Shown one piece after another: positions 1 through 64,000 of a DNA stretch of 64,000 nt. The translations under genes were made by a program, and so were the position numbers. Below the pieces are notes generated by a model, which was not told the DNA's origin, ran no database searches, and was given only the letters and a program-made list of their open reading frames with translations. Numbering within the stretch: position 1 is the first letter of the stretch; each line of letters begins with the position of its first letter. Origin of the DNA: Mageeibacillus sp. (lineage in GTDB: Bacteria; Bacillota; Clostridia; Saccharofermentanales; Saccharofermentanaceae); contig JAKVLB010000004.1 in assembly GCA_022484595.1 (NCBI GenBank), positions 62,001 to 126,000 of the forward strand, written 5' to 3'.

Positions 1-723
1 CTTGTATTTCCCCTCCCTGAACCAGAGAACGCCGTAATAGAATCCGGTGAAATACAGAAGAATGGAAAGGATATCATTATTGAGAGAAGCAGAGAAAAGA
101 ATGAACATCGGAAATGCGGACAGAACCAGAGCCGCAGAGGTACGGCTCTCTGTCTTGATTCCCAGGAGCTTCAGGTTCTTATATACCATAACTGTCGTAA
201 GCTGCGCCCAGAACAGCGACAGCGCCTGCCACGCCTCATAGTTGTGGGTTCCCTTTGGAAGAAACAGCTCGTAGATTCTCATAAAAACGGCATCAACAAA
301 GTAGTGGAACGGCGGATGATAGTACTGTCCCCTGTTCCTTATGTCGAAGTCCGGTATCCTGAAGAAATCCTTCACATAGAGCAGATACCCGGCGTGCCAG
401 TCGTTGTAATCTCCCTCCTTGAAAACTCCAAGATCGTCCTGTCTCTCGGACAGATCGGTATACAGGTTGTAGCAAAGCTTGAGCCAGAATCCGATTACGA
501 AAATGAGCACTATAACCGCATCTTCGCTCAGCATCCCCCTGCGTCTCAGATAGAGTCCGTATACTATAACCGCCGCGTACCCGGCAAGCATAAGTCCGAA
601 AGTAACCTTGTCATTATCAAGCTGCATCCCGGTGGTGACAAGCACAAGAAAGCACCCTATAGCCGTAAATGCCACAGGGTGCTTCTTAAGTAAACTTATG
701 AATCTGCTCTCTTTAATTGTCAA
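1..723 (-). CDS. Membrane glycosyltransferase (GT39/PMT-like), 3' part cut by window edge
   Basis: Reading the minus strand from a TTG at 723 gives 241 codons without a stop to the window edge. The product has hydrophobic helices near residues 17-30, 45-60 and 70-85, then a soluble stretch with the motif QYYHPPFHYFVDAVF, and more helices. That Tyr-His-Pro-Pro loop is characteristic of polyprenyl-phosphate-dependent glycosyltransferases of the GT39/ArnT fold, which move sugars outside the membrane. The TTG overlaps the TGA of the upstream CAP gene and has AGGAG eight bases before it, so the two genes are probably translationally coupled. There is no early ATG, so the gene is easy to miss. The substrate cannot be told. 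Confidence 0.78.
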   Translation of the reverse strand, partial: MTIKESRFISLLKKHPVAFTAIGCFLVLVTTGMQLDNDKVTFGLMLAGYAAVIVYGLYLRRRGMLSEDAVIVLIFVIGFWLKLCYNLYTDLSERQDDLGVFKEGDYNDWHAGYLLYVKDFFRIPDFDIRNRGQYYHPPFHYFVDAVFMRIYELFLPKGTHNYEAWQALSLFWAQLTTVMVYKNLKLLGIKTESRTSAALVLSAFPMFILFSASLNNDILSILLYFTGFYYGVLWFREGKYK

Positions 724-2060
724 AGCCCGAACTCCTGTACCCAGTAGTATGTGTACGTTCCGTTCTGCACGGTATAAAGAGAAGCTCCGAAGGTTTTGTA
801 GTCAGGATTAAGCATGTTCGCGAGATGACTCGGAGAGTTCTTCCATGCTTCGAATACTTCATCAACCGAAGTCTGTCCGTATGCCAGATTCTCCCCGTAC
901 ATCAAATCACTGTTAAGCGTCCACCACTCAGAACCGTCAGGTCTGATATGCCCCATATTTGTAGAGTCAGGAAGGGTTGAAGCCTCCGCCGCTCTAACGC
1001 TCGCACACGAAGCAAGTGTATCACTCCAGGTCAGTGCTTGCAATCCGTTCTCAGCCCTCAGATTGTTAACCATATCAAGAAGTGCTTTAGCTTGGTTTAC
1101 ATCAGCCGAGCCGGGATATGCGGACAGGTCATATCTTGATTTTGCCTGTGTCGCGGCACTTGTCGTGTCGCTTGTCGCAGCTGCAGTACCGGATGTTGCG
1201 GAAGAACTTTCAGAATCCTGATTCGCCGTAGTCGATTGTTCGGATTGCTCCGCCGCCTGCTCTGCCTGTTCCTTTGTCTGAAGCAGCGTTCCCTTCATGT
1301 AATATGCGGCGCCTAGGTATTGAACCAGTGCCCATCCGTCGTCGCTTATCGCAGTAACCGTAACTTCAGTTCCGGCGTCGACATCAATTCTTCTGTCGTC
1401 TCCGGTATAAGGGCTGAATCTTGCGAGAGTGCTCTGTATAACGATGTACTGGGTTTTGTCTTCGAGCCTTGTAAAGAATTTGACTGCGTGCAGGTTGTCG
1501 TCGCTTACAACGGTGGAAATAACCGTTCCGTCAGCAATTTCTGACTCGCCTGCATGCTCCTGCGCCCAGTTATCGGGCTTATCGGTCTTAACAAGAATGT
1601 AGCTCGGAAGATACTGTATGTCTCCGGAAGAATCGACAGCCGCCCAACCGTCCTCGCTGAAACCCAGAACCTTTACAACAGTGTCACTGTTCAGATCTAC
1701 CTGTACATCCGCCATATCGTCGGGCAGCTTATAAGTACTGACCTTTTTCTTTACGTAATAATAACAATCATCTCCGGGAGTAAAGAACACTGTAACTTTG
1801 GCATCCTTGAGTGCCTCGTCTTCGGCAGTCGTCGACGCAAGTGTCGTGCCTGATGTCTCGGACTGCGAACTCCCGGCAGTTGTCTCCGATGACGATAAAG
1901 CGTCGGGACCGGGTTCTCTTGAAGCCGCGCTCGTAATTACATCAGCCTGTACATAGCTCGGATTGTAGTAGGCACTGTACGCACCGGCACCAAGCAGGAA
2001 ACACGCAAGAATCAATGCTATTGCCGCATCGCGTCTTTTTGTAATCTCAGATTTTCTCAT
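720..2060 (-). CDS. Secreted CAP/SCP-domain protein with SH3-like repeats
   Basis: The 446-residue protein begins with a signal or anchor segment (residues 13-30 hydrophobic after KRR). Two SH3-like modules follow (about 85-160 and 190-260), each holding a Asp-Gly-Trp-Ala core (EDGWAAV, DDGWALV). A Ser/Thr/Ala-rich linker (about 265-310) leads to a C-terminal CAP domain (about 320-446) with MGHIRP, GENLAYG and the AWKNSPSHLANML signature. CAP proteins of Firmicutes are exported and often cell-wall associated; their molecular role is mostly unknown. A GAGGTG Shine-Dalgarno sits before ATG 2060, and a good sigma-A promoter lies just upstream. The downstream glycosyltransferase overlaps its stop codon. 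Confidence 0.88.
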   Translation of the reverse strand: MRKSEITKRRDAAIALILACFLLGAGAYSAYYNPSYVQADVITSAASREPGPDALSSSETTAGSSQSETSGTTLASTTAEDEALKDAKVTVFFTPGDDCYYYVKKKVSTYKLPDDMADVQVDLNSDTVVKVLGFSEDGWAAVDSSGDIQYLPSYILVKTDKPDNWAQEHAGESEIADGTVISTVVSDDNLHAVKFFTRLEDKTQYIVIQSTLARFSPYTGDDRRIDVDAGTEVTVTAISDDGWALVQYLGAAYYMKGTLLQTKEQAEQAAEQSEQSTTANQDSESSSATSGTAAATSDTTSAATQAKSRYDLSAYPGSADVNQAKALLDMVNNLRAENGLQALTWSDTLASCASVRAAEASTLPDSTNMGHIRPDGSEWWTLNSDLMYGENLAYGQTSVDEVFEAWKNSPSHLANMLNPDYKTFGASLYTVQNGTYTYYWVQEFGL

Positions 2061-2093
2061 ATGCGCACCTCACCCTCATGCTAAGTTACGATT

Positions 2094-2122
2094 ATCTTAA
2101 TTCCTCTCGAAAACCTTTACAA
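2094..2122 (-). promoter_or_regulatory. Candidate sigma-A promoter for the CAP gene
   Basis: On the minus strand TTGTAA (2117-2122) and TAAGAT (2094-2099) are separated by exactly 17 bases, and the start codon of the CAP gene lies about 34 bases beyond the -10. A consensus-like TATAAT on the plus strand at 2184-2189 may serve the divergent gene, but no matching -35 is seen. Confidence 0.5.
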
Positions 2123-2274
2123 TTGCCTCGCATAACAATTTACAGTTTCGTTTCTCCTGCGCAAAATTCGTTCAAACTTTCTTTATAATATAGACAGAAA
2201 GAACCGCTGCATGTTACCATTTTATTAATGAACAGCGCCGGTTGTTTTTGATGAAGAAATCTGGGAGGATTACA

Positions 2275-3798
2275 ATGAAGAGCAAGTTACTGATCGGTTT
2301 ATGTGCCGGAGCACTGGTTGCCGCAGGTGCGGTTGCCGCGGGCATAGCAATTTACAACAGACCGGAAGCACTTATCGGCCGTGCTTGGAACAACACCATA
2401 GACGACTGCAAGGACATCGAGTTTTATAATGATATGAACAGGCTTGCCAACGGCGGCTCGACATCTGTTTCCATGAACCTCTCCGGCCTTATGGACGGGT
2501 CCGGCAGCGGCAGCGGCAGTGATATGTCGGCAAATCTTACTGTTTACAGCGACCTTGCCGGCGGACGCGGCGCGGCAGAGCTTGAGCTCCTCAACGGCAA
2601 TGATTCTGCCGCCTCTCTGAGCGGATGCTATAACACTGACTATCTCAATTTCTCAAGCAGCGAACTTCTGGGGGATGATGTTTACGGGGTGAACTTTGAA
2701 AGCCTTGAAGATAACTATGACGGTTCAATTCTTGACCCCGATACATACGACGACGATGAATACGACATAATGGAATCGTGCGGACCCATGATAAAAAACC
2801 TGGCAGTCAATCTGGAGAACAGCAAAACCCTGCAGGCCGACACTGACAGCCTGTCAGCGAAATACCGCAAGCTTCTGATCAGATCGCTTCTTGACTATTC
2901 AGATACGGAAGTTTCCTCCGATACGATTAAGTGCGGAAGCGACAATATAGACTGCAGGGTTGTCACAATGAACATCGACGGCGACGGTCTGGCATCAGCT
3001 TTCAGCGACATTATAGACGAAGCCGAAGATGATGATAAACTTGAAGATTATCTGAATAATCACGTGTCGGCCGTAAACCCGTACAGCGACAGCAAGGACT
3101 TCGCGGATTCTTTCTACGACGCTCTCGATTCAGCTCAAGACAGTCTTGATGAGCTTAAAGATTCCGACATCGACGTACAGCTTGTCTTCTACATAACCAG
3201 ATCCGGAACCCGCATCGCGAGACTGGATTTCTCTGCAAAGGGATCCTACTCCGACGATTATGTCGATGATAACTACCTTGAAAGCGATGACTGCGATGTT
3301 GACTTTTCGATGGTACTCGGAAGGAAAGTTACCGAGACGGATGAGATGTCATTTTCCGCAAACAACAATGTTTCTGACGAGAGCATAAACGCCAGACTCT
3401 CAATAAAACAGAATGACAGCGATATGCTTAATCTTAAGCTCAAGACAGAGTCCACCTATTCGTACGGCAGCGATTCGGAAACCGTCAGTCTGAAATGGAA
3501 CCGCGCCGACGGAGATATGACAGTCAGACTCAAGTCTGACGATACCGATCTTAAGATAACGGCGGATGTTACAGATGACGGCGATACAAGAACCTTTGTT
3601 ATCAATCACATTGAACAGAACGGCACCTGCTCGGATGAATTTGAGAATCTTGGCCTGTCAGTCGCACTCGACTTCAGCGCCGATATCCCGGAGCCGGTAA
3701 AGGATTTCACAGAGCTTACGGAACTTGATAAAAATGATTGGAGTGATATTGAAGAAGATTTCGAGAGCAATCTTTACGATATCATGGATGTCGGCTGA
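2275..3798 (+). CDS. Exported acidic protein of unknown function
   Basis: The start at 2275 is chosen over the upstream in-frame ATG at 2242 because GGGAGG lies six bases before it. The 507-residue product has an N-terminal hydrophobic segment (residues 4-24, rich in Ala and Gly) that looks like a signal peptide or anchor. The rest is very rich in Asp and Ser, with low-complexity GSGSGSGSD around residue 80 and many beta-strand-like alternations, suggesting an exported beta-rich protein. There is no lipobox cysteine. I do not recognise the family. It is transcribed alone, divergently from the CAP gene, and ends at a strong terminator. Confidence 0.8.
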   Translation: MKSKLLIGLCAGALVAAGAVAAGIAIYNRPEALIGRAWNNTIDDCKDIEFYNDMNRLANGGSTSVSMNLSGLMDGSGSGSGSDMSANLTVYSDLAGGRGAAELELLNGNDSAASLSGCYNTDYLNFSSSELLGDDVYGVNFESLEDNYDGSILDPDTYDDDEYDIMESCGPMIKNLAVNLENSKTLQADTDSLSAKYRKLLIRSLLDYSDTEVSSDTIKCGSDNIDCRVVTMNIDGDGLASAFSDIIDEAEDDDKLEDYLNNHVSAVNPYSDSKDFADSFYDALDSAQDSLDELKDSDIDVQLVFYITRSGTRIARLDFSAKGSYSDDYVDDNYLESDDCDVDFSMVLGRKVTETDEMSFSANNNVSDESINARLSIKQNDSDMLNLKLKTESTYSYGSDSETVSLKWNRADGDMTVRLKSDDTDLKITADVTDDGDTRTFVINHIEQNGTCSDEFENLGLSVALDFSADIPEPVKDFTELTELDKNDWSDIEEDFESNLYDIMDVG

Positions 3799-3822
3799 AG
3801 CCGCGGATTGACGTGTCAAATT

Positions 3823-3858
3823 AAGAACCCGGTTCTTGAACAGGAGCCGGGTTCTTTT
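3823..3858 (+). terminator. Rho-independent terminator
   Basis: AAGAACCCGG (3823-3832) and CCGGGTTCTT (3847-3856) form a perfect 10-bp stem with a 14-base loop, followed by TTAT. It lies 24 bases after the stop of the exported acidic protein. The A/T-flanked stem may also work for the convergent minus-strand glycosyltransferase. Confidence 0.85.
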
Positions 3859-3890
3859 ATTCTGCGGCAAACTTTGCCTTTAATTGTGCC

Positions 3891-4931
3891 TTAATTGAAA
3901 TTATAGAATTTCTGTGTGATCTTATATGCCTCGATCGATATCATTCTTCCGGTCTTCCCCGGCAGCGTCATCACCGAACCTATAATGCCGAGACGGAACT
4001 TCGCATAAAGTCTCTTGCTCTTGGAATATATGTAATTGAGCAGTGTCTTGCGCTTCTCGAGAGCCTCATCGCTTCCGTCAAGAATGAGAAGTACTATCGA
4101 TACCGTGGTGATGATCTCAAGATAGCTGTACATGTATTTGGCGCGGCACTCGTTAAGCGATATCTCTTCGGAATTATCGGTAAAAAAATCAAGCATCCTG
4201 TAATTGACCGCGAGCTGCTGATCCACACGTTTAATCATTACCGCCTCGTTGACGGACTGGTCGTCCCTTCCTATGAAGTACCTGTAGAAATTGACGTTGA
4301 GGTAATACATACGCTCAACGTGAAGCAGCGGCTCAAACACAAAGATATTGTCGACATAGAATGTATGCTCGGGCAGCCTGAGTCCGGTGTCGAGCAAAAT
4401 CTGAGTTCGGAAAATAACCGAGTGCATCAGCATGTATTCGCCTTTTCTGAACCGTGAAGCTATCTCCCAGTCGAAAACAAATTTCTCCGGCAACACGCCT
4501 TCAAAGGAGATAACCTTCTTCTCTTCTTCCGGTATGCCCACCTTATCATAAACAAAATTGGATATAAGCATATCGAGCGGATCGTCTTCTCTCGAGAAAT
4601 ATCTCAGCGTATCAAGAACCTTCTCCAAAGCCTCCGTGTCAACGTGGTCGTCGCTGTCGACCACTTTGAAATACAAACCCGTCGCGTTATCTATTCCGGT
4701 GTTGACAGCAGCACCGTGTCCGCCGTTCTCCTGATGAATGGCTCGCACGATCGCAGGGTATTTCTGCTCATATTCCTTAGCAATCTTAAGTGTATCGTCG
4801 TGAGAACCGTCGTCTACGACAATTATCTCAACATCCTCACCGCCGGGAAGCAGCGACTCAATGGCATTAGCCATATATTCAGCAGAATTATAGCAAGGTA
4901 TTGCTACAGTCAGTAATTTCATATCAGGCAT
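3891..4931 (-). CDS. Family 2 glycosyltransferase
   Basis: The product (346 residues) opens with LTVAIPCYNSAEYM and carries VVDDGSHDDT, HGAAVNTGID and the DXD-type motif VVDSDDHVD, all hallmarks of GT2 (GT-A fold) enzymes. These use nucleotide-activated sugars to build polysaccharide or glycolipid at the inner face of the membrane. A C-terminal region with some hydrophobic segments ends in GKTGRMISIEAYK. I chose the ATG at 4931 rather than an upstream one because AGGAGG lies just before it; it overlaps the PAP2 gene by eight bases, so the two are coupled. Acceptor and sugar are not predictable. Confidence 0.88.
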   Translation of the reverse strand: MPDMKLLTVAIPCYNSAEYMANAIESLLPGGEDVEIIVVDDGSHDDTLKIAKEYEQKYPAIVRAIHQENGGHGAAVNTGIDNATGLYFKVVDSDDHVDTEALEKVLDTLRYFSREDDPLDMLISNFVYDKVGIPEEEKKVISFEGVLPEKFVFDWEIASRFRKGEYMLMHSVIFRTQILLDTGLRLPEHTFYVDNIFVFEPLLHVERMYYLNVNFYRYFIGRDDQSVNEAVMIKRVDQQLAVNYRMLDFFTDNSEEISLNECRAKYMYSYLEIITTVSIVLLILDGSDEALEKRKTLLNYIYSKSKRLYAKFRLGIIGSVMTLPGKTGRMISIEAYKITQKFYNFN

Positions 4932-5613
4932 TAACCCTCCTACCAGAAACAGCATCTCTTCTCAGACAGAAAGCGCTGCACACATAATATGTCACAGCGA
5001 AAAGCACCGCCGCGGCCAGCACATCTATAACGGAATGCTGCTTAATAAACATTGTAGACAGAACGATCGCAAGCGCAATTATGCAACTTGCCGCCGCGTA
5101 AATTCCCGCACGCAAAGACTTTCTGTGAGATGACCATTCCAGAACACCCGCTGCTATTGCAAGAGAATTATAAACATGAATACTCGGAGCAACATTGGTC
5201 GGAGTATCTGTCCGGTACAGATTAAGTATCAGACGTGTGAATATATCATCGTGATCAAAGCCTGCCGGTCTTAATCTGAGTTCATTCGGATATACAACTG
5301 ATACTACAATAAACAGCGTCATTCCGATCATAAGAACCCATGACATCTTGGTATAGGCTTTCCTGTCTGTCAGAGCAAGAAGAATGATGTTGCATGCAAC
5401 ATAAGGAAACCACAGAAGATATGGAACTATGAATGCTTCAACAAAAGGAATCTTATCGTCAAGCCCGGCATGAATTATATTGAAGCCATGCTCCGGAATC
5501 CGGTGCTCGACGAATTCAAATGCGACCATGTATAAGACGAAAAAAAAGAGCATCGGAAACAATGCTCTGATGCATTCAGACAATCTTCGCTTAGTGTTCA
5601 ACTCGTGTCTCAT
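4924..5613 (-). CDS. PAP2-superfamily membrane phosphatase or transferase
   Basis: A 229-residue protein with about six hydrophobic helices. The motif VAPSIHVYNSL and the later FIKQHSVIDVLAA correspond to the second and third catalytic motifs of the PAP2/inositol-phosphorylceramide-synthase-like superfamily, with the two expected histidines. Members dephosphorylate lipid phosphates or transfer phospho-head groups at the outer membrane face. The gene is first of a coupled pair with the GT2 gene, consistent with recycling of a lipid carrier or building a glycolipid. An ATTATA (TATAAT on the minus strand) at 5641-5646 may be its -10 box; no good -35 is visible. Confidence 0.85.
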   Translation of the reverse strand: MRHELNTKRRLSECIRALFPMLFFFVLYMVAFEFVEHRIPEHGFNIIHAGLDDKIPFVEAFIVPYLLWFPYVACNIILLALTDRKAYTKMSWVLMIGMTLFIVVSVVYPNELRLRPAGFDHDDIFTRLILNLYRTDTPTNVAPSIHVYNSLAIAAGVLEWSSHRKSLRAGIYAAASCIIALAIVLSTMFIKQHSVIDVLAAAVLFAVTYYVCSAFCLRRDAVSGRRVNA

Positions 5614-5703
5614 TTTTCCCCCGGTAAGATATGCTCTATTATTATAGCTGTTTACCGCGTGGTTGATAGTACCAAATTTGACATTAATTGTGGCATTTTC
5701 AAG

Positions 5704-7392
5704 TTATTTTTGTCTAAAAGTGATTGATATCCGTGTGCCGGCGGGACCGTTATCATCAGCCTGCGTCCTGCTCAAAAGCTTTATTTCGGCATTCATCGCT
5801 TCGCAGGCATGCTTTACTATGGCAAGCCCAAGTCCGGTTCCGTTGACATCAGGGTTGGTATGACTCTTGTCAACACGGTAGAATCGTTCAAATACTCTTG
5901 CCTGCTCATGCGCCGGTATACCGATTCCTGTGTCCGAGACAGTAAGAACACACTTCCCGCCGGCATCATATGCCGATACGGTAACGCTGCCGCCGTAAGT
6001 ATTGTATTTGATGGCGTTATCCATAAGATTATGGATGATTTCCCTCACAAACTGCGGAATTCCCCTGACACTTATATTTTCAGCGCAGTCAACATCAACC
6101 GATACGTTCTTCTTCTCTGCCTCAACCTTAAGTGACTGTGTGCATGATTCAATCTCATTTCTGAGTATAATGTCTTCTTCCTTAAGCTCCGGGACGCCTT
6201 CATCCAGGTGTGACAGCTTTATGATGTCATTTATCAGATCCATCATATGAACCGCTTCGTTGTGAATAATCCCGGCGAATGCCTGCCGGTCCTCATCAGC
6301 AGCTATGTTGTTCTGCAAAAGCTCACTGTAACCCGCTATTGAATGAAGCGGTGTCTTGAGCTCATGTGACACGTTGGAAGTGAACTCCCGGCGAAGGTTC
6401 TCGGAGTTTACCTGGTCGGTAACATCGGACATGAGAAGTGCGACGCCTCTTATATGCCCGTTATCAGTAACGGGAGAAGCATTTACCCGGTATACACATT
6501 GACCGACATCTATATTTTGAACCGCGACTTCGCCGTCTCTGGCCTTGGCTATCAGAGCATGAAGCGCAAGATTGCGCGAGACCTCAAGAATATCAAGTCC
6601 GGCCGGGTTATCTGACAGTTCCAGAATTCTGCAGGCAGATGCGTTTATCGTTATTATCCTTCCGTTCTGACCGAGAAGAATAATCCCCTCGCGCATATTT
6701 TCGAGAATTACATCAAGTTCCTGACGACGGCGTTCAAGCTCATCCTCCTGTTCTTTAAGCCGGAGCTGCTGCGATGAGAGTCTTCTGAACAAAGGTGACA
6801 GTTCATCGTAACCCTCGTTCTCAAGCGGAAAATCAAGGTTCAGAGAATTGAGCGGCTTCACGACATGAGACGCGAGTCTGTGCGCGAGAACCACAGACAG
6901 AATTACAGCAATAAGTACAATCAGAAGCGCCGGCTGAACCATTCCGAAAATCAGCATGATTACACTGCGCTGCGTCACGGACAGTCTTATTATAGTTCCG
7001 TCCGGAAGAAGTCTCGCGGCATAAAGAAGCCTTTGGGTCAGAGTCGAAGAATAGCGCGAAGCTTCGCCGTATCCGGATCTGATGGCTTCCTGAACCTCCT
7101 GACGTTCAAGATGATTCTCCATTGAAGAGGGGTCACGCCAGTTGTCATAAATAACCGTTCCGTCGCTGTTTATCCATGTGACTCGTGTGTTGGTTCCGGA
7201 GATGTCGAGCGAATCGAGATACTCCTGTCCATCTTCTTCAACTCCGGCTGCAACCGTCAGAGTCATGGTCTTGAGATCGCTCTCCTTAACCTTTGAGAAA
7301 TACTGATACAACACACCTATGACGGCCAGATACGCTACAAGAAACACAATAAGTGAAGCCGTAAGTATCGATTTGAATATCCGTTCGGTCAT
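5704..7392 (-). CDS. phoR: Phosphate-sensing histidine kinase PhoR
   Basis: This 562-residue kinase has two transmembrane helices (about 11-31 and 145-170) around an extracytoplasmic sensor, a HAMP-like linker, a PAS domain (about 225-325) and the kinase core. HisKA holds VSHELKTPLHS with the phospho-histidine near residue 345, and HATPase has N box IHNLMDNAIKYN, DTGIGIP and GTGLGLAI. It is the last gene of the pst-pho operon, and its ATG overlaps the stop of phoB by four bases. In low-GC bacteria PhoR phosphorylates its partner when phosphate is scarce; here the Pst/PhoU context makes that role nearly certain. Confidence 0.92.
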   Translation of the reverse strand: MTERIFKSILTASLIVFLVAYLAVIGVLYQYFSKVKESDLKTMTLTVAAGVEEDGQEYLDSLDISGTNTRVTWINSDGTVIYDNWRDPSSMENHLERQEVQEAIRSGYGEASRYSSTLTQRLLYAARLLPDGTIIRLSVTQRSVIMLIFGMVQPALLIVLIAVILSVVLAHRLASHVVKPLNSLNLDFPLENEGYDELSPLFRRLSSQQLRLKEQEDELERRRQELDVILENMREGIILLGQNGRIITINASACRILELSDNPAGLDILEVSRNLALHALIAKARDGEVAVQNIDVGQCVYRVNASPVTDNGHIRGVALLMSDVTDQVNSENLRREFTSNVSHELKTPLHSIAGYSELLQNNIAADEDRQAFAGIIHNEAVHMMDLINDIIKLSHLDEGVPELKEEDIILRNEIESCTQSLKVEAEKKNVSVDVDCAENISVRGIPQFVREIIHNLMDNAIKYNTYGGSVTVSAYDAGGKCVLTVSDTGIGIPAHEQARVFERFYRVDKSHTNPDVNGTGLGLAIVKHACEAMNAEIKLLSRTQADDNGPAGTRISITFRQK

Positions 7393-8111
7393 TGTGAATC
7401 CCCCTGCCTGCTGCCAAGCCTGTAGCCAACTCCGCGGACAGTCTCAATAATATCCCCCTCCGCGCCGAGCTTGCTTCTTAACGTTCCGACATGTACATCT
7501 ACAGTGCGGCTCTCTCCGACAAAATCAGAGCTCCAGACCGAAGACAGCAGTTCTTCTCTCGAAAACACCTTTCCGCGGTTTCTGAGAAGCAGCCTCAGCA
7601 GCTCGTACTCTTTGAGCGTCAGCTCTATATTGTTCCCGCCGGCCAGAACCGTATGCTCGGTGATATTCATCGTAATATTTCCTGCGGTGAGAATACTGTC
7701 GTCTTCCTCTTCATCCGCTGCGGCGCGGACGCCGGGTTTCCTTCTCAGAACCGCCTTGACCCGGGACAGCATCTCCATCATGCCGAACGGCTTGGCGAGA
7801 TAGTCATCCGCTCCCAGATCAAGACCTATAACCTTGTCATATTCCGTTCCTTTCGCCGACTCCATGATTACCGGAATATTCTCGGTCGCAAGCTGCTCAC
7901 GAAGCTTGTGGAGTATTGATATTCCGTCTTCATCGGGAAGCATGATGTCAAGCATAATAAGATCCGGATACCGGCCGGTTCCGGCGCATTCCCTCATCTG
8001 CCTGTGAAAGCTCTGACCGTCTCTGAACCCGACCGCCTCAAAGCCAGCCGCCTTAAGCGTGTACAGCATCAGTTCGCGGCTGCCGTCATCATCTTCTACG
8101 CAATAAATCAT
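7389..8111 (-). CDS. phoB: OmpR-type response regulator PhoB/PhoP
   Basis: The 240-residue regulator has a receiver domain (VEDDDGSREL acidic pocket, phospho-acceptor in LIMLDIMLPDEDG, K in YLAKPFGMME) and a C-terminal winged helix of the OmpR class (ELTLKEYELLRLL, VWSSDFVGESRTVDVHV). The ATG at 8111 is preferred to 8117 because AGGAG stands six bases before it and would touch the earlier ATG. It lies between phoU and phoR. When phosphorylated by PhoR it should bind 11-bp-spaced repeats, such as those seen before pstS, and activate the operon. Confidence 0.93.
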   Translation of the reverse strand: MIYCVEDDDGSRELMLYTLKAAGFEAVGFRDGQSFHRQMRECAGTGRYPDLIMLDIMLPDEDGISILHKLREQLATENIPVIMESAKGTEYDKVIGLDLGADDYLAKPFGMMEMLSRVKAVLRRKPGVRAAADEEEDDSILTAGNITMNITEHTVLAGGNNIELTLKEYELLRLLLRNRGKVFSREELLSSVWSSDFVGESRTVDVHVGTLRSKLGAEGDIIETVRGVGYRLGSRQGDSQ

Positions 8112-8120
8112 AAGCATCTC

Positions 8121-8762
8121 CTATGCACAGTGTTCTCCGGTAATCGAATAAATAACCCACTGTGCGATATTGACCGCGTGGTCGGCAATTCTCTCGAAAT
8201 ACTTGGCTATCATCAGCATATCGAGAACCGTCTCGCCGTTACAGTCGCGACTCGCAAAATCTCTGATAAGCAATGTTTTCTCTTCATTGAAATAATTATC
8301 TACCACATCATCATAATCGACAACTCCGCGGGCCTTCTCGATATCTCCTGTAACAAATGCGTCAAGTGCATTCTTTACCATGTCCACCGCCGAATCCGCC
8401 ATCTTGCAGATAACCTGAGTGTCGCTCATCGCCGATATGTTAGCCATGGTAACTATCTCCGCAATATCCGCTGACTGAACACCGATGCGTTCCATATCGG
8501 TAACCATCTTAAGTGCAGACGACACCGTCCGGAGATCACGCGCGACAGGCTGCTGCTGCAGGAGAATTCTGATGCAGAAATTCTCAATGTCGCGGTTGTA
8601 ATTTGTTATCTGCTCAAGCAGTGCCGGAAACTGCCTTGCCGCCTCGACATCGCCTTTCTCAAGCGCCCTCGATGCAACGACAATTGCATTCTCGCAGTAC
8701 ATTCCCATCGTAATCATATTCTGATTGAGTTCCCTTAATTCCTCGTCGAAAACCCTTCTCAT
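8121..8762 (-). CDS. phoU: Phosphate signalling protein PhoU
   Basis: Starting at ATG 8762 (GGGAGG eight bases before) gives 213 residues, the usual PhoU length; a longer upstream reading runs into pstB and is rejected. The all-helical protein shows the two PhoU repeats with the metal-binding helices, for example RDLRTVSSALKMVTDMERIG and VLDMLMIAKYFERIADHAVN. PhoU links the PstSCAB transporter to PhoR and keeps the kinase off when phosphate is plentiful. The start overlaps the pstB stop (TGATG), a classical coupling arrangement. Confidence 0.94.
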   Translation of the reverse strand: MRRVFDEELRELNQNMITMGMYCENAIVVASRALEKGDVEAARQFPALLEQITNYNRDIENFCIRILLQQQPVARDLRTVSSALKMVTDMERIGVQSADIAEIVTMANISAMSDTQVICKMADSAVDMVKNALDAFVTGDIEKARGVVDYDDVVDNYFNEEKTLLIRDFASRDCNGETVLDMLMIAKYFERIADHAVNIAQWVIYSITGEHCA

Positions 8763-9541
8763 CAGCCAAACCTCCCTGTTATATAGTCTTCTGTTCTTTT
8801 GTCTTCCGGCTTCGAGAACATGACCTCCGCCGGAGTAAATTCCACCAGATCTCCGAGCAGAAAGAATGCGCACCAGTCCGATATTCTTACTGCCTGCTGC
8901 ATGTTATGCGTAACCATTACAACTGTATACTTGCGTTTGAGCTCCACACAGAGCTCTTCAATTTTGCCTGTCGATATCGGGTCTAACGCAGAGGTGGACT
9001 CATCCATGAGAAGTATGTCGGGCTCCACTGCCAGAGCTCTGGCGATACAGAGCCTTTGCTGCTGCCCGCCGGACAGACCCTGAGCCGACTGTTTGAGACG
9101 GTCTTTGACTTCATCCCATATTGCCGCGTCACGCAGTGATTTCTCGACAATCACATCGAGCTTCGCTTTGGACCTGATTCCGTGAGTTCTCGGACCATAC
9201 GCAATATTGTCATAGATGCTCATCGGGAAGGGGTTTGCTTTCTGGAACACCATTCCGACGCGCTTGCGCAGCATATTAACATCGACGTTGCTTCCGTATA
9301 TGTTCTCTCCGTCATACTTGATTTCTCCTTCAATCCTTACGCCGGGAACAAGATCGTTCATACGGTTTAAAGTCTTGAGAAAAGTCGATTTGCCGCATCC
9401 GGAAGGCCCTATCAGAGCCGTTATCCTGTTTGCCGGAACATCTATTCTTATGTCCTTGAGTGCCTGCTTCTCCTTGTACCAGAGATTGAGCCCCCTTACT
9501 TCAATTTTCTTGTCGGTAATCTCATCACTTCTGTTTTTCAT
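8762..9541 (-). CDS. pstB: Phosphate ABC transporter ATPase PstB
   Basis: A 259-residue ABC ATPase with Walker [11 protein letters not shown] loop [15 protein letters not shown] (typical of PstB), signature [16 protein letters not shown], Walker B ILLMDEST and the H loop [10 protein letters not shown]. The Pro-Phe-Pro-Met Q loop and gene order identify it specifically as PstB. It energises phosphate import through PstA and PstC. It follows pstA by one base and overlaps phoU. Confidence 0.96.
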
Positions 9542-9542
9542 A

Positions 9543-10445
9543 TTATTCTCCGCCCCTTCTCTTCTTCATGCTTCTTGCCGCAATTTTCGCGCTGAGGTTG
9601 ATTACAAACGTCAGAACCATAAGGATGAATGCTATCGCAAACGCGACGTCCGTCTCCCCGCGCTCTCCGGCATAGACATAGAGAGCTACCGTCAGCGTGG
9701 CTGATGATGAGTTCAGCGAACTCACAAAATCGTGAAGCACAAGACCGAATCCGGCGGTGAAGAGAAGCGCGGCAGATTCGCCGACAATTCTTCCGATTGC
9801 CAGAATTGAGCCTGTGACAATTCCGTCAATGGCATTCGGAAGCACCACAGTCCTTATTGCATGCCACCTTCCCGCGCCCATCGCACGCGCGCCTTCCCTG
9901 AAGCTGTCAGGAACCGTCTTAAGGCTTTCCTGCGTCGTTCTGACTATTGTCGGCATTATCATCATGACAAGTGTAAGCGATCCGGCAAGAACGCCCTGTT
10001 TGAGCCCGAACAGCTGCGTAAAAACGAGCATTCCGACGAGACCGTAGATAATGGATGGTATTCCGGTCAGTGTCTCTGTGGCAAATTCGATAATTGCAAC
10101 AACCGTTTTGTTTCCGGCATATTCCGTCAGGTAAATCGCCGCTCCTACACTTATCGGAAGAGCTACAAGCATAGTCAGGATAATCATATAGACGGTGTTC
10201 AGAATGTTCGGGAGAATGCCGATTGTATCCTTGATATAGCTGGTCTGCGAGGTAAGCAGCCTGCCGGTTACAAACGGGATTCCCCTTACGCTTATGTATC
10301 CGATTATCAGCACAAGAATCAGTATGGTAACAGCCGACGCCAGATACATGGCTCCCTTGAGAACACCGTTCGCGATACGCCTTGCAGATGTCAGCGAAAA
10401 ACGTTTCGACCGGCAGACTCTCACTCCTGAAAGTGTATTATCCAT
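9543..10445 (-). CDS. pstA: Phosphate ABC transporter permease PstA
   Basis: The 300-residue membrane protein has six predicted helices and the binding-protein-dependent permease loop [20 protein letters not shown], the EAA motif that contacts Pst[17 protein letters not shown] and the [13 protein letters not shown] segment are typical of PstA. GGAGG nine bases before the ATG overlaps the end of pstC. It forms the channel with PstC in the cytoplasmic membrane. Confidence 0.95.
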
Positions 10446-10448
10446 GCA

Positions 10449-11342
10449 TTACGACCTCCTTGACTTTATAAAGACGTTAAGAAAAACATTGATGAGCATT
10501 ATGAACAGAAACAATACAAGCCCTATTGAGAACAGCGCCTGACGCTGCAGTGAACCGACCGCGGCATAGCTCATCTCCGATGCAATGGCGGTGGTCATGA
10601 ACCGCACAGATTTGAGAAGTCCCGGCATATTCGCGACATTTCCGGATACCATGATAATTGCCATGGCTTCCCCTATTGCGCGTCCCACACCCAGAACAAC
10701 GGCTGTAGCGATTCCGCTTTTCGCGGCCTTGATACTGACTTTGAAGTGCGTCTCGGTCTTTGTCGCGCCGAGTGCCAGCGACGCTTCCTCATACTCTTTG
10801 GGAACAGCCCGAAGCGCGGCGTCAGAAACATTTATTATCGATGGAAGTATCATTATCGCGAGCACCACAATTGATGACAGAAGCGTGGCGCCGGAGGAAA
10901 GCCCGAAGGTGTTCTGAACCCACGGTACAAGTACAATCATACCGACAAGACCATAGACCACCGAAGGTATTCCTGCAAGAAGTTCTACCGCCGAACGAAG
11001 CACAAGTGCCGCTTTGGGAGGTGCGACCTTTGACAGATAGACAGCCGTCAATATTCCGACAGGCACACCGAGAACTATTGCACCCGCTGTTCCGTAGATA
11101 CTGGTCAGGATAAACGGCAGTATGCCGTAGCTTGGCTCTTCCGAGCTTGCGGTTGGCTGCCACTTCTGTCCGAACAGGAACTCTGCAAGTCCTATCTGCC
11201 TTATCGCCGGGATTCCGGATATTATCAGATACACGGAAATAACCAGGACAAATCCGACAGCAAGAACGCCGCACGCCATGAAAATCGCGGCGAACGTCGT
11301 CTCAATAAGCTTTTGTTTTACCAGCTTGTTCTTTGCATTCAT
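10449..11342 (-). CDS. pstC: Phosphate ABC transporter permease PstC
   Basis: A 297-residue permease with six helices, the LAGIPSVVYGLVGMIVL segment shared by PstC and PstA, and the cytoplasmic EAA loop AVPKEYEEASLALGATKTE. The periplasm-facing insert after helix 1 (FGQKWQPTASSEEPSYGILP) is the usual PstC feature. The ATG is two bases after the pstS stop, so pstS and pstC are tightly coupled even though the binding protein is normally made in excess. Confidence 0.95.
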   Translation of the reverse strand: MNAKNKLVKQKLIETTFAAIFMACGVLAVGFVLVISVYLIISGIPAIRQIGLAEFLFGQKWQPTASSEEPSYGILPFILTSIYGTAGAIVLGVPVGILTAVYLSKVAPPKAALVLRSAVELLAGIPSVVYGLVGMIVLVPWVQNTFGLSSGATLLSSIVVLAIMILPSIINVSDAALRAVPKEYEEASLALGATKTETHFKVSIKAAKSGIATAVVLGVGRAIGEAMAIIMVSGNVANMPGLLKSVRFMTTAIASEMSYAAVGSLQRQALFSIGLVLFLFIMLINVFLNVFIKSRRS

Positions 11343-11344
11343 AA

Positions 11345-12256
11345 TCAGGCTACCGGTACTGCGCCGCTCTGAGCTATAAGATCGGATGCGTCGGAAGAAG
11401 TCATATAATCGAAGAATGCCTGCGCCGGAGCGGATAATTCAACTCCGTCCTTTGTGATAAGGTTGAACGGTCTCTGGATGACATAGGTGCCGTTCGATAT
11501 GTTTTCCTCGCTGCATGTAACTCCGCCGACTGTAAGAATCTTGATTCCTTCCTGTCCCTCAACCGAGGCAAATGAAGCATATCCTATTGCATTCGGTGTA
11601 CTCTTTACCGCTTCGATAACCGCACCTGTTGATGTCAACTCCTGATTGAGTACGCAGTTGTCGGTTGTACCTGTGATTGACTCGAAACCGTCTCTCGTGC
11701 CGGATCCTGCCTCTCTTCCGATTACAGATATCTCACCTGAAGCCGAACCGTCACCGATGCCGCTCCAGTCCGTAATCTTGCCTGTATATATTGCCGCGAT
11801 ATCATCCAGACTGAGGTCTTCTAAGGTACTGTCGCCGTTTACGATAATCGCAATTCCGTCAAGAGCAAGCGTCGTCGCTGTCAGACCGGTCTCCTCTGCT
11901 TTTAGATTTCTTGAAGCAAGTCCTATATCGCAGGTTCCGTTGCTGACCGATTCGATTCCCGTTCCTGAACCGGTTGCATCATAGGTTACCGTTACACCCG
12001 GGTTGTCATTCATAAACTGTTCCGACAGAATTCCGATGACGCTCTCCATTGAAGTCGAACCATTGGTGGATACGGAACCTTCCAGTGACGCCGCGTCGGT
12101 GCTTCCTGCATTGCCTGTATCGCCTGCTGCGGTCGTGCTGCCCGATACGCTTGTGCCGTTCGCGCCTGCTGAAGAACACCCGGCAAAGGACGCCGCCATG
12201 CAAAGCGCCATTGCAAGCGCAATTCCGTTTTCTGCCATTTTACTCATTTTCTTCAT
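11345..12256 (-). CDS. pstS: Phosphate-binding lipoprotein PstS
   Basis: The start at 12256 has AGGAG seven bases upstream and gives a proper lipoprotein signal (MKKMSKMAENGIALAM then lipobox AASFAGC). After a Ser/Thr/Gly-rich linker the mature 303-residue precursor shows the PstS phosphate-binding signatures STNGSTSMESV, TGSGTGIESV and REAGSGTRDGFES. It captures phosphate outside the membrane and delivers it to PstCA. It is the first gene of a seven-gene operon and stands behind a Pho-box-like repeat. Confidence 0.96.
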   Translation of the reverse strand: MKKMSKMAENGIALAMALCMAASFAGCSSAGANGTSVSGSTTAAGDTGNAGSTDAASLEGSVSTNGSTSMESVIGILSEQFMNDNPGVTVTYDATGSGTGIESVSNGTCDIGLASRNLKAEETGLTATTLALDGIAIIVNGDSTLEDLSLDDIAAIYTGKITDWSGIGDGSASGEISVIGREAGSGTRDGFESITGTTDNCVLNQELTSTGAVIEAVKSTPNAIGYASFASVEGQEGIKILTVGGVTCSEENISNGTYVIQRPFNLITKDGVELSAPAQAFFDYMTSSDASDLIAQSGAVPVA

Positions 12257-12314
12257 ATACATTCTCCTTCCGTTTGAGAGCCTGATCGTTTCCTCAGGTT
12301 CTATCTGATGCAAT

Positions 12315-12377
12315 TCTATAAAATGAGAATCAAATCCATTATCCGGAGATTGTAAAATGTATGTAATGTCAGATGTA
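12315..12377 (-). promoter_or_regulatory. Candidate Pho box and promoter of the pst-pho operon
   Basis: Reading the minus strand, TTACAT (12361-12366) and TTACAA (12350-12355) are spaced exactly 11 bases start to start, and a weaker third copy TACATC (12372-12377) continues the register. Low-GC Gram-positive PhoP binds TT(A/T)ACA direct repeats at 11-bp spacing. A TATAGA element at 12315-12320 about 30 bases further on could be the -10. The arrangement, directly before pstS, supports phosphate-starvation control. Confidence 0.6.
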
Positions 12378-12382
12378 TAGCG

Positions 12383-12419
12383 CAAACAAAGCCCCTCCTC
12401 CCTCAACAGGAGAAGGGGC
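12383..12419 (-). terminator. Rho-independent terminator between the membrane-protein gene and pstS
   Basis: On the minus strand GCCCCTTCTCC (12409-12419) pairs with GGAGGAGGGGC (12391-12401), an 11-bp stem with one wobble, followed by TTTGTTTG. It ends the transcript of the upstream membrane protein gene just before the pst promoter. Confidence 0.8.
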
Positions 12420-12486
12420 AATAATCCGTAGCCCGTTCAAACCGTACCGCTGTAACAGTTCCGGTTCGAAAATCAGAATCTGTAAG

Positions 12487-13074
12487 TTACAGTAATGTAC
12501 CGATAATCAGAACCAGTCCGATAACCGCAATGTGAACATATATCCTGCGGTTCTCTTTGAAGTCCATAACTGCGTTGACGCCTTCATACAGCGCGAGCAC
12601 CGCGTAAATCAATCCTGCGTACTCAATGCCAATACCCAGTTTATAATTGAGATTTACCGCCAGAGGTCCGATTACGTCTCTGACAAAGAAACCTCCGGCA
12701 ATCGCCAGTGAGCTGATTGCAAGAAGAATCGGATAGTTCGGATTCTTTCCCGTAAGCCTTCCTGCAACGAAATAGGCGCCTGCCATTCCGAATGTATAAA
12801 GCGCGTACTCACAGAGATCTATCAGGAACCACTTCATAACATTAGGGAAATCAATATTTACGTATGTTGAAGATACAACAGAGCTGACCGTTGTGCCTAA
12901 TATGGCAAGAATCACCGCTACAATTCCCGCGAGTATCGCGGCATTCTCAATACGGTTGTAATATCCTGCCTCTTCCGCGAGGCCGCTGACAGGCTTGATT
13001 GAGGCTCTGCCGACAGATTTAAAGAACTTTCCCGCCGGCAGCACAGCTGACGTCTTATCTTTTAAATTACTCAT
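12487..13074 (-). CDS. Small multi-spanning membrane protein of unknown function
   Basis: The ATG at 13074 (AGAAGG seven bases before) gives 195 residues. After about 45 polar residues there are five or six hydrophobic helices (starting near residues 47, 82, 105, 122, 150 and 178). A YNRIENAAILAG segment precedes the first helix. No catalytic motif is visible and I do not recognise the family. It is a single-gene unit with its own extended -10 promoter and terminator. Confidence 0.78.
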   Translation of the reverse strand: MSNLKDKTSAVLPAGKFFKSVGRASIKPVSGLAEEAGYYNRIENAAILAGIVAVILAILGTTVSSVVSSTYVNIDFPNVMKWFLIDLCEYALYTFGMAGAYFVAGRLTGKNPNYPILLAISSLAIAGGFFVRDVIGPLAVNLNYKLGIGIEYAGLIYAVLALYEGVNAVMDFKENRRIYVHIAVIGLVLIIGTLL

Positions 13075-13107
13075 ATGAAGCCCTTCTTTCCTTATAATTC
13101 GAGCTAA

Positions 13108-13117
13108 ATTATAGCAC
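13108..13117 (-). promoter_or_regulatory. Extended -10 promoter
   Basis: The minus strand reads TGTGCTATAAT: a perfect TATAAT (13108-13113) preceded by TG-N, the extended -10 arrangement that can work without a good -35. It lies 34 bases before the start of the small membrane protein. Confidence 0.5.
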
Positions 13118-13121
13118 ATTA

Positions 13122-13883
13122 TTACCCGAACTCTTCATCAACAATAACACCCCATGATGCTTCATCAACCGGTACTGATACCTCTGCGTAATAGTATCGG
13201 CCGTCTTTTTCCCAGAAGGCACAATTACAGGTGCCTTCCGGGATATCATCGCCCTTTGCGAACATGCAAAACGAGACTCCGCCCTCACTGGTACAATCGC
13301 TTTTTCCCAAACCGTTCATTTCATCAGCTGTAATATAACGGTCTGTTATGCTCTTGTCGGAAGCATAGACATCAAGAAAGTTGCCGGCGGAATCAGTAAA
13401 AACATACCGTGCGGTTCCGTCCTTGTCTGTACTGCTGCTTTGCTCTTCATAGTCAAATGACAGACCCCGGGATGACGACTGTAAAACATCTTCATTCTCT
13501 GCCGCAGTCCCGGCGGCCGCATATTCTGCTTCTGCGGCATCACTGTCGAAATCTTCTTCGCCGCATATTGCCGCGACGGTTGTTTCTTCTGCCGTCATGC
13601 CGTCTGCGCCTGAGTCAGCCGGCAAAGCATTGAAGACTTCCGCCTCAGACATGGCTCTGCCGCCGGATTTTCTGCTGACCCCGGCATATATTGCGACTGC
13701 TCCGGCCAGCACTATGATTGCGGCAGCGGCTGTAGCCGTGATGCGTAACGGATGCGTTGTCGCCGTCATCCCCGGCACACGATCCGACGCCTTTGCATTC
13801 CTCACGCCTCTCATCAGCCGCTCGCGCATATCCCCGTCAACTTTTATATGACTCATATATTCGTTGTACTTATTCAAAATCAT
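13122..13883 (-). CDS. Probable membrane anti-sigma factor partner of the ECF sigma factor
   Basis: A 253-residue protein with a short cytosolic N-terminus (about 45 residues), one transmembrane helix (about 48-66, TATAAAAIIVLAGAVAIYA) and an acidic exported domain. Its ATG lies inside the end of the sigma factor gene (14-base overlap), with AAGGAGG just before. This size, topology and coupling match anti-sigma factors that hold an ECF sigma factor at the membrane until an outside signal arrives. There is no zinc-finger (ZAS) motif, so the assignment rests on topology and context. The outer domain has two cysteines near the C-terminus (CNCAFW). Confidence 0.7.
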   Translation of the reverse strand: MILNKYNEYMSHIKVDGDMRERLMRGVRNAKASDRVPGMTATTHPLRITATAAAAIIVLAGAVAIYAGVSRKSGGRAMSEAEVFNALPADSGADGMTAEETTVAAICGEEDFDSDAAEAEYAAAGTAAENEDVLQSSSRGLSFDYEEQSSSTDKDGTARYVFTDSAGNFLDVYASDKSITDRYITADEMNGLGKSDCTSEGGVSFCMFAKGDDIPEGTCNCAFWEKDGRYYYAEVSVPVDEASWGVIVDEEFG

Positions 13884-14439
13884 CCGCCTCCTTCAACATA
13901 TCCCTGAGTCTGTCTCTTCCGCGCTTAAGGTCTGACCTTACGGTGGATTCCCGGCGGCCCGTAATACTGCTTATCTCAGAAGTGGAATACCCCTCCTGAT
14001 AGAACAGGTGAATAACCTCGCGCTGCTTAACCGGCAGACTCCTGACGGCCTCCCAGACAAACGACAGATCCTCGTTTGTCCCGGCTGCGGGAATATTCTC
14101 ATCAAGCTCATCGCTGATGCGAAGGCGGTTGTAATCAATCCTGTTTTTCGACAGATTCGACGCGACCTTCATAAGCCAGGCCTTGCGGTGCGCCGGACTT
14201 ATAAAAGACGGCGCAACCGTCACAAGCTTAATCAGTGTCTCCTGCAAAATGTCTTCGGCGTCCTGCATGTTGTGAAGATACGAGTACGCAAGCCTAAGAA
14301 TGGAATTTCCGCACTCATCAACAGCATCCGATGCAAGCTGCTCACGGTCGGGAATTGCGGCACTGTAACTCTGTTCATCTGCTTCATCCGTCACGGCGAA
14401 AAGTATCCGCCACAAAAGGCCTCCGAGCGCTCCTTCCAT
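13870..14439 (-). CDS. ECF-family RNA polymerase sigma factor
   Basis: The 189-residue protein contains sigma region 2 (LRLAYSYLHNMQDAEDILQE, with the DAED core) and region 4 (LPVKQREVIHLFYQEGYSTS followed by a helix-turn-helix ending STVRSDLKRGRDRL). Region 3 is absent, as in group IV sigma factors. A GAGGAGGT site precedes the ATG. The overlapping downstream gene probably restrains it. Its regulon cannot be told from the window. Confidence 0.92.
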   Translation of the reverse strand: MEGALGGLLWRILFAVTDEADEQSYSAAIPDREQLASDAVDECGNSILRLAYSYLHNMQDAEDILQETLIKLVTVAPSFISPAHRKAWLMKVASNLSKNRIDYNRLRISDELDENIPAAGTNEDLSFVWEAVRSLPVKQREVIHLFYQEGYSTSEISSITGRRESTVRSDLKRGRDRLRDMLKEADDFE

Positions 14440-14538
14440 ATTACCTCCTCAAGACACGCCGATACTATTGTTACAGCCGACGCGTTGACTTTGTTGCATA
14501 AATTATGCCCCAACCGATATTTGTTGTAAAATAACCGC

Positions 14539-15258
14539 ATGAATGAAATATTTGCAAGAACTGAACTTCTCCTCGGCGCGGATGCAATGGCGCGTCTCAG
14601 GGAGTCTTCGGTGCTGATTTTCGGCATCGGAGGCGTCGGAGGACACCTGACTGAAGCTCTGGCGCGCTCAGGCGTCGGGCGTCTTTGTCTTGTGGACAGC
14701 GACAGGATTCAGGAGTCCAACATCAACCGTCAGGCAGTCGCTTTCCTGTCAACAATCGGGAAGTACAAAACTCATGTTATGAGAGATATCATTGCGGATA
14801 TCAATCCGGTGGCCCGTGTGGAAACACGTGAGGTATTCTATCTTCCGGAATCTTCTCCGGATTTTGATTTCTGCGGATACGACTACATCATAGACTGCAT
14901 CGACACCGTATCCGCGAAGCTTGATATAATTGAGCGCGCGGTATCATGCGGCACTCCGGTCATAAGCGCAATGGGTGCCGGCAACAAGCTCGACCCCTCG
15001 CTGTTCAGAGTATCCGATATTTCGAAAACAAGCTACTGCCCGCTCGCAAAAGTTATGCGCCATGAGCTTCGTTCCCGCGGGATAAACCATGTCAATGTAT
15101 GCTGGTCTCCCGAGATTGCGAAGACATGCGGCAGACCGCCTGAGTTTCATTGCCGGGAGGCAAGACCGGCTCCGGGATCCGCCGCTTTTGTACCATCGGT
15201 GTGCGGTCTCGTAATGGCAGGTTACGTCGTCCGCGACCTTGCCGGATGTCAGACATAA
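14539..15258 (+). CDS. tcdA: tRNA threonylcarbamoyladenosine dehydratase TcdA
   Basis: The 239-residue E1-like enzyme opens with the Rossmann ATP-binding motif VLIFGIGGVGGHLTEALARS, then DSDRIQESNINRQ and the DCIDTVSAKL segment of the ThiF/MoeB superfamily. The short length, the single domain and the lack of zinc-binding CxxC pairs fit TcdA (CsdL), which cyclises t6A37 in tRNA to ct6A in an ATP-dependent reaction. The AGVxR-like active region and late CPLAKVMR follow the family pattern. It starts a plus-strand unit divergent from the sigma factor gene. Confidence 0.87.
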   Translation: MNEIFARTELLLGADAMARLRESSVLIFGIGGVGGHLTEALARSGVGRLCLVDSDRIQESNINRQAVAFLSTIGKYKTHVMRDIIADINPVARVETREVFYLPESSPDFDFCGYDYIIDCIDTVSAKLDIIERAVSCGTPVISAMGAGNKLDPSLFRVSDISKTSYCPLAKVMRHELRSRGINHVNVCWSPEIAKTCGRPPEFHCREARPAPGSAAFVPSVCGLVMAGYVVRDLAGCQT

Positions 15259-15301
15259 ACGGCACCTGTGCTCTTCCGGACACTGATTTGTAAAATTAAC
15301 A

Positions 15302-15315
15302 TTGTATTAATACAA
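15302..15315. repeat. Perfect 14-bp palindrome before the GGDEF-EAL gene
   Basis: TTGTATTAATACAA is a perfect 14-bp palindrome, 31 bases before the start codon of the GGDEF-EAL gene. It lies where a -35 box would be for a CATAAT-like -10 at 15333-15338. It may be an operator for an unknown dimeric regulator. Confidence 0.4.
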
Positions 15316-15345
15316 ATCTGATAAAAACAAGTCATAATATAGCCT

Positions 15346-17247
15346 ATGGACAACAGTAATGACAGAATTTTCTTTAAAAGCGGCGTCGGATATGTTCTGA
15401 CACTTTTTTTGTCAGCGCTGCTGTTTCTTTCTCTCCTTGCAATGCAGCTTCTTTCCGGTGATCCCGTCACCTGTTATATTATCGGTATTTCGCTGATGGT
15501 TCTGTCATTTCTCATCAACATCGGTCTCGACAAATTCGGCTTCTACGCGTCTTTTGCGCTCAACTTCATACAGTTCATGGTCTACATCTACGAATATACT
15601 GTTATTGGTGACACTTCAACAGGTGTGCTGCTCGTAATGTCGTTCGCAATAATGCTGATTAATCTTGTAGTTCAGTATTACATCGTTCGTATGGCAAAGC
15701 AGATTTATTCAATCAAGAAGAGCAGGCAGGCTGAACGCAATGCAAGAATCAGCAAGGAACTTGAAGACGAGATGTTTTCGCGCACGAGTCTCATCGTTAA
15801 CCACGAAGAACTCGGTCGCAGCGAAGGAATGAGCGAGGCTATCGGTGAGAATCTGACCAGCTCAATTGACCCTCTTACCACGCTGCCCGGCCGCGAGATG
15901 ATTACAGACAGGATTGACAGAATCATTGCCGACGACATCGCATCCATGCAGACATCACACTCACCTGTTGTTACAGGCAACCCCTTCTCAATCATTTATG
16001 TTGCCCTTGACAGTTCAGAGATCCTGAGCCGCGAGATCGGGCACAAGAAGATGGATCTTTTTATTCAGAATATGGCACACCGCATCCGTGAAGCGGCGGA
16101 TCCGAAGGACATGGTGGCAAGACTTGTAAATGCTGAGTTTATTGTTCTGACGCGCCGTAAGCTTCCGGTCAGTGAGATTGACGCATATGCCGGGCGGCTT
16201 GCCCGGGCCGGTAAGAAAGCATTCGAGACCGGCAGGGATTCAATCGTCATCAATATTTCATGCGGCGTTTCCTCATATCCGTCCGACGGAAGAATTGCGG
16301 GCGAATTGATCGCAAAGGCAGAAGAAGCGATGACCGCCGTCTACGGAGACGCTTCCGGAGTTATCGGTAAAGTTTCAATGACGCCTTATGCTGCGGGTAT
16401 TGAAGAGTTAGCTGAAGCCTCTGCCATTTTTGACGGCAAGACGCGTGATGAGATCTCATCAATATTTGAGTGCGCCATGACGAACGGCGATATCTATATG
16501 ACATTCCAGCCGTGTTTCACGAGAGACAGAAATCTGCTCGGTTTTGAAGCTTTTATGAGATTCAGACACGAAGGCCGGATTATTCCTCCGCCGGTATTTA
16601 TCGCAGCTGCTGAGAACAGCGGATACATACGCCGAATCGGAGGATTCTCCATCGACCGCGGACTCAAGGCTCTTGCGCATTTCAATGCCCTGAACCCGAA
16701 TATTACAATGTCACTCAATATATCGACCAACCAGCTCAAAGCCGAGGACTTTATCCAGTCCTTTTCGAATTCCGTATCAAACAGCGGCTGCAGGCTGATG
16801 AACATCATTCTTGATATTCCTGAAGAGAGCCTGTTCACTGAGCTACCCGATATCAAGTCTGCCATTGAGAAACTCAATGCGATGGGCGTAAAGCTCGCGC
16901 TGGATAACTTCGGCCGCGGATACTCTTCGTTCAATGCAATTCCGCTCCTGCCGATAACCGTCCTTAAGCTTGACGGCAACTTTACTCATAATCTCGCTTC
17001 CGATGAGACGGTCAGAGTGCTGACATCCTCCGCCATATCACTTATGCATGACATTGACATCAAGGTGAGTGCCACGGGCGTCGGCTCTGAATCCCAGTTT
17101 ACCTTCCTGCGAGATGCCGACTGCGACATATATCAGGGCCGTTACATGGGCACTGCAATGAACGAAGTTGAATGCGTTGATTATCTTAAAAAAACTGAAT
17201 CAGCAACAAATTCCCGAAGCACTATTTATACAGACCGAGAACCTTAA
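15346..17247 (+). CDS. Membrane GGDEF-EAL protein with degenerate catalytic motifs
   Basis: The 633-residue protein has about four N-terminal helices (residues 12-120), a GGDEF-like domain (about 170-345) and an EAL-like domain (about 375-620). The GGDEF signature is replaced by LVNAEF, so cyclase activity is unlikely. In the EAL part, EAL/EAF is kept as FEAFMRF, but the key DDFG motif reads DNFGRGYSS, the usual EVE-type glutamate is in LDIPEES, and the late EGVE motif reads TGVGSE. These losses argue against c-di-GMP hydrolysis and for a binding or scaffold role. No clear Shine-Dalgarno precedes the ATG. Its 3' end overlaps the convergent aldo/keto reductase gene by 26 bases. Confidence 0.86.
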   Translation: MDNSNDRIFFKSGVGYVLTLFLSALLFLSLLAMQLLSGDPVTCYIIGISLMVLSFLINIGLDKFGFYASFALNFIQFMVYIYEYTVIGDTSTGVLLVMSFAIMLINLVVQYYIVRMAKQIYSIKKSRQAERNARISKELEDEMFSRTSLIVNHEELGRSEGMSEAIGENLTSSIDPLTTLPGREMITDRIDRIIADDIASMQTSHSPVVTGNPFSIIYVALDSSEILSREIGHKKMDLFIQNMAHRIREAADPKDMVARLVNAEFIVLTRRKLPVSEIDAYAGRLARAGKKAFETGRDSIVINISCGVSSYPSDGRIAGELIAKAEEAMTAVYGDASGVIGKVSMTPYAAGIEELAEASAIFDGKTRDEISSIFECAMTNGDIYMTFQPCFTRDRNLLGFEAFMRFRHEGRIIPPPVFIAAAENSGYIRRIGGFSIDRGLKALAHFNALNPNITMSLNISTNQLKAEDFIQSFSNSVSNSGCRLMNIILDIPEESLFTELPDIKSAIEKLNAMGVKLALDNFGRGYSSFNAIPLLPITVLKLDGNFTHNLASDETVRVLTSSAISLMHDIDIKVSATGVGSESQFTFLRDADCDIYQGRYMGTAMNEVECVDYLKKTESATNSRSTIYTDREP

Positions 17248-18403
17248 TACCTGCCCTGAACAGTTTGTAGCCGGGAGTCTCAAGCGTCCCTTTAGCTTCT
17301 TCGAGCATATCGCGGATTTTTATATGCTGAGGGCAGTGCGTCTCGCAGGCACCGCACTTCACGCACTGCGACGCTGACGTCGGATTCTTCCGGTATGCGG
17401 TAGTCATCAGATAATCGTTACGACCGGCAGCCTTGTTCTCGGTAAAGCAATGGTTGTAGGCGGCAAAAGTCCCCGGAATATCCACACCGTGAGGGCATGG
17501 CATGCAGTATCTGCATCCGGTGCATCCTACCTTGACTTTGGAATTAATTGCCGATACCACGTCCTGCAGGAAAGCCTCATCCTCTCCCGTAAATTCACCG
17601 ACATCCGTCTCCGATGCAGTCTGAACATTCTCACGAAGCATCTCCATTGAATTCATTCCGGACAGCACACAGGTAACCTCAGGCTGATTCCAAAGCCACC
17701 TGAACGCCCACTGAGCCGGCGTATATCCCTTCTTGTTTCCGTCAAAAAGCCTGCGGGCCTCATCCGGAAGCATGGTAACCAGTTTCCCACCGCGAAGCGG
17801 TTCCATAATAATAACCGCAAGTCCGTGCGAAGATGCATATCTTAATCCCTCAACTCCGGCCTGTGATGAAACATCCATATAATTGTACTGTATCTGGCAG
17901 AAATCCCAGTCATATGCATCGACAAGCTCTTTGAATCTGTCGGTATTTCCGTGATAAGAGAAGCCTATGTATCTGATCTGCCCGGATTTCTTCTTCTCTT
18001 CAATCCACTCTCTTATTCCCATCTCGCAGAGCTTGTCCCATGTGCTCACGTCATTGAGCATATGCATGAGGTAATAATCTATCCTGTCGGTCTGAAGCCG
18101 CCTTAGATGCTCGTCAAAATACTTATCAAGGCTTCCGCGTGACTTTATAAGGTAATGCGGGAGTTTGTCCGCTATATTCACCTTGTCGCGAATATTGTTG
18201 CGTGCGAGAATCTCGCCCAGAGCCGCCTCGCTGCCGGGATATATGTAGGCAGTATCGAAATAATTGACCCCTGCCTCATACGCCGCCATAATCTCGCGAC
18301 CGGTCTCGTTCATGTCAACCGCAAGACCGTTCTTCGGGAAACGCATACAGCCGAATCCCAGTGCCGATATCGGGTTCTTATACCTGTCCTCGCGATACTT
18401 CAT
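17222..18403 (-). CDS. Aldo/keto reductase with C-terminal 4Fe-4S domain
   Basis: The 393-residue protein starts, as this subfamily usually does, with MKYREDRYKNPISALGFGCM; an upstream TTG is rejected. The AKR barrel carries the catalytic Asp/Tyr/Lys set (NYFDTAYIYPGSE, IADKLP) and a His in YYLMHMLND. The C-terminal 110 residues add two cysteine clusters, CTGCRYCMPC and CVKCGACETHC, expected to bind 4Fe-4S clusters. Such fusions are common in anaerobic Clostridia and are thought to couple carbonyl reduction to ferredoxin-like electron carriers; the substrate is unknown. The start lies four bases downstream of the HAD stop. Confidence 0.9.
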   Translation of the reverse strand: MKYREDRYKNPISALGFGCMRFPKNGLAVDMNETGREIMAAYEAGVNYFDTAYIYPGSEAALGEILARNNIRDKVNIADKLPHYLIKSRGSLDKYFDEHLRRLQTDRIDYYLMHMLNDVSTWDKLCEMGIREWIEEKKKSGQIRYIGFSYHGNTDRFKELVDAYDWDFCQIQYNYMDVSSQAGVEGLRYASSHGLAVIIMEPLRGGKLVTMLPDEARRLFDGNKKGYTPAQWAFRWLWNQPEVTCVLSGMNSMEMLRENVQTASETDVGEFTGEDEAFLQDVVSAINSKVKVGCTGCRYCMPCPHGVDIPGTFAAYNHCFTENKAAGRNDYLMTTAYRKNPTSASQCVKCGACETHCPQHIKIRDMLEEAKGTLETPGYKLFRAGIKVLGLYK

Positions 18404-18407
18404 AACT

Positions 18408-19121
18408 TTATCCAAGAAGTTCGCCGAGACTTCTTATGGAAGGGCAGGGAAGGTTGTGTGCAACTGTCGGAGACTGTTCCGTCTGAATGTAGCATGCATC
18501 AAGTCCGGCTGCCATACTGCCGCGGATATCCGAGAATTCGTCGTTTCCGATCATCACCGACTCTTTTACGTTAATCCCGGTATTCTTTATGGCCGCGTCG
18601 AAAAACTTCTTCGACGGCTTCTGCGCTCCGATTACAGAAGATATCTGCACTCCTTCGAACATTCCGTATATATCCAGACTCTCAAGTTCCGGTATTGTAA
18701 ATGCTGCCTGCGCATTTGTAAACAGGAACAGCTTCTTTCCGTCCTTGCGAAGTTTGCGCAGAACATCGAGAGCATCAGGGAAAAGACAGAGCTTCACTGT
18801 GGAAATGCTTCTGAATGTAATCGCAGCAGCTTCAACCTCCGATGAAAACACCCGTGAGCCTTTGTTTGTAAACAGTTCTTTGAAAACCTGTGCAAGATCT
18901 ATCTCTATCCCTTCACTGTGGCGCTTGCCCGCCGCCTTGGCAACCAGCTTTGCGCAAAGCTCCGAATACGCCTCGTGAAACTCAGCTTCATCGTAATGAG
19001 CGCCCTTCATCGAGTAATAACGTGCCATTGTGCTCCACAGAATCGGCATGTTCTCGTCGGTTCTTATGTCAACCAGCGTGCCGTACAAATCAAAAATAAA
19101 ATTCTTCTTCTCATCAAACAT
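18408..19121 (-). CDS. HAD-superfamily phosphatase
   Basis: The 237-residue enzyme has HAD motif I as FDLYGTLVD, motif II in LFLFTNAQ, the Lys of motif III in IGAQKPSKKFF and motif IV in MIGNDEFSDI. A helical cap occupies residues 20-95, so it belongs to the subfamily I group. The second Asp of the classical DxD motif is Tyr here, a variation seen in haloacid-dehalogenase-like members, so phosphatase chemistry is not assured. AAGGAG lies before the ATG. It appears to be in one unit with the cytidylate-kinase-like gene and the aldo/keto reductase. Confidence 0.86.
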   Translation of the reverse strand: MFDEKKNFIFDLYGTLVDIRTDENMPILWSTMARYYSMKGAHYDEAEFHEAYSELCAKLVAKAAGKRHSEGIEIDLAQVFKELFTNKGSRVFSSEVEAAAITFRSISTVKLCLFPDALDVLRKLRKDGKKLFLFTNAQAAFTIPELESLDIYGMFEGVQISSVIGAQKPSKKFFDAAIKNTGINVKESVMIGNDEFSDIRGSMAAGLDACYIQTEQSPTVAHNLPCPSIRSLGELLG

Positions 19122-19136
19122 AGCTGTTTCTCCTTG

Positions 19137-19745
19137 TCAGCCCCGGCAATCCCCTGCCAGACATTCGATTAATCTGACAGCGTCCGGAGCACCGATGGCA
19201 TCTGTATTGATACAGATATCATATGTCTCCGCATATCCCCACGCACTTCCGCCAAACTGATTATAATATGCGGTTCTCTCTTTATCAACTTTAATTACCT
19301 TCTTGCGGGCAAGTTTCTCGTCAAGACCTTCTCTTTCCATAATATGTCTTGTTCTTGTCTCAACTGAAGCCGTTATAAAAACGCTTAAAAGATTGTCCTT
19401 CTCCTTTAAGATCTCGTTGGCACGTCTTCCGACGATGACGCACGGACCCTGCGCCGCTATCTTCTCGATAACCTCGCGCTGTGCGTTTGCCGCAATCTGC
19501 TTTACCGAAACATACATAGGATTCATATATCCGACCGACATGTACAGTGTCGCATCGTTAATTTCCTTCTCGTCCACACTTTCAAGATATTTCTCCGTAA
19601 GGCCGCTGTTCCTTGCAGTCTCTGTCAGTATCTCAGAATCATAATAAGGTATTCCAAGCTCCTGCGAGACTTCTTTGCCGATGGTTCTTCCACCCGCACC
19701 GTACGATCTTCCGATTGCGATAATCTTATCAGTCCTGGCTGTCAT
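19137..19745 (-). CDS. Cytidylate-kinase-like family protein
   Basis: A 202-residue P-loop protein beginning IIAIGRSYGAGGRTIGKEVS, the Gly-rich loop of the cytidylate-kinase-like family (AAK_AMP-type), followed by YYDSEILTE and a VIVGRRANEIL segment. The RTRHIMEREGLDEKLARKKV lid holds many basic residues. The family is abundant in Firmicutes and separate from the housekeeping Cmk; true substrates are not established. GGGAGG is placed eight bases before the ATG. It is followed by the HAD gene after 15 bases. Confidence 0.87.
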   Translation of the reverse strand: MTARTDKIIAIGRSYGAGGRTIGKEVSQELGIPYYDSEILTETARNSGLTEKYLESVDEKEINDATLYMSVGYMNPMYVSVKQIAANAQREVIEKIAAQGPCVIVGRRANEILKEKDNLLSVFITASVETRTRHIMEREGLDEKLARKKVIKVDKERTAYYNQFGGSAWGYAETYDICINTDAIGAPDAVRLIECLAGDCRG

Positions 19746-19828
19746 ATATGTTTCCTCCCGTGAGATGTCTCTTATGGGGCAATTGTTATGTATATTTTAT
19801 ACCATTGCAGACAGTTTGGTCAGTTTTT

Positions 19829-21064
19829 TTATCCTTTTGTTGTTTTTCGCTGACCGGCATCAATCATGTACTGAACTATGGATTCCGCGGCATGTCCTCT
19901 GTTCTGCCATGCCAGTTCGCCTGCCTTCTGTATGCCTTCTCTATAGTCCCCGCCTTCTATTACAGAATCAATTCTCGCCTTCATATCCTCAAAATCTTTC
20001 TCATCTATCTCGCAGCCGATTGACGGCAGAACCTTGAACTTCCACAGCGGCTCTTCAATCCACGCCGCGTCATACACCCCGTTGTCAAAGTCCGGCGACG
20101 TATACATCACAGGCTTTCCAAACAGCAGCGTAAAGTCGAAAATGATGCCCGAGAAATCTGTAACCAGCAGATCTGCCCTGTTGAGCACATCGAAATTGTC
20201 ATTGTCGCTGTTCCACTCAAAGTCATCAGATTCAGGATATTTTCGTCTCAGCTCATCAATTATTTCCTTGTCCGCCGTATATGACTGAGGATGCGGACGG
20301 AATACGATTCTGTAGCCTGTGGCAACCAGAGAATCAATGATTCTGCTTCCGTATCTGTGCAGCAGGCCGCTCGGTCCCCATGAAGGAGCAAGAAGAATCA
20401 CGGGCTTCGTGTTATCAGGTCTGACAGTCCCGGCGAGCCTTTCATAAACAGTGTCAAAATACGTGAGACCGACTACCCTGACATCCTTTGGAGCGAGATT
20501 GCGCTTCTGCTCAAGAAGTCTTATCTCATCCACATGGACTGAACCCGAGACCAGAACAGCATCATAGAAATCAAGGCCGAACATTCTGTATCCTGCGCAT
20601 GTATCAGCCGCGTGAAGCACATGAACATAGCAGTCCACATTTCTTGAACGTTTCCACTGCAAAACGTCCAGTCCGGGAGTTGTCGCAAGAAATACGCCGG
20701 CAGCAGCCGAATTAAGCTTCACTATTCCTTTGTTGCCTTTGCCTATATATTCCGCATGTACATGCCTGTAATCCATGGCGAGAATCGGGTCGTCAACGGA
20801 CGATGTCCAGAATGTGACGTCCGTTCCGCGCTTCTCAAACTCGTTTAAAATGGGGACGAACACATTCGCGTATCTTTTATCATCCGAATAGATAAGATAA
20901 GGAATTCTGTTCTTTTTATCATTCTTTACGCCCCGGCCTCCGCTGACAAGAAACTTAATCTTTACAAACAGCATCCTGACGAAGAAAGCTGCGGCGAGGA
21001 ATATTCCAACAATGATCGAGAACAGCATACTTCCTGTCGCAGGATCTATATACAACTGCATCAT
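19829..21064 (-). CDS. CDP-glycerol glycerophosphotransferase-like protein
   Basis: The product (about 411 residues) begins MMQLYIDPATGSMLFSIIVG, a membrane anchor typical of this group in Clostridia, followed by a glycosyltransferase-B fold. LLAPSWGPSGLLHRYG, FRPHPQ and LVTDFSGIIFDFTLLFGKPV are the signatures of the CDP-glycerol:poly(glycerophosphate) glycerophosphotransferase (TagB/TagF-type) family, which moves a phospho-alcohol from a CDP carrier to a wall or lipid polymer. The start is uncertain: 21064, 21061 or 21085, none with a strong Shine-Dalgarno. It diverges from the nucleotidyltransferase fusion, which could supply its CDP-activated donor. Confidence 0.85.
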   Translation of the reverse strand: MMQLYIDPATGSMLFSIIVGIFLAAAFFVRMLFVKIKFLVSGGRGVKNDKKNRIPYLIYSDDKRYANVFVPILNEFEKRGTDVTFWTSSVDDPILAMDYRHVHAEYIGKGNKGIVKLNSAAAGVFLATTPGLDVLQWKRSRNVDCYVHVLHAADTCAGYRMFGLDFYDAVLVSGSVHVDEIRLLEQKRNLAPKDVRVVGLTYFDTVYERLAGTVRPDNTKPVILLAPSWGPSGLLHRYGSRIIDSLVATGYRIVFRPHPQSYTADKEIIDELRRKYPESDDFEWNSDNDNFDVLNRADLLVTDFSGIIFDFTLLFGKPVMYTSPDFDNGVYDAAWIEEPLWKFKVLPSIGCEIDEKDFEDMKARIDSVIEGGDYREGIQKAGELAWQNRGHAAESIVQYMIDAGQRKTTKG

Positions 21065-21125
21065 CTGACAAACAACCCCATACATATATTATTGAGTTTC
21101 AATCTACCACAACGTCTTTTGTTTG

Positions 21126-21154
21126 TCGACAACGGACACTTATTCGAGTACAAT
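21126..21154 (+). promoter_or_regulatory. Candidate sigma-A promoter of the fusion gene
   Basis: TCGACA (21126-21131) and TACAAT (21149-21154) are 17 bases apart, each one mismatch from consensus, and stand 27 bases before the start codon of the nucleotidyltransferase-aminotransferase gene. Confidence 0.6.
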
Positions 21155-21181
21155 CAGACTATTACAAAAAGGAGAATAAAA

Positions 21182-23008
21182 ATGCAGGCTATGATTCTCG
21201 CCGCCGGGATGGGCAAACGTCTCAAGCACTTAACGCAGGACCGGACGAAGTGCATGATTGAAGTCAACGGAGTGTCCCTGATCAGACGTTTGCTTGGCAT
21301 TCTGGATCAGGAAAATCTCACAAGAATCATTATTGTTGACGGCTACATGGGCGCTAATCTCAAAGAATATGTTTTGAGTCTGGACGTCACAACGCCGGTT
21401 GTTTTCGTTGATAATCCTGTATACTCCACAACCAACAATATCTATTCTCTCGCACTTGCGAGAGACTGTCTTGTACAGGACGATACGCTCCTGTTTGAAT
21501 CCGACCTGATTTTCGATAAGAGCATCGTTGACAGACTGATAAATGACCCGAGGCCTTCTCTGTCGGTAGTTGACAAGTTCGAGAGCTGGATGGACGGAAC
21601 CTGTCTCAAGCTCGACAGCAACGATCGTATCGTAGATTTTATCCCGGGCAGGTATCTTGATTTTAAGCAGACAACTAACTACTACAAGACCGTAAATATA
21701 TATAAGTTCTCAAAAGAATTCTCCGCCCGGACCTACGTTCCTTTTCTGACGGCCTACGAACAGGCGATGGGCGAGAACGAATATTATGAATCTGTAATTA
21801 AGCTGATTGCGATGCTTGATAACGTCGAGATACGTGCAATGCGGCTCGCCGGCGAGGTCTGGTACGAGATTGACGATGCCAAAGACCTTCAGACTGCCGA
21901 ATATCTTTTTACAGAAGAGGCGCAGAACAAATACAGTACATTGTCATCCCGCTATGGCGGATTCTGGCGATTTCCGAAGCTTAAGGATTTCTGCTACCTT
22001 GTAAATCCGTATTTCCCTTCTCCGAGATTCAGTGCGGAGCTCGAATCCAATTTCGACACGCTTCTCAAAGAGTATCCTTCCGGAATGAAGGTAAACAGCC
22101 TTCTTGCATCAGAGCTTTGCGATGTCTGCGAGGAACACATAATCGCAGGCAACGGCGCGGCGGAACTGATCAAGGCTCTTACAGAAAGCTGCATCAGCGG
22201 TTCTGTCGGAATTATCCGTCCGACCTTTGAAGAATATCCCAACAGACTCGGCAAAGACCGCCTGATAACCTTTACGCCGTCTGCGGAAGATTTCAGTTAC
22301 AGCGCACGGGAACTGATAGATTTCTTCTCGACACACAGACCGGACAATATTGTTCTTATCAACCCGGATAATCCGAGCGGCAGCTATATCGCGCATGACG
22401 ACCTGCTGATGCTTGCTGGCTGGTGCAGGGACAATGGCATTACGCTTGTTGTGGACGAGAGCTTCGCGGATTTCGCCGGAACAGACAAGGAACCGGGCGG
22501 TCCGTTCTCCCTGCTGTCTGACCTTTATCTCAATGTGTACCCAAATCTTATTGTCATCAAAAGCATCTCCAAATCCTACGGCGTTCCGGGCCTTCGTCTG
22601 GGTCTTCTCGCGAGTTCGGACGTCAGACTTATCGAAGCGCTCAAGAGCGATGTATCCATCTGGAACATTAATTCATTCGCGGAATTCTTCATGCAGATGT
22701 TCGGCAAGTACAAATCTGACTATTCGGCATCTTTACGGAAACTGTCAGAAGCGAGAACTGCATTTACCGAACAGCTCAGGCAGATAAATTATCTAAGAGT
22801 CTTTGACTCATCAGCAAATTACATCATGTGTGAACTGACCGGCGGACACAGAAGCAGTGAGCTCTGCGCCGGGCTGCTGGCTGACAACAATATTCTTATC
22901 AAGGATCTGTCGTCAAAGACCGGCAACGGTAAGCAGTACATCAGGATTGCGGTTCGGACGCAGGAAGAGAATACGCAGCTCGCCCGGATTCTTGCGGAAA
23001 GGGAGTAA
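21182..23008 (+). CDS. Nucleotidyltransferase-aminotransferase fusion (LicC/PntC-like plus class I/II PLP enzyme)
   Basis: The start at 21182 is fixed by AAGGAG seven bases upstream; earlier in-frame codons lie before the promoter. Of 608 residues, about 1-235 are a nucleotidyltransferase with ILAAGMGKRLKHLTQDRTKC and the metal motif LLFESDLIFD, most like phosphocholine or phosphonate cytidylyltransferases. About 260-605 form a fold-type-I aminotransferase close to HisC/CobD: INPDNPSGSY, VDESFADF, and the PLP lysine in SISKSYGVPGLRLG. Such fusions are known for activating 2-aminoethylphosphonate-like compounds, but no PEP mutase is in the window. CobD-like domains can also decarboxylate a phospho-amino acid. 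The exact substrate is open. Confidence 0.88.
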   Translation: MQAMILAAGMGKRLKHLTQDRTKCMIEVNGVSLIRRLLGILDQENLTRIIIVDGYMGANLKEYVLSLDVTTPVVFVDNPVYSTTNNIYSLALARDCLVQDDTLLFESDLIFDKSIVDRLINDPRPSLSVVDKFESWMDGTCLKLDSNDRIVDFIPGRYLDFKQTTNYYKTVNIYKFSKEFSARTYVPFLTAYEQAMGENEYYESVIKLIAMLDNVEIRAMRLAGEVWYEIDDAKDLQTAEYLFTEEAQNKYSTLSSRYGGFWRFPKLKDFCYLVNPYFPSPRFSAELESNFDTLLKEYPSGMKVNSLLASELCDVCEEHIIAGNGAAELIKALTESCISGSVGIIRPTFEEYPNRLGKDRLITFTPSAEDFSYSARELIDFFSTHRPDNIVLINPDNPSGSYIAHDDLLMLAGWCRDNGITLVVDESFADFAGTDKEPGGPFSLLSDLYLNVYPNLIVIKSISKSYGVPGLRLGLLASSDVRLIEALKSDVSIWNINSFAEFFMQMFGKYKSDYSASLRKLSEARTAFTEQLRQINYLRVFDSSANYIMCELTGGHRSSELCAGLLADNNILIKDLSSKTGNGKQYIRIAVRTQEENTQLARILAERE

Positions 23009-23010
23009 TA

Positions 23011-25374
23011 TCAGAGCAGACCCATTCCTGTGGCGGCTGTGATTGCTTCAGCTTTGTTTTTCGCATTGAGCTTCTTATAATTCTCCCTGATATGGTACTT
23101 TACCGCCGGAACCTTCATACCGAGCTGTTCTGCAATCTGTTCAACAGTGCATCCGCCCGCCTGAAGCTTCAGAATGCGAAGTGCCGTAGTGCTGATTCCG
23201 GGCGCGGACTGCGATACCTTTGAATTCATTCTCTGAGGATACTTAAGCGCCACAACCTGCGTCGCCTCGTATACGCTGTCGACAAATTCCTCTCCTATTT
23301 CGGGATCCTTCCTTAACCGCTCTCTTGACAGCATCAGCATATCGAATACGGCAGCACCCTGTTCCGCGACCATCGCGACAAAATGATAGTGGCTGAGCTC
23401 ACGCATAACACTTGCAAATCCCGGCTCCCACTTATGACCGGTGCGATAGTCTATTATCGCAGCCAGAAGCTCGAGCTTCATCTTTATGTACGGGCGGTGA
23501 CATACTTCCGCGTAGTACTGCATCTTGCCCATAAGCTCAAGCGCAGCCATATATCTGCCCGTGGCGATAAGCGCCTCAATCTTCGTCATATAAGTATAAC
23601 GGTGCAACAGGAAAAACTCGTCCGCATCGCCCGGGCCGTCCGCCAGCCAGCTGTCTATGACTTCCATGTTCATATCATAGATTGCAGCACGGCAGAACAT
23701 ACAATCGATATTATTAACAATCCTGTCCTGTCCGGCAAGAACGGCTTTCTGGCGAAACGACGTTAGCAGTTCCCTTGCAGACTCAAGTTCGCCGTTAACT
23801 ATATAAAGACGTGCGGTTATGCCTACGGCAGCAAAAGCAATCTCCAGTTTGCCCTTGCGGTCAGTCTCTATGCTGACGCGAGAGAGACGCTGAAGAACTT
23901 CCTGATAGTCATGGCCTTTCTCATAGAAACTCTCGCCAAGCGCCTCGTTGACCAGCCCCACTCCGCCTTTACCTAAAGCAATGCTTACAGGCTTGCCGTA
24001 TTTGGCGGCAATCTCTGTGTCGCGAAGCGACCAGTCGCTGAAGTCCTTTCCGCCCGTCATTATTGAAGGCATATTGTTGGTAATTGAGAAATCAGTGATA
24101 AAGAAATTGCCGGTCTCCACCTTGAACAGATTCGCAAGAAGCTTCACGACACTGTTTGACTCGCGGTGCGGCATGGCAATATCAAGATAAGCCAGGCTTC
24201 CGATTGCTTCACGCTTCTGTTCACCCTTAGCTGTTTTGGCAAATTTGTCGATTTCAGAACACCAGTACTCACTGCTGTCAAAATCCATGAGAAGTGAATT
24301 GAGCATTGCCATCGCGGTCATAAGCTGGATGCTCTTCTTGATCTCATCTTCAGGAATCTCATAGTAATACTTGCGCATCTCGTAGAAATGCCCGTTTCCC
24401 GGATTCTTTTTCGCGTTCTTTATAAGAAGCCCGCTTATCTTCTCCATGTGGTTGGCTTTCTCATACATTTTGAGCGCTTCAAGCTCAATATCCTTCTGCT
24501 CATACCATTCTCCGGCGCGGTAGGCACACTCCTTCAGTTCTTCATCAGGAATATTGCGCTGCGCATACTTCCTGATTGCCGTTAGCCCCGGCTCTTTGAT
24601 TCTGTATGTGTCCCCGCTGAGCTCGAAAAAGTTGGCGGACTCAACCGCCTTCCTGATAATCTCCTCGGTATTGTCAAACCCCGTGACAACCTTGGCCAAA
24701 GGAACGGTGAATTTGTCGACTACGCTGATTTTTGACACGAATTCCGACAGATCCCCTGCATATTGCGGAGCTACATCGTTCATAAGACGATCTATATACT
24801 GCTCTTTGTTGCGTTCGAATGTGTTGTCAAACGACACTCCGGACTGTATGACCTCGGCGGCTCTGTTAATGGCATAACCGTTACCCTCTGAGGTCTCGAC
24901 CAGCCTGTGAAGCTCATCGTCGCTCAGTCTGATTCCGTACATTCCCATAAGCCTCTCGGACAGTCTCGCGTCGAGCGCCAGGTCGTGTTCCTCAATAAGC
25001 ATGAACCGGCGTTCAAAATTAGACCTGGCAAGCCATTCCGGAACTACTCCGCGGCTTATCATGATTACCCACGCCGCACGGTTCCTGGTAAGATCACTTA
25101 TCTTTTCCTTAAGTTCCGAACGTCCCAGAAGCTGAATATCGTCGAAAACGAGAACCGACAGCTTCTTCTTCCTCGACTCATTCGGTATGTTTATACTGAT
25201 TTCCGCCGAGTCATTACATGAAACATATGTATAATTTATTCCGCTCAGATAATCCCTGACAAAAGCTGTCTTTCCGAAGCCTGTGGCACCGTAGATAAAT
25301 ACAGGCTGCCCCTGCGCCCTTGCAATCTCAATTTTACGAAGCGCAGCCTTGGGCTGAATATAGAAATCAGACAT
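23011..25374 (-). CDS. MalT-like LuxR-family ATP-dependent regulator
   Basis: The ATG at 25374 (AGGAGG six bases before) gives 787 residues. An N-terminal STAND-type NTPase (about 15-250) has Walker A IYGATGFGKTAFV and Walker B VLVFDDIQLLG. A helical repeat region (about 300-680, TPR-like) follows, and a LuxR helix-turn-helix ends the protein (LKLQAGGCTVEQIAEQLGMK, then VKYHIRENYKKL). In the MalT class, an inducer binds the repeat domain, ATP promotes assembly and the HTH activates target operons. It overlaps the TVP38-type gene by eight bases and is last of the surface operon, so it likely controls that operon. Confidence 0.9.
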   Translation of the reverse strand: MSDFYIQPKAALRKIEIARAQGQPVFIYGATGFGKTAFVRDYLSGINYTYVSCNDSAEISINIPNESRKKKLSVLVFDDIQLLGRSELKEKISDLTRNRAAWVIMISRGVVPEWLARSNFERRFMLIEEHDLALDARLSERLMGMYGIRLSDDELHRLVETSEGNGYAINRAAEVIQSGVSFDNTFERNKEQYIDRLMNDVAPQYAGDLSEFVSKISVVDKFTVPLAKVVTGFDNTEEIIRKAVESANFFELSGDTYRIKEPGLTAIRKYAQRNIPDEELKECAYRAGEWYEQKDIELEALKMYEKANHMEKISGLLIKNAKKNPGNGHFYEMRKYYYEIPEDEIKKSIQLMTAMAMLNSLLMDFDSSEYWCSEIDKFAKTAKGEQKREAIGSLAYLDIAMPHRESNSVVKLLANLFKVETGNFFITDFSITNNMPSIMTGGKDFSDWSLRDTEIAAKYGKPVSIALGKGGVGLVNEALGESFYEKGHDYQEVLQRLSRVSIETDRKGKLEIAFAAVGITARLYIVNGELESARELLTSFRQKAVLAGQDRIVNNIDCMFCRAAIYDMNMEVIDSWLADGPGDADEFFLLHRYTYMTKIEALIATGRYMAALELMGKMQYYAEVCHRPYIKMKLELLAAIIDYRTGHKWEPGFASVMRELSHYHFVAMVAEQGAAVFDMLMLSRERLRKDPEIGEEFVDSVYEATQVVALKYPQRMNSKVSQSAPGISTTALRILKLQAGGCTVEQIAEQLGMKVPAVKYHIRENYKKLNAKNKAEAITAATGMGLL

Positions 25375-26086
25375 TCTTGTCCTCCTTTGTTCCGGGGTGT
25401 TTACTCTTCCAGCGGCTGTAAAATACAGTTCCGAAAATAAAAAGCACAACAGTTATCGCTATTGCTGTGAAGAAAAGCATGTAGTTCCTGTTTCCCACCG
25501 CATTTCCGCCGACAGCCGAAAGAAATATCGCCGGAAAACGTCCCACAAACGTAATTGCAATCCACACCGGAAGCTTCATATCAGTGAAGCCCACGACATA
25601 TGTAAACAGATCCTTTGGCGTTCCGGGAATAAGGAAGAACAGAAAAGCAATAAGGTCTCTCTTCTCAGAGTGCTTTAAGAATCTGACTGATTCAATCTTC
25701 TCACGTGATACAAAAAGCTCGGCAAATCTCATTCCGAACTTTCTCACCATCAGAAAAACAAATAGAGACCCCATGGTCATGGCAAGATCAGCGATTACCG
25801 CTCCGGCATATACTCCGAACACATATCCCGCGGCTATCTCAAACGGGCCACCCGGGATAATCGCCACCACAACCTGAAGAAAAATTGCCGCCATGAATGC
25901 GATTATGCTCCAGGGACTTCTGTTCCAGATGTATGTACGGAATGCCTCCGGGTCTTTTGCCATAATCAGCATGGGTCTGCAAAACTTATACGCAATAAAA
26001 CTAATCATAACAATAGCTATGATCAGCAGTGCCGTTGCCAGAATTTTTCTCTTGATTGATACTTCTTGTCTGATATTTTGCGCCAT
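25367..26086 (-). CDS. TVP38/TMEM64 (VTT/DedA-like) membrane protein
   Basis: The 239-residue membrane protein has about five helices and the VTT-domain signature: IIPGGPFEIAAGYVFGVYAG and later FFLIPGTPKDLFTYVVGFT, with the re-entrant Gly/Pro-rich loops. VTT/DedA proteins are linked to lipid scrambling and undecaprenyl-phosphate recycling in other bacteria. I took ATG 26086; a TTG at 26092 with AAGG is an alternative. It lies 66 bases after the first-listed YidC-sulfatase gene and is coupled to the LuxR regulator, so a lipid or carrier role in the same pathway is plausible. Confidence 0.86.
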   Translation of the reverse strand: MAQNIRQEVSIKRKILATALLIIAIVMISFIAYKFCRPMLIMAKDPEAFRTYIWNRSPWSIIAFMAAIFLQVVVAIIPGGPFEIAAGYVFGVYAGAVIADLAMTMGSLFVFLMVRKFGMRFAELFVSREKIESVRFLKHSEKRDLIAFLFFLIPGTPKDLFTYVVGFTDMKLPVWIAITFVGRFPAIFLSAVGGNAVGNRNYMLFFTAIAITVVLFIFGTVFYSRWKSKHPGTKEDKNV

Positions 26087-26152
26087 AGCCAATTTTAACC
26101 TTAAGACACTCCCGTTGCAACATATCCGGGGCAGCCCGTATACTGCCTGTGT

Positions 26153-28735
26153 CTACCAGTTGCCGGCATATTTCCAGTTGTCCTTGTTCCAGATATCGCT
26201 TTGCACGGTATACCAGTCCGAGTTCACAAACGTGTTTCCGTTGTTTGTATGTATATCTATATCAACATTGTCGGCAACAAACTGCGGACCTGTCTTTCCG
26301 TCTTCCGTTATCTCGTTTCCGGTAAACGGATTTACAGGGTTGCTTATCAGCCCCTCCGTTGCAAGATACGGGGTATCGGCGTTGGTCATGAATTCATCGG
26401 AAGTCGTAAACCCCGTGCTGTTGAAATCTTTTACCATAAGAACAGGCGCGAAAGCTTCCGCATCTGTCTCCACTTCCAGATCATCCTCGGAAAGCTCGTC
26501 AAATTCGCCGCTGGCGTGACCGTGATCCGACACGATGATGATTCTTGTGTTGTCATACAGATTGTTCGCCCTCAGGTAGTCAAACCAGTCGCCAAGCGCA
26601 CGGTATGACGCCATGTTGGACTCGTATTGCGCATAGTCCTCTGCGGTTTGCATGTTCATGGTTCTGCCGTTCACGGTAAATCTGCCCGTGTTGGCATTAT
26701 CGTATTCCGTGTTGTCGACTCTGTCTTCCGGCAGATACTCGGGTTCCTGAAGAAGCGCGACATCATGTGTGCTGTCGCATGTATAAAGGAGAATGTTGTT
26801 GCTCGAGCCGTCATCTATAACGGTCATATCAGCGAGTGAAGTGAGCGCGCTGTATGCTGCCTCGAATAACTGGTTATGGCCGACTGCGACAGATGTCCCG
26901 GTAAAGCTCTGCCAGCCGGACTTGGCGTCGGCATATGACAGAATGTTATATGTGCCGTTCGAGTAAATCAGCGGCTGAATCGCCACCGGAGACACTTTGA
27001 ACAATCCGTAGCACATTATATTGTGTTCAAGCATATTGTTGTAGATCGTGCCGTAGTCGGCATTCTCGTACTGATTGAAAGTGTTTGAAGCCGTAACGCC
27101 TTTGCAGTCGTCGAAAACAGACAGATCCGGAATCCACTGATACCCCGCGTATGACGGATTGATAAAGGCACAGCTGTATCCGTTGTCCGTGAAAATTGTC
27201 GGAAGAACCTTGAGCGCCTCGTTATGTTTATCGGGCAGAAGCCGGTCATCCCGTTCGTTGAGCTTTTCCGGAGTATAATCATATCCTCCGAACAGAGATG
27301 GCGTACAGTAATTTGTACATGGACCGTATGACAGGACGTTGCTGTAATATGTAAACCCATCGAACTTTGTCACAAGATCCTTATCCTCATTAAAGATATA
27401 GGGAACCATCGGTCCAACCGCACGGTCAAGCATTATTACAACAACATTCCGTCCTTCCTTTGACAGAGTAAACTGCGGTTCTTCCCGTATGGAATTGTTG
27501 ACGAAAGTCCTGTAACTGTTGTTTATCTTTGTGCTCATGTAAATACCCGCGCCGGCATAAAGAACCGACAGCGCTACTGTGATAACTACCCCGTATGTGC
27601 TGTACCTGCGCCTGAACAGATATACAAGCATCACAACCAGCAAAATAGCCAGAATATTGACGGCTATTGAAAGCGAGGAAAACTTGGGGTCGTTATTGAA
27701 TCTCAGGTACTTGTCGGTCTGCCCGAAGCCGTTGCTGAAGGTAAACGCGTTAACCGGCGCTACTATTGCCATAACAAGCATTACATATCCTGCCGTCTTT
27801 CTTGCCCTGCCGCCCATCTCAAAGTAGAAGACCAGCGGCCATAATACAAACAGCCCTATCGCTGTAAGCAGTGGCTTAATCAGATACAGCACCGGATTTG
27901 AAATAAGAAACATATTGATGAAATCCTGCGAAGCAACGGACAAAGACATGCCTGGTATCAGAAATCCCGTCAAAAGAGCCACTGAAAGACAGCTGAAAAT
28001 AAAAACAAGTCTGTCGGTTCCGGTCTCAGAAACGGTGCTGACGGATTTTCTTTTTGACGGCGGAACAAATTTAAAATACACGTTCTTTATGAGCGCGAAC
28101 AGATTGTTGAACGTCCAGTAAAGAACAAGTCCGGAAGGTGATTTATAAAGCACGGCAAAAAACACGGCGGCCATCAGATAGAGCTGTATCCGTGCGCTTC
28201 GCGGTTGACGCTTTGCATAGATGAAGCCCGATATTATGTTGATCAGCGTCATGAGAACCGGCAGAAGATTAAACCCGTGCCCTCCGATTCTGACGAGACC
28301 GTCCTGCAGGCACAGATTCGCAATCGGACCAAACGAAGCACCGACCAGACGGATATTGTTCGACAGCATATTGTATGCGGCAAGGAAAAACGGAATCTGA
28401 AGAAGAACCGGAAGAGACGTTGATATTATGCTCAGAGGTGAATATGAATTCTCACGGTAATACGCCTGAAGCATCATAACCCGCTCGTCGCCTTTGAAAT
28501 GATGCCTTATATGCTCAACCATCGGCTTCATCGCCTTCTCTTTGGCGGTTGCCGCTTCCTGAATTCTGTCAGCCTGACTGTAAAGAGGATACAGAAGAAT
28601 GTTCAGCAGAAGACTCTCAATTATCACCGTTAATCCCGGATTGGAAGTAACCTTGTTTACCTGTGAGAAAATAATCTCAAACAGAAGCTGCAACGGTCCT
28701 ATTATCAGCGAGTAGAGTAAACCCCAGATACTCAT
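26153..28735 (-). CDS. YidC/Oxa1-like domain fused to sulfatase/LTA-synthase-like domain, copy 1
   Basis: An 860-residue membrane enzyme. Residues 1-225 form a YidC-like five-helix unit (LPVLLQIPFFLAAYNMLSNN; YKSPSGLVLYWTFNNLFALI). Residues 230-400 add further helices, and about 420-860 form an alkaline-phosphatase-superfamily domain with metal/nucleophile sites in VVVIMLDRAVG (Asp about 435), YCTPSLFGGY (Thr about 477) and IIVSDHGHASGE (about 737). Where canonical YidC has its groove arginine in the first core helix, Asn45 is found, and Glu40 is nearby, so insertase activity is doubtful. LtaS-type relatives transfer phosphoglycerol or phosphoethanolamine outside the cell. It lies 20 bases downstream of its paralogue. 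Confidence 0.88.
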   Translation of the reverse strand: MSIWGLLYSLIIGPLQLLFEIIFSQVNKVTSNPGLTVIIESLLLNILLYPLYSQADRIQEAATAKEKAMKPMVEHIRHHFKGDERVMMLQAYYRENSYSPLSIISTSLPVLLQIPFFLAAYNMLSNNIRLVGASFGPIANLCLQDGLVRIGGHGFNLLPVLMTLINIISGFIYAKRQPRSARIQLYLMAAVFFAVLYKSPSGLVLYWTFNNLFALIKNVYFKFVPPSKRKSVSTVSETGTDRLVFIFSCLSVALLTGFLIPGMSLSVASQDFINMFLISNPVLYLIKPLLTAIGLFVLWPLVFYFEMGGRARKTAGYVMLVMAIVAPVNAFTFSNGFGQTDKYLRFNNDPKFSSLSIAVNILAILLVVMLVYLFRRRYSTYGVVITVALSVLYAGAGIYMSTKINNSYRTFVNNSIREEPQFTLSKEGRNVVVIMLDRAVGPMVPYIFNEDKDLVTKFDGFTYYSNVLSYGPCTNYCTPSLFGGYDYTPEKLNERDDRLLPDKHNEALKVLPTIFTDNGYSCAFINPSYAGYQWIPDLSVFDDCKGVTASNTFNQYENADYGTIYNNMLEHNIMCYGLFKVSPVAIQPLIYSNGTYNILSYADAKSGWQSFTGTSVAVGHNQLFEAAYSALTSLADMTVIDDGSSNNILLYTCDSTHDVALLQEPEYLPEDRVDNTEYDNANTGRFTVNGRTMNMQTAEDYAQYESNMASYRALGDWFDYLRANNLYDNTRIIIVSDHGHASGEFDELSEDDLEVETDAEAFAPVLMVKDFNSTGFTTSDEFMTNADTPYLATEGLISNPVNPFTGNEITEDGKTGPQFVADNVDIDIHTNNGNTFVNSDWYTVQSDIWNKDNWKYAGNW

Positions 28736-28755
28736 CTTAAGTCTTTTGCCTCCCT

Positions 28756-31341
28756 TCAGCCTCTGCCGGCATATTTCCAGTTATCCTTGTTCCAGATATC
28801 GCTTTGCACGGTATACCAGTCCGATTCGGCAAATACGGTTCCGCTGTTCGCATTGATGTCCATCAATCCGGAACTTATAATTCTCTGCGGTCCCTGCTTG
28901 TCATCCATGGTAATCTCATTGCCGGTAAAAGGATTTGTAGGATTTGAGATTATTCCTTCAGTCGCAAGGTACGGCGTATCAGCTAACGTCATAAAATCAT
29001 CCGATACGGTAAATCCATGGCTGTTAAAGTCCTTGACCATGAGAAGCGGTGTAAAAGCCTCTGCATCGACCGGCACTTCAAGATCGCTCTCCTCAAGTTC
29101 GTCAAATTCGCCGAGATTGTTGCCGTGATCGGAGACGATGATGATTCTTGTGTTGTCGTACAGATCGTTATCCCGAAGATAATCAAACCATTCGCCCAAC
29201 GCCTTGAGAGCCGCCATATCGCTCTCATAGTGCGAGTAATCCTCATCGTCATTCATTATCATCGTCCGTCCGTTAAGTGTAAATCTGTCCGTGTTCGCGG
29301 CGTCATAGGCGGTATTGTCAACGGTATCCGCGATCTCATATCCGGGTTCTGTCAGCAGTGCGGTGTCGTGCGTACAGTCGCATGTATAAAGCAGAACATT
29401 GTCGCTTGCGCCGTTATCAATTACCGTCATGTCCTTAAGCGATTTAAGCGCATAATAAGACATCTCAAAATCCATATTGTGACCCGCCGCGACCGAAGTT
29501 CCGTAAATCCTCTGTTCCGTATATTCAAGACTTTTTACCGTCATGTCGTTGTAATTTCCGTCGTCATAAAACAGCGGCTGAAGCAGAACTGCCGCTGACT
29601 TGAACAGGCTGTAACAGAACAGGTTGTGCGAGACTGTCGCGTCGTATGTGTCGCCGTAATCAATTTTGGCGTAGCGGTTGAGGGTGTTGTATGCCTTAAC
29701 CCCTTCCATATCATCGAAAACAGTCAGATCCGGAATCCACTGATACCCCGCGTATGTCGGATTGATAAAGGTACAGCTGTAATTGTTTCCGGTAAAAATT
29801 TCCGGCAGCACCGATATTGCTTCATCCTGTTTGTCGGCCAGCGACTCGTCGCTGCGTTCGTTGAGTTTTGCAGGTGTGTACTCATAACCGCCAAAGAGCG
29901 ACGGCGTGGAGAAATTCGTGTTCGGACCGAAAGAGATTGTGTTTCCGTAATATGTAAACCCGTCATACTCGTCCGTGAGACTTGCGTTATCATTAAACAG
30001 ATACGGAATCATTGGCCCCATCGCCCTGTCAAGCATTATCACCACCACATTTGTTCCCTCTTTGGACATCGTAAACTGAGGCTGCTCATCCCTTACGGAA
30101 TTACTAATAAAGTTCCTGTAGAACCTGTCGCTCGACACGGCACAGACACTGCCGGCTATGAAGAGAACCGCCGTGAGCCCTATCAGTATGATCTTCGTGA
30201 AATTTTTAAGAAGTCTTATCATGACTACAGCCATAAAGACCGCAAGAGCGCACGCAAGAAGATTGATTATTATGCTTTTCGCGGTAGAGACCGGTGTATC
30301 GTAAAACACAAGTTCCTTGCTTATAACGCCGAAATCGTTGCTGAAAAGCTGGGATGTTATCAGCATGCAGAAAAACAAAGACGTCATGACATAATTCATA
30401 GCTTTCCTGCCGCCCGCTTCCGCCGTCAGGTAGAATACCAACGGCCAGAGCACAAACAGCCCGAGACCTGACAGCGCCGATGACAGGACATAACGAAGCG
30501 GATTCACCAGATTGTAAAGGTTTATGAACTCCTGTGTTGAGATTGACAGAATAAGAGCCGGAATATAGTAGCCGACGAGCATGGCGCACGACAGGCACAC
30601 AAACAAAAAGAGCATAAAGTCCTGACGTTTCCCGCTGATTTTGCCTGCGCTCTTCTTTGGCGCAGGTTTTGCAATTCTGAAGTAAGCGTTCTTTATGAGC
30701 GCGAAAATGTTGTTGAACGTCCAGTAAAGCACCAGTCCCGACGGAGATTTATAGAGTGCCGCGAGGAAAACCGCGGCCATCAGATACAGCTGCAGTCTGA
30801 CCTTAATCGGCTGCCGGCGGGCATAGATATAACCCGACAGGATATTTATCAGCGTCATCAGCACCGGCAGAAGATTGACAGTAAACGGTCCGGCCGCAAG
30901 GAGCCCGTCCTCAAGACCTAAGTCTGATATCGGGCCGAACGGAGATCCGGCCAGAGCCGAATTTGAAGAGAGCATATTGTATGCGGCGAGGAAAAAAGGA
31001 ATCTGAAGAAGAACAGGAAGTGAGGTCTTCAATATACTTAGCGGAGAATACCCGCATTCGCGGTAATATGCCTGAAGCATCATCATTCTCTCGTCGCCTT
31101 TGAAGCTGCGCCTGATGTGCGACGTCATAGGCGCCATTGACTTCTCTTTGTCAGTAGCTGCCGCCTGAATCCTGTCTGCCTGACGGTATAGCGGATAGAG
31201 AAGGATATTGAGGAGCAGACTCTCGATAATAATCGTGAGTCCCGGATTGGCCGTCCATTTGTTTACAATTGAGAACAATATCCCAAGAACAAGCTGCAGC
31301 GGTCCGATAATCAATGTGTACAGACATGACCATAAATTCAT
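28756..31341 (-). CDS. YidC/Oxa1-like domain fused to sulfatase/LTA-synthase-like domain, copy 2
   Basis: The 861-residue tandem paralogue of the next gene has the same layout: YidC-like unit (1-225, LPVLLQIPFFLAAYNMLSSN), extra helices (to about 405) and an extracellular sulfatase-fold domain (about 425-861). Conserved catalytic positions are VVVIMLDRAMG (Asp about 437), FSTPSLFGGY (Thr about 478), the CDCTHDTALL segment and IIVSDHGNNLGE (about 738). The groove residue is again Asn45. The two copies are near-identical in motif regions and diverge most in residues 225-400, as expected for an old duplication. It starts 29 bases after the permease gene, without a strong Shine-Dalgarno. Confidence 0.88.
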   Translation of the reverse strand: MNLWSCLYTLIIGPLQLVLGILFSIVNKWTANPGLTIIIESLLLNILLYPLYRQADRIQAAATDKEKSMAPMTSHIRRSFKGDERMMMLQAYYRECGYSPLSILKTSLPVLLQIPFFLAAYNMLSSNSALAGSPFGPISDLGLEDGLLAAGPFTVNLLPVLMTLINILSGYIYARRQPIKVRLQLYLMAAVFLAALYKSPSGLVLYWTFNNIFALIKNAYFRIAKPAPKKSAGKISGKRQDFMLFLFVCLSCAMLVGYYIPALILSISTQEFINLYNLVNPLRYVLSSALSGLGLFVLWPLVFYLTAEAGGRKAMNYVMTSLFFCMLITSQLFSNDFGVISKELVFYDTPVSTAKSIIINLLACALAVFMAVVMIRLLKNFTKIILIGLTAVLFIAGSVCAVSSDRFYRNFISNSVRDEQPQFTMSKEGTNVVVIMLDRAMGPMIPYLFNDNASLTDEYDGFTYYGNTISFGPNTNFSTPSLFGGYEYTPAKLNERSDESLADKQDEAISVLPEIFTGNNYSCTFINPTYAGYQWIPDLTVFDDMEGVKAYNTLNRYAKIDYGDTYDATVSHNLFCYSLFKSAAVLLQPLFYDDGNYNDMTVKSLEYTEQRIYGTSVAAGHNMDFEMSYYALKSLKDMTVIDNGASDNVLLYTCDCTHDTALLTEPGYEIADTVDNTAYDAANTDRFTLNGRTMIMNDDEDYSHYESDMAALKALGEWFDYLRDNDLYDNTRIIIVSDHGNNLGEFDELEESDLEVPVDAEAFTPLLMVKDFNSHGFTVSDDFMTLADTPYLATEGIISNPTNPFTGNEITMDDKQGPQRIISSGLMDINANSGTVFAESDWYTVQSDIWNKDNWKYAGRG

Positions 31342-31370
31342 GCGCTAATTCTAACGCTCATAACAGTTTA

Positions 31371-32534
31371 TTACAAACCTGAAATAACCTTCATAACTAT
31401 ATACAGCGGAACCAGAAAAAACATGCACTGCAGCGTAAAAACACGGATATAGGAGCCGGCTTCAGACGGGCTGTCACGCACTATATATTTGTAGGATATG
31501 AGGTTTGCCATTGACGCTATAAGCGTCCCGAGACCACCGGCGGACACGCCGTACAGAAGGCTTCTGAAGTTGCCTGTGAATCCGGACAGAAGAATTGCCG
31601 CCGGAACATTGCTTATAAACTGACTGATGACAATCCCGGCTTCAAGTTCCCTTCCCTCCACATATTGTCTCAGCGTGTCAGCCACAAAATCTATTCTTCC
31701 GACATTTCCGATGAAGATAAAGAAAGCCGCGAATGTCGCGAGCAGCGAGTAGTCTATCTTGAGCGATTTCCTGTCCGCTATGCCGCAGATTACTGCGGTC
31801 ACCGCGAAAGCAATGTAATACGGCACGAGATTCAGAACCGCCGACACATTAACAGCAAACAGAGCAATGTAGAGAGCGGTTATTTTCGCCGGCTTATCAT
31901 CATCGGCTGTCCGCCCGCCGCAGAATGTCGAGCCCTCAATGTCCTCCATATGATGTCTGCCGTTGCAGGCCGCCACCGACAGAAGAACTGCCGCAATCAG
32001 CAATGCCGCCGAAAGCGCCGCCGGAACCGCCATGAATCCGACGAACTGCCTGAAACTTATACCCATAAGTTCATACAGATACAGATTCTGCGGGTTGCCG
32101 ACGGGCGTCAGCATGCTTCCAAGATTAGAAGCGATCGTCTGCAGGGCGACAACCCGGACGCACAGGTCTCTCCTGTTCATAATGCCGAGCAGTTCAATGG
32201 TAAGCGGAACAAAAGTTATCAGCGCGACATCATTGGTTATCAGCATAGAAAAGAAAAAGCAGAGAAACACCAGCACAAATGCACTGCTGACAGCGCCTCG
32301 AGTCTTTGACAGAAGTCTCCCGGCACATAGCGTAAAAAAGCCGTGATTGCGAAGCCCCGTCATAACAATCATGAGCCCCGCAAGTATTGCAATGACTCTC
32401 ACATTTATATAATCCGCATATCCCGAATCCGGAGGAACCTGAGTCATTGATACAAGCGCAAGCACGCATGATGCCACGAGAACCGGCTCTGTCCTTATAA
32501 ACTGTATTGCTGACTGTATGATTTTCCTGTACAT
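31371..32534 (-). CDS. ArsB/SLC13-type ion permease
   Basis: The ATG at 32534 gives 387 residues with about ten to eleven helices. LITNDVALITFVPLTIEL and NLGSMLTPVGNPQNLYLYEL match the Asn-rich re-entrant loops of the ArsB/NhaD/SLC13 ion-transporter superfamily (CitMHS-like), and a symmetric second half has FISNVPAAILLSGF. Transported ion unknown: arsenite, Na+, or a dicarboxylate are family options. GGGG lies seven bases before the ATG but is part of a terminator-like hairpin. It is the first gene of the likely operon with the two YidC-sulfatases. Confidence 0.86.
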   Translation of the reverse strand: MYRKIIQSAIQFIRTEPVLVASCVLALVSMTQVPPDSGYADYINVRVIAILAGLMIVMTGLRNHGFFTLCAGRLLSKTRGAVSSAFVLVFLCFFFSMLITNDVALITFVPLTIELLGIMNRRDLCVRVVALQTIASNLGSMLTPVGNPQNLYLYELMGISFRQFVGFMAVPAALSAALLIAAVLLSVAACNGRHHMEDIEGSTFCGGRTADDDKPAKITALYIALFAVNVSAVLNLVPYYIAFAVTAVICGIADRKSLKIDYSLLATFAAFFIFIGNVGRIDFVADTLRQYVEGRELEAGIVISQFISNVPAAILLSGFTGNFRSLLYGVSAGGLGTLIASMANLISYKYIVRDSPSEAGSYIRVFTLQCMFFLVPLYIVMKVISGL

Positions 32535-32539
32535 AAATA

Positions 32540-32580
32540 AACCCCGATGCCTCTCATTGTTGAGATTCTGCACCGGGGTT
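32540..32580 (-). terminator. Terminator-like hairpin overlapping the permease ribosome-binding region
   Basis: On the minus strand AACCCCGGTGC (32570-32580) pairs with GCATCGGGGTT (32540-32550), one wobble, and an inner CTCA/TGAG extends the stem; TTATTTATG follows. It lies 45 bases after the ribbon-helix-helix stop and covers the only Shine-Dalgarno-like bases of the permease, so it may end the SPFH transcript or gate permease translation. Confidence 0.6.
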
Positions 32581-32625
32581 ATATTCTAATTTCTGAAGGC
32601 GGCTGTGTCCATAGCCTTCGCCGTA

Positions 32626-32844
32626 TTAATCTTCAGGCGTGTCTCTGAGATTAATCTCAATGTCCTCGTCTATCTTCTCCGAAACATACTTTCCGTCTTT
32701 TTTCCTCTGTTTGACACACTGCGACAACAGGTATTCTATCTGGCCGTTAATTGATCTGAAATCATCCTCTGCCCATGCTGAAATCTGTGCGTACAGCCTG
32801 GGCGAGAGTCTTAACGGAACCTGCTTCTTTGACTCGCTGTCCAT
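32626..32844 (-). CDS. Ribbon-helix-helix (Arc-like) small protein
   Basis: The 72-residue protein starts [20 protein letters not shown] and continues [18 protein letters not shown]: a short beta strand with alternating polar residues, then two helices, the Arc/MetJ fold used for DNA binding as dimers. The pattern is widely found directly after SPFH genes in Gram-positive bacteria. The ATG shares a base with the stop of the SPFH gene (TGATG), so the two are made together. It may bind the GATATC repeats in their common promoter; that is inference. The tail (residues 52-72) is acidic. Confidence 0.82.
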
Positions 32845-33863
32845 CAGTACAGACTTCCGGAGTTTACTACCGGCTGGGCATCTTTATTGCCGCACAGAAC
32901 AACCAGCAGATTAGAAACCATAGCTGCCTTGCGCTCCTCGTCAAGCTCAACGGTATTGTTCTCACTCAGCCTCTCAAGCGCCATCTCAACCATTCCGACG
33001 GCTCCTTCGACGATCATCTTGCGGGCATCGATGATAGCAGATGCCTGCTGGCGCTGAAGCATTACTGCCGCTATCTCCGGAGCATACGCGAGATATGTTA
33101 TTCTCGCCTCGATTATCTCAAGGCCTGCACAGTTAACCCTGCTCTGAATCTCGTCGCGGATCCTCTTGGCAACCACCTCGCTTGAGCCGCGCAAAGAGCC
33201 TTCATCGGGTTCGCCGTCACCGGTGGTATCTACATTTGTCGCCACATCATACGGATATATTCTTACAATGTTGCGCAGCGCGGCGTCACACTGAAGCGAA
33301 AGGAATTCTTTGTAATTTTCAACGTCGAAAACAGCCTTTGTCGTATCCACCACGTGCCATATTACAGCGATGCCTATCTCAACCGGGTTGCCGAGACAAT
33401 CGTTAATCTTCTGGCGCGCGTTGTTGAGTGTCATGACTTTAAGCGATAACTTCTTTCCTGCGCCGTCTGAATTGGCATTCACCTGCACACCCGTCTTACT
33501 CTTGGAACCGTCATCTACATCTCCGCTCTGGCTCAATGTAGTTCCTGCCGCCGGATTAACAGCGCTTACAAACGGATTTACAAAATAGAATCCGTTATCC
33601 TTGAGCGTTCCGTAATACTTTCCGAACAAGGTGAGAACCAGAGCCTCCTGCGGCTTGATAACCTTAAGTCCGCCCCAGAGAAAAGGTATTACTGTAATTA
33701 AGACTATTCCTGTGATTAAAAGTGCGATACCGACGGGATCTGTATCATTACTATCAAGTCTGATTCCGGCCATTATGCACATTGCTGCGCATACAATAAA
33801 TCCGAATATCGAAAGAATCAAAACTGCCATGCCGTTCTTCTTTGTTATGAGTTTCTCTTCCAT
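32844..33863 (-). CDS. SPFH/band 7-domain membrane protein
   Basis: A 339-residue protein with two N-terminal hydrophobic helices (about 10-32 and 42-62) and an SPFH domain (about 68-300): [20 protein letters not shown], a long helix ending [20 protein letters not shown], then [20 protein letters not shown]. This matches the stomatin/flotillin-like superfamily that forms oligomeric rings and organises membrane microdomains. A stretch between residues about 108 and 130 (Ser/Gly/Asp-rich) is a lineage insert. AGGAGG precedes the ATG by six bases. Its promoter carries a well-formed operator. Confidence 0.9.
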
Positions 33864-33901
33864 AAATAACCTCCTGAGATATCATCAAGGTATGTTCGCT
33901 T

Positions 33902-33940
33902 GTGATATCGTTATGATATCACTTCAATATGTAATGTCAA
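33902..33940 (-). promoter_or_regulatory. Promoter with overlapping GATATC operator before the SPFH gene
   Basis: The minus strand has a perfect TTGACA (33935-33940) and TATCAT (33913-33918) 16 bases apart. The -10 box lies within a perfect inverted repeat: GTGATATC (33902-33909), five bases, GATATCAC (33915-33922). A further GATATCA half site sits at 33888-33894, closer to the start codon. Sites over the -10 suggest repression, most simply by the cognate ribbon-helix-helix protein. Confidence 0.65.
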
Positions 33941-33975
33941 TATACTTCTGTACAGTTATTCATGTTACTTAAGAC

Positions 33976-34013
33976 ACAAAAACAGCGCCCCGGTCTTCCT
34001 CAGACCGGGACGC
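33976..34013 (-). terminator. Rho-independent terminator after the phosphofructokinase gene
   Basis: On the minus strand GCGTCCCGGTCT (34002-34013) pairs with AGACCGGGGCGC (33985-33996), a 12-bp stem with one mismatch and a 5-base loop, followed by TGTTTTTGTG. It lies about 58 bases after the stop codon. Confidence 0.88.
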
Positions 34014-34070
34014 CGCTTATAAAGTTTCTGTTGTTACGCCGCAATATATCGCGGGACCTGTTCCGTCGGA

Positions 34071-35729
34071 TTAATTCTTCTCGAGAGCAAGTGTTCTTGT
34101 CGTAAGGTCACATACTTCGGAAGGACCGTAATACTGGATCGCGCCCGGATATGTATATGCTGTCTCAACAGCCCACTGGTCTCTGTTTGCCTCAAAGAAT
34201 TTGAACGGCTTGCCGTCAAGCTCAACCAGAGCCTTGCGGATAACAGGCTTGTCCTCGCCGTGTCTTCTCTCCATGTTCATCATCTTTGTGATCGGCATAC
34301 CGCCCGCAACCCACTCGGAAGCCGGTCTTGAAAGGTTTGAAACCTTTGAAAGATATCCGTTATATCCGTACTGGATGAGCATAAAAGCGTTATAACCCAA
34401 TGAGTAGCAGTAATCCGCATCAAAGTTTGAAGGGAATGCGCATCTTCCTTCATAACCGAAGAAGTGATGGAGCGCGTTGAACTTGCCCTTATATGTTCCT
34501 GCTGCCTTGCGTGCTGCAAGCTTGTCCTTTACAAGAGCGGAGAAAAGCTTCTCTGACTCAATCAGTGATACCTGAACATTGCCGTGAGGATCTCTTTCCA
34601 GGAAGAGCTGCTGCTGAATTGTCTGCGGAAGAATCGCAAATACAGCCATAGACTCCTTTGACAGTCCCTTCTCGATGAAAGAGTACTTGTCGGACCATGA
34701 GGTGAGCGCATTGAATGTCTCAGCCTTGCTGCCTGCGAGAAGCTCGTTGATCTCTGCGATAAGAGCGGAGAATTCAGGAACAAACTCGACAACACCCTCC
34801 GGGATGATTGCCACACCGAAGTTCATGCCGTTGGCAGCTCTCTTCTCAACGGAATCCGCGATGTAATCTGCTATCTGTGACAAAGACATCTTCTTTGCTG
34901 CAACTTCCTCGGAAATAAGGCAGATGTTGGGCTGTGTCTCAAGCGCGCACTCAAGTGCGACATGAGAAGCGGAACGGCCCATTACCTTGACGAAATGCCA
35001 GTATTTCTTCGCGGAATTGGCATCTCTCTCGATGTTTCCGATAACTTCGCTGTATGTCTTGGTTGCCGTGTCAAATCCGAATGAGCACTCGATATCCTCA
35101 TTCTTAAGGTCTCCGTCGATTGTCTTCGGGCATCCGATAACCTGAACTCCGGCATTGTGAGCTGCAAAATACTCGGCAAGAACCGCCGCGTTTGTGTTGG
35201 AGTCATCGCCGCCGATGATTACGATTGCCGTAATACCGTGCTTCTTGCAGACTTCAACCGCGACTTTAAACTGCTCTTCGGTCTCAAGCTTGGTTCTTCC
35301 GGAACCTATGATATCGAATCCGCCCGTGTTCCTGTATTCGTTAATATACTCATCGTCGAAAATAAGGAAATCGTCGTCAATAAGTCCGCTCGGACCATTC
35401 TTAAAGCCATAGAGAACATTGTCCTTGTTTGTTGCCTTGAGGGCATCATAGAGTCCGCATACAACATTGTGTCCGCCCGGAGCCTGTCCGCCGGAAAGGA
35501 TAACACCTACGACCTGCTTCTTTGCAACCGAGGTGTTTGTTCCCTTTGCAAAAGTAATCTCCGGCTTGCCGTATGTGTTGGGGAACAGTGACCTGATCTT
35601 GTCCTGATCAGCCACGCTCTGTGTCGCGGCACCCTCATTTACGCAAATGTCCTCGATGCCGTGTCTGAGCATTCCCGGAAGCTTCGGTGAATACTCATAT
35701 CTGGCTTTCTGAAGTGGTGAAATATTCAT
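34071..35729 (-). CDS. pfp: Pyrophosphate-dependent 6-phosphofructokinase
   Basis: The 552-residue enzyme is of the long PPi-type. [18 protein letters not shown] binds the phosphate donor, [18 protein letters not shown] carries the extra Asp that blocks ATP, and [20 protein letters not shown] has the Lys and catalytic Asp typical of PPi-dependent forms. [18 protein letters not shown] contacts fructose 6-phosphate. It makes fructose 1,6-bisphosphate reversibly using PPi, saving ATP in fermenting anaerobes. AAGGAG lies seven bases before the ATG. It is a single-gene transcript with its own promoter and terminator. Confidence 0.95.
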
Positions 35730-35780
35730 GTTCTTTCTCCTTATATATAATATTTTTCTTTGTGATAAAACTACTATTGA

Positions 35781-35809
35781 ATACTAAATTATTTGTCCTC
35801 AAATGTAAA
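35781..35809 (-). promoter_or_regulatory. Candidate sigma-A promoter of the phosphofructokinase gene
   Basis: On the minus strand TTTACA (35804-35809) and TAGTAT (35781-35786) are 17 bases apart, about 52 bases before the start codon in an AT-rich stretch. Confidence 0.55.
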
Positions 35810-35865
35810 TGGTTTAATTTCCGCGTTATCGGTAAAGCCGCCGCTTTGTGAGGCTCCGGGCATAA

Positions 35866-36510
35866 TCACGGGTTGATCTGCTGGTAGTAAAAGCAGGCAA
35901 GCTGAGTCCTGTCACGAAGATTTAGTTTGCCGAGAACAGAACTTATTAGATTCCTCACCGTTCCTTCGGCTATAAACATTCTCGCGGCAATCTCCCTGTT
36001 GGACAGACCGTCAGCCACAAGCCCGATAAGCTCGGTCTCCTTGGCTGTTATGCCGTAAGCCCCGTAATCGAACTCCGCTTTCCGGTTGATTATGTCGGGA
36101 AGCTTCTCGACAACTTTACTTCCGTATACCATCTGTCCTCTCATGACCGCACGGCATGCTGATGCGAGTCCGGCGCAGTCCTGCTTGAGAATATAGCCGC
36201 GGGCACCCATTCTCAGGGCTCTGCTGATATATTCGTCATCAACGAAAGTCGTAAGGAAAAGAATGCGTGCGTCCCCGTCGCAGGAAAGGATAGCTGATGC
36301 CGCCTCAATGCCGTTCATATTGTCCATTCTGATATCCATTACAACGATATCCGGACGGTGCGCTTTGTAGAGACTCACGGCCTCCGCGCCCGAACAGCCC
36401 ATTGCCGCTACCGTGATTCCGTCATTTTCGCCGCCTTCGCAGTCACCTTCAAGAATTACCTTGAGCGCACCCGACACCAGGGGGTCGTCATCTATAACAA
36501 TTACTCTCAT
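35866..36510 (-). CDS. NarL/LuxR-type response regulator
   Basis: The 214-residue regulator has a receiver domain (VIVIDDDPLVSGAL, phospho-acceptor in IVVMDIRMDNMNG, T in FLTTF and K in YILKQD) and a C-terminal LuxR helix-turn-helix (ITAKETELIGLVADGLSNRE, then GTVRNLISSVLGKL). It sits seven bases after the sensor kinase gene and probably activates the ABC-2 exporter upstream in the same cluster, as DesR and LiaR-type regulators do. Confidence 0.93.
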   Translation of the reverse strand: MRVIVIDDDPLVSGALKVILEGDCEGGENDGITVAAMGCSGAEAVSLYKAHRPDIVVMDIRMDNMNGIEAASAILSCDGDARILFLTTFVDDEYISRALRMGARGYILKQDCAGLASACRAVMRGQMVYGSKVVEKLPDIINRKAEFDYGAYGITAKETELIGLVADGLSNREIAARMFIAEGTVRNLISSVLGKLNLRDRTQLACFYYQQINP

Positions 36511-36517
36511 ACTCTTC

Positions 36518-37693
36518 TCACTGCTCCATGCTGACAGGTATGGTCGCGAAAACGGTAAAACCGTCTCTCGAACCTGTTATCTCACATCTTCCGCCAAGCT
36601 TCAAGACCCGGTCACGGATGTCAGACAGACCCATACCTTTGCTGCCGTCACGGTAATCATGTCCGGAACTTCCGTCATCGGATATACGCACACGGTAGAA
36701 CGTGTTGTTCTGAACAACCTGAATCTGAACCCGTCTGCCGTTGCTGTACCTGGATATATTCGTGCAGGCTTCCTTGACGACAGCAGTTATCGCCTCGGCA
36801 ATCTCCGTTGGCACGGCCTTATCAATTGATGTATTGACTTCCACATCAAATCTGTCGTCAAGAATAGACGCAGCCCTGCTGACTTCTATCGCCAGGTCTA
36901 TCGACTCGTCGTGAAGCGCGTGTACGCTTCGTCTGATGGAGGTCATTGCCTCGTCAAGAGATTCGGACACCGAATCAAGACCCCCTGCGACAGCAGGATC
37001 GCGGTTGATTATCTTCAAAGCCTGCATCTGCACAAGACTTCTGGTTATCATATGACCTACGTTGTCGTGAATCTCCCCGGCTATTCTGTTGCGTTCCTTC
37101 AGCGTCGCTGTATAGACGGCTTCACTCTCATGCTCTATAGATTGCTTCTGACTGTGCCCCGCACGGATAACATCGGACTTTAGATTGTCGGCGGCGCTGC
37201 GCAGTCGAAGAATCCTGCCTTCCTCAAAGCTCCTTGTAATGCCGAGATATGCCGCGAAAAGCAGAATTCCTGACGGAACAGCCAAAGCCTGCATGCTCAT
37301 ATATTTCTCGGCGGCGAAAACAAGTGCAGCAGACATGGCAAGTGCCGCTGAAGCGTATGGCAGAAGTCTTCTGAAATCACTCCTGTCTGCGGGCGAGTAC
37401 ATCGCGAATCGCTCATATTCGATATCGGCAGTCTTTACAAAATCCACTCCGGTAAATATGCAGTACACCGCAAGCGGAATCAGCATGATTCCGCAGCCGC
37501 TGAATAAAGCGCAAGAAAGCGCAAGAACCGCGATTACCGTGGGCGCGGTCCTGCGAAACAGTTCCGACAGAACAATGCAGAGCAGTCCCGCAAGCAGAAA
37601 CGCGACAGATATAACGCCGCAATCGGCAGCCGCTGAAACCGCGACTGCCGATGATATAAGCAGAAACAACCTGTCAATTATTCTTCGTTCCAT
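36518..37693 (-). CDS. NarL-family sensor histidine kinase
   Basis: I take ATG 37693 (391 residues); a TTG at 37714 is possible and neither has a good Shine-Dalgarno. About six N-terminal helices (residues 5-165) form a membrane sensor with little outside. The HisKA_3 box is LKERNRIAGEIHDNVGHMIT with the phospho-histidine in EIHD, and a short HATPase holds VVKEACTNISRYSNG and DGSSGHDYRDGSKGMGLS. Such intramembrane-sensing kinases often detect envelope stress or antimicrobials and partner with NarL regulators and ABC-2 exporters, as here. Confidence 0.9.
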   Translation of the reverse strand: MERRIIDRLFLLISSAVAVSAAADCGVISVAFLLAGLLCIVLSELFRRTAPTVIAVLALSCALFSGCGIMLIPLAVYCIFTGVDFVKTADIEYERFAMYSPADRSDFRRLLPYASAALAMSAALVFAAEKYMSMQALAVPSGILLFAAYLGITRSFEEGRILRLRSAADNLKSDVIRAGHSQKQSIEHESEAVYTATLKERNRIAGEIHDNVGHMITRSLVQMQALKIINRDPAVAGGLDSVSESLDEAMTSIRRSVHALHDESIDLAIEVSRAASILDDRFDVEVNTSIDKAVPTEIAEAITAVVKEACTNISRYSNGRRVQIQVVQNNTFYRVRISDDGSSGHDYRDGSKGMGLSDIRDRVLKLGGRCEITGSRDGFTVFATIPVSMEQ

Positions 37694-37717
37694 ATTCTGA
37701 TTATAAATGAACAATCA

Positions 37718-38908
37718 TCATTTGCGAACCTGTATAAGACTTATCCTGACATTGGAACCGTGTCTTACTGTGTTTATCAGTATCGCGACGGCGAATATCA
37801 AAACTGCAAAGAGAAGCTGCATTCCCAGGCACGCCCAGAACTTCACATAAGAAAAATCATATGTTCCCTCCGCCATCGAATTGATGCAGGAGAACCAGTA
37901 ATACGGTGTAAACCTTGACACCGCGATTATGTTGTCTCCGAGATACTGAAGCGGAACGAACAGTCCTCCGAGAAAAGCCAGCACCATGTCTGTAAGGTTT
38001 ACGCACATTGAATATGACTGGTCTTCGAGATTAAGTGAAGCCAGACAGATCGATATGGCGCAGACAACCAGTGTGACTGCAAAGGTGTTCAATATTATCA
38101 CGACTCCGTATGTCCGCAGAAATTCCGTGCCCGCGCCGACAATAACCTGAATTACTGTTGCAGCAAGCCAGACGCCGATTCCGCATGTAAGAATTCCCAT
38201 GTAATTTGCAACGGTCCTGGTGCTCTTTTTTACAGGCGCGACGTCAATCCTCGATGCTATTTCTTCTCGCGAAGAGACCATGACAACGGTGCCGCATGAG
38301 AGCGCGAGCATTCCGAGAGCTAAAAAAGCATAATACCGGGTACCGCTGACAATCTCTGCTTTGGCGATGTCTTCTGCCGATGAATCGGAACCGGATGAGA
38401 GCACCTCGACTTCAGCACTGCTGCTTAAGGCGGAATCTGCCGCGGCGCATGCCTGCGGCACGGTCATTCCCAGCTTCAGATACTCGCTGTACAGGTTCAG
38501 GTAAGAGTCAATCATACTGTTAATGGAATATGTGCTCCAGCCGCCGTCCGTACCGGTGTAGTAATTGATTATCAGATCGGACGAAGCGCCAAAACCCGCA
38601 GGTATCGTTATCTCATAGCTGTACAGCCTTAGGAAAACCATATGGGCAACCGACTGCGCTGATTTGTCCGAGCAGTCCGTCATGCTGTTGGATTTGGACA
38701 GATAGCTTATAAGCGCGCGGCTTAAGTCGGAATTATCCTCATCAACATACGCTATGTTGTAGGATACACCTTCAAAAGTTGTGCTGTCTGTTCCCAGCCC
38801 TCCCTGTGAGAACATTATTCCGAGCATGATGAGCGAAATAGCAGAATAAATGACCAGACCCTGCCAGTGTCTTTTTATAAGCGCGAAAAAGTTTTTATAA
38901 AGATGCAT
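37718..38908 (-). CDS. ABC-2 type permease (second subunit of exporter)
   Basis: The 396-residue protein has one N-terminal helix (about 16-34), a large extracellular domain (about 40-195) and five C-terminal helices. The layout and the Ser/Asp-rich outer domain match ABC-2 membrane proteins of the YhgE/DrrB-like group used for drug or lipid export. AAGGAGG precedes the ATG, which lies 14 bases inside the end of the neighbouring permease gene. It likely pairs with that permease and the ATPase at 40076. Confidence 0.87.
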   Translation of the reverse strand: MHLYKNFFALIKRHWQGLVIYSAISLIMLGIMFSQGGLGTDSTTFEGVSYNIAYVDEDNSDLSRALISYLSKSNSMTDCSDKSAQSVAHMVFLRLYSYEITIPAGFGASSDLIINYYTGTDGGWSTYSINSMIDSYLNLYSEYLKLGMTVPQACAAADSALSSSAEVEVLSSGSDSSAEDIAKAEIVSGTRYYAFLALGMLALSCGTVVMVSSREEIASRIDVAPVKKSTRTVANYMGILTCGIGVWLAATVIQVIVGAGTEFLRTYGVVIILNTFAVTLVVCAISICLASLNLEDQSYSMCVNLTDMVLAFLGGLFVPLQYLGDNIIAVSRFTPYYWFSCINSMAEGTYDFSYVKFWACLGMQLLFAVLIFAVAILINTVRHGSNVRISLIQVRK

Positions 38909-40049
38909 AGCTGTTCCTCCTTACATAGAGTGCTTCAAGCATCATCATTACAAGACTCGCAAGCGTCAGATACAGCATTGAAGTATAAAAAGATCTTAAA
39001 TCTGACGAATATGTCAGGTTGAACAGCGCATAGTTCATCACGGTGACAGGATTGATATCATTAATTACCGGGCATATTTTCTCTACTATCGCAGGCATCA
39101 TCGCGGACATTTCTCCGCTTAGGAAGACCAGAAGCATTATGAATCCCCACGTTTTGTTGATGCGGTCCGTTGCCGTTCCCTTCAATAACATCGCTATGGC
39201 TGCGCCGAAAGCCAGCGTGAACAGATTTCCGCACACTATGAACAGCGCAATCAGCGGTATATTGGAGCTCAGCGGTATCCCCATCAGGAACACCACACCG
39301 AACAGCGCAGCGGTAATCAGGCAGCTCGGCAGAAGCCTGCACGCTATATTGACAATAACTACTCCGAATTTGTTGACCGGTGACACCAGCAGTCTCTTCG
39401 CGGTCTCAGAGGCATCCCCCCGCAGCCCTGTCACTATCGCGATTCCGCCGCTGAAATTGAATATCATGCCCATAACAATCGTTGTGTAGAAATACCAGTT
39501 ATAAGTGTTGATCTGTGTCTTGTATACCTGAGACTTATATACAGTGTGAGAAACGCTGCTGCTCATGTCACTTATTATCCCTTCAACCAACGAAGGATTG
39601 GTCCTCATCGCCTCTTCCAAAAGGCTGTATTCGTTCATGAAGCTGTCAGCCACCTGTCTCAGTATGTTGACTTCAATTGTGTTCCCGGAAGAATAGTCAC
39701 TGTCGGTGACAACCTTAATATCACTTCCGCTCAGAAGATAATAAGCGTCAATTTCTGTTCCGATTTTCTCTCCGGCTTCATCTTCCCCGGTGATGTCCCT
39801 GTTGTAGTCAACAATTCTGTCGTCACCCTTTGATATCTGTTCCATCATCATGTCAAATCCTTCCGCCACGGAAGAATCCGCATTCTCGGTGACAACCGCC
39901 ACTCTGACCGGGTCTGACATCGAGTTCTCGATATCAAACAGGTTGGCAAACATAAGCCTGAACAGGCACATAAGTACGAACGGAAAGAAGAATGACCATA
40001 AATAGAACGATCGCCTCCGGATATTTCTCAATAGTGCATTTTTGAACAT
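38895..40049 (-). CDS. ABC-2 type permease (first subunit of exporter)
   Basis: A 384-residue membrane protein with the same topology as its neighbour: helix 1 (about 12-32), an outer domain (about 38-185) and five to six C-terminal helices. Motifs such as FSGGIAIVTGLRGD and KRLLVSPVNKFGVVIVN are typical of ABC2_membrane domains. It follows the ATPase gene by 26 bases and overlaps the second permease, forming an ATPase-permease-permease-kinase-regulator cluster. Confidence 0.87.
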   Translation of the reverse strand: MFKNALLRNIRRRSFYLWSFFFPFVLMCLFRLMFANLFDIENSMSDPVRVAVVTENADSSVAEGFDMMMEQISKGDDRIVDYNRDITGEDEAGEKIGTEIDAYYLLSGSDIKVVTDSDYSSGNTIEVNILRQVADSFMNEYSLLEEAMRTNPSLVEGIISDMSSSVSHTVYKSQVYKTQINTYNWYFYTTIVMGMIFNFSGGIAIVTGLRGDASETAKRLLVSPVNKFGVVIVNIACRLLPSCLITAALFGVVFLMGIPLSSNIPLIALFIVCGNLFTLAFGAAIAMLLKGTATDRINKTWGFIMLLVFLSGEMSAMMPAIVEKICPVINDINPVTVMNYALFNLTYSSDLRSFYTSMLYLTLASLVMMMLEALYVRRNSYASL

Positions 40050-40075
40050 CTCATTGTCTCCTCAATATCTGTCTT

Positions 40076-41014
40076 TTACTCGTCACGAAGTTCTTTTCCC
40101 GTAAGCTCCAGGAACACGTCATTAAGCGACGGCTGAACCGAGAAGATTTTGCTGACGCTGTAGCCCTGCTTTTCGAGAAGATTCATAATGCTGACGATAT
40201 TGCTCCTGCCGGAAGCTTCCACTTTGAGGGTCCTTCCGTCATACTTCGCACTTAAGACGTCGGCGGAAGTCGCTATCGTGTCCAGATCTTTCGGTGCGAG
40301 ACCGTCTAATTCCGCGGTAATTATCTCGTTCTTCTTTATCATATGTTTAATCTCGGGAATCGTGCCGCTCGCTATTACCTGCCCCCTGTCAAGGATTGCA
40401 AGTCTGCTGCACAGCTGCTCAATTTCCTCCATATAGTGACTTGTGTATACGATTGTGGCACCCTGAGCATTGAGTCCGGCGATGCCTTCGAGGATTTTAT
40501 TTCTGCTCTGGGGATCTACCGCTACCGTCGGCTCATCGAAAAATATGATCTTCGGCTTATGAGCGATTCCGCAGGCAATGTTAAGCCTTCTTTTAAGACC
40601 GCCTGAAAGCTTCTTCGGTCTGAATTTCTCGAAGTCCTCAAGACCGACAAAGCTTATCGCCTCATCGACGTAACGTTTTCTCAGCTTTCTGTCTTTTACA
40701 TACAATCCGCAGAAAAAATCTATGTTCTCCCTTACGGTAAGCTCATCGTAGACAGCTACCTCCTGCGGCACGACACCGATCATTGCCTTGAGGTCGTTTG
40801 ACGACGGCGTCATCTTTTTCCCGTCTATCATAACCTCGCCGCTGTCGTACTGAAGCAGTGACAGAATGCAGTTTATAGCTGTTGATTTTCCTGAGCCGTT
40901 AGGTCCGAGAAGACCGAAAATCTCGCCCTTCTCAACACTCATATTCAAATGGTCGAGCGCGACAAGCTCCTTATATCGCTTGACCAGTTCCGTTACTCTG
41001 ATTATCTCAGGCAT
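40076..41014 (-). CDS. ABC exporter ATPase
   Basis: The 312-residue ATPase has Walker A LLGPNGSGKST, signature KLSGGLKRRLNIACG, Walker B IIFFDEPTVAVD and H loop VYTSHYMEE. The extra C-terminal 80 residues resemble the DrrA/CcmA drug-export subgroup. GGGAGG precedes the ATG. It is the first gene of the exporter and two-component cluster and would energise export through the two ABC-2 permeases that follow. Confidence 0.93.
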   Translation of the reverse strand: MPEIIRVTELVKRYKELVALDHLNMSVEKGEIFGLLGPNGSGKSTAINCILSLLQYDSGEVMIDGKKMTPSSNDLKAMIGVVPQEVAVYDELTVRENIDFFCGLYVKDRKLRKRYVDEAISFVGLEDFEKFRPKKLSGGLKRRLNIACGIAHKPKIIFFDEPTVAVDPQSRNKILEGIAGLNAQGATIVYTSHYMEEIEQLCSRLAILDRGQVIASGTIPEIKHMIKKNEIITAELDGLAPKDLDTIATSADVLSAKYDGRTLKVEASGRSNIVSIMNLLEKQGYSVSKIFSVQPSLNDVFLELTGKELRDE

Positions 41015-41105
41015 ATCTTCAGTCCTCCCGTTATTATCGCACTGTTATATGCACATAATTGTGCCCTGTAAATCTGTCGGAAATAAGTAATCAGAGTCAC
41101 AACAT

Positions 41106-41127
41106 GGCAGTGACAAATGTCACTGCC
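41106..41127. repeat. Perfect 22-base hairpin between the two ABC clusters
   Basis: GGCAGTGACA (41106-41115) and TGTCACTGCC (41118-41127) form a perfect inverted repeat with only two bases between. It lies 31 bases beyond the stop of the ABC2_membrane_6 gene at 41158. There is no T tract on either strand, so it may be a weak terminator, an RNA-stability hairpin or a protein site for the exporter promoter. Confidence 0.5.
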
Positions 41128-41157
41128 GCAAGGCAGCGCTTACAAATCAGGATGTTC

Positions 41158-41967
41158 TCAGCTTCCCGTCCCGTTGAACCGCTTTGCGCCCGTCATCCAG
41201 AACTTATAGCTCAGAACAAAGAACAACGCACCGAATACGGGCGTGAGCCACGTAAGAACAGGGATTGCGTCAGGTCTCAAAAGTGACTGGCACGGATAAT
41301 ATGCCAGAAAGGCAATAGGCACCACGAACGTTAAAATTATCCGAAGAGGTTTTGAAAATATGCTTACAGGATATTTTGCAAAATCTCTGAGCTTCGAAGA
41401 CAGTGACAGGATAAAGAAGGAATTCTCAATCCAGAAACAGCTTGCCGCCGAAGCGTTCAGAATTGCCACGGCAAACAACGATGCCGAAAGAGACTGTATG
41501 ATAAACAAAAGAACATTTACCGCATCAAGCGGAATCTGAAGCTTATTCCAGGCATAAATTACCGCTATCAGCCCGAACAGGAACTGCCATATGCCCTTGA
41601 GATCGAATGTCTCGGAAATATAGTAGAAAAACACATTGATAGGTCTGAAACAATACTTTATGAAATCACCGGAATACACCGCATAACGCAATACCCAGTT
41701 GTTATCAAACAGACACTGTGCCGGGGTGGCCGATACGAGACAGAAGCCGTAAAGGAATATCATCTCGTGATATGTCCATCCGTTAATTTCCGGAAATCTC
41801 TGGAAAATCAGCCAGAAGCCCACGGCACCGGACACATTTATCAGTATCATTCCAAGCATCGACAGAAAAAAATCCGCACGATAGCTCAGTTTGCTCTTTA
41901 TGTCCTGAGCAATAATCTTGAAGTATATATTTGAGTAGAATTTTACTCCTCTCTTGCTGTTTTCCAT
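41158..41967 (-). CDS. ABC-2 family permease (COG3694/PF06182-like)
   Basis: A 269-residue protein with six hydrophobic helices, no large outer domain, and the segments SGDFIKYCFRPINVFFYYI and LQIPLDAVNVLLFI that typify the short ABC-2 permeases found in pairs with an ATPase. It is the last gene of a three-gene exporter, three bases after its sister permease stop. The substrate is unknown. Confidence 0.88.
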   Translation of the reverse strand: MENSKRGVKFYSNIYFKIIAQDIKSKLSYRADFFLSMLGMILINVSGAVGFWLIFQRFPEINGWTYHEMIFLYGFCLVSATPAQCLFDNNWVLRYAVYSGDFIKYCFRPINVFFYYISETFDLKGIWQFLFGLIAVIYAWNKLQIPLDAVNVLLFIIQSLSASLFAVAILNASAASCFWIENSFFILSLSSKLRDFAKYPVSIFSKPLRIILTFVVPIAFLAYYPCQSLLRPDAIPVLTWLTPVFGALFFVLSYKFWMTGAKRFNGTGS

Positions 41968-41969
41968 AA

Positions 41970-42770
41970 TCAGCCTCCGTTCACTGTGATGCGTCTCACC
42001 GAAACTTTAAAGAACAAACCGCTGACAACCGACAAAGCCACAACCCAGAACAGCTGAACCCCGAGAATAGAAATGACCTCCGAAGGCGCCATTCCGTCTC
42101 CCAGAAGAAGCGTCAGCGGGCTGTTGCATATTCCCTGAAACGGCAGAATCTCTGCCACTTTTCGAAATGCATCAGGAAAGAAAGCCAGCGGAATCGTTGC
42201 TCCCGAAAGAACTCCCACCACAACTTCCCTTGCAACATTGATGCCCCATACACTCTCAGTATAGAAAGTTATCGTCGCCGTAAAGAAATTGATATAGTAA
42301 TTTATGAGAATGCTGAGTATCAGACTTATAAAGAACCATAACAGATTCCACGACAGGGCATAAGCGCGTCCCGCTACAAAATAAACGACTATCATGGTCG
42401 GAATAAAAGTCGCAATCAAATTGACGATGGTACCTCCGAAGCACGTAAAAAACATGTTTGTGCGGTAATTTACAGGACGAAGCAGATCAACCACAATCTG
42501 ACCTGACTGAACGTCACGTCCTACGCCCCAGACTATCCACATCTCTATGAATTCAAGTATGGCCGATGCCAGAACCAGATAAATCATTGTGTCCTCAAAA
42601 GTCATACCGTTGATTGTATCAACAGGGGAAGAATCGAAGATCGCTTTCCAGAGAAAATACATCAGCACAAGATATATCATGTTGCCGATCACCTGAACGG
42701 CAAGCGCCAGCCGGAACTGCATGTTGTCAAGGAATCCGACACGTATCATTGACAGATATTTCTTTATCAT
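41970..42770 (-). CDS. ABC-2 family permease (COG4587-like)
   Basis: The 266-residue protein has six helices and the motifs SGQIVVDLLRPVNYRTNMFF and VLSGATIPLAFFPDAFRKVA typical of this short permease group, including the Pro-Leu-Ala-Phe-Phe-Pro loop. GGAGGG before the ATG lies within the end of the ATPase gene. It probably forms a heterodimer with the permease at 41158. Confidence 0.9.
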   Translation of the reverse strand: MIKKYLSMIRVGFLDNMQFRLALAVQVIGNMIYLVLMYFLWKAIFDSSPVDTINGMTFEDTMIYLVLASAILEFIEMWIVWGVGRDVQSGQIVVDLLRPVNYRTNMFFTCFGGTIVNLIATFIPTMIVVYFVAGRAYALSWNLLWFFISLILSILINYYINFFTATITFYTESVWGINVAREVVVGVLSGATIPLAFFPDAFRKVAEILPFQGICNSPLTLLLGDGMAPSEVISILGVQLFWVVALSVVSGLFFKVSVRRITVNGG

Positions 42771-43814
42771 TCAGATCCCTCCTCCGTATATTTTCCTTAT
42801 TACACTTTCCGTGGATATTTCTTCAATATGAATGTCGTATATCTTCATCTTATCCTGTATTGCGCTGATAACGTTCATAAGTGACGCTTTCTTCTCATCT
42901 ATCAGAATCTCAATGGAGAAATCACTGACTGATACTTCGAAAAAGTCAGAAGACGGCCACCTTTCTTCAAGCACTGCCTTAACGTCGGCAAGTCTCCGGC
43001 TGATAAGCTCGGTATTGCCGGCGTCGCTCTTGCCTGTAAGCACAAGCGACAGCGTGCGGTACTTTCCGAACAGTTCAGACAGATGCTCTATATCGTTATC
43101 ATATAGCTTGCTTCCCTTGTCGATTATTACTATTCTCCTGCAAAGCGCATCAACATCGCCCATATCATGCGTGGTAAGAATAACAGTAGTTTTTTTCTGT
43201 TCATTAAGCATCAGAATCAGTTCGCGGATCTTGGCTTTCATAGCGACATCAAGTCCGATTGTAGGTTCATCAAGATAGACGACACTCGGATTGTGCAGGA
43301 AAGCCGCAAGAATATCACAGAGCGTCCTTTGTCCCAGCGACATCTGGCGCACAGGCTTATGCAGTATTGACTCCATGTCGACCATCGTCGCGTAAAGATC
43401 CATCATCTCCTGATAATCGGCATTTGAGACCTGGTAGATATCCCTGAGTATCCTGAACGACTCAATCGCAGGAAGTGACCACCACAGCTGGGATCTTTGG
43501 CCGAATACGACGCCGATATTCTCCGCGTTTTGCGTCCTGTTTCTGTACGGCTCCATCCCGTTGCAGATAACACGTCCCCTTGTAGGCTCCAGAACTCCCG
43601 ACATCATCTTGATTGTCGTTGATTTGCCCGCACCGTTAGGACCCAGATAACCGATTATCTCCCCGGGCATGATATCAAGCGACACATCGTTTACTGCGGT
43701 AACAATCTTGTAGTCGCGAGAGAACAGGTCACCTATCGCACCCTTTATCCCTTCGTGCCTGTTAAGCACCTTAAATTCCTTGGTCAGATTCTCAAGTCTT
43801 ATTACAGGTTCCAT
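42771..43814 (-). CDS. ABC exporter ATPase (COG4586-like)
   Basis: A 347-residue ATPase with Walker A YLGPNGAGKST, a modified signature QMSLGQRTLCDILAAFLHNP, Walker B VVYLDEPTIGLD and H loop ILTTHDMGDVDAL. The Met-Ser-Leu-Gly-Gln signature and the N-terminal KEFKVLNRHEG are characteristic of the COG4586 subgroup, which always pairs with two short permeases. It is the first gene of this exporter and lies divergent from the AraC-GNAT gene, a possible regulator. Confidence 0.92.
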   Translation of the reverse strand: MEPVIRLENLTKEFKVLNRHEGIKGAIGDLFSRDYKIVTAVNDVSLDIMPGEIIGYLGPNGAGKSTTIKMMSGVLEPTRGRVICNGMEPYRNRTQNAENIGVVFGQRSQLWWSLPAIESFRILRDIYQVSNADYQEMMDLYATMVDMESILHKPVRQMSLGQRTLCDILAAFLHNPSVVYLDEPTIGLDVAMKAKIRELILMLNEQKKTTVILTTHDMGDVDALCRRIVIIDKGSKLYDNDIEHLSELFGKYRTLSLVLTGKSDAGNTELISRRLADVKAVLEERWPSSDFFEVSVSDFSIEILIDEKKASLMNVISAIQDKMKIYDIHIEEISTESVIRKIYGGGI

Positions 43815-43930
43815 TTTCCCGCCCTCCCATGTATCATATTTGTATCAATATATTGCACTCTGTCAGGTCTTTAAACCCTGAAATGTGGAAAAAACTATAA
43901 CAATATTATACAGTTGGAGGTGAGGCACCA

Positions 43931-45292
43931 ATGATTCCGGAGTGGCGCGGACATATTCAGAAGCGCAGAGACGGCTCGGAGATAGTCAACTATGACAACC
44001 CCGATTTTCCGTCCTACATATATAACGGCTGCATTTTCCCCGGTGCGTCATGGGAACGCAACATCCATTTCCACGACGACATAGAAATGCTTGCCGTCAA
44101 GGATTCTGATATGTCGTATTCGGTAAACGGCGAGACAATCCCGCTTCACCCCGGAGACTGTCTGTTTGTCAACTCCAGACAGCTTCACTACAGCATAGCG
44201 ACGTCTGATGGTGACTCACATTATATAATTTTCGTGTTTCATCCGAGTATTCTCCATACTTCGGCTCAGCTTGTAACAAATTATATTGAACCGGTTACAT
44301 GCAACATGTCGCTTCCGTATATACTTTTCAGGAAAGGAACGCCTGACACGGCAGAGCTTTATGATACTCTGTCAAAGCTTCCGGACAGCCCTCTCAACCA
44401 GTTTGAAATCACAACAGGCGCCTTCAGGATCTGGAGCATCATTCTCAGACACAGCGCAGCGCAGCTGGCCAGAACCATAAGAAACGATTCAATCGTCAAA
44501 GCCGCCGCCATAAAGGACATGCTGTCATTTATCACCGATAATTACGCGCAGCAGATAACTCTGGCAGACATCGCGGCAGCCGGCAAAGTCAGCAAAGCCT
44601 ATTGCAACCGGCTGTTCCACAAATTTACAAACCGCACGCCAATGGAAAACCTTACCAGGTACCGGCTTCTTATGGTATCCGGAATGCTGTCAGATCCGAA
44701 GTACTCGCTCGCTCAGATAGCGGGCCTGACCGGTTTTGCGAGCGTCAGCTACATGAGCGAACGCTTCAGGGAAACATACGGAACAAGCCCGGGCAAAGTT
44801 CGCCGGGGCGAAACCGATTATCGCGACGGACTGTCCTACAGAATGTTCTCAACCCTCAGCATCGACAATACTATCTACAGACAGATTGTCAGTCTTCGTT
44901 ACCTTGAGTTCTACGAGAAATTCGGCTCCGGAATCGATGCCGTCTTTGACGAACGCGAGAAGAGCGCTCTTTTCTATGTGTGTTTCTCCAGGGATAAAGT
45001 CGTTGGCTGTATCCGCCTTAATTTTATGCCCGACCATCTCCGGCTGTCGCAGTTTACAGTCTCCCACGATTACCGGTGTATCGGAATCGGAAGACATCTT
45101 CTGACCCTTTGTGAACGTGAAGCAGTCGCATACGGTGTATATACCGTCAGGCTCAACGCTCAGGTGACGGCTCTGGGCTTCTACTCCCAGTTCGGCTATA
45201 TTCCCGAAGACCGGAAGCACCCTTCCCCTAAGACCGGAATACTTCATCAGGAGATGTACAAGCGTCTTGAAACAGATGGGAACGGCGCATAA
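43931..45292 (+). CDS. AraC-family regulator fused to a GNAT acetyltransferase domain
   Basis: The 453-residue protein has three parts. Residues about 20-115 are a cupin sensor (IHFHDDIEMLAVKD, LHPGDCLFVNSRQLHYS). About 190-290 are the AraC DNA-binding domain with two helix-turn-helices (ITLADIAAAGKVSKAYCNRL, and LAQIAGLTGFASVSYMSERF). About 310-450 are a GNAT fold with FTVSHDYRCIGIGRHLL, the Arg/Gly-X-X-Gly acetyl-CoA loop being RCIGIGRH, then ALGFYSQFGYI. GGAGGTG precedes the ATG. Acetyltransferases joined to AraC regulators are rare. It diverges from the COG4586 exporter. Confidence 0.88.
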   Translation: MIPEWRGHIQKRRDGSEIVNYDNPDFPSYIYNGCIFPGASWERNIHFHDDIEMLAVKDSDMSYSVNGETIPLHPGDCLFVNSRQLHYSIATSDGDSHYIIFVFHPSILHTSAQLVTNYIEPVTCNMSLPYILFRKGTPDTAELYDTLSKLPDSPLNQFEITTGAFRIWSIILRHSAAQLARTIRNDSIVKAAAIKDMLSFITDNYAQQITLADIAAAGKVSKAYCNRLFHKFTNRTPMENLTRYRLLMVSGMLSDPKYSLAQIAGLTGFASVSYMSERFRETYGTSPGKVRRGETDYRDGLSYRMFSTLSIDNTIYRQIVSLRYLEFYEKFGSGIDAVFDEREKSALFYVCFSRDKVVGCIRLNFMPDHLRLSQFTVSHDYRCIGIGRHLLTLCEREAVAYGVYTVRLNAQVTALGFYSQFGYIPEDRKHPSPKTGILHQEMYKRLETDGNGA

Positions 45293-45443
45293 CGGCGGGC
45301 TTTCTCCACGTCTTCTGTATTTGTTTTGCTTTCTTTACAAAATATGAAGTTTTTATTTACATCGAAAATGTATAATAAGGAAAATCCGTTGATACCGCAT
45401 ACGGTATTCTATAAACAGCAATTGTTTTGCAGAGGAAAGATAT

Positions 45444-48400
45444 ATGGAAATGACCAGCGGGATGTTGCAGCACTTTATTGCTTTTGCGCCGGAAGATTCG
45501 GCAGTCTATCACGTCAGCAAAGACGGCGCGCTTGAGACCCTGTATCTGTCCGAGAACATTCCGTCGCTGCTGGGAATGACGCGGGAGGAATATCTCGATA
45601 TAACAAACCGTGACGCCATGGATCTTACTATTCCGGCAGACCGCGCGGGTCTTCAGGCCGTGACCGCAGCCTGCATCAGGGACCGGAAACCTATTAATTA
45701 CTTCTACCGGGTTTTCCATAAGACGAAGGGCTTCGACTGGGTTCATGTCAATGCGCATGTGTGCGCAGAGATGGACTCAAGACCGGTGATTCTGGCAAGG
45801 TTTGCGAACATGACCATGGAAGGCGGCATCTATATGCACATTCTCGATGCCTCCGACCGGAAAGTGTTTGTCATTGACCGCGGGAACTATGACGTTCTCT
45901 ATGCCAACGGACTCGCCTGCGCGGATAGTAACGGATCACGCCGGACTTTGCTTAACCGGAAATGCTATGATTTTATATGCGGCAAAGACCATCCCTGCGG
46001 CAGGTGTTCCATGTGCTCAACAGAAGACGGCTATTATAACTGTGACATAAGACACGATCTTGATACGGGGCGGTGGGAAGAAATAACAAAAAGGGGCATA
46101 TCGTGGTGCGGACACCCTTCTCTGCTCATAATGATAAAAGATATTACCCGGTCTAAGCTTTCCGAGGTCAAGGCAGAGCGCTACCGCAGGATGTACGCGG
46201 ACGCAACCCAGGAAGCAAAACTGATAGTATGGACTTATGATACTGACACTCACAGCGTGTCAATGCTCTGGGACGGCTATACCAAAGAGGTCTGCGAGAA
46301 GTATGACGTTCCACAGATTATAAAGAACATTCCTGAATCTCTTACCGGATATATCGATGAAGAAGACAGGGCAGGTTTTATCAGGCTCTATAATGATATG
46401 GACAGCGGTGCCGATCACAGTGAATGTGAATTTCATTTCAAACTGCCAAACCAGGCGCAGCCGCAATATGAACGGGTTGTGGCAGGCACGATGCTTGATG
46501 ACACCGGGAAAAAGCGTTCCGTCTATTGTATCGGGCAGAACATAACCTCTCAGAAACTTGCGCAGCTCAAGTATGACAATATGCGCAAGCAGCTTATAAA
46601 CAATCTTGCTGATGTCGCCGGAAGCTTCCAGCTTAATCTCACAAAAAATCTCTATATAAGCGGCTACAGCTGCTTTCCCGGTGTGGTCGCCGCACTTGAG
46701 CGCAGAACGGCCGATGAACATTTTGCTGCCACCGCACAGACAATTGTGGACGACAGGATCAAGAAGTCCGTATTAAGGGATTACACCTGCGCCAATCTGC
46801 TCAAGCTTTTCGGGGACGGTCAGAAAGAGCTGGCGTGCGACTATCCGGTGCGCACTTCCCGCGGCGGAATTATGTGGATTCATTCCATAATGCACATAAT
46901 GCGCAACCCTTCAACAGGAGATATCGAGGGCATTACGTATTCCAAGGACATAACCGTCCAGAAGCGCAATGCTGAGATAATCCGTCTTGCCGTCAGCGAG
47001 AACTGCGAATATGTAGGTATCATCGATATCGTGGCTGGCACCTACGAACGCCACAGCGGAACATGGATTCTGAGTGATGCTCGTGGCCAGGTATTTCCTT
47101 ACGGTTCAATCCGCGCCGACGTCGCTTCGCTTCTTCTCACCGAGGATGTGGTGAAAGACGTTCTTAAAAGAACTGACATTCCCGCAGTTATCGAAGGCCT
47201 CAGCTACGCTCCGCGCTACATTGTGTCTTACCACTGCACAAACGCGGACGATAACAGATATCAGACAAAACAGATCAGTTTCTGCTGGCTCAATGACGCT
47301 CACCGCGAGATTCTCGTGACGCAGCAGGACGTGACGGCAACTTACGAACAGGAACAGAAGAACAACCAGCAGCTCCGTCAGGCAATGCTCATGGCTGAAC
47401 ATGCGAATGATATGAAGACCGAGTTCCTCTCGAACCTGAGTCACGACATGCGAACACCGCTCAATGCGGTTCTGGGCTACACCGGTTTCGCGATGCAGTC
47501 TGATAACCCCGAAGAGATCAAAGACTATCTCAGAAAGATTGCAAAGTCCGGCAACCTTCTGCTTACACTTATCAACGATACTCTCGATCTGTCCAAGATA
47601 GAGAGCGGCAAAATCACGCTCAAGCCTGAGATTATCGGCTGCGGCGAAGCAATCAGCCGTGTTGTGGCATCGATACGTCCCGAAGCCGAAAAGAAGAACA
47701 TCAGGTTTGTGATCGACAACAGCCGCGCGGTTATGGCAACCATAAATATCGATGTCCTGCGCGTCCAGGAGATTTTCAACAACCTCCTGTCGAACGCCGT
47801 AAAGTTCACCTCTTCCGGCGGCACCATAACTCTCATTATCGAGTGCGTTAAGCTGGAGAAGAACTGCGTTCATGACCGCATTACCGTTCGCGACACCGGT
47901 TGCGGCATAAGTCCTGACTTTCTGCCCAGAATATTCGAACCGTTCACGCAGGAACGCACAGCCGAGAATGCCGGGATCGGCGGCAGCGGACTCGGACTCT
48001 CAATCGTCAAACGCCTTATAAACCTCATGGGCGGTACAATTGAAGTCAGCAGCACCCTTGGAAAAGGAACAGACTTTGTTGTCTGTCTTGATTTCGAACG
48101 TGTTGATGACAGTCTCCAGGAAAAGAGCAGACAGTCCGCCGGAACTCTGAGCCTTGACGGTCTTCACCTGCTCCTCTGCGAAGACAACGCGATGAACCGC
48201 GAGATTGCCGTCAAGCTTCTCGAATTCCGGGGAGTCAGCGCCGATATTGCAATCAACGGCCGTGAAGGGCTGACGCTTTTCGCGAACTCAAAGCCGGGTA
48301 CATATGACGCCGTTATCATGGATGTCCGAATGCCCGTAATGGACGGAATTGACGCGACAAAAGCGATCCGCTCCCTGACGCGGGAAGATGCGGAGAAAAT

Positions 48401-48560
48401 CCCGATAATCGCCATGACAGCCGATGCCTTTGACGACGACGTGCAGAAATGCACAGACGCCGGCATGAATGCCCACATATCCAAACCTATAGACCCGGAG
48501 ACGCTCTACGGCACTATAGCAGCGGAAGTGAACCGCGCCAAGAATCAGCAGAAGAGATGA
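45444..48560 (+). CDS. Hybrid sensor histidine kinase with PAS domains and receiver
   Basis: A soluble 1038-residue hybrid kinase. N-terminal PAS-like domains fill residues 1-630. The second holds a cysteine cluster (CGKDHPCGRCSMC, about 174-186) seen in PAS-like domains of Clostridial signalling proteins. HisKA has FLSNLSHDMRTPLNA (His about 665), HATPase has IFNNLLSNAVKF (about 775), DTGCGIS and GSGLGLSIV, and the receiver (about 905-1030) has LLLCEDNAMNRE with the phospho-Asp in IMDVRMPVMDG near 957. AGAGG precedes the ATG. No helix is predicted, so it senses inside the cell. No output regulator is adjacent. Confidence 0.92.
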   Translation: MEMTSGMLQHFIAFAPEDSAVYHVSKDGALETLYLSENIPSLLGMTREEYLDITNRDAMDLTIPADRAGLQAVTAACIRDRKPINYFYRVFHKTKGFDWVHVNAHVCAEMDSRPVILARFANMTMEGGIYMHILDASDRKVFVIDRGNYDVLYANGLACADSNGSRRTLLNRKCYDFICGKDHPCGRCSMCSTEDGYYNCDIRHDLDTGRWEEITKRGISWCGHPSLLIMIKDITRSKLSEVKAERYRRMYADATQEAKLIVWTYDTDTHSVSMLWDGYTKEVCEKYDVPQIIKNIPESLTGYIDEEDRAGFIRLYNDMDSGADHSECEFHFKLPNQAQPQYERVVAGTMLDDTGKKRSVYCIGQNITSQKLAQLKYDNMRKQLINNLADVAGSFQLNLTKNLYISGYSCFPGVVAALERRTADEHFAATAQTIVDDRIKKSVLRDYTCANLLKLFGDGQKELACDYPVRTSRGGIMWIHSIMHIMRNPSTGDIEGITYSKDITVQKRNAEIIRLAVSENCEYVGIIDIVAGTYERHSGTWILSDARGQVFPYGSIRADVASLLLTEDVVKDVLKRTDIPAVIEGLSYAPRYIVSYHCTNADDNRYQTKQISFCWLNDAHREILVTQQDVTATYEQEQKNNQQLRQAMLMAEHANDMKTEFLSNLSHDMRTPLNAVLGYTGFAMQSDNPEEIKDYLRKIAKSGNLLLTLINDTLDLSKIESGKITLKPEIIGCGEAISRVVASIRPEAEKKNIRFVIDNSRAVMATINIDVLRVQEIFNNLLSNAVKFTSSGGTITLIIECVKLEKNCVHDRITVRDTGCGISPDFLPRIFEPFTQERTAENAGIGGSGLGLSIVKRLINLMGGTIEVSSTLGKGTDFVVCLDFERVDDSLQEKSRQSAGTLSLDGLHLLLCEDNAMNREIAVKLLEFRGVSADIAINGREGLTLFANSKPGTYDAVIMDVRMPVMDGIDATKAIRSLTREDAEKIPIIAMTADAFDDDVQKCTDAGMNAHISKPIDPETLYGTIAAEVNRAKNQQKR

Positions 48561-48685
48561 TCACCCTGACGGCGGACGCCTTTGAGGAAAGCGTCCGCGC
48601 GGCAAATAGCGCCGGCATTAACGACCGCATCACGAAACCTGTCGATCCGGGAAGACTTTGTGATACGCTGCTGAAGTTGGGATGA
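48557..48685 (+). pseudogene. Out-of-frame fragment of a second receiver domain
   Basis: In the frame shifted from the kinase, starting within its stop codon, 42 codons read ITLTADAFEESVRAAN then AGINDRITKPVDPGRLCDTL. This is the last third of a receiver domain (the Thr/Ala of beta 4, and Lys-Pro of beta 5), very like the end of the kinase's own receiver (IIAMTADAFDDDVQKC, AHISKPIDPETL). It is a remnant, probably from a duplicated receiver or neighbouring kinase lost by deletion. Confidence 0.75.
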
Positions 48686-48690
48686 CTCAT

Positions 48691-48716
48691 GAATCTCCTG
48701 CAAAAAGATTCTTGTT
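48691..48716 (+). terminator. Small terminator-like hairpin after the hybrid kinase
   Basis: GAATCT (48691-48696) and AGATTC (48706-48711) make a 6-bp stem with a 9-base loop followed by TTGTTT. Weak, but it is the only candidate before the island. Confidence 0.4.
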
Positions 48717-48862
48717 TCATTGGAATATCACATAATAAATGACGGTAGCAAAATAATCTCTTTCCCATTGTACAGGCGATAAATCGTCTGCGGGCAGGCA
48801 GCATCAATATCGGGATATATCTTGTATATTCAATCCTCACCTTTCACAGTCTTTATTTTCAA

Positions 48863-50095
48863 TCAGAACAATTTTCCGTTCCCCACAAAATCCATAAGAT
48901 TGACATGCCTGATCCCATTTCTCTTTTGAAGCAGATAATCCGTAGTAACAAGATATTTAGGGTAATTATCCCTTATTTTCTCCAATGATGCATATTCACG
49001 GTCTTCTGTTTCTTTGCTCTCTCCGATCGTATAAGAGACCTGAATATATGCATAGTTAAGCTCATTATCCCTTGTTATAAAATCACATTCGAGTTTTCCG
49101 ATCCGTCCAACACTTACTGAATAATCTTTACTTCGCAAATAAGTATAAATAAGGTTCTCAAGCGCAGGGCCATAGTTTATGCGATTATCTGTATTTGTTG
49201 AAAAATAGAATGCCGTATCTGAAATATAGTACTTCTTTTCACCGGAAAGCGAACGTTTTGATTTCATATCAAAGCGATCACACTTATACAGGATCTTAGA
49301 TGCTGTAAGCGCGTCCACATATCTGGTAATCGTTTCTCTCCGGATTTCAAGTCCGTTTTTATCCAAAGCCTTCTGTAAACTCTGAACACTGAATGTTGCT
49401 CCATAATTATTGATAATAAAATCTCTGACCCGCTCAAACACTTCAACTTTTCTTATCTTAACTCTTTTCCTGATATCCTTTTCAAAAATTTCTTTTACCA
49501 CAGAGCTGACATATGTTCTCTTATCAGCAAGCGTGTCGTACAGCACTGTTCTTGGAAAACCGCCCTCATTAAGATAATTGTTCAGTTCTATCATGAGATT
49601 CGGATTTATCGTCTTATCATAATATTGTTTCATTCCCAGATACTCTTCAAAATTCAGCGGAAATATTTCAAATTCTATATAACGGCCTGTCATCTTTGTT
49701 GTAAGCTCGCCGCTTAAAAGATAGGAATTCGACCCTGTGATAAAAATAGAATAATCTTTTCCTCTTATTCCGTTTATCACTTCTTCAAAGCCTGAAACAT
49801 TCTGAATCTCATCAACAAATAGATATTTTACACCCTCTACTGCAGACTTATCCTCTATTGCTTTCTCTAACCGGTCATCTGTCTTGACCTTGCGATATTT
49901 CTTATCATCAAGATCAATGAAAATGATATTATCAGCTGTTATACCCTGCTCCCTCAACTCGTCCTGAATCATGGCCATTATACTGGACTTACCGCATCTG
50001 CGCACACCGGTAAATACCTTTATCACATCTGTATCGTGGTAAAATCCTCGAACCTTCTTCAGATATGTCTCTCTCTTGTATAATTTTCTCTCCAT
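48863..50095 (-). CDS. DUF4143-type AAA ATPase
   Basis: The 410-residue protein has a P loop FTGVRRCGKSSIM, a Walker B YLFVDEIQN and a sensor ITGSNSYLL in the first 150 residues, then a winged-helix region (about 200-265) and a C-terminal DUF4143 domain with the PD-(D/E)XK-like nuclease remnant GKLECDFIT. Proteins of this family are common on mobile islands in anaerobes; their function is not known. GAGGAG precedes the ATG. Codons are markedly more AT-rich than in genes to the left, marking the start of the island. Confidence 0.88.
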   Translation of the reverse strand: MERKLYKRETYLKKVRGFYHDTDVIKVFTGVRRCGKSSIMAMIQDELREQGITADNIIFIDLDDKKYRKVKTDDRLEKAIEDKSAVEGVKYLFVDEIQNVSGFEEVINGIRGKDYSIFITGSNSYLLSGELTTKMTGRYIEFEIFPLNFEEYLGMKQYYDKTINPNLMIELNNYLNEGGFPRTVLYDTLADKRTYVSSVVKEIFEKDIRKRVKIRKVEVFERVRDFIINNYGATFSVQSLQKALDKNGLEIRRETITRYVDALTASKILYKCDRFDMKSKRSLSGEKKYYISDTAFYFSTNTDNRINYGPALENLIYTYLRSKDYSVSVGRIGKLECDFITRDNELNYAYIQVSYTIGESKETEDREYASLEKIRDNYPKYLVTTDYLLQKRNGIRHVNLMDFVGNGKLF

Positions 50096-50329
50096 CTTTC
50101 AATATCTCCTCTCTTCAGAGATATTATAGCCCGGCAGATATTCATTATGCAATGTTTAAGTAGTCAGTTTTTTGTCTTTTTATTACTTATGACTATTTAA
50201 CGTCTCGGTTACATCAGTATTCCGGCATCCTCTTCGCCAAAAGCTTGCTCCCTTTTCATCCTAATTAAGAAAACTATACCATTCATCTCATATATATCTT
50301 GACTTCCAGAGTTTTTGACACTCAATGAA

Positions 50330-50350
50330 GCGTCTGTCAGTCCCAGACGC
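50330..50350. terminator. Hairpin near the IS remnant end
   Basis: GCGTCTG (50330-50336) and CAGACGC (50344-50350) form a 7-bp stem with a 7-base loop, followed on the plus strand by CTTTTAT. It lies beyond the stop of the small coiled-coil ORF and could end its transcript or belong to the IS end. The rest of the stretch 50101-50375 shows no gene. Confidence 0.45.
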
Positions 50351-50375
50351 CTTTTATAAAGAACAATATCTCATC

Positions 50376-50567
50376 TTAAGAACAGTCACTCTTGATGTCT
50401 GCCTCCATCAATTCTTCATTCCGCATCTCGTTGCGGAGTTTAATCAGATGGGCCAGTTCTTCTTTCTCTGCTTCATATTTCATCTTGGCTTTTTCCAGAG
50501 CTGCCTTCTGCTGTTCGATCTTTGCATCCATTGCTTCTGTTGGTATTTTTCGTTTTCCTCGTGCCAT
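50376..50567 (-). CDS. Small coiled-coil protein linked to the IS transposase
   Basis: The 63-residue protein starts MARGKRKIPTEAMDAKIEQQ and continues as one long charged helix with heptad spacing (AALEKAKMKYEAEKEELAHL). AGGAGG stands six bases before the ATG, directly at the transposase stop codon, so the two are co-transcribed. Small basic coiled-coil proteins of this kind occur beside transposases and may help them bind DNA; function is not established. Confidence 0.6.
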   Translation of the reverse strand: MARGKRKIPTEAMDAKIEQQKAALEKAKMKYEAEKEELAHLIKLRNEMRNEELMEADIKSDCS

Positions 50568-50577
50568 TTCGCGCCTC

Positions 50578-51858
50578 CTATATCCTGACCTTTAGAACTT
50601 TCGGATTCAGCTGATCACTGATCTCTTTTGACTTTCTTTTTACATAGTTCGCATCGATCCCGAACGCTTTCAGGATCGTCTTCTGTGTAGCGGTAACGGC
50701 ATGATCCAACCGGTATACACCGTCTGCCTGCCGGACCATTTCTATTTTTTCCAGTTCCCGAATAGATGCCGGTACGTTCATGTAGTTCGGTCTTTCCGGC
50801 ATTTCCTCCTCGGCATCCTTCAGCTTTGCGTACATCCGGTTCCTTATGATCAGGGCAACAAAGGCGATCAGCATTTTCCCTTCCAGTGATTCACCGGTAT
50901 AAACTCTCAGGCTCCGGTTCCCCAGGAAACTCTTGTCCGCTTTGAACAGCTTTTCTGAAGCATCCCTGCTTTTGTACAGATCCAGTGCCTCTTTTGCCGT
51001 CATTTCTGCGGATGTGATAATGCAGAAGTATCCGCACATTTTCAATTCTTCCTCTATGACGGAAGCTTTCTCGATACCGCAGACAAAGCACTGATCTTCT
51101 TCTCCTTCATGATAGTATTCCAGGCTGAAGTATTTTTCATAAGTCTTATCTATGACAACTTCCTGCCCTTCCTGCTTTTTCAGATATGCTGCGATACGGT
51201 CGATCTTCGATTCCAAGTCCTCGCGTTCAGCCGCAGCCTTACTGTAGCTATAATAAATGTGGAGATATCGGTCTCTTTCATCAGAATAGAAGACTTTTGT
51301 TTTCACGGTCGTGCCATTTACCTGGTAACGGCGGATCGTATACTGTCTTTTCTCTTCAAAACTCCCCTGGACTTCCCGGATCTTGTCATTTACGAAGGAC
51401 TTCATCCCCTTGACCATGATCACGAAATCATAGTCCAGGCGGTCCATGTAGCGTATGTTCTCTCTGGAAAAGTAGCCGCGGTCCAGGATGAATCCCGCAT
51501 TCTTATAACCGTATGAGAGTTCTGCACCCGGATCCCGACATCTCCCAATGCACTCTTACGGTTATATCTGCGTTCTGCCTTGATAGTCCTTTTCAGAGAA
51601 TGCTCGCAGCTGTCAACAATACTGATAAACACTGCAAAATTTCCAAGGATGTATTTTGCCTTCTTTTCCGGCTCAGCTTTTATATAATTTCTTAATACAC
51701 TTCTGAATGAAGTAGTAGCTTCTGGCTGCATCTCGTTCCTCCCTGTTGATGAGAATTGATCTGTCACCGAAGCCCGCGCGCTGCTTCGTAACTTCCTTAT
51801 ATGCTTCATGATAATTCATAATGCTCTGCGGTACGATATCGCAGATGACACGTAACAA
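50578..51858 (-). pseudogene. IS1634/IS4-like DDE transposase, frameshifted and internally deleted
   Basis: The C-terminal part (50578-51447 and upstream to about 51520) reads in one frame and includes AGFILDRGYFSRENIRYMDR and the catalytic-glutamate region YKSRDASEKLFKADKSFLGN. The middle (about 51520-51700) is in another frame (EHSLKRTIKAERRYNRKSAL), and the N-terminal piece in a third (MLRVICDIVPQSIMNYHEAY, 51673-51858). A frame change near 51530, and another near 51690 where the text jumps, break the gene, and more than half of the usual N-terminal half is missing. It is not active. Confidence 0.82.
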
Positions 51859-51867
51859 TTGGAAAAC

Positions 51868-51882
51868 GTGTCATTATGACAC
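51868..51882. repeat. 15-base palindrome beside the IS remnant
   Basis: GTGTCAT, one T, ATGACAC is a perfect inverted repeat just outside the transposase remnant. It may be part of the insertion-sequence end or an operator. Confidence 0.4.
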
Positions 51883-51933
51883 ACTCGGCTAAAATCTTTT
51901 GTAATGCCACATTTCATATTTTGTCTGCATAAT

Positions 51934-51969
51934 AAGATGAGTTGGTCAAAATTACGACCAGCTCATCTT
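51934..51969 (-). terminator. Terminator after the AlbA_2 gene
   Basis: On the minus strand AAGATGAGCTGGTC (51956-51969) pairs with GACCAACTCATCTT (51934-51947), 14 bp with one wobble, followed by ATTATGC. It is a strong stem 34 bases after the AlbA_2 stop, though the T run is short. Confidence 0.65.
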
Positions 51970-52002
51970 GCTTTATCATTTCATTTTTTATTTGTTTATT
52001 CT

Positions 52003-53307
52003 TCAATTATTAATTTTCCATGAACCTTTTCGATCTGAACCAACTCTTGTAATTTTTCCGCTTTCACGCAGTTCCTTCATAAGTCTGTTCACTTTTCGAA
52101 CACTAAAGCCAAGTTGCTCGCTCATATCTTTAATCGTGATCGTCGGCTTTTCGGCCAAAATCACAAGCAGGTTATCTATGCCATTATCTATGCCATTATC
52201 TGTGCCATTATCTATGCCACGATGAATGCCTGTTACGGAAAATGGAAATACTACCTTAATAAAATGATCCGAAATATGGAAAATATCTTTATCATATACC
52301 TTGAGAATACGGCTCATTCCTGAGCCAAGCTGCTCTACAAGGCCTACATCTTTAAACACGCGCATAAGTTCACGGTTTCTTGGCATACTGCTGCAGCTAA
52401 AGAAATCTTCAATACTCTGCCCGGGTATCAAACCGCCATAGGAAGTCATGATAATTTTATCGCTGAAAATTTCAAAAACCGGCGGAATTTCATGGGTAAA
52501 ATCATTGTGAACAATGCAATTGACAATGGCCTCACGCATCGCCACCGGATCAATCAGATTTTTCTCTATCCGTTTTGTACTGGTCACTTTGGTATAAGTC
52601 ATATTTTCAATTTTCATCTTGTCAAGGACACTGTTCGTCGCTTTGATCATAGAACAATACCCATATTCCTCATTTTCAATCAGATCAACCTTATCCGTTC
52701 CTGCATACTTGGCAACCTTAATAGATACGGCATTTTCATCTGCCAGCAGATAGGCAATGTAATTGTATTTTTCATCCGGTGTCAGAAATTCAAGGCTGTT
52801 TGCAAATTGCTGATTCAGCTCTAATCCACGCTCCTGATAATAGATTTTAAGCTGTGCAAATTTCAAGTCCTGGCGCGGAGAAAGAATATTTCGTAATGTT
52901 GTATGAATTCGCCTTGCATATAAATCATCAATCATTGTCGTTGTCATAGGCTGACTGGACGTCCCGACTCTGGTGTAACAACCCGTTGGAGACATTCCCT
53001 GACTTTTGATATAATATGGCTTTTCCAGTCCGCTTGATACCAGCACTTTAATAACCGAAACCCCTTCCACAACTTCTGTTACAATATCGAATAGCCCAAG
53101 AGTGGATGGCAAAATATTATTCTTAATACGGTCAGCTATTTTCAACTGAGTTAAATCCAAGTCTATTAAACCGGTCGGATGCCCATTATCATCCAAACCG
53201 ATATAAAGAATACCTCCTTCCTGGTTATTTAAGAAAGCTACAATTTCTTTTTCCATTTTATCATTCAACACAGATTTGAATTCCACGCGGTTACTTTCTT
53301 GTATCAC
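52003..53307 (-). CDS. AlbA_2 (Schlafen-like) putative transcriptional regulator
   Basis: The GTG at 53307 is chosen because GGGAGGTG lies six bases before it; the upstream ATG has no such site. The 434-residue protein has an AlbA_2 domain (about 1-130: ESNRVEFKSVL, FLNNQEGGILYIGLDDNGHP), a HATPase_c_4-like ATP-binding region with REAIVNCIVHNDF, and a C-terminal winged helix (DMSEQLGFSVRKVNRLMKEL). The family was long annotated as ATP-dependent DNA helicase RecG-like and is likely regulatory. A run of IDNG repeats links the last two domains. It ends at a strong hairpin. Confidence 0.88.
   Translation of the reverse strand: MIQESNRVEFKSVLNDKMEKEIVAFLNNQEGGILYIGLDDNGHPTGLIDLDLTQLKIADRIKNNILPSTLGLFDIVTEVVEGVSVIKVLVSSGLEKPYYIKSQGMSPTGCYTRVGTSSQPMTTTMIDDLYARRIHTTLRNILSPRQDLKFAQLKIYYQERGLELNQQFANSLEFLTPDEKYNYIAYLLADENAVSIKVAKYAGTDKVDLIENEEYGYCSMIKATNSVLDKMKIENMTYTKVTSTKRIEKNLIDPVAMREAIVNCIVHNDFTHEIPPVFEIFSDKIIMTSYGGLIPGQSIEDFFSCSSMPRNRELMRVFKDVGLVEQLGSGMSRILKVYDKDIFHISDHFIKVVFPFSVTGIHRGIDNGTDNGIDNGIDNLLVILAEKPTITIKDMSEQLGFSVRKVNRLMKELRESGKITRVGSDRKGSWKINN
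52172..52219. repeat. Four 12-bp tandem repeats inside the AlbA_2 gene
   Basis: TTATCTATGCCA is repeated four times (the third copy has one G for A). On the minus strand each unit encodes four residues, giving the linker GIDNGTDNGIDNGIDN. Copy number could vary and change linker length in frame. Confidence 0.8.
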
Positions 53308-53399
53308 AAGTCCACCTCCCTTATCTAAAAATTCAAAATCGTCCGCTGCAAATATTCTCATTTATTGTCCGTTTTATACAAAACAACAATATCATATAT

Positions 53400-53501
53400 T
53401 TAACATTCAGCTGTATATGATGTAACTGTCTCTGTCATACCACTTTTTGCGGCTGTATTCAGGAACAATGCTTCCCTGGGAAGTGTTGCAATTTTATACA
53501 T
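53400..53501 (-). pseudogene. Truncated AbiEii toxin remnant
   Basis: Starting at an ATG that overlaps the AbiEi stop by eight bases, 33 codons read MYKIATLPREALFLNTAAKS then GMTETVTSYTAEC and stop. The first 25 residues match what I know as the start of AbiEii nucleotidyltransferase toxins (a LPRE...LF.NTAAK.GM motif). The catalytic region is absent, so only the start of the toxin remains. Confidence 0.7.
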
Positions 53502-54108
53502 TATTTTTACCTCTGGAGGCTATCTGTTTAATTACAGAATAAATCCATGGCAACGACTGCCGGCCATCCTCTTCTAACATTTTTATTTCTTCATCTGTCA
53601 GGACCATTCGCAACTTATTGATGATATGATCATCTGTGTTCTCTCTGCCTACCTTTTTTAATGTTTGAACAACAAGCGCAGATTTATATGACATCCCAAA
53701 AACCACACTATCTGCTCTGTGAAGGAAACTGATCTGTGCTCCCTCGATATTATATTCTTTATATGGTCCGCTGCTGACATATTCCCATTTTGACGGAACC
53801 TGTGTTGATATCCCAAGGAGATTAAGAGCTGCATCACCTGTCGGTGCTATTGTCCAGTTATAATTTCTCGCTATAGCCTTAGCCACTTTCTCGGGGTTTG
53901 GCACTGCATTCTCCTGTAGCAAATTACTGTATCTGGGCTTATCATAAACACCTCTCATTACACGACGGATCATTCCTTCTTTTTCAAATCTGGTCAAATT
54001 CTTTTTTGCCGTTTCATAGTCCATCATGTCAGTAAAGTCCGATACAATGAATGCACTTCCAAAAGCAGCTTTATCTATTCTGTTCTGCATTCCATCTTTT
54101 AGTGACAT
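53494..54108 (-). CDS. abiEi: AbiEi-type antitoxin/regulator (DUF6088)
   Basis: The ATG at 54108 has GGAGG seven bases before it and gives 204 residues. The N-terminus (about 10-65) is a winged helix (FIVSDFTDMMDYETAKKNLT, EGMIRRVMRGVY) and the rest is the AbiEi C-terminal domain with WTIAPTGDAALNLLG. In the AbiE system this protein represses its operon and neutralises the nucleotidyltransferase AbiEii. Here the partner is cut to 33 codons, so it is an orphan antitoxin. It can still be a DNA-binding regulator. Confidence 0.85.
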   Translation of the reverse strand: MSLKDGMQNRIDKAAFGSAFIVSDFTDMMDYETAKKNLTRFEKEGMIRRVMRGVYDKPRYSNLLQENAVPNPEKVAKAIARNYNWTIAPTGDAALNLLGISTQVPSKWEYVSSGPYKEYNIEGAQISFLHRADSVVFGMSYKSALVVQTLKKVGRENTDDHIINKLRMVLTDEEIKMLEEDGRQSLPWIYSVIKQIASRGKNNV

Positions 54109-54277
54109 ATGCATGCCTCCGTTGTCCCTAATAATGCATCTTATTAGGGACAAGTGCAAGAGTAATTTCATTTCCAACTTCATACCGTAACTATGACGTT
54201 TTCAACCTGCAAGCCACCTGAAACGACAACACTTTGACAATGCGATTTTGTCAAAGCCATGTCAGAGCGATAATCAA

Positions 54278-54318
54278 AAAATCCGCGAAGCCAGTATTCA
54301 CAAGGCTTTGCGGATTTT
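54278..54318. repeat. Long hairpin in the gene-free stretch
   Basis: AAAATCCGCGAAGCC (54278-54292) and GGCTTTGCGGATTTT (54304-54318) form a 15-bp stem with one wobble and an 11-base loop. The A/T ends make it a possible bidirectional terminator. Confidence 0.6.
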
Positions 54319-54393
54319 GATTCTTCTCTGTCTACTATTCAAGTTCGACTGATTCCAATAATGAACTATGTTGTCATTTTATTGTCACTGCCA

Positions 54394-54436
54394 CAAAAAA
54401 AGGCTGGAAGCCCTGTAAATATCAGTGTTTCCAGCC
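54394..54436 (-). terminator. Rho-independent terminator on the minus strand
   Basis: On the minus strand GGCTGGAA (54429-54436) and TTCCAGCC (54402-54409) form an 8-bp stem followed by seven T. No confident gene lies before it on that strand, so it may be left over from a deleted gene. Confidence 0.75.
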
Positions 54437-54559
54437 TCAGAAAATTATTCGAACTCGTCTAGTGGAAATTATCACGAGAAAATGAATGACTGCAAATGGG
54501 GGTTTTACGCACATCTCATTCATGGAATGGTGTTCATTCCGCAAGATTTTTGTTCTTTC

Positions 54560-54580
54560 TAGTAGCAAAATAGTAGCAGA
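54560..54580. repeat. 21-base repeat, left copy
   Basis: TAGTAGCAA, AAT, AGTAGCAGA; the same sequence with TTT in the middle lies at 57525-57545 in the same direction. The two copies enclose the mobilisation, HNH, HsdR and integrase remnants. They may be end sequences of an integrative element. Confidence 0.55.
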
Positions 54581-54677
54581 CACAAAAGCCTCTAAAGGCT
54601 GATATAATCTACATTTACTATTCACCTGGCAATTGTTTCTGATGACTTACGGGTCACCTACTTGAAAGGAGTCTGTT

Positions 54678-55046
54678 ATGAGCAGTCAACATAAAAATCC
54701 AACCATTAGCTTCCGTATCTCTGACGCAGAACGAAAACAAATCGAAGCGCGTATCCTTGCCAGCGGCATGAAGAAGAAAGATTATTTTACTCGCTCGTGC
54801 ATTTACAGCCGCATCTGTGTTGTCGGCAAGAAGGAAACTATCTATCCGCTTGTCGAGACAATCTATAATCTGTATCGTCAATTGCAGGTAATGCAGGATG
54901 CATTTCTTAATAACACTGTAACTGATTTACCAACTAACGATGAAATATCAGAGCTTCAAGCCAACTATGCCAATATGTTATCTGCCATCATTGATATGCT
55001 TGATGGTGCAAAGTACCTCTGGGAAGGAGATAAGTCTCATGAATAA
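54678..55046 (+). CDS. MobC-like mobilisation protein
   Basis: The 122-residue protein has a ribbon-helix-helix N-terminus (ISFRISDAERKQIEARILAS, then GMKKKDYFTRSCI) and a helical C-terminus (VETIYNLYRQLQVMQDA). It resembles the MobC/RHH accessory proteins that bind the transfer origin on mobilisable plasmids and elements. AAAGGAG precedes the ATG. The next gene overlaps its stop by eight bases. No relaxase gene follows, so the mobilisation unit is incomplete. Confidence 0.75.
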   Translation: MSSQHKNPTISFRISDAERKQIEARILASGMKKKDYFTRSCIYSRICVVGKKETIYPLVETIYNLYRQLQVMQDAFLNNTVTDLPTNDEISELQANYANMLSAIIDMLDGAKYLWEGDKSHE

Positions 55047-55281
55047 TTATCAATTTGCTATGTACAATCCAGATACCAATACCATCACAGTATCTGCGGG
55101 GCCTGGATCTGTTCTTGTTATTCGTTGTAATGAATTTAATTCTGCTGTTATCCTTGATAATCCTGATAATATTGTTTATCTGTATCGGTTAGCTGAAGAA
55201 CAGCCACTTACATATGCTAAGTTTGCATTGTCAGATACTGGGTTACGGGATTATGTGGGTACTATGAATTGGTTCAATTAA
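55039..55281 (+). CDS. Small DUF6061-like protein
   Basis: The ATG at 55039 with AAGGAG nine bases before it gives 80 residues: MNNYQFAMYNPDTNTITVSA at the start and LAEEQPLTYAKFALSDTGLR later. The central LAEEQPLTYAKLA motif is what I know from small proteins encoded on Clostridial conjugative elements (DUF6061). Function unknown. It is coupled to the MobC-like gene. Confidence 0.7.
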   Translation: MNNYQFAMYNPDTNTITVSAGPGSVLVIRCNEFNSAVILDNPDNIVYLYRLAEEQPLTYAKFALSDTGLRDYVGTMNWFN

Positions 55282-55377
55282 CATCAGTCTCATCTTTCCA
55301 TAGTACTCCAAATATACACTTGCGAGTACTATGGAGCTTAAATAACTACAATTTCTTCAAACTATATATATCAGCAG

Positions 55378-55983
55378 CTATATGCATTCTTTATTCCCCT
55401 GGAGTTTTTCTGTTAACTCATTAAACTGTTTACGTAATTTTCTATATTCTCTTAGTCCTTCAATTGTTTCATCTTCATCAAGTTTTTTGTCAATTTCCTC
55501 CATTTCATCCGCAATCACAGATATCTTCCACCACACTTCTGTTAACCTATTATGAAAGTTAAAAATTTGACACATATACTCCCCGACATCTGTTTTAGCA
55601 ACAATACTTCCATTATCATCTCTTTGAAGATTTTCATCATATTCATCAGATGCAGGATCGACAAATCCCACTTTATCATCATGTAATTTATCAACATCAT
55701 CAAAAGGCCATGTATCCCATTTATTTCTATTGCATACCCTACATGAATATACTAAATTATTATAATCTGTAATCAAGTCTTCTCTACCGACTTTTTGAGC
55801 CATTTCTTTAGGAATAAGATGATCTTTTTGATATGGACTTTTAATAAATTTAAAGTTTTTTCCACAATACCCACACATATTACCAAAATCTTCTTTTAAT
55901 ATTTCAGAGTATTTTTGGATATCTGTCTGCTTTTTATATTCTTTTCTTCTTCTAATTATTTTATTTCCATGCACTCTATACAT
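55378..55983 (-). CDS. HNH endonuclease
   Basis: The 201-residue protein has a zinc-binding HNH core: CGYCGKNF, then QKDHLIPKEMAQKVG (catalytic His), and NLVYSCRVCNRNKWD with the Asn and the second CxxC. A coiled-coil tail (about 150-195, VIADEMEEIDKKLDEDETIE) follows. HNH proteins cut DNA and are frequent in defence loci. A GAAGGA site precedes the ATG. It lies two bases after the receiver-like fragment gene, so the two belong together. Confidence 0.85.
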   Translation of the reverse strand: MYRVHGNKIIRRRKEYKKQTDIQKYSEILKEDFGNMCGYCGKNFKFIKSPYQKDHLIPKEMAQKVGREDLITDYNNLVYSCRVCNRNKWDTWPFDDVDKLHDDKVGFVDPASDEYDENLQRDDNGSIVAKTDVGEYMCQIFNFHNRLTEVWWKISVIADEMEEIDKKLDEDETIEGLREYRKLRKQFNELTEKLQGNKECI

Positions 55984-55985
55984 GT

Positions 55986-56447
55986 TTATTCCTTCCTTAG
56001 TTTATCCTTAAAGCTCTTAAGTGTCTCCATCATATCGTTTAAGGTATCTTGAGTACTATTTCGCAACAAAATTTCTGGCAATTCATCTATTATTCCATAT
56101 GCCGATAAAATTTTATACAAATTAAAAAAACGCTCTTCATTTATTGCAGACAATTTTTCTTGCTTTCTTTTATTGAACAATTCGTCATATTCAATTTTAG
56201 TTATATTAAGTCTCTTTTCAAAACATTCAATACTGTTTTTTATTTTTTCAATAAAAATAACAAATGCATCCGAATCATCCTCTTCTGCAAAGATAACTTT
56301 ATCTTGAACAAATATTTTCTGTACTAAATTTTCATTGACACCTTGTTCAATGTAATTTGTTAAGAGAAAACATGTAAAATCTGGAAGTTTCTCATTTAAT
56401 TCTTTAATAATTTGAGTACCATACATTTTGGATTCAAGTTGCATCAA
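55986..56447 (-). CDS. Truncated receiver-like protein coupled to the HNH gene
   Basis: The 153-codon ORF lacks an obvious own start: it begins at a junction with the HsdR fragment, with possible ATGs at 56444 and 56426. The text GTQIIKELNEKLPDFTCFLL then TNYIEQG resembles the second half of a receiver-like domain (a strand after a helix), and the rest is helical (DELFNKRKQEKLSAINEERF) ending FKDKLRKE. I know similar C-terminal regions in receiver-like proteins of predicted conflict loci. The N-terminal beta strands and acceptor Asp are missing, so it is probably broken. Confidence 0.55.
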   Translation of the reverse strand: MMQLESKMYGTQIIKELNEKLPDFTCFLLTNYIEQGVNENLVQKIFVQDKVIFAEEDDSDAFVIFIEKIKNSIECFEKRLNITKIEYDELFNKRKQEKLSAINEERFFNLYKILSAYGIIDELPEILLRNSTQDTLNDMMETLKSFKDKLRKE

Positions 56448-57187
56448 ATATTTTAAATAACTCTACAGCCGAATTTTTCTCTTTCATCTTAGATATTTCT
56501 TCTAAAAACTTCGGATTAAATAATGAAAAAACTCTGAGATACATCGGAGAACAAATTTATTACACCATCACTTTTTATGCTTGCTTTTAGCAACTCATTT
56601 ACCCTAGCATTCATTTCTGGAAGTGATATCTTCTTCCCCTGACCTTGATTCATGAGTCTCATGAACAACACACGAACTGATTCAAAAAATGCTGCCTCAA
56701 CTCTAAGTGGTTCTTCAACTAATGAAGAACATAATGATAACGCTTGTCGAAGCAATAACGACTCTTTTAAATATTCTGTCTTTTCTTTTTCTTTATCTGG
56801 AGCCACCATAAAGTTTGCGCCACCACTGATAGCCTTAGATCTTTCTAGGTCGCTTCCAGTCATAAATCTTGAATAATCATACCCTTGAAGGAAATCACGA
56901 CATATAGAAAGTTTTTCTACAAATTTTGGATATGCGACCTTAGCTACATCCGTTTCTCCATAATTTGTTTTTTCTCGCGACGTGTAATCATTCATTGCAT
57001 CCTTTATTGCGGAAGCAATACCTACATAATCGACAACCAATCCACCTCCTTTATCCTTAAACACGCGATTGACCCTGGCTATCGCTTGCATAAGGTTATA
57101 TTCTTTCATTGGCTTATAAACATACATCGTTGCCAAAGATAGAACATCAAATCCTGTTAGCCACATATCCACAACATTGAATACCTA
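56434..57187 (-). pseudogene. hsdR: HsdR (type I restriction) C-terminal fragment, frameshifted
   Basis: The minus strand reads [40 protein letters not shown], the last helicase motif and following domain of type I restriction HsdR subunits. The open frame ends at 56516; a one-base insertion in A6 (56526-56531) puts the rest out of frame, where [18 protein letters not shown] continues and stops at 56434. The DNA upstream of about 57187 is absent: it is replaced by an integrase stub. Nuclease and first helicase parts are lost, as are hsdM and hsdS. Confidence 0.85.
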
Positions 57188-57464
57188 CTCACATCTTTTT
57201 CCACACAAACAGCAGGAGCTTGTCAACAGTTTGGAATGTCTAGGAGTTAATAATACTCCTGAACCTACACCACCACATGCTAATCCATTTGCAGTTGATA
57301 CTGAGGAAACCAAAGCAAAAGAAAAGCATCGGGAAATATTATCCCAATGCCAATTCGAAAAATTATTTGATCGTTTTGCCGCTATTGGCATAATGGTTGT
57401 ACCATTTTGTTGCCTTCAACAAAATGGTTACAAAACATACACAGATATGAAAATTTGTGTATAA
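57176..57464 (+). pseudogene. Tyrosine recombinase C-terminal stub
   Basis: From about 57176 the plus strand reads [20 protein letters not shown], containing the catalytic tyrosine motif of phage-type integrases, then a poorly conserved tail to the stop at 57464. The catalytic Arg/His region and N-terminal domain are gone; the DNA joins directly to the HsdR fragment. It marks one end of an old integrative element, with a repeat 60 bases after the stop. Confidence 0.75.
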
Positions 57465-57793
57465 AAAACTTCAAGTCTAACACTGTTTCTACTCTAGAGC
57501 ATTACAAATAGAATAGCATCTGCTTAGTAGCAATTTAGTAGCAGAATAAAAAGAATAGTCCGTGAGTTCCCTGTTTATAAGGGTTCCCGAACTTGTGGAT
57601 ACTATTCAAACTCCCCAAGTTAAAACTAATCCTAACTTGTTTTGTATAAGAGTCTTGATACTTATTGATTCTATTTGCGTTCTAATATCCTGTGTCTATC
57701 GGGTATCCGAACTGGTGTTATCAATTTGTTATCAGCTTGTTGTTATCACTGATTTTATCAACGATAACAACTCATATCCTGATAATAAGAAGA
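57465..57793. other. Gene-free stretch with iteron-like repeats
   Basis: No convincing gene in 329 bases. It carries the second copy of the 21-base repeat (57525-57545) and a cluster of TGTTATCA elements at 57716, 57727 and 57741, a TTTTATCA at 57753 and an inverted GATAACA at 57763. These may be leftover recombinase binding sites or an origin. Confidence 0.5.
57525..57545. repeat. 21-base repeat, right copy
   Basis: TAGTAGCAA, TTT, AGTAGCAGA: 19 of 21 bases equal to the left copy at 54560-54580, 60 bases after the integrase stub stop. Confidence 0.55.
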
Positions 57794-60529
57794 TCAATCC
57801 GGAATGTCAATTGTTTGATCATCGATGAGCGCTTTTGCTACACTGACGTTGACAATCCTCATCTCATCGTCTTCCTCTTTGATGTTAGAGACGAGATTCA
57901 TGCTACCATACCAAAGTACTTCTTTATCAATAACTGCATATTTAGAAGGAATGTGATCAGCAAACTTCATCCTAATCCCTGCCATCATCAAATTTTTATG
58001 TATCTTTCCAATCCTATCTTTAATGTCATCGGAGTAACGCGAAGACGGATAAGTAATAAGGGAAATTACAATTCCTTTATTATCCATAGCTGAATAAGTG
58101 CGGATCAGTCGTTCACTTCCAGCAGAACTCACATACGGACTGCTGATCAGTACTTCTGCTTTAGCATTCACGACGTCATCTCGAAAAGCGTCAGCATAGG
58201 TCTCACTGTCATAGAAGAATCTTTCATCCGGCTTGTTTTTCGAATCCTGTGACAGTTCATAACCGATTCTTTTGTAAGTTCGAAGGCGCTTACTATACAT
58301 GTTGGCAAACATCTCTATGTGATGGTCAACATAATCAATCACTGTTACCTTGCTTTTTCCGTCATAACTTCGGTTAAGCCTTCCTGTGTATTGTTCCACA
58401 TTACCATCCCATGCGATCGGCATGGCAAGAAACAATGTATCCAACCTGGAACAATTGAAACCCTCTCCAATGTACTGTCCTGTTGCAAGTAAGATCAGAG
58501 ATTCGTTCTCAGGAACGGATGAAAGCTGCTCTCGCAATTCTTTCCTTTCAGATTGTGTCTTGCCTCCCGTCAAAACAAGAACATGATCGGCTTTGTCTTT
58601 TACCTTCTCGAAAAGAACATCAAGCTGTGCTTTTCGCTTCGACAACACGAGCGGAGTGTGTCCCTGCTTTACGCATGCTTCAATATCAGAAGCGATCATG
58701 CTGTTACGAAGTTCGCTTTTAACGACGAGCTCATATGCTTCATTTGATGTCAGTTTTTCTTTTGCAGAAACGATAGGAGTAAAACGCGGCTCAAGAACGT
58801 GCTCCATGCCCTGAAGACGAATCTTATCTTTGGCTGTAAACTTGAAACGCACCGGGCCAAACTGCATCAGCACTGTTTTGTCTTTCCCGTCTTCACGCTT
58901 AACTGTAGCCGTCAGTCCATAAACATACTTTGCATTTACTTCTGACAGAACTGCCTCTATACTCTCTGCAGCACCATGGTGGCATTCATCCATTATCACC
59001 ATGCCATATTCTTTAACAAATGGTTTTATCGTATCTTTTGATCCCAAAGAAGACACCATTGCGACATCAATGATACCTGTCATGGAATTATGTGACCCGG
59101 TCAGTCTTCCTATCAGACTCTTTCTGGTCTTTACCCTTCCGGTCTTTGTTGTATACTGCGGATATTCTTCATCAATATAAAGGAACCTTTCAAGATCAGT
59201 TATCCAGTTTTGCATGATCTCGCTTGTATGAACGAGGATCAAAGTATTTACCTTTCGTTCTGATATCAGATACGAGCCGACAACGGTCTTTCCGAATCCC
59301 GTTGCCGCAGCAAGTACTCCAATATCATGGCCCGATAAACTTTGAACAGCATCATATTGTTCCGGATACAGATCGCCTTTGAAAGAAACCTTAATCTCTT
59401 TGCCGTTGTTACGCTTATCGTCAACAGAATAAATGATCGATGCTGCGTCAAGATTCTCACAGAGCTTATTAAGGCAGCCTCGCGGAATGGATATGAATTG
59501 TTCTGTATCCTCTCCGGAATACACTATTCTTGGTTTCCCCAGGGTCGATATTCCCATCGCCTGATTCTTGAAATACTCCGGATTATTATATGCAGCCAAT
59601 CTTCTGATCTTATTCTGAAGTCTTGGTTTTATGCCTGTTTTATCAACATACACTTTGTCAGCGAGCACTATTCGAACAGATCCTTCTGCATCAGAGTTTT
59701 CAAATGCTGTTCTGCTTTCCCACGGGGTCTCATCTATAGAGATCTGTCTTGAAGCGTTGTTGTCAGTATCACTGTTACTGATACTGTACTTATTCCCCCA
59801 GGAAGACAATTTCTCGTCTATGAGCGCTTCGCTAAGTTTGCTTGTTTTCTTAAGCACGCTCCACTGATCGTAATAAGACTGCCAGTTCTCATCAACAAAG
59901 ACACTGTTTCCGTTTTTCACTGCGCGTCCCTGTAATGGAAGTGCTACAAGATTCCCAAGACCGCCTGCTGGCAGTTTGTCCTGCGCTGGGATCATTCTAT
60001 CGTAAGTATCAAAGGACATCTGGTTGACACTCTCAACCCCCTTGTCCAACAAGGTTGCTCCAAACAATCTTGCCTTCTTGATGCTTATCGCCTTTTCGAA
60101 AAAGATCCATACATGTGCACCTTTTCCGGAACGCGACCTCTCGACAAGACAGGGTACATCATTGTCGGCACAGATTGCTCTCAAAGCATTTGCTTCTTCC
60201 TGCCATTTTAAAGAGTCTGAACTATCATCGTGATTATCAAAATCGAAAACAAGATAATTGCATGTTCCATCCGGCCAGACAGGATATAGGCCTACGACAT
60301 CAGAACAGTCTTCTTTCACACCCATCAGATGTGCGTAAATAACATCTCCTGTCAGAGGTGTATATTTCTGATTCGGACACTCCGAACACTTGGCTTTGTA
60401 ATCAACTGTTTTCGCGCATAAGCTGTTATTCCATTTGTTATCACACGGTGGATAATATCCGTATTTTCCCGACTTCTTACTTGGCTTGCCGGAGCGAAGG
60501 CTGTAAACATCTTTACGTCCCTTAAACAT
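57794..60529 (-). CDS. AEP primase-helicase-PLD protein of the TOTE conflict type
   Basis: A 911-residue three-part protein. Residues about 1-245 hold a zinc-binding CSECPNQKYTP and an archaeo-eukaryotic-primase domain with YLVFDFDNHD (metal Asp pair) and GKGAHVWIFFEKA. About 385-770 is a superfamily 2 helicase: LAAATGFGKTVVG (about 411), VIMDECHHGAAES (about 515), YGLTATVKR, and GRLNRSYDGKS. About 790-905 is a phospholipase-D-like domain, with SKYAVIDKEVLWYGSMN lacking the usual His of HKD, so nuclease activity is doubtful. ATG 60529 has no Shine-Dalgarno. The true N-terminus seems to lie upstream behind a frameshift. Confidence 0.87.
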   Translation of the reverse strand: MFKGRKDVYSLRSGKPSKKSGKYGYYPPCDNKWNNSLCAKTVDYKAKCSECPNQKYTPLTGDVIYAHLMGVKEDCSDVVGLYPVWPDGTCNYLVFDFDNHDDSSDSLKWQEEANALRAICADNDVPCLVERSRSGKGAHVWIFFEKAISIKKARLFGATLLDKGVESVNQMSFDTYDRMIPAQDKLPAGGLGNLVALPLQGRAVKNGNSVFVDENWQSYYDQWSVLKKTSKLSEALIDEKLSSWGNKYSISNSDTDNNASRQISIDETPWESRTAFENSDAEGSVRIVLADKVYVDKTGIKPRLQNKIRRLAAYNNPEYFKNQAMGISTLGKPRIVYSGEDTEQFISIPRGCLNKLCENLDAASIIYSVDDKRNNGKEIKVSFKGDLYPEQYDAVQSLSGHDIGVLAAATGFGKTVVGSYLISERKVNTLILVHTSEIMQNWITDLERFLYIDEEYPQYTTKTGRVKTRKSLIGRLTGSHNSMTGIIDVAMVSSLGSKDTIKPFVKEYGMVIMDECHHGAAESIEAVLSEVNAKYVYGLTATVKREDGKDKTVLMQFGPVRFKFTAKDKIRLQGMEHVLEPRFTPIVSAKEKLTSNEAYELVVKSELRNSMIASDIEACVKQGHTPLVLSKRKAQLDVLFEKVKDKADHVLVLTGGKTQSERKELREQLSSVPENESLILLATGQYIGEGFNCSRLDTLFLAMPIAWDGNVEQYTGRLNRSYDGKSKVTVIDYVDHHIEMFANMYSKRLRTYKRIGYELSQDSKNKPDERFFYDSETYADAFRDDVVNAKAEVLISSPYVSSAGSERLIRTYSAMDNKGIVISLITYPSSRYSDDIKDRIGKIHKNLMMAGIRMKFADHIPSKYAVIDKEVLWYGSMNLVSNIKEEDDEMRIVNVSVAKALIDDQTIDIPD

Positions 60530-60582
60530 GGAATAAAAGAAGTTGACATGATTCTTGGTAATGGTTTCTTCCTTGATGCTTA

Positions 60583-60726
60583 TTACATCCGGCTCACTCT
60601 TTTTAGGTGCTTTATGTGCTCAGTGAGCTCGTTATACTGATCTTCTGATAAAACACGCACGTATCCTATCCCCGCAATAACCGATTCAAAAACAATCGAC
60701 CGGGAAAATCCCCAGCCGATTATCAT
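60583..60726 (-). pseudogene. Out-of-frame N-terminal segment of the TOTE-type gene
   Basis: From ATG 60726 the minus strand reads 47 codons, ending LSEDQYNELTEHIKHLKRVS and stop. The frame of the primase gene is open from just after a TGA at 60620 and reads KSEPDVISIKEETITKNHVN before its first ATG at 60529, with no start codon in between. Adding one A in the A5 run at 60600-60604 would join LTEHIKHLKK to SEPDVISIKE in one frame. A one-base deletion therefore splits the gene, or the reading is corrected by slippage. Confidence 0.65.
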
Positions 60727-60880
60727 TATATCATCCGTAGCAAGTGCTCTCCATTATGTGTATCGTAAGTCAATCAAACCTCTTTGAAAGACACATTTAT
60801 ATACTTTGAAGTCTGGAATACTTCATCAAACCGCTTATCAGTTATTATTATGCTATATTGAGGTATTATACCTGTCAACA

Positions 60881-61921
60881 TCAGTCCTCAATAACTTCTG
60901 CCGAAGCTTCATCATCATACATCCATTGGTATGGATCTTCTGTTGCTGTAGCTTCTGTCGGAACGGTTGTTACTTCAGACACCGTTGATTCTGAAACTAC
61001 CGAGAATGTAGTATTCTCCGTCTCTTCCGTAGACGAATCGAATTCATCATCCACATCGAGGGACATCAAAATCGCATTGTCGCTAAGTAACGCGTACCAA
61101 TAGTTTCCGTCTTCTTCTCCTTCTCCCGTACCAAGTACATGCGGGGCCACGTGCTCATATTCAGGATTGAGGTTATTAGGCGCTGTTGTCCCTCCGTTAA
61201 GATCGATATACAGAACCAATCCATCATAGCTTGCCGGCGCTTTTACCGTTAAAACAAAGTCTATCTCGCGCTCAATCGTCCAAAGCCAATTATCATAATC
61301 TACGTTTGAACTCTCGTTAGATATGTAATTATCTTCTATCGAACCCATTACACTGATATCAATAACACTTCCATCATACTCAACATTTGTAGTATTCCAC
61401 TCACCAAGATGATAATCTCCATTTCCTGCAAGAACTACACCGGTATAATAATCAACCAGGTAGTATTCCGTAAAACTTGACCACCATCCGTCTGTTGTTT
61501 CTGTTACGTCATACGGAATCACGACAGACATCTCATCATCAACTGTATATGTTATGGTGTATTCGACATACCCGTCCTCATCCGGTTCGCTTACATATAT
61601 TTCCGGAGCAGTATATATCCCTGACTGTTCGAACCACCCTATCTCATCAATTATTTCTTCATTTAAGGTGACAGCATGCATTAAAGGTATTTCGAATTCT
61701 TCCAGTTGACCTGCCATGATGATCTCATTCTCTTCAGCCCACGGAATTATCTCGGATACAGTTTCCTCCGTGGTTTCAGTGATTGTTTCCGTTACTTGTT
61801 CAACAGTCTGTGATGTTGTTGTCTCTTCCTCGGATTCTGTAACGCTCTCTTGACTGTTACAGGACGCAAGTATCGTACATATAAGAATGATTGAAAATAT
61901 GCGCAGAATTGCTCGTTTCAT
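60881..61921 (-). CDS. Lipoprotein of unknown function
   Basis: The 346-residue precursor has a signal peptide (MKRAILRIFSIILICTI) and lipobox LASC, then a Thr/Glu-rich stalk (about 22-60) and a beta-rich, Trp/Tyr-rich domain (about 60-280, for example GWWSSFTEYYLVDYYTGVVL). The last 60 residues are acidic and Thr/Ser-rich again. I do not recognise the domain. GTG at 61927 with GGAG four bases before it is an alternative start. It stands alone between the conflict gene and the acetyltransferase unit. Confidence 0.78.
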   Translation of the reverse strand: MKRAILRIFSIILICTILASCNSQESVTESEEETTTSQTVEQVTETITETTEETVSEIIPWAEENEIIMAGQLEEFEIPLMHAVTLNEEIIDEIGWFEQSGIYTAPEIYVSEPDEDGYVEYTITYTVDDEMSVVIPYDVTETTDGWWSSFTEYYLVDYYTGVVLAGNGDYHLGEWNTTNVEYDGSVIDISVMGSIEDNYISNESSNVDYDNWLWTIEREIDFVLTVKAPASYDGLVLYIDLNGGTTAPNNLNPEYEHVAPHVLGTGEGEEDGNYWYALLSDNAILMSLDVDDEFDSSTEETENTTFSVVSESTVSEVTTVPTEATATEDPYQWMYDDEASAEVIED

Positions 61922-62009
61922 AGTCACACCGCTCCGTTCATCAGGGATTCATTAGTTGCGTCTGTAAAGACGAAACTATATCTGATAGACGTAGTATATC
62001 AGCGCCTAA

Positions 62010-62126
62010 TCAACCGAGATTTATTGCCTCAGAACAAGATTTCTCGAGCTCCGTCAGAAGTTTCTCGCGCATCTTTTCGAGTTCTTCAGGCGCCGGTCTG
62101 TTGTCATCGGAATACATTTTCTCCAT
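62010..62126 (-). CDS. Coupled 38-residue ORF after the GNAT gene
   Basis: The ATG overlaps the TAA of the acetyltransferase (TAATG), giving MEKMYSDDNRPAPEELEKMR and then EKLLTELEKSCSEAINLG before a stop at 62010. The product is a short charged helix. The stop-start overlap argues that it is translated, but no family is known to me. Confidence 0.5.
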   Translation of the reverse strand: MEKMYSDDNRPAPEELEKMREKLLTELEKSCSEAINLG

Positions 62127-62572
62127 TATTTATCCATTCCCAGCCATTGTATAAAGGCCGTCTTGTCGCTGCTGTTATATCCTGCCTTTTCATAGAACCG
62201 CAGTGTTTCCGGCTTCTTTGAGCCGGTAAGAAGCATCATCTTATAGCAGTTTTCTTTTAAGGCTATCTGCCTGGCATATTCCAGGCACTCACCGGCATAA
62301 CCCTTTCCCCTGTAATCTTCATGCGTTACCACATTTTCGATAAATGCATACGGGCGGACATTCCTTGTAAGGTTCGGTATGATAACACAGACACAGGACG
62401 AAACGATCTTATTATCCACTTCATTTACAATCAGATGATGGTTGGGATCACTGACAATTTGCTCCCATGTCCGCTCAAGATGTGCATCCGACTCCGGTAT
62501 ACTGTCCTCATGCAGAAACAAATAAAGTTCAAGTATTTTGTCCAGATCCCTTTTCTCAGATTCTCTGACCAT
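62126..62572 (-). CDS. GNAT-family N-acetyltransferase
   Basis: A 148-residue single-domain GNAT: IPNLTRNVRPYAFIENVVTH gives the beta 4 strand, and YRGKGYAGECLEYARQIA is the acetyl-CoA loop and helix. YKMMLLTGSKKPETLRFYEK is the usual C-terminal strand-helix. The substrate is unknown. It overlaps the upstream GNAT gene by 17 bases and the small ORF by one, forming a compact unit. Confidence 0.9.
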   Translation of the reverse strand: MVRESEKRDLDKILELYLFLHEDSIPESDAHLERTWEQIVSDPNHHLIVNEVDNKIVSSCVCVIIPNLTRNVRPYAFIENVVTHEDYRGKGYAGECLEYARQIALKENCYKMMLLTGSKKPETLRFYEKAGYNSSDKTAFIQWLGMDK

Positions 62573-63029
62573 CTGTCTTCTCCAATCTCATGACATCATA
62601 GCAGAGGCAGTCACCATTCTCTGTTTCGATAATGTTGTATTCTACCTCTTTGTATCCACGTTTTATATATATCTGTTTGGCCGGGAATGAGGCATCGATT
62701 TGGACGCAATCATATGATTCCAGTATCTTCTTCTCCGCAAAATCAAGCAACATCTTCCCGTACCCTTTATGCTGAAACGCTGGCAGTACAAATAAACGGT
62801 TTATATTATTATCCGAGATTGTCACCGTACCAACCGGCTCTTCATTGACACATAGCAGAAAAACCTTACCCTCAGAAATATCAGCACGGATATGTTCATC
62901 CGAATGATGAGCCAAAAAGAACTGCACGGCTCCTGCCGGATAGTATCTGGGATATATTTCATTTATTGTAGTCCGAGTAATATCACGGACTGTAATAAAA
63001 TCATCCGTTTGCGCTTTGATAATCTCCAT
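62556..63029 (-). CDS. GNAT-family N-acetyltransferase
   Basis: The ATG at 63029 (AAGGA eight bases before) is preferred to 63044. The 157-residue protein shows GNAT motifs NINRLFVLPAFQHKGYGKML (acetyl-CoA loop QHKGYGK) and CVQIDASFPAKQIYIKRGYK. It resembles acetyltransferases of small molecules or protein N-termini; substrate unknown. Its first codons overlap the end of the GyrI-like gene. Confidence 0.88.
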   Translation of the reverse strand: MEIIKAQTDDFITVRDITRTTINEIYPRYYPAGAVQFFLAHHSDEHIRADISEGKVFLLCVNEEPVGTVTISDNNINRLFVLPAFQHKGYGKMLLDFAEKKILESYDCVQIDASFPAKQIYIKRGYKEVEYNIIETENGDCLCYDVMRLEKTDGQRI

Positions 63030-63033
63030 CGAT

Positions 63034-63672
63034 TCATCCTTCATTCTTTTTAATCGGGTGCCGGATCACTGTCTTCAGTTTCTCTGGTTCAACCTTCCTG
63101 GCATCGCTCAGATAGATTTCATGGTGCAAGCGCTGATCTGTAATATCCAGCACACAGCCTTGCTCTTGCATGTAGCGATGCATCAGTTCCACCGTGGCAG
63201 GCTCATCATCATAAGAGCCGATATGCATACACTGGACGCACAGCCCTTCGTCATAACTGAAGAACTCGACCTTGGAGAAATCCATCTTCTTTTTCTGAGT
63301 GGCTTCTTCTACAGCCCAGTCAAATTCCGCTCTCGTCACGAAGTCTGGCAGGCGAATGACAGAAATCCAATTGAACTGATCCTTATGAGCGTAGTCTACG
63401 CCAGTAACTCCGTCCAGCCACCAGAATCCCTCCAGAGGTGGAACATCATAATCGAAATACCCATCGATCTGATGGTCGCCCTTTTTGCTCATCTTAATGG
63501 TAAAAGCGATACCATAGAGCAGACCGATTGCCTGCTTGTATTCACCAGCCTCTTGGTTAGGATCGCCTTTGCCCCTGACGGCTATATAGTTCATTGCCGG
63601 AACCGTCACGATGGACGGCTTGTTCTTCGGCATATAGAATTCCTTATATTCCTTCTTGAAATCAAACGCCAT
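63034..63672 (-). CDS. GyrI-like small-molecule-binding protein
   Basis: The 212-residue protein begins MAFDFKKEYKEFYMPKNKPS and has SIVTVPAMNYIAVRGKGDPN, then VEFFSYDEGLCVQCMHIGSY, matching the GyrI-like (SHS2 duplicate) proteins of the COG4832 group. These bind small amphipathic molecules and some hydrolyse cyclopropanoid toxins; none of that is proven here. GAGGAG precedes the ATG. It is the first gene of a unit with the two GNATs. Confidence 0.88.
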   Translation of the reverse strand: MAFDFKKEYKEFYMPKNKPSIVTVPAMNYIAVRGKGDPNQEAGEYKQAIGLLYGIAFTIKMSKKGDHQIDGYFDYDVPPLEGFWWLDGVTGVDYAHKDQFNWISVIRLPDFVTRAEFDWAVEEATQKKKMDFSKVEFFSYDEGLCVQCMHIGSYDDEPATVELMHRYMQEQGCVLDITDQRLHHEIYLSDARKVEPEKLKTVIRHPIKKNEG

Positions 63673-63715
63673 ACCCTGTATCTCCTCACACTTCTTTATG
63701 GTAGATCCGTTATTC

Positions 63716-64000
63716 TCAAATCGTCTTTAACCGCTTAATAAGTTCAGTTACTATGCCCGAATCTTCCAATAAAGAAATACCAAAACATTTCTTCCCTGCA
63801 TCTTTTACAGACGCACCAATATGATAAGCTGTTTTTCCATCCAGAATAATGAACCGATCGTGGAATATCTGTGTCTTCTTTACCGTTAACGTTGGATACT
63901 GCGCATTGAAATTGGCAACATCTGTATTGGTCAGTCTCGCGCTCGCATATGTAATAATCTTCACATCAACACCAGTTTTCTTCTTTGCCAATATATTCAA
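63716..64000 (-). CDS. C-terminal part of an ORF6N/PLD-like protein (cut by window edge)
   Basis: The reading frame is open from the window edge. The 94 visible residues read KTQIFHDRFIILDGKTAYHI and GASVKDAGKKCFGISLLEDS, which I know from the C-terminal phospholipase-D-like part of ORF6N-domain proteins on phages and islands. The His-x-Arg and Asp fit a HKD-like site. The N-terminal domain lies beyond the window. Confidence 0.7.
   Translation of the reverse strand: MNILAKKKTGVDVKIITYASARLTNTDVANFNAQYPTLTVKKTQIFHDRFIILDGKTAYHIGASVKDAGKKCFGISLLEDSGIVTELIKRLKTI

Follow-up and report, generated by a model that had tools for sequence, protein, structure and literature searches.

We analysed a window of 64,000 nucleotides (i.e. 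the whole stretch of DNA considered here) from Mageeibacillus sp., and observed two adjacent genes on its minus strand. Each of them joins a YidC/Oxa1-fold module to five more helices and then to an alkaline-phosphatase-superfamily domain, and we refer to them as YidC-sulfatase fusions. Both open reading frames are intact and complete, at 26153-28735 and 28756-31341, with a gap of 20 bases between them, and the two proteins are 61% identical to each other. A GGGAGG motif lies 13 bases 5' of the ATG of the downstream copy. The features of the locus are as follows.

28756-31341, minus strand: YidC-sulfatase fusion, upstream copy, 861 amino acids (open reading frame, Pfam/NCBIfam)
26153-28735, minus strand: YidC-sulfatase fusion, downstream copy, 860 amino acids (open reading frame, Pfam/NCBIfam, AlphaFold2 model)
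28067-28735, minus strand: YidC/Oxa1-fold module, residues 1-223 of the downstream copy (Pfam, model, structure match)
28601-28603, minus strand: Asn45 codon at the groove Arg/Lys position, downstream copy (joint alignment)
31207-31209, minus strand: Asn45 codon at the groove Arg/Lys position, upstream copy (joint alignment)
26153-28021, minus strand: five probable transmembrane helices (residues 239-415) and alkaline-phosphatase-superfamily domain (about 422-860), probably extracellular (Pfam, model)
27314-27316, minus strand: Thr474, probable nucleophile, downstream copy (invariant in alignments A1 and A2)
26522-26527, minus strand: Asp737-His738, probable metal ligands, downstream copy (invariant in alignments A1 and A2)
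25367-26092, minus strand: VTT-domain (DedA-like) membrane protein, next gene in the direction of the fusions (Pfam)
21092-23008, plus strand: LicC-type nucleotidyltransferase fused to a CobD/HisC-like PLP enzyme, role putative
19829-21085, minus strand: TagF-like CDP-alcohol phosphotransferase (PF04464) with an N-terminal YIDPATGS segment, probable cytoplasmic partner (Pfam)

The Pfam model 60KD_IMP matched the two fusions at 84.3 and 82.2 bits (cut-off 35) over residues 34-221, and the NCBIfam model TIGR03592 at 87.2 and 86.7 bits (cut-off 84.3). The Pfam Sulfatase model scored 27.1 bits in the downstream copy, above its cut-off of 25, and 22.5 bits in the upstream copy, below it. No LtaS- or EptA-named model was seen among the Pfam and NCBIfam matches of the two proteins. 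The open reading frames, these matches and the structural model agree with one another, bearing out the preliminary description of two neighbouring genes that each combine a YidC/Oxa1-like unit, extra helices and an alkaline-phosphatase-fold domain. A chance fusion or an assembly error was also considered as the source of these reading frames, and was rejected since many genomes and public records carry the fusion.

Structure prediction with AlphaFold2, which that description had suggested, was carried out on the downstream copy (from the 40-row alignment A2) and on the YidC module alone. The model of the downstream copy had a mean pLDDT of 88.1 and contained the YidC-core helices, the five helices (239-415) and the catalytic domain, and the module folded alone gave a pLDDT of 86.5. 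The module matched E. coli YidC (6al2) with a Z of 18.7 and an rmsd of 2.9 over 199 residues, and B. halodurans YidC (3wo7) with a Z of 17.7. The Z values were 17.0-18.7 for four solved YidC entries and 10.9-12.5 for four more, and the best row outside YidC/Oxa1 reached 6.3 (with 9olf chain OX, which we take to be OXA1L, counted inside the family). As modelled, the YidC part of the window fusion keeps the YidC core fold.

When the whole model was searched with Foldseek, the top matches were MCR-1, PbgA, a Vibrio parahaemolyticus protein of the alkaline-phosphatase superfamily and LtaS; these were closely followed by sulfatases and phosphonate monoester hydrolase. With VIA-align, the catalytic domain gave Z values of 18.8-21.4 among the matches listed (phosphonate monoester hydrolase 2w8s 21.4, LtaP 4uop 20.1, LtaS 4uoo 19.3, MCR-1 5ylc 18.9). 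LtaS/LtaP and EptA/MCR are among these leading, largely tied structural matches, and like them the fusions run from five helices into an alkaline-phosphatase-superfamily domain with a Thr and an Asp-His pair; unlike them, the window fusion has an extra YidC module. On sequence and model, the protein would best be described as an Oxa1-superfamily fold joined to an LtaS/EptA-like transferase, a description that implies neither insertase activity nor identity with LtaS proper.

The Asp, Thr and His motifs of the catalytic domain had been reported as intact, and the alignments agree. D437, T474, H657, D737 and H738 were invariant in 40/40 rows of A1 and in 40/40 rows of A2 (the two alignments have the window rows and some genomes in common and are not independent). 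From this conservation, Thr474 is the probable nucleophile and Asp737-His738 are probable metal ligands, with Asp437 and His657 also invariant. The first metal residue of LtaS and EptA is a Glu. Asp437, present in 40/40 fusion rows, may correspond to this first-ligand position, judging by weak alignments, and the LtaS Glu fell opposite the Asp of stand-alone sulfatase relatives (described below) in a statistically insignificant alignment.

At the position of the groove Arg, which is essential in Bacillus YidC and not in E. coli YidC, both window proteins carry Asn45. A joint alignment indeed placed this Asn in the Arg/Lys column, as had been claimed. The column held N 28, S 10, T 1 and G 1 in the 40 rows of A1, and N 33 and S 7 in the 40 rows of A2. 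Among 30 sulfatase fusions in the joint alignment it held N 24, S 2, Q 2, T 1 and G 1, so that Arg or Lys was present in 0/30 of these as against 22/23 stand-alone YidCs. All four housekeeping YidCs of the genus had Arg there, and the 19 stand-alone YidCs of the phylum had K 16, R 2 and N 1. The third YidC of the window's genome (contig C6) is stand-alone and has Arg. Since the groove charge is lost family-wide, and a separate housekeeping YidC with Arg is found in the genome, it is reasonable to regard the fused YidC part as no longer the standard insertase. The loss cannot, however, be what makes a transporter, since the eight YidC-TagF fusions (see below) all keep a Lys (8/8). A Glu five residues before Asn45 had been pointed out along with the Asn; it is present in both window proteins but in no other row of A1 or A2 (2/40 in each), and Glu40 as a functional swap for the groove Arg was rejected as a family feature. 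Four polar residues in the YidC helices (T163, N166, N210 and N211) were invariant in 40/40 rows.

We further estimated how widely the fusion is distributed. The part after YidC matched 32 of 59 genomes, i.e. 32/35 in the genus (the window's own included) and 0/24 in the other families of the order. Full matches to the C-terminal profile were seen at 72 places (a few cut by contig ends) in 17/17 Saccharofermentans genomes, with at most 10 per genome. In a phylum sample of 398 genomes, 24 matched; only three did so at full length (the window's own, G354 and G426), and the other 21 scored at most 38 bits. A scan of public contigs with one protein as query confirmed no relative; with alignment A1 as query, relatives turned up in at least 555 of 592 candidate stretches (relatives of the YidC part alone may be included), and 73 loci were kept. 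Relatives were also found in Butyrivibrio sp. INlla21, Schwartzia succinivorans, a Lachnospiraceae MAG and others. YidC-type matches, housekeeping ones included, were present in 85/85 genus genomes searched, with up to 15 per genome among the matches listed. The YidC-sulfatase proteins are a family that is multi-copy in Saccharofermentans and rare elsewhere in the phylum, with rumen and gut bacteria among its carriers.

A phylogeny of the YidC part had also been proposed earlier. In the tree, the sulfatase-fused YidCs formed a separate clade and the TagF-fused YidCs another (each 100/100, with the bootstrap not fully settled), while a joint clade of the two kinds was neither supported nor rejected (AU p 0.498). 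When compared with the YidC/Oxa1 insertases (PF02096, TIGR03592), the window fusions share the five-helix core and exceed both family cut-offs, but fusions of this type differ in having no groove Arg/Lys, in being joined to a transferase, in their many copies and in their own clade. A stand-alone YidC of genome G057 (L007) with Asn at the groove was weakly placed (42/45) beside the sulfatase-fused clade, and could represent a precursor state of the sulfatase-fused YidC. At another locus (L080, 2679-17965), a single TagF-like gene stands immediately upstream of five consecutive YidC-sulfatase genes; tandem arrays of this kind suggest that the copies have diversified in specificity.

The window's TagF-like gene shares the strand of the fusions and lies at a distance of 5 kb from them (PF04464, 39.3 bits against a cut-off of 22.1), and its N-terminal YIDPATGS segment looks by eye like a membrane hairpin. 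Clustering of the open reading frames at the fetched loci placed a TagF-like gene (PF04464, with an N-terminal YIDPGTGS segment) beside many fusions. In the 17 Saccharofermentans genomes, 31 of 42 PF04464 places were within 10 kb of a YidC-sulfatase gene, where 1.3 would be expected by area, and 25 of 42 were within 3 kb (0.54 expected); of the 11 that were farther than 10 kb, two are YidC-TagF fusions. Counted from the fusions of these genomes, 47/72 had a PF04464 place within 10 kb and 25/72 had no such match, part of which may be explained by contig ends and diverged members. A TagF-like gene was the immediate same-strand neighbour of 73 of 140 non-redundant fusion genes (from 176 found), but these loci were partly picked for clustered copies, and the count of 42 places in 17 genomes is therefore the fairer one. 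Among 49 fusions with full 8-kb flanks, a TagF-like gene was present within 8 kb in 38 and absent in 11, a cytidylyltransferase gene was present in 15, and a VTT (DedA-like) gene in seven. In genome G199 a fusion is present, and no PF04464 match was found.

In the phylum sample, TagF-like proteins of the window's type (profile A4, E <= 1e-30) were found in the same three of 398 genomes as the full-length YidC-sulfatase and in no other. A YidC-TagF profile at E <= 1e-30 matched 19 of the 398 genomes: 13 by YidC alone, G505 over the full length, G483 and G420 (at a contig end) by a TagF part, and the window's own genome, G354 and G426 by the TagF of the window's type. In a tree of TagF proteins, the YidC-fused rows formed one clade (100/99) and the YIDPGTGS rows were grouped together (91/97), on long branches. 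The partner scores above the family cut-off of the TagF/TagB-type enzymes, but differs from them in carrying the YIDPGTGS segment or a fused YidC, and in the tree six further PF04464 proteins from the genus were separate from both groups.

A second arrangement, in which YidC is fused to TagF and a membrane sulfatase stands alone nearby, was observed at ten loci. Nine of these are Saccharofermentans loci (L071-L079), picked for open reading frames of unusual length among the matches listed in a genus-wide YidC search, and the tenth is in G505, of the same class. The sulfatase gene was adjacent at five loci (L076-L079, and G505 where the two genes overlap by four bases) and about 2 kb off at the other five (L071-L075). 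Pfam found both the YidC and the TagF domain in 4/4 YidC-TagF fusions tested (L071, L078, L079, L193), and the sulfatase domain in 3/3 stand-alone sulfatases tested (L071, L078, L193). Two genomes, G269 and G286, contain both kinds of fusion. When the stand-alone sulfatases (12 rows) were compared with the fused ones using hhalign, the probability was 99.8% (E 4e-29, 400 columns), and judged by these profiles the two are homologous through the helices and the catalytic domain. At L193 (6781-9051), the stand-alone sulfatase beside a YidC-TagF fusion has a YIDP segment near its N-terminus, a single case which may point to membrane modules having been swapped in both directions. The component domains are already known; the YidC-sulfatase and YidC-TagF fusions, and their alternation, were found in no report among the open-licence PMC papers searched.

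LtaS and the phosphoethanolamine transferases hand over head groups from lipid donors outside the cell, and in the usual YidC topology the C-terminus is inside. If the YidC modules keep this topology, the sulfatase part (after its five further helices) would be outside and TagF would be cytosolic. A YidC-like module joined either to an enzyme that probably moves phospho-groups outside or to its likely inside partner suggests that it passes building blocks of surface polymers across the membrane. We propose, at a probability of about 0.45, that the TagF-like enzyme makes the building block inside, the YidC-fold module passes it and the sulfatase-type transferase uses it on the outer side. Within the cytosol, a small alcohol phosphate or phosphonate would be activated by a cytidylyltransferase, and the TagF-like enzyme would move the group off CMP and onto a lipid or a lipid-linked acceptor. 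The YidC/Oxa1-fold module would then let the head group cross the bilayer, and outside, the five-helix sulfatase-type domain would take the group on its Thr and hand it to the growing polymer. The computed basis consists of the domains, the conservation of the active site, the loss of groove charge in the sulfatase fusions, the TagF association, the two kinds of fusion and, at some loci, the phosphonate genes; from these we infer the topology, the substrates, the passage through the groove and the joint action of the three parts. The preliminary description had taken the YidC part for a channel or an anchor that feeds the transferase. This was partly supported: the feeding gains weight from the TagF-like partner and from the alternative arrangement with a YidC-TagF fusion and a stand-alone sulfatase, with an anchor or a dedicated insertase as less likely readings.

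More tentatively, the insertase fold may have become a dedicated flippase for head-group donors, with a self-contained line of making, flipping and using that builds phosphate- or phosphonate-decorated surface polymers and that evolved in two fusion arrangements. The substrates would then be a CMP-activated alcohol phosphate or aminoethylphosphonate. To our knowledge, lipid scrambling has not been described as the natural task of the Oxa1/YidC fold in any system. Purified YidC and other Oxa1 proteins do scramble lipids, according to a preprint (PMC10491306) that used E. coli YidC in proteoliposomes. In the fusions of one lineage, the fold is joined to an enzyme on one face of the membrane, and in those of another lineage to the likely partner of this enzyme on the opposite face, and the idea of the insertase fold as a lipid or polymer gate becomes testable in cultured bacteria.

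We prefer the reading in which the module passes head groups, because a module that bridges inside and outside could join either enzyme, and both joins exist. Counting against it are the fusions with no TagF-like gene nearby, genome G199 with its lack of a PF04464 match, the AEP locus of G483 (see below), where YidC was not seen, and the missing PEP mutase of the window's genome. Alternatively, the module may serve only as an anchor or scaffold that keeps the sulfatase (or TagF) membrane-bound or within a complex, without moving anything. The lost groove charge of the sulfatase fusions would fit such an anchor, as would the common arrangement, where TagF has a short YIDPGTGS segment in place of YidC, and the genome G483, which manages without a fused YidC. 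However, the sulfatase part already owns five helices, the four invariant polar residues of the YidC helices (which need not line the groove) have been kept, and neither a whole YidC core nor its attachment to either of two probably cooperating enzymes is needed for a bare anchor; we regard this explanation as rather unlikely.

Less likely still, the module could be a dedicated insertase that continues to insert proteins, for example the transferase to which it is fused, or small membrane proteins that belong to the polymer machinery. The full YidC fold is kept in the model, Asn at the groove site is also seen in one of the 19 stand-alone YidCs of the phylum, and YidC is present in a pull-down list of the related transferase MCR-1 (a long list with many ribosomal proteins, PMC7868338). 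Yet there are up to ten fusion copies per genome, often at polymer-type loci, a housekeeping YidC with Arg is also in the genome, and none of the 30 sulfatase fusions has Arg or Lys in the groove column. To the same degree improbable is that the TagF, cytidylyltransferase and phosphonate genes are the cargo of variable surface-polysaccharide islands and that the fusion alone uses ordinary phospholipid donors. Glycosyltransferase- and nucleotide-sugar-type genes were also seen by eye at several loci, and the 11 of 49 fully flanked fusions without a TagF-like neighbour are consistent with this; but the association of TagF with the fusions is beyond chance, the fusion and the window-type TagF occur in the same three genomes of the sample, and the YidC-TagF fusion exists.

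As to the chemistry, L051 encodes a PEP mutase (393 bits, cut-off 320) and a phosphonopyruvate decarboxylase (450 bits, cut-off 312). At L195, genes for the fusion and for TagF-like, LicC-like, aminoethylphosphonate (AEP) transaminase (447 bits, cut-off 361), PEP mutase (411) and decarboxylase (474) proteins stand in a row, and the Schwartzia locus L197 has the same genes by similarity, with the transaminase assigned by eye. Rice et al. (2019) described the CMP-activation of AEP and called the later tailoring steps enigmatic (PMC6697681). The PEP mutase, decarboxylase, AEP transaminase and CMP-activating-type enzyme of these PntC/AEP phosphonyl tailoring loci are present at some fusion loci, and a term search of the text of that paper gave no YidC, sulfatase or glycerophosphotransferase. 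The fusion loci offer candidates for the steps after CMP-aminoethylphosphonate in surface phosphonate decoration. In G483, AEP genes occur together with TagF-like and sulfatase-like genes, and the 15.5 kb that were read showed no YidC; this chemistry can therefore do without YidC in some places.

The PEP mutases of L051 and L195 lie in genomes other than the window's, and phosphonate synthesis as a role in the window's genome (G000, 99.13% complete) was not supported, as no PEP mutase match was found in it. An amino-alcohol other than AEP would be likelier here, because the local enzyme is the LicC-type/CobD-like fusion, a possible supplier of a CDP-amino-alcohol. Its reading frame at 21092-23008 opens at a TTG, but translation likely begins at an ATG 90 bases further on. 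No paper on a serine-phosphate decarboxylase precedent from Campylobacter capsules came up in a literature search. DedA proteins are lipid transporters, and for this reason the VTT gene at 25367-26092 may share the task of the fusions.

Two other regions of the window were annotated by eye. Positions 5704-12421, some 14 kb from the fusions, hold a phosphate regulon-like run (PhoR/PhoB-like, PhoU-like and a pst-type transporter). Positions 48000-64000 have a lower G+C (0.37-0.43, against 0.46-0.50 elsewhere) and transposase-, restriction-, HNH- and helicase-like reading frames, and look like a mobile or defence island.
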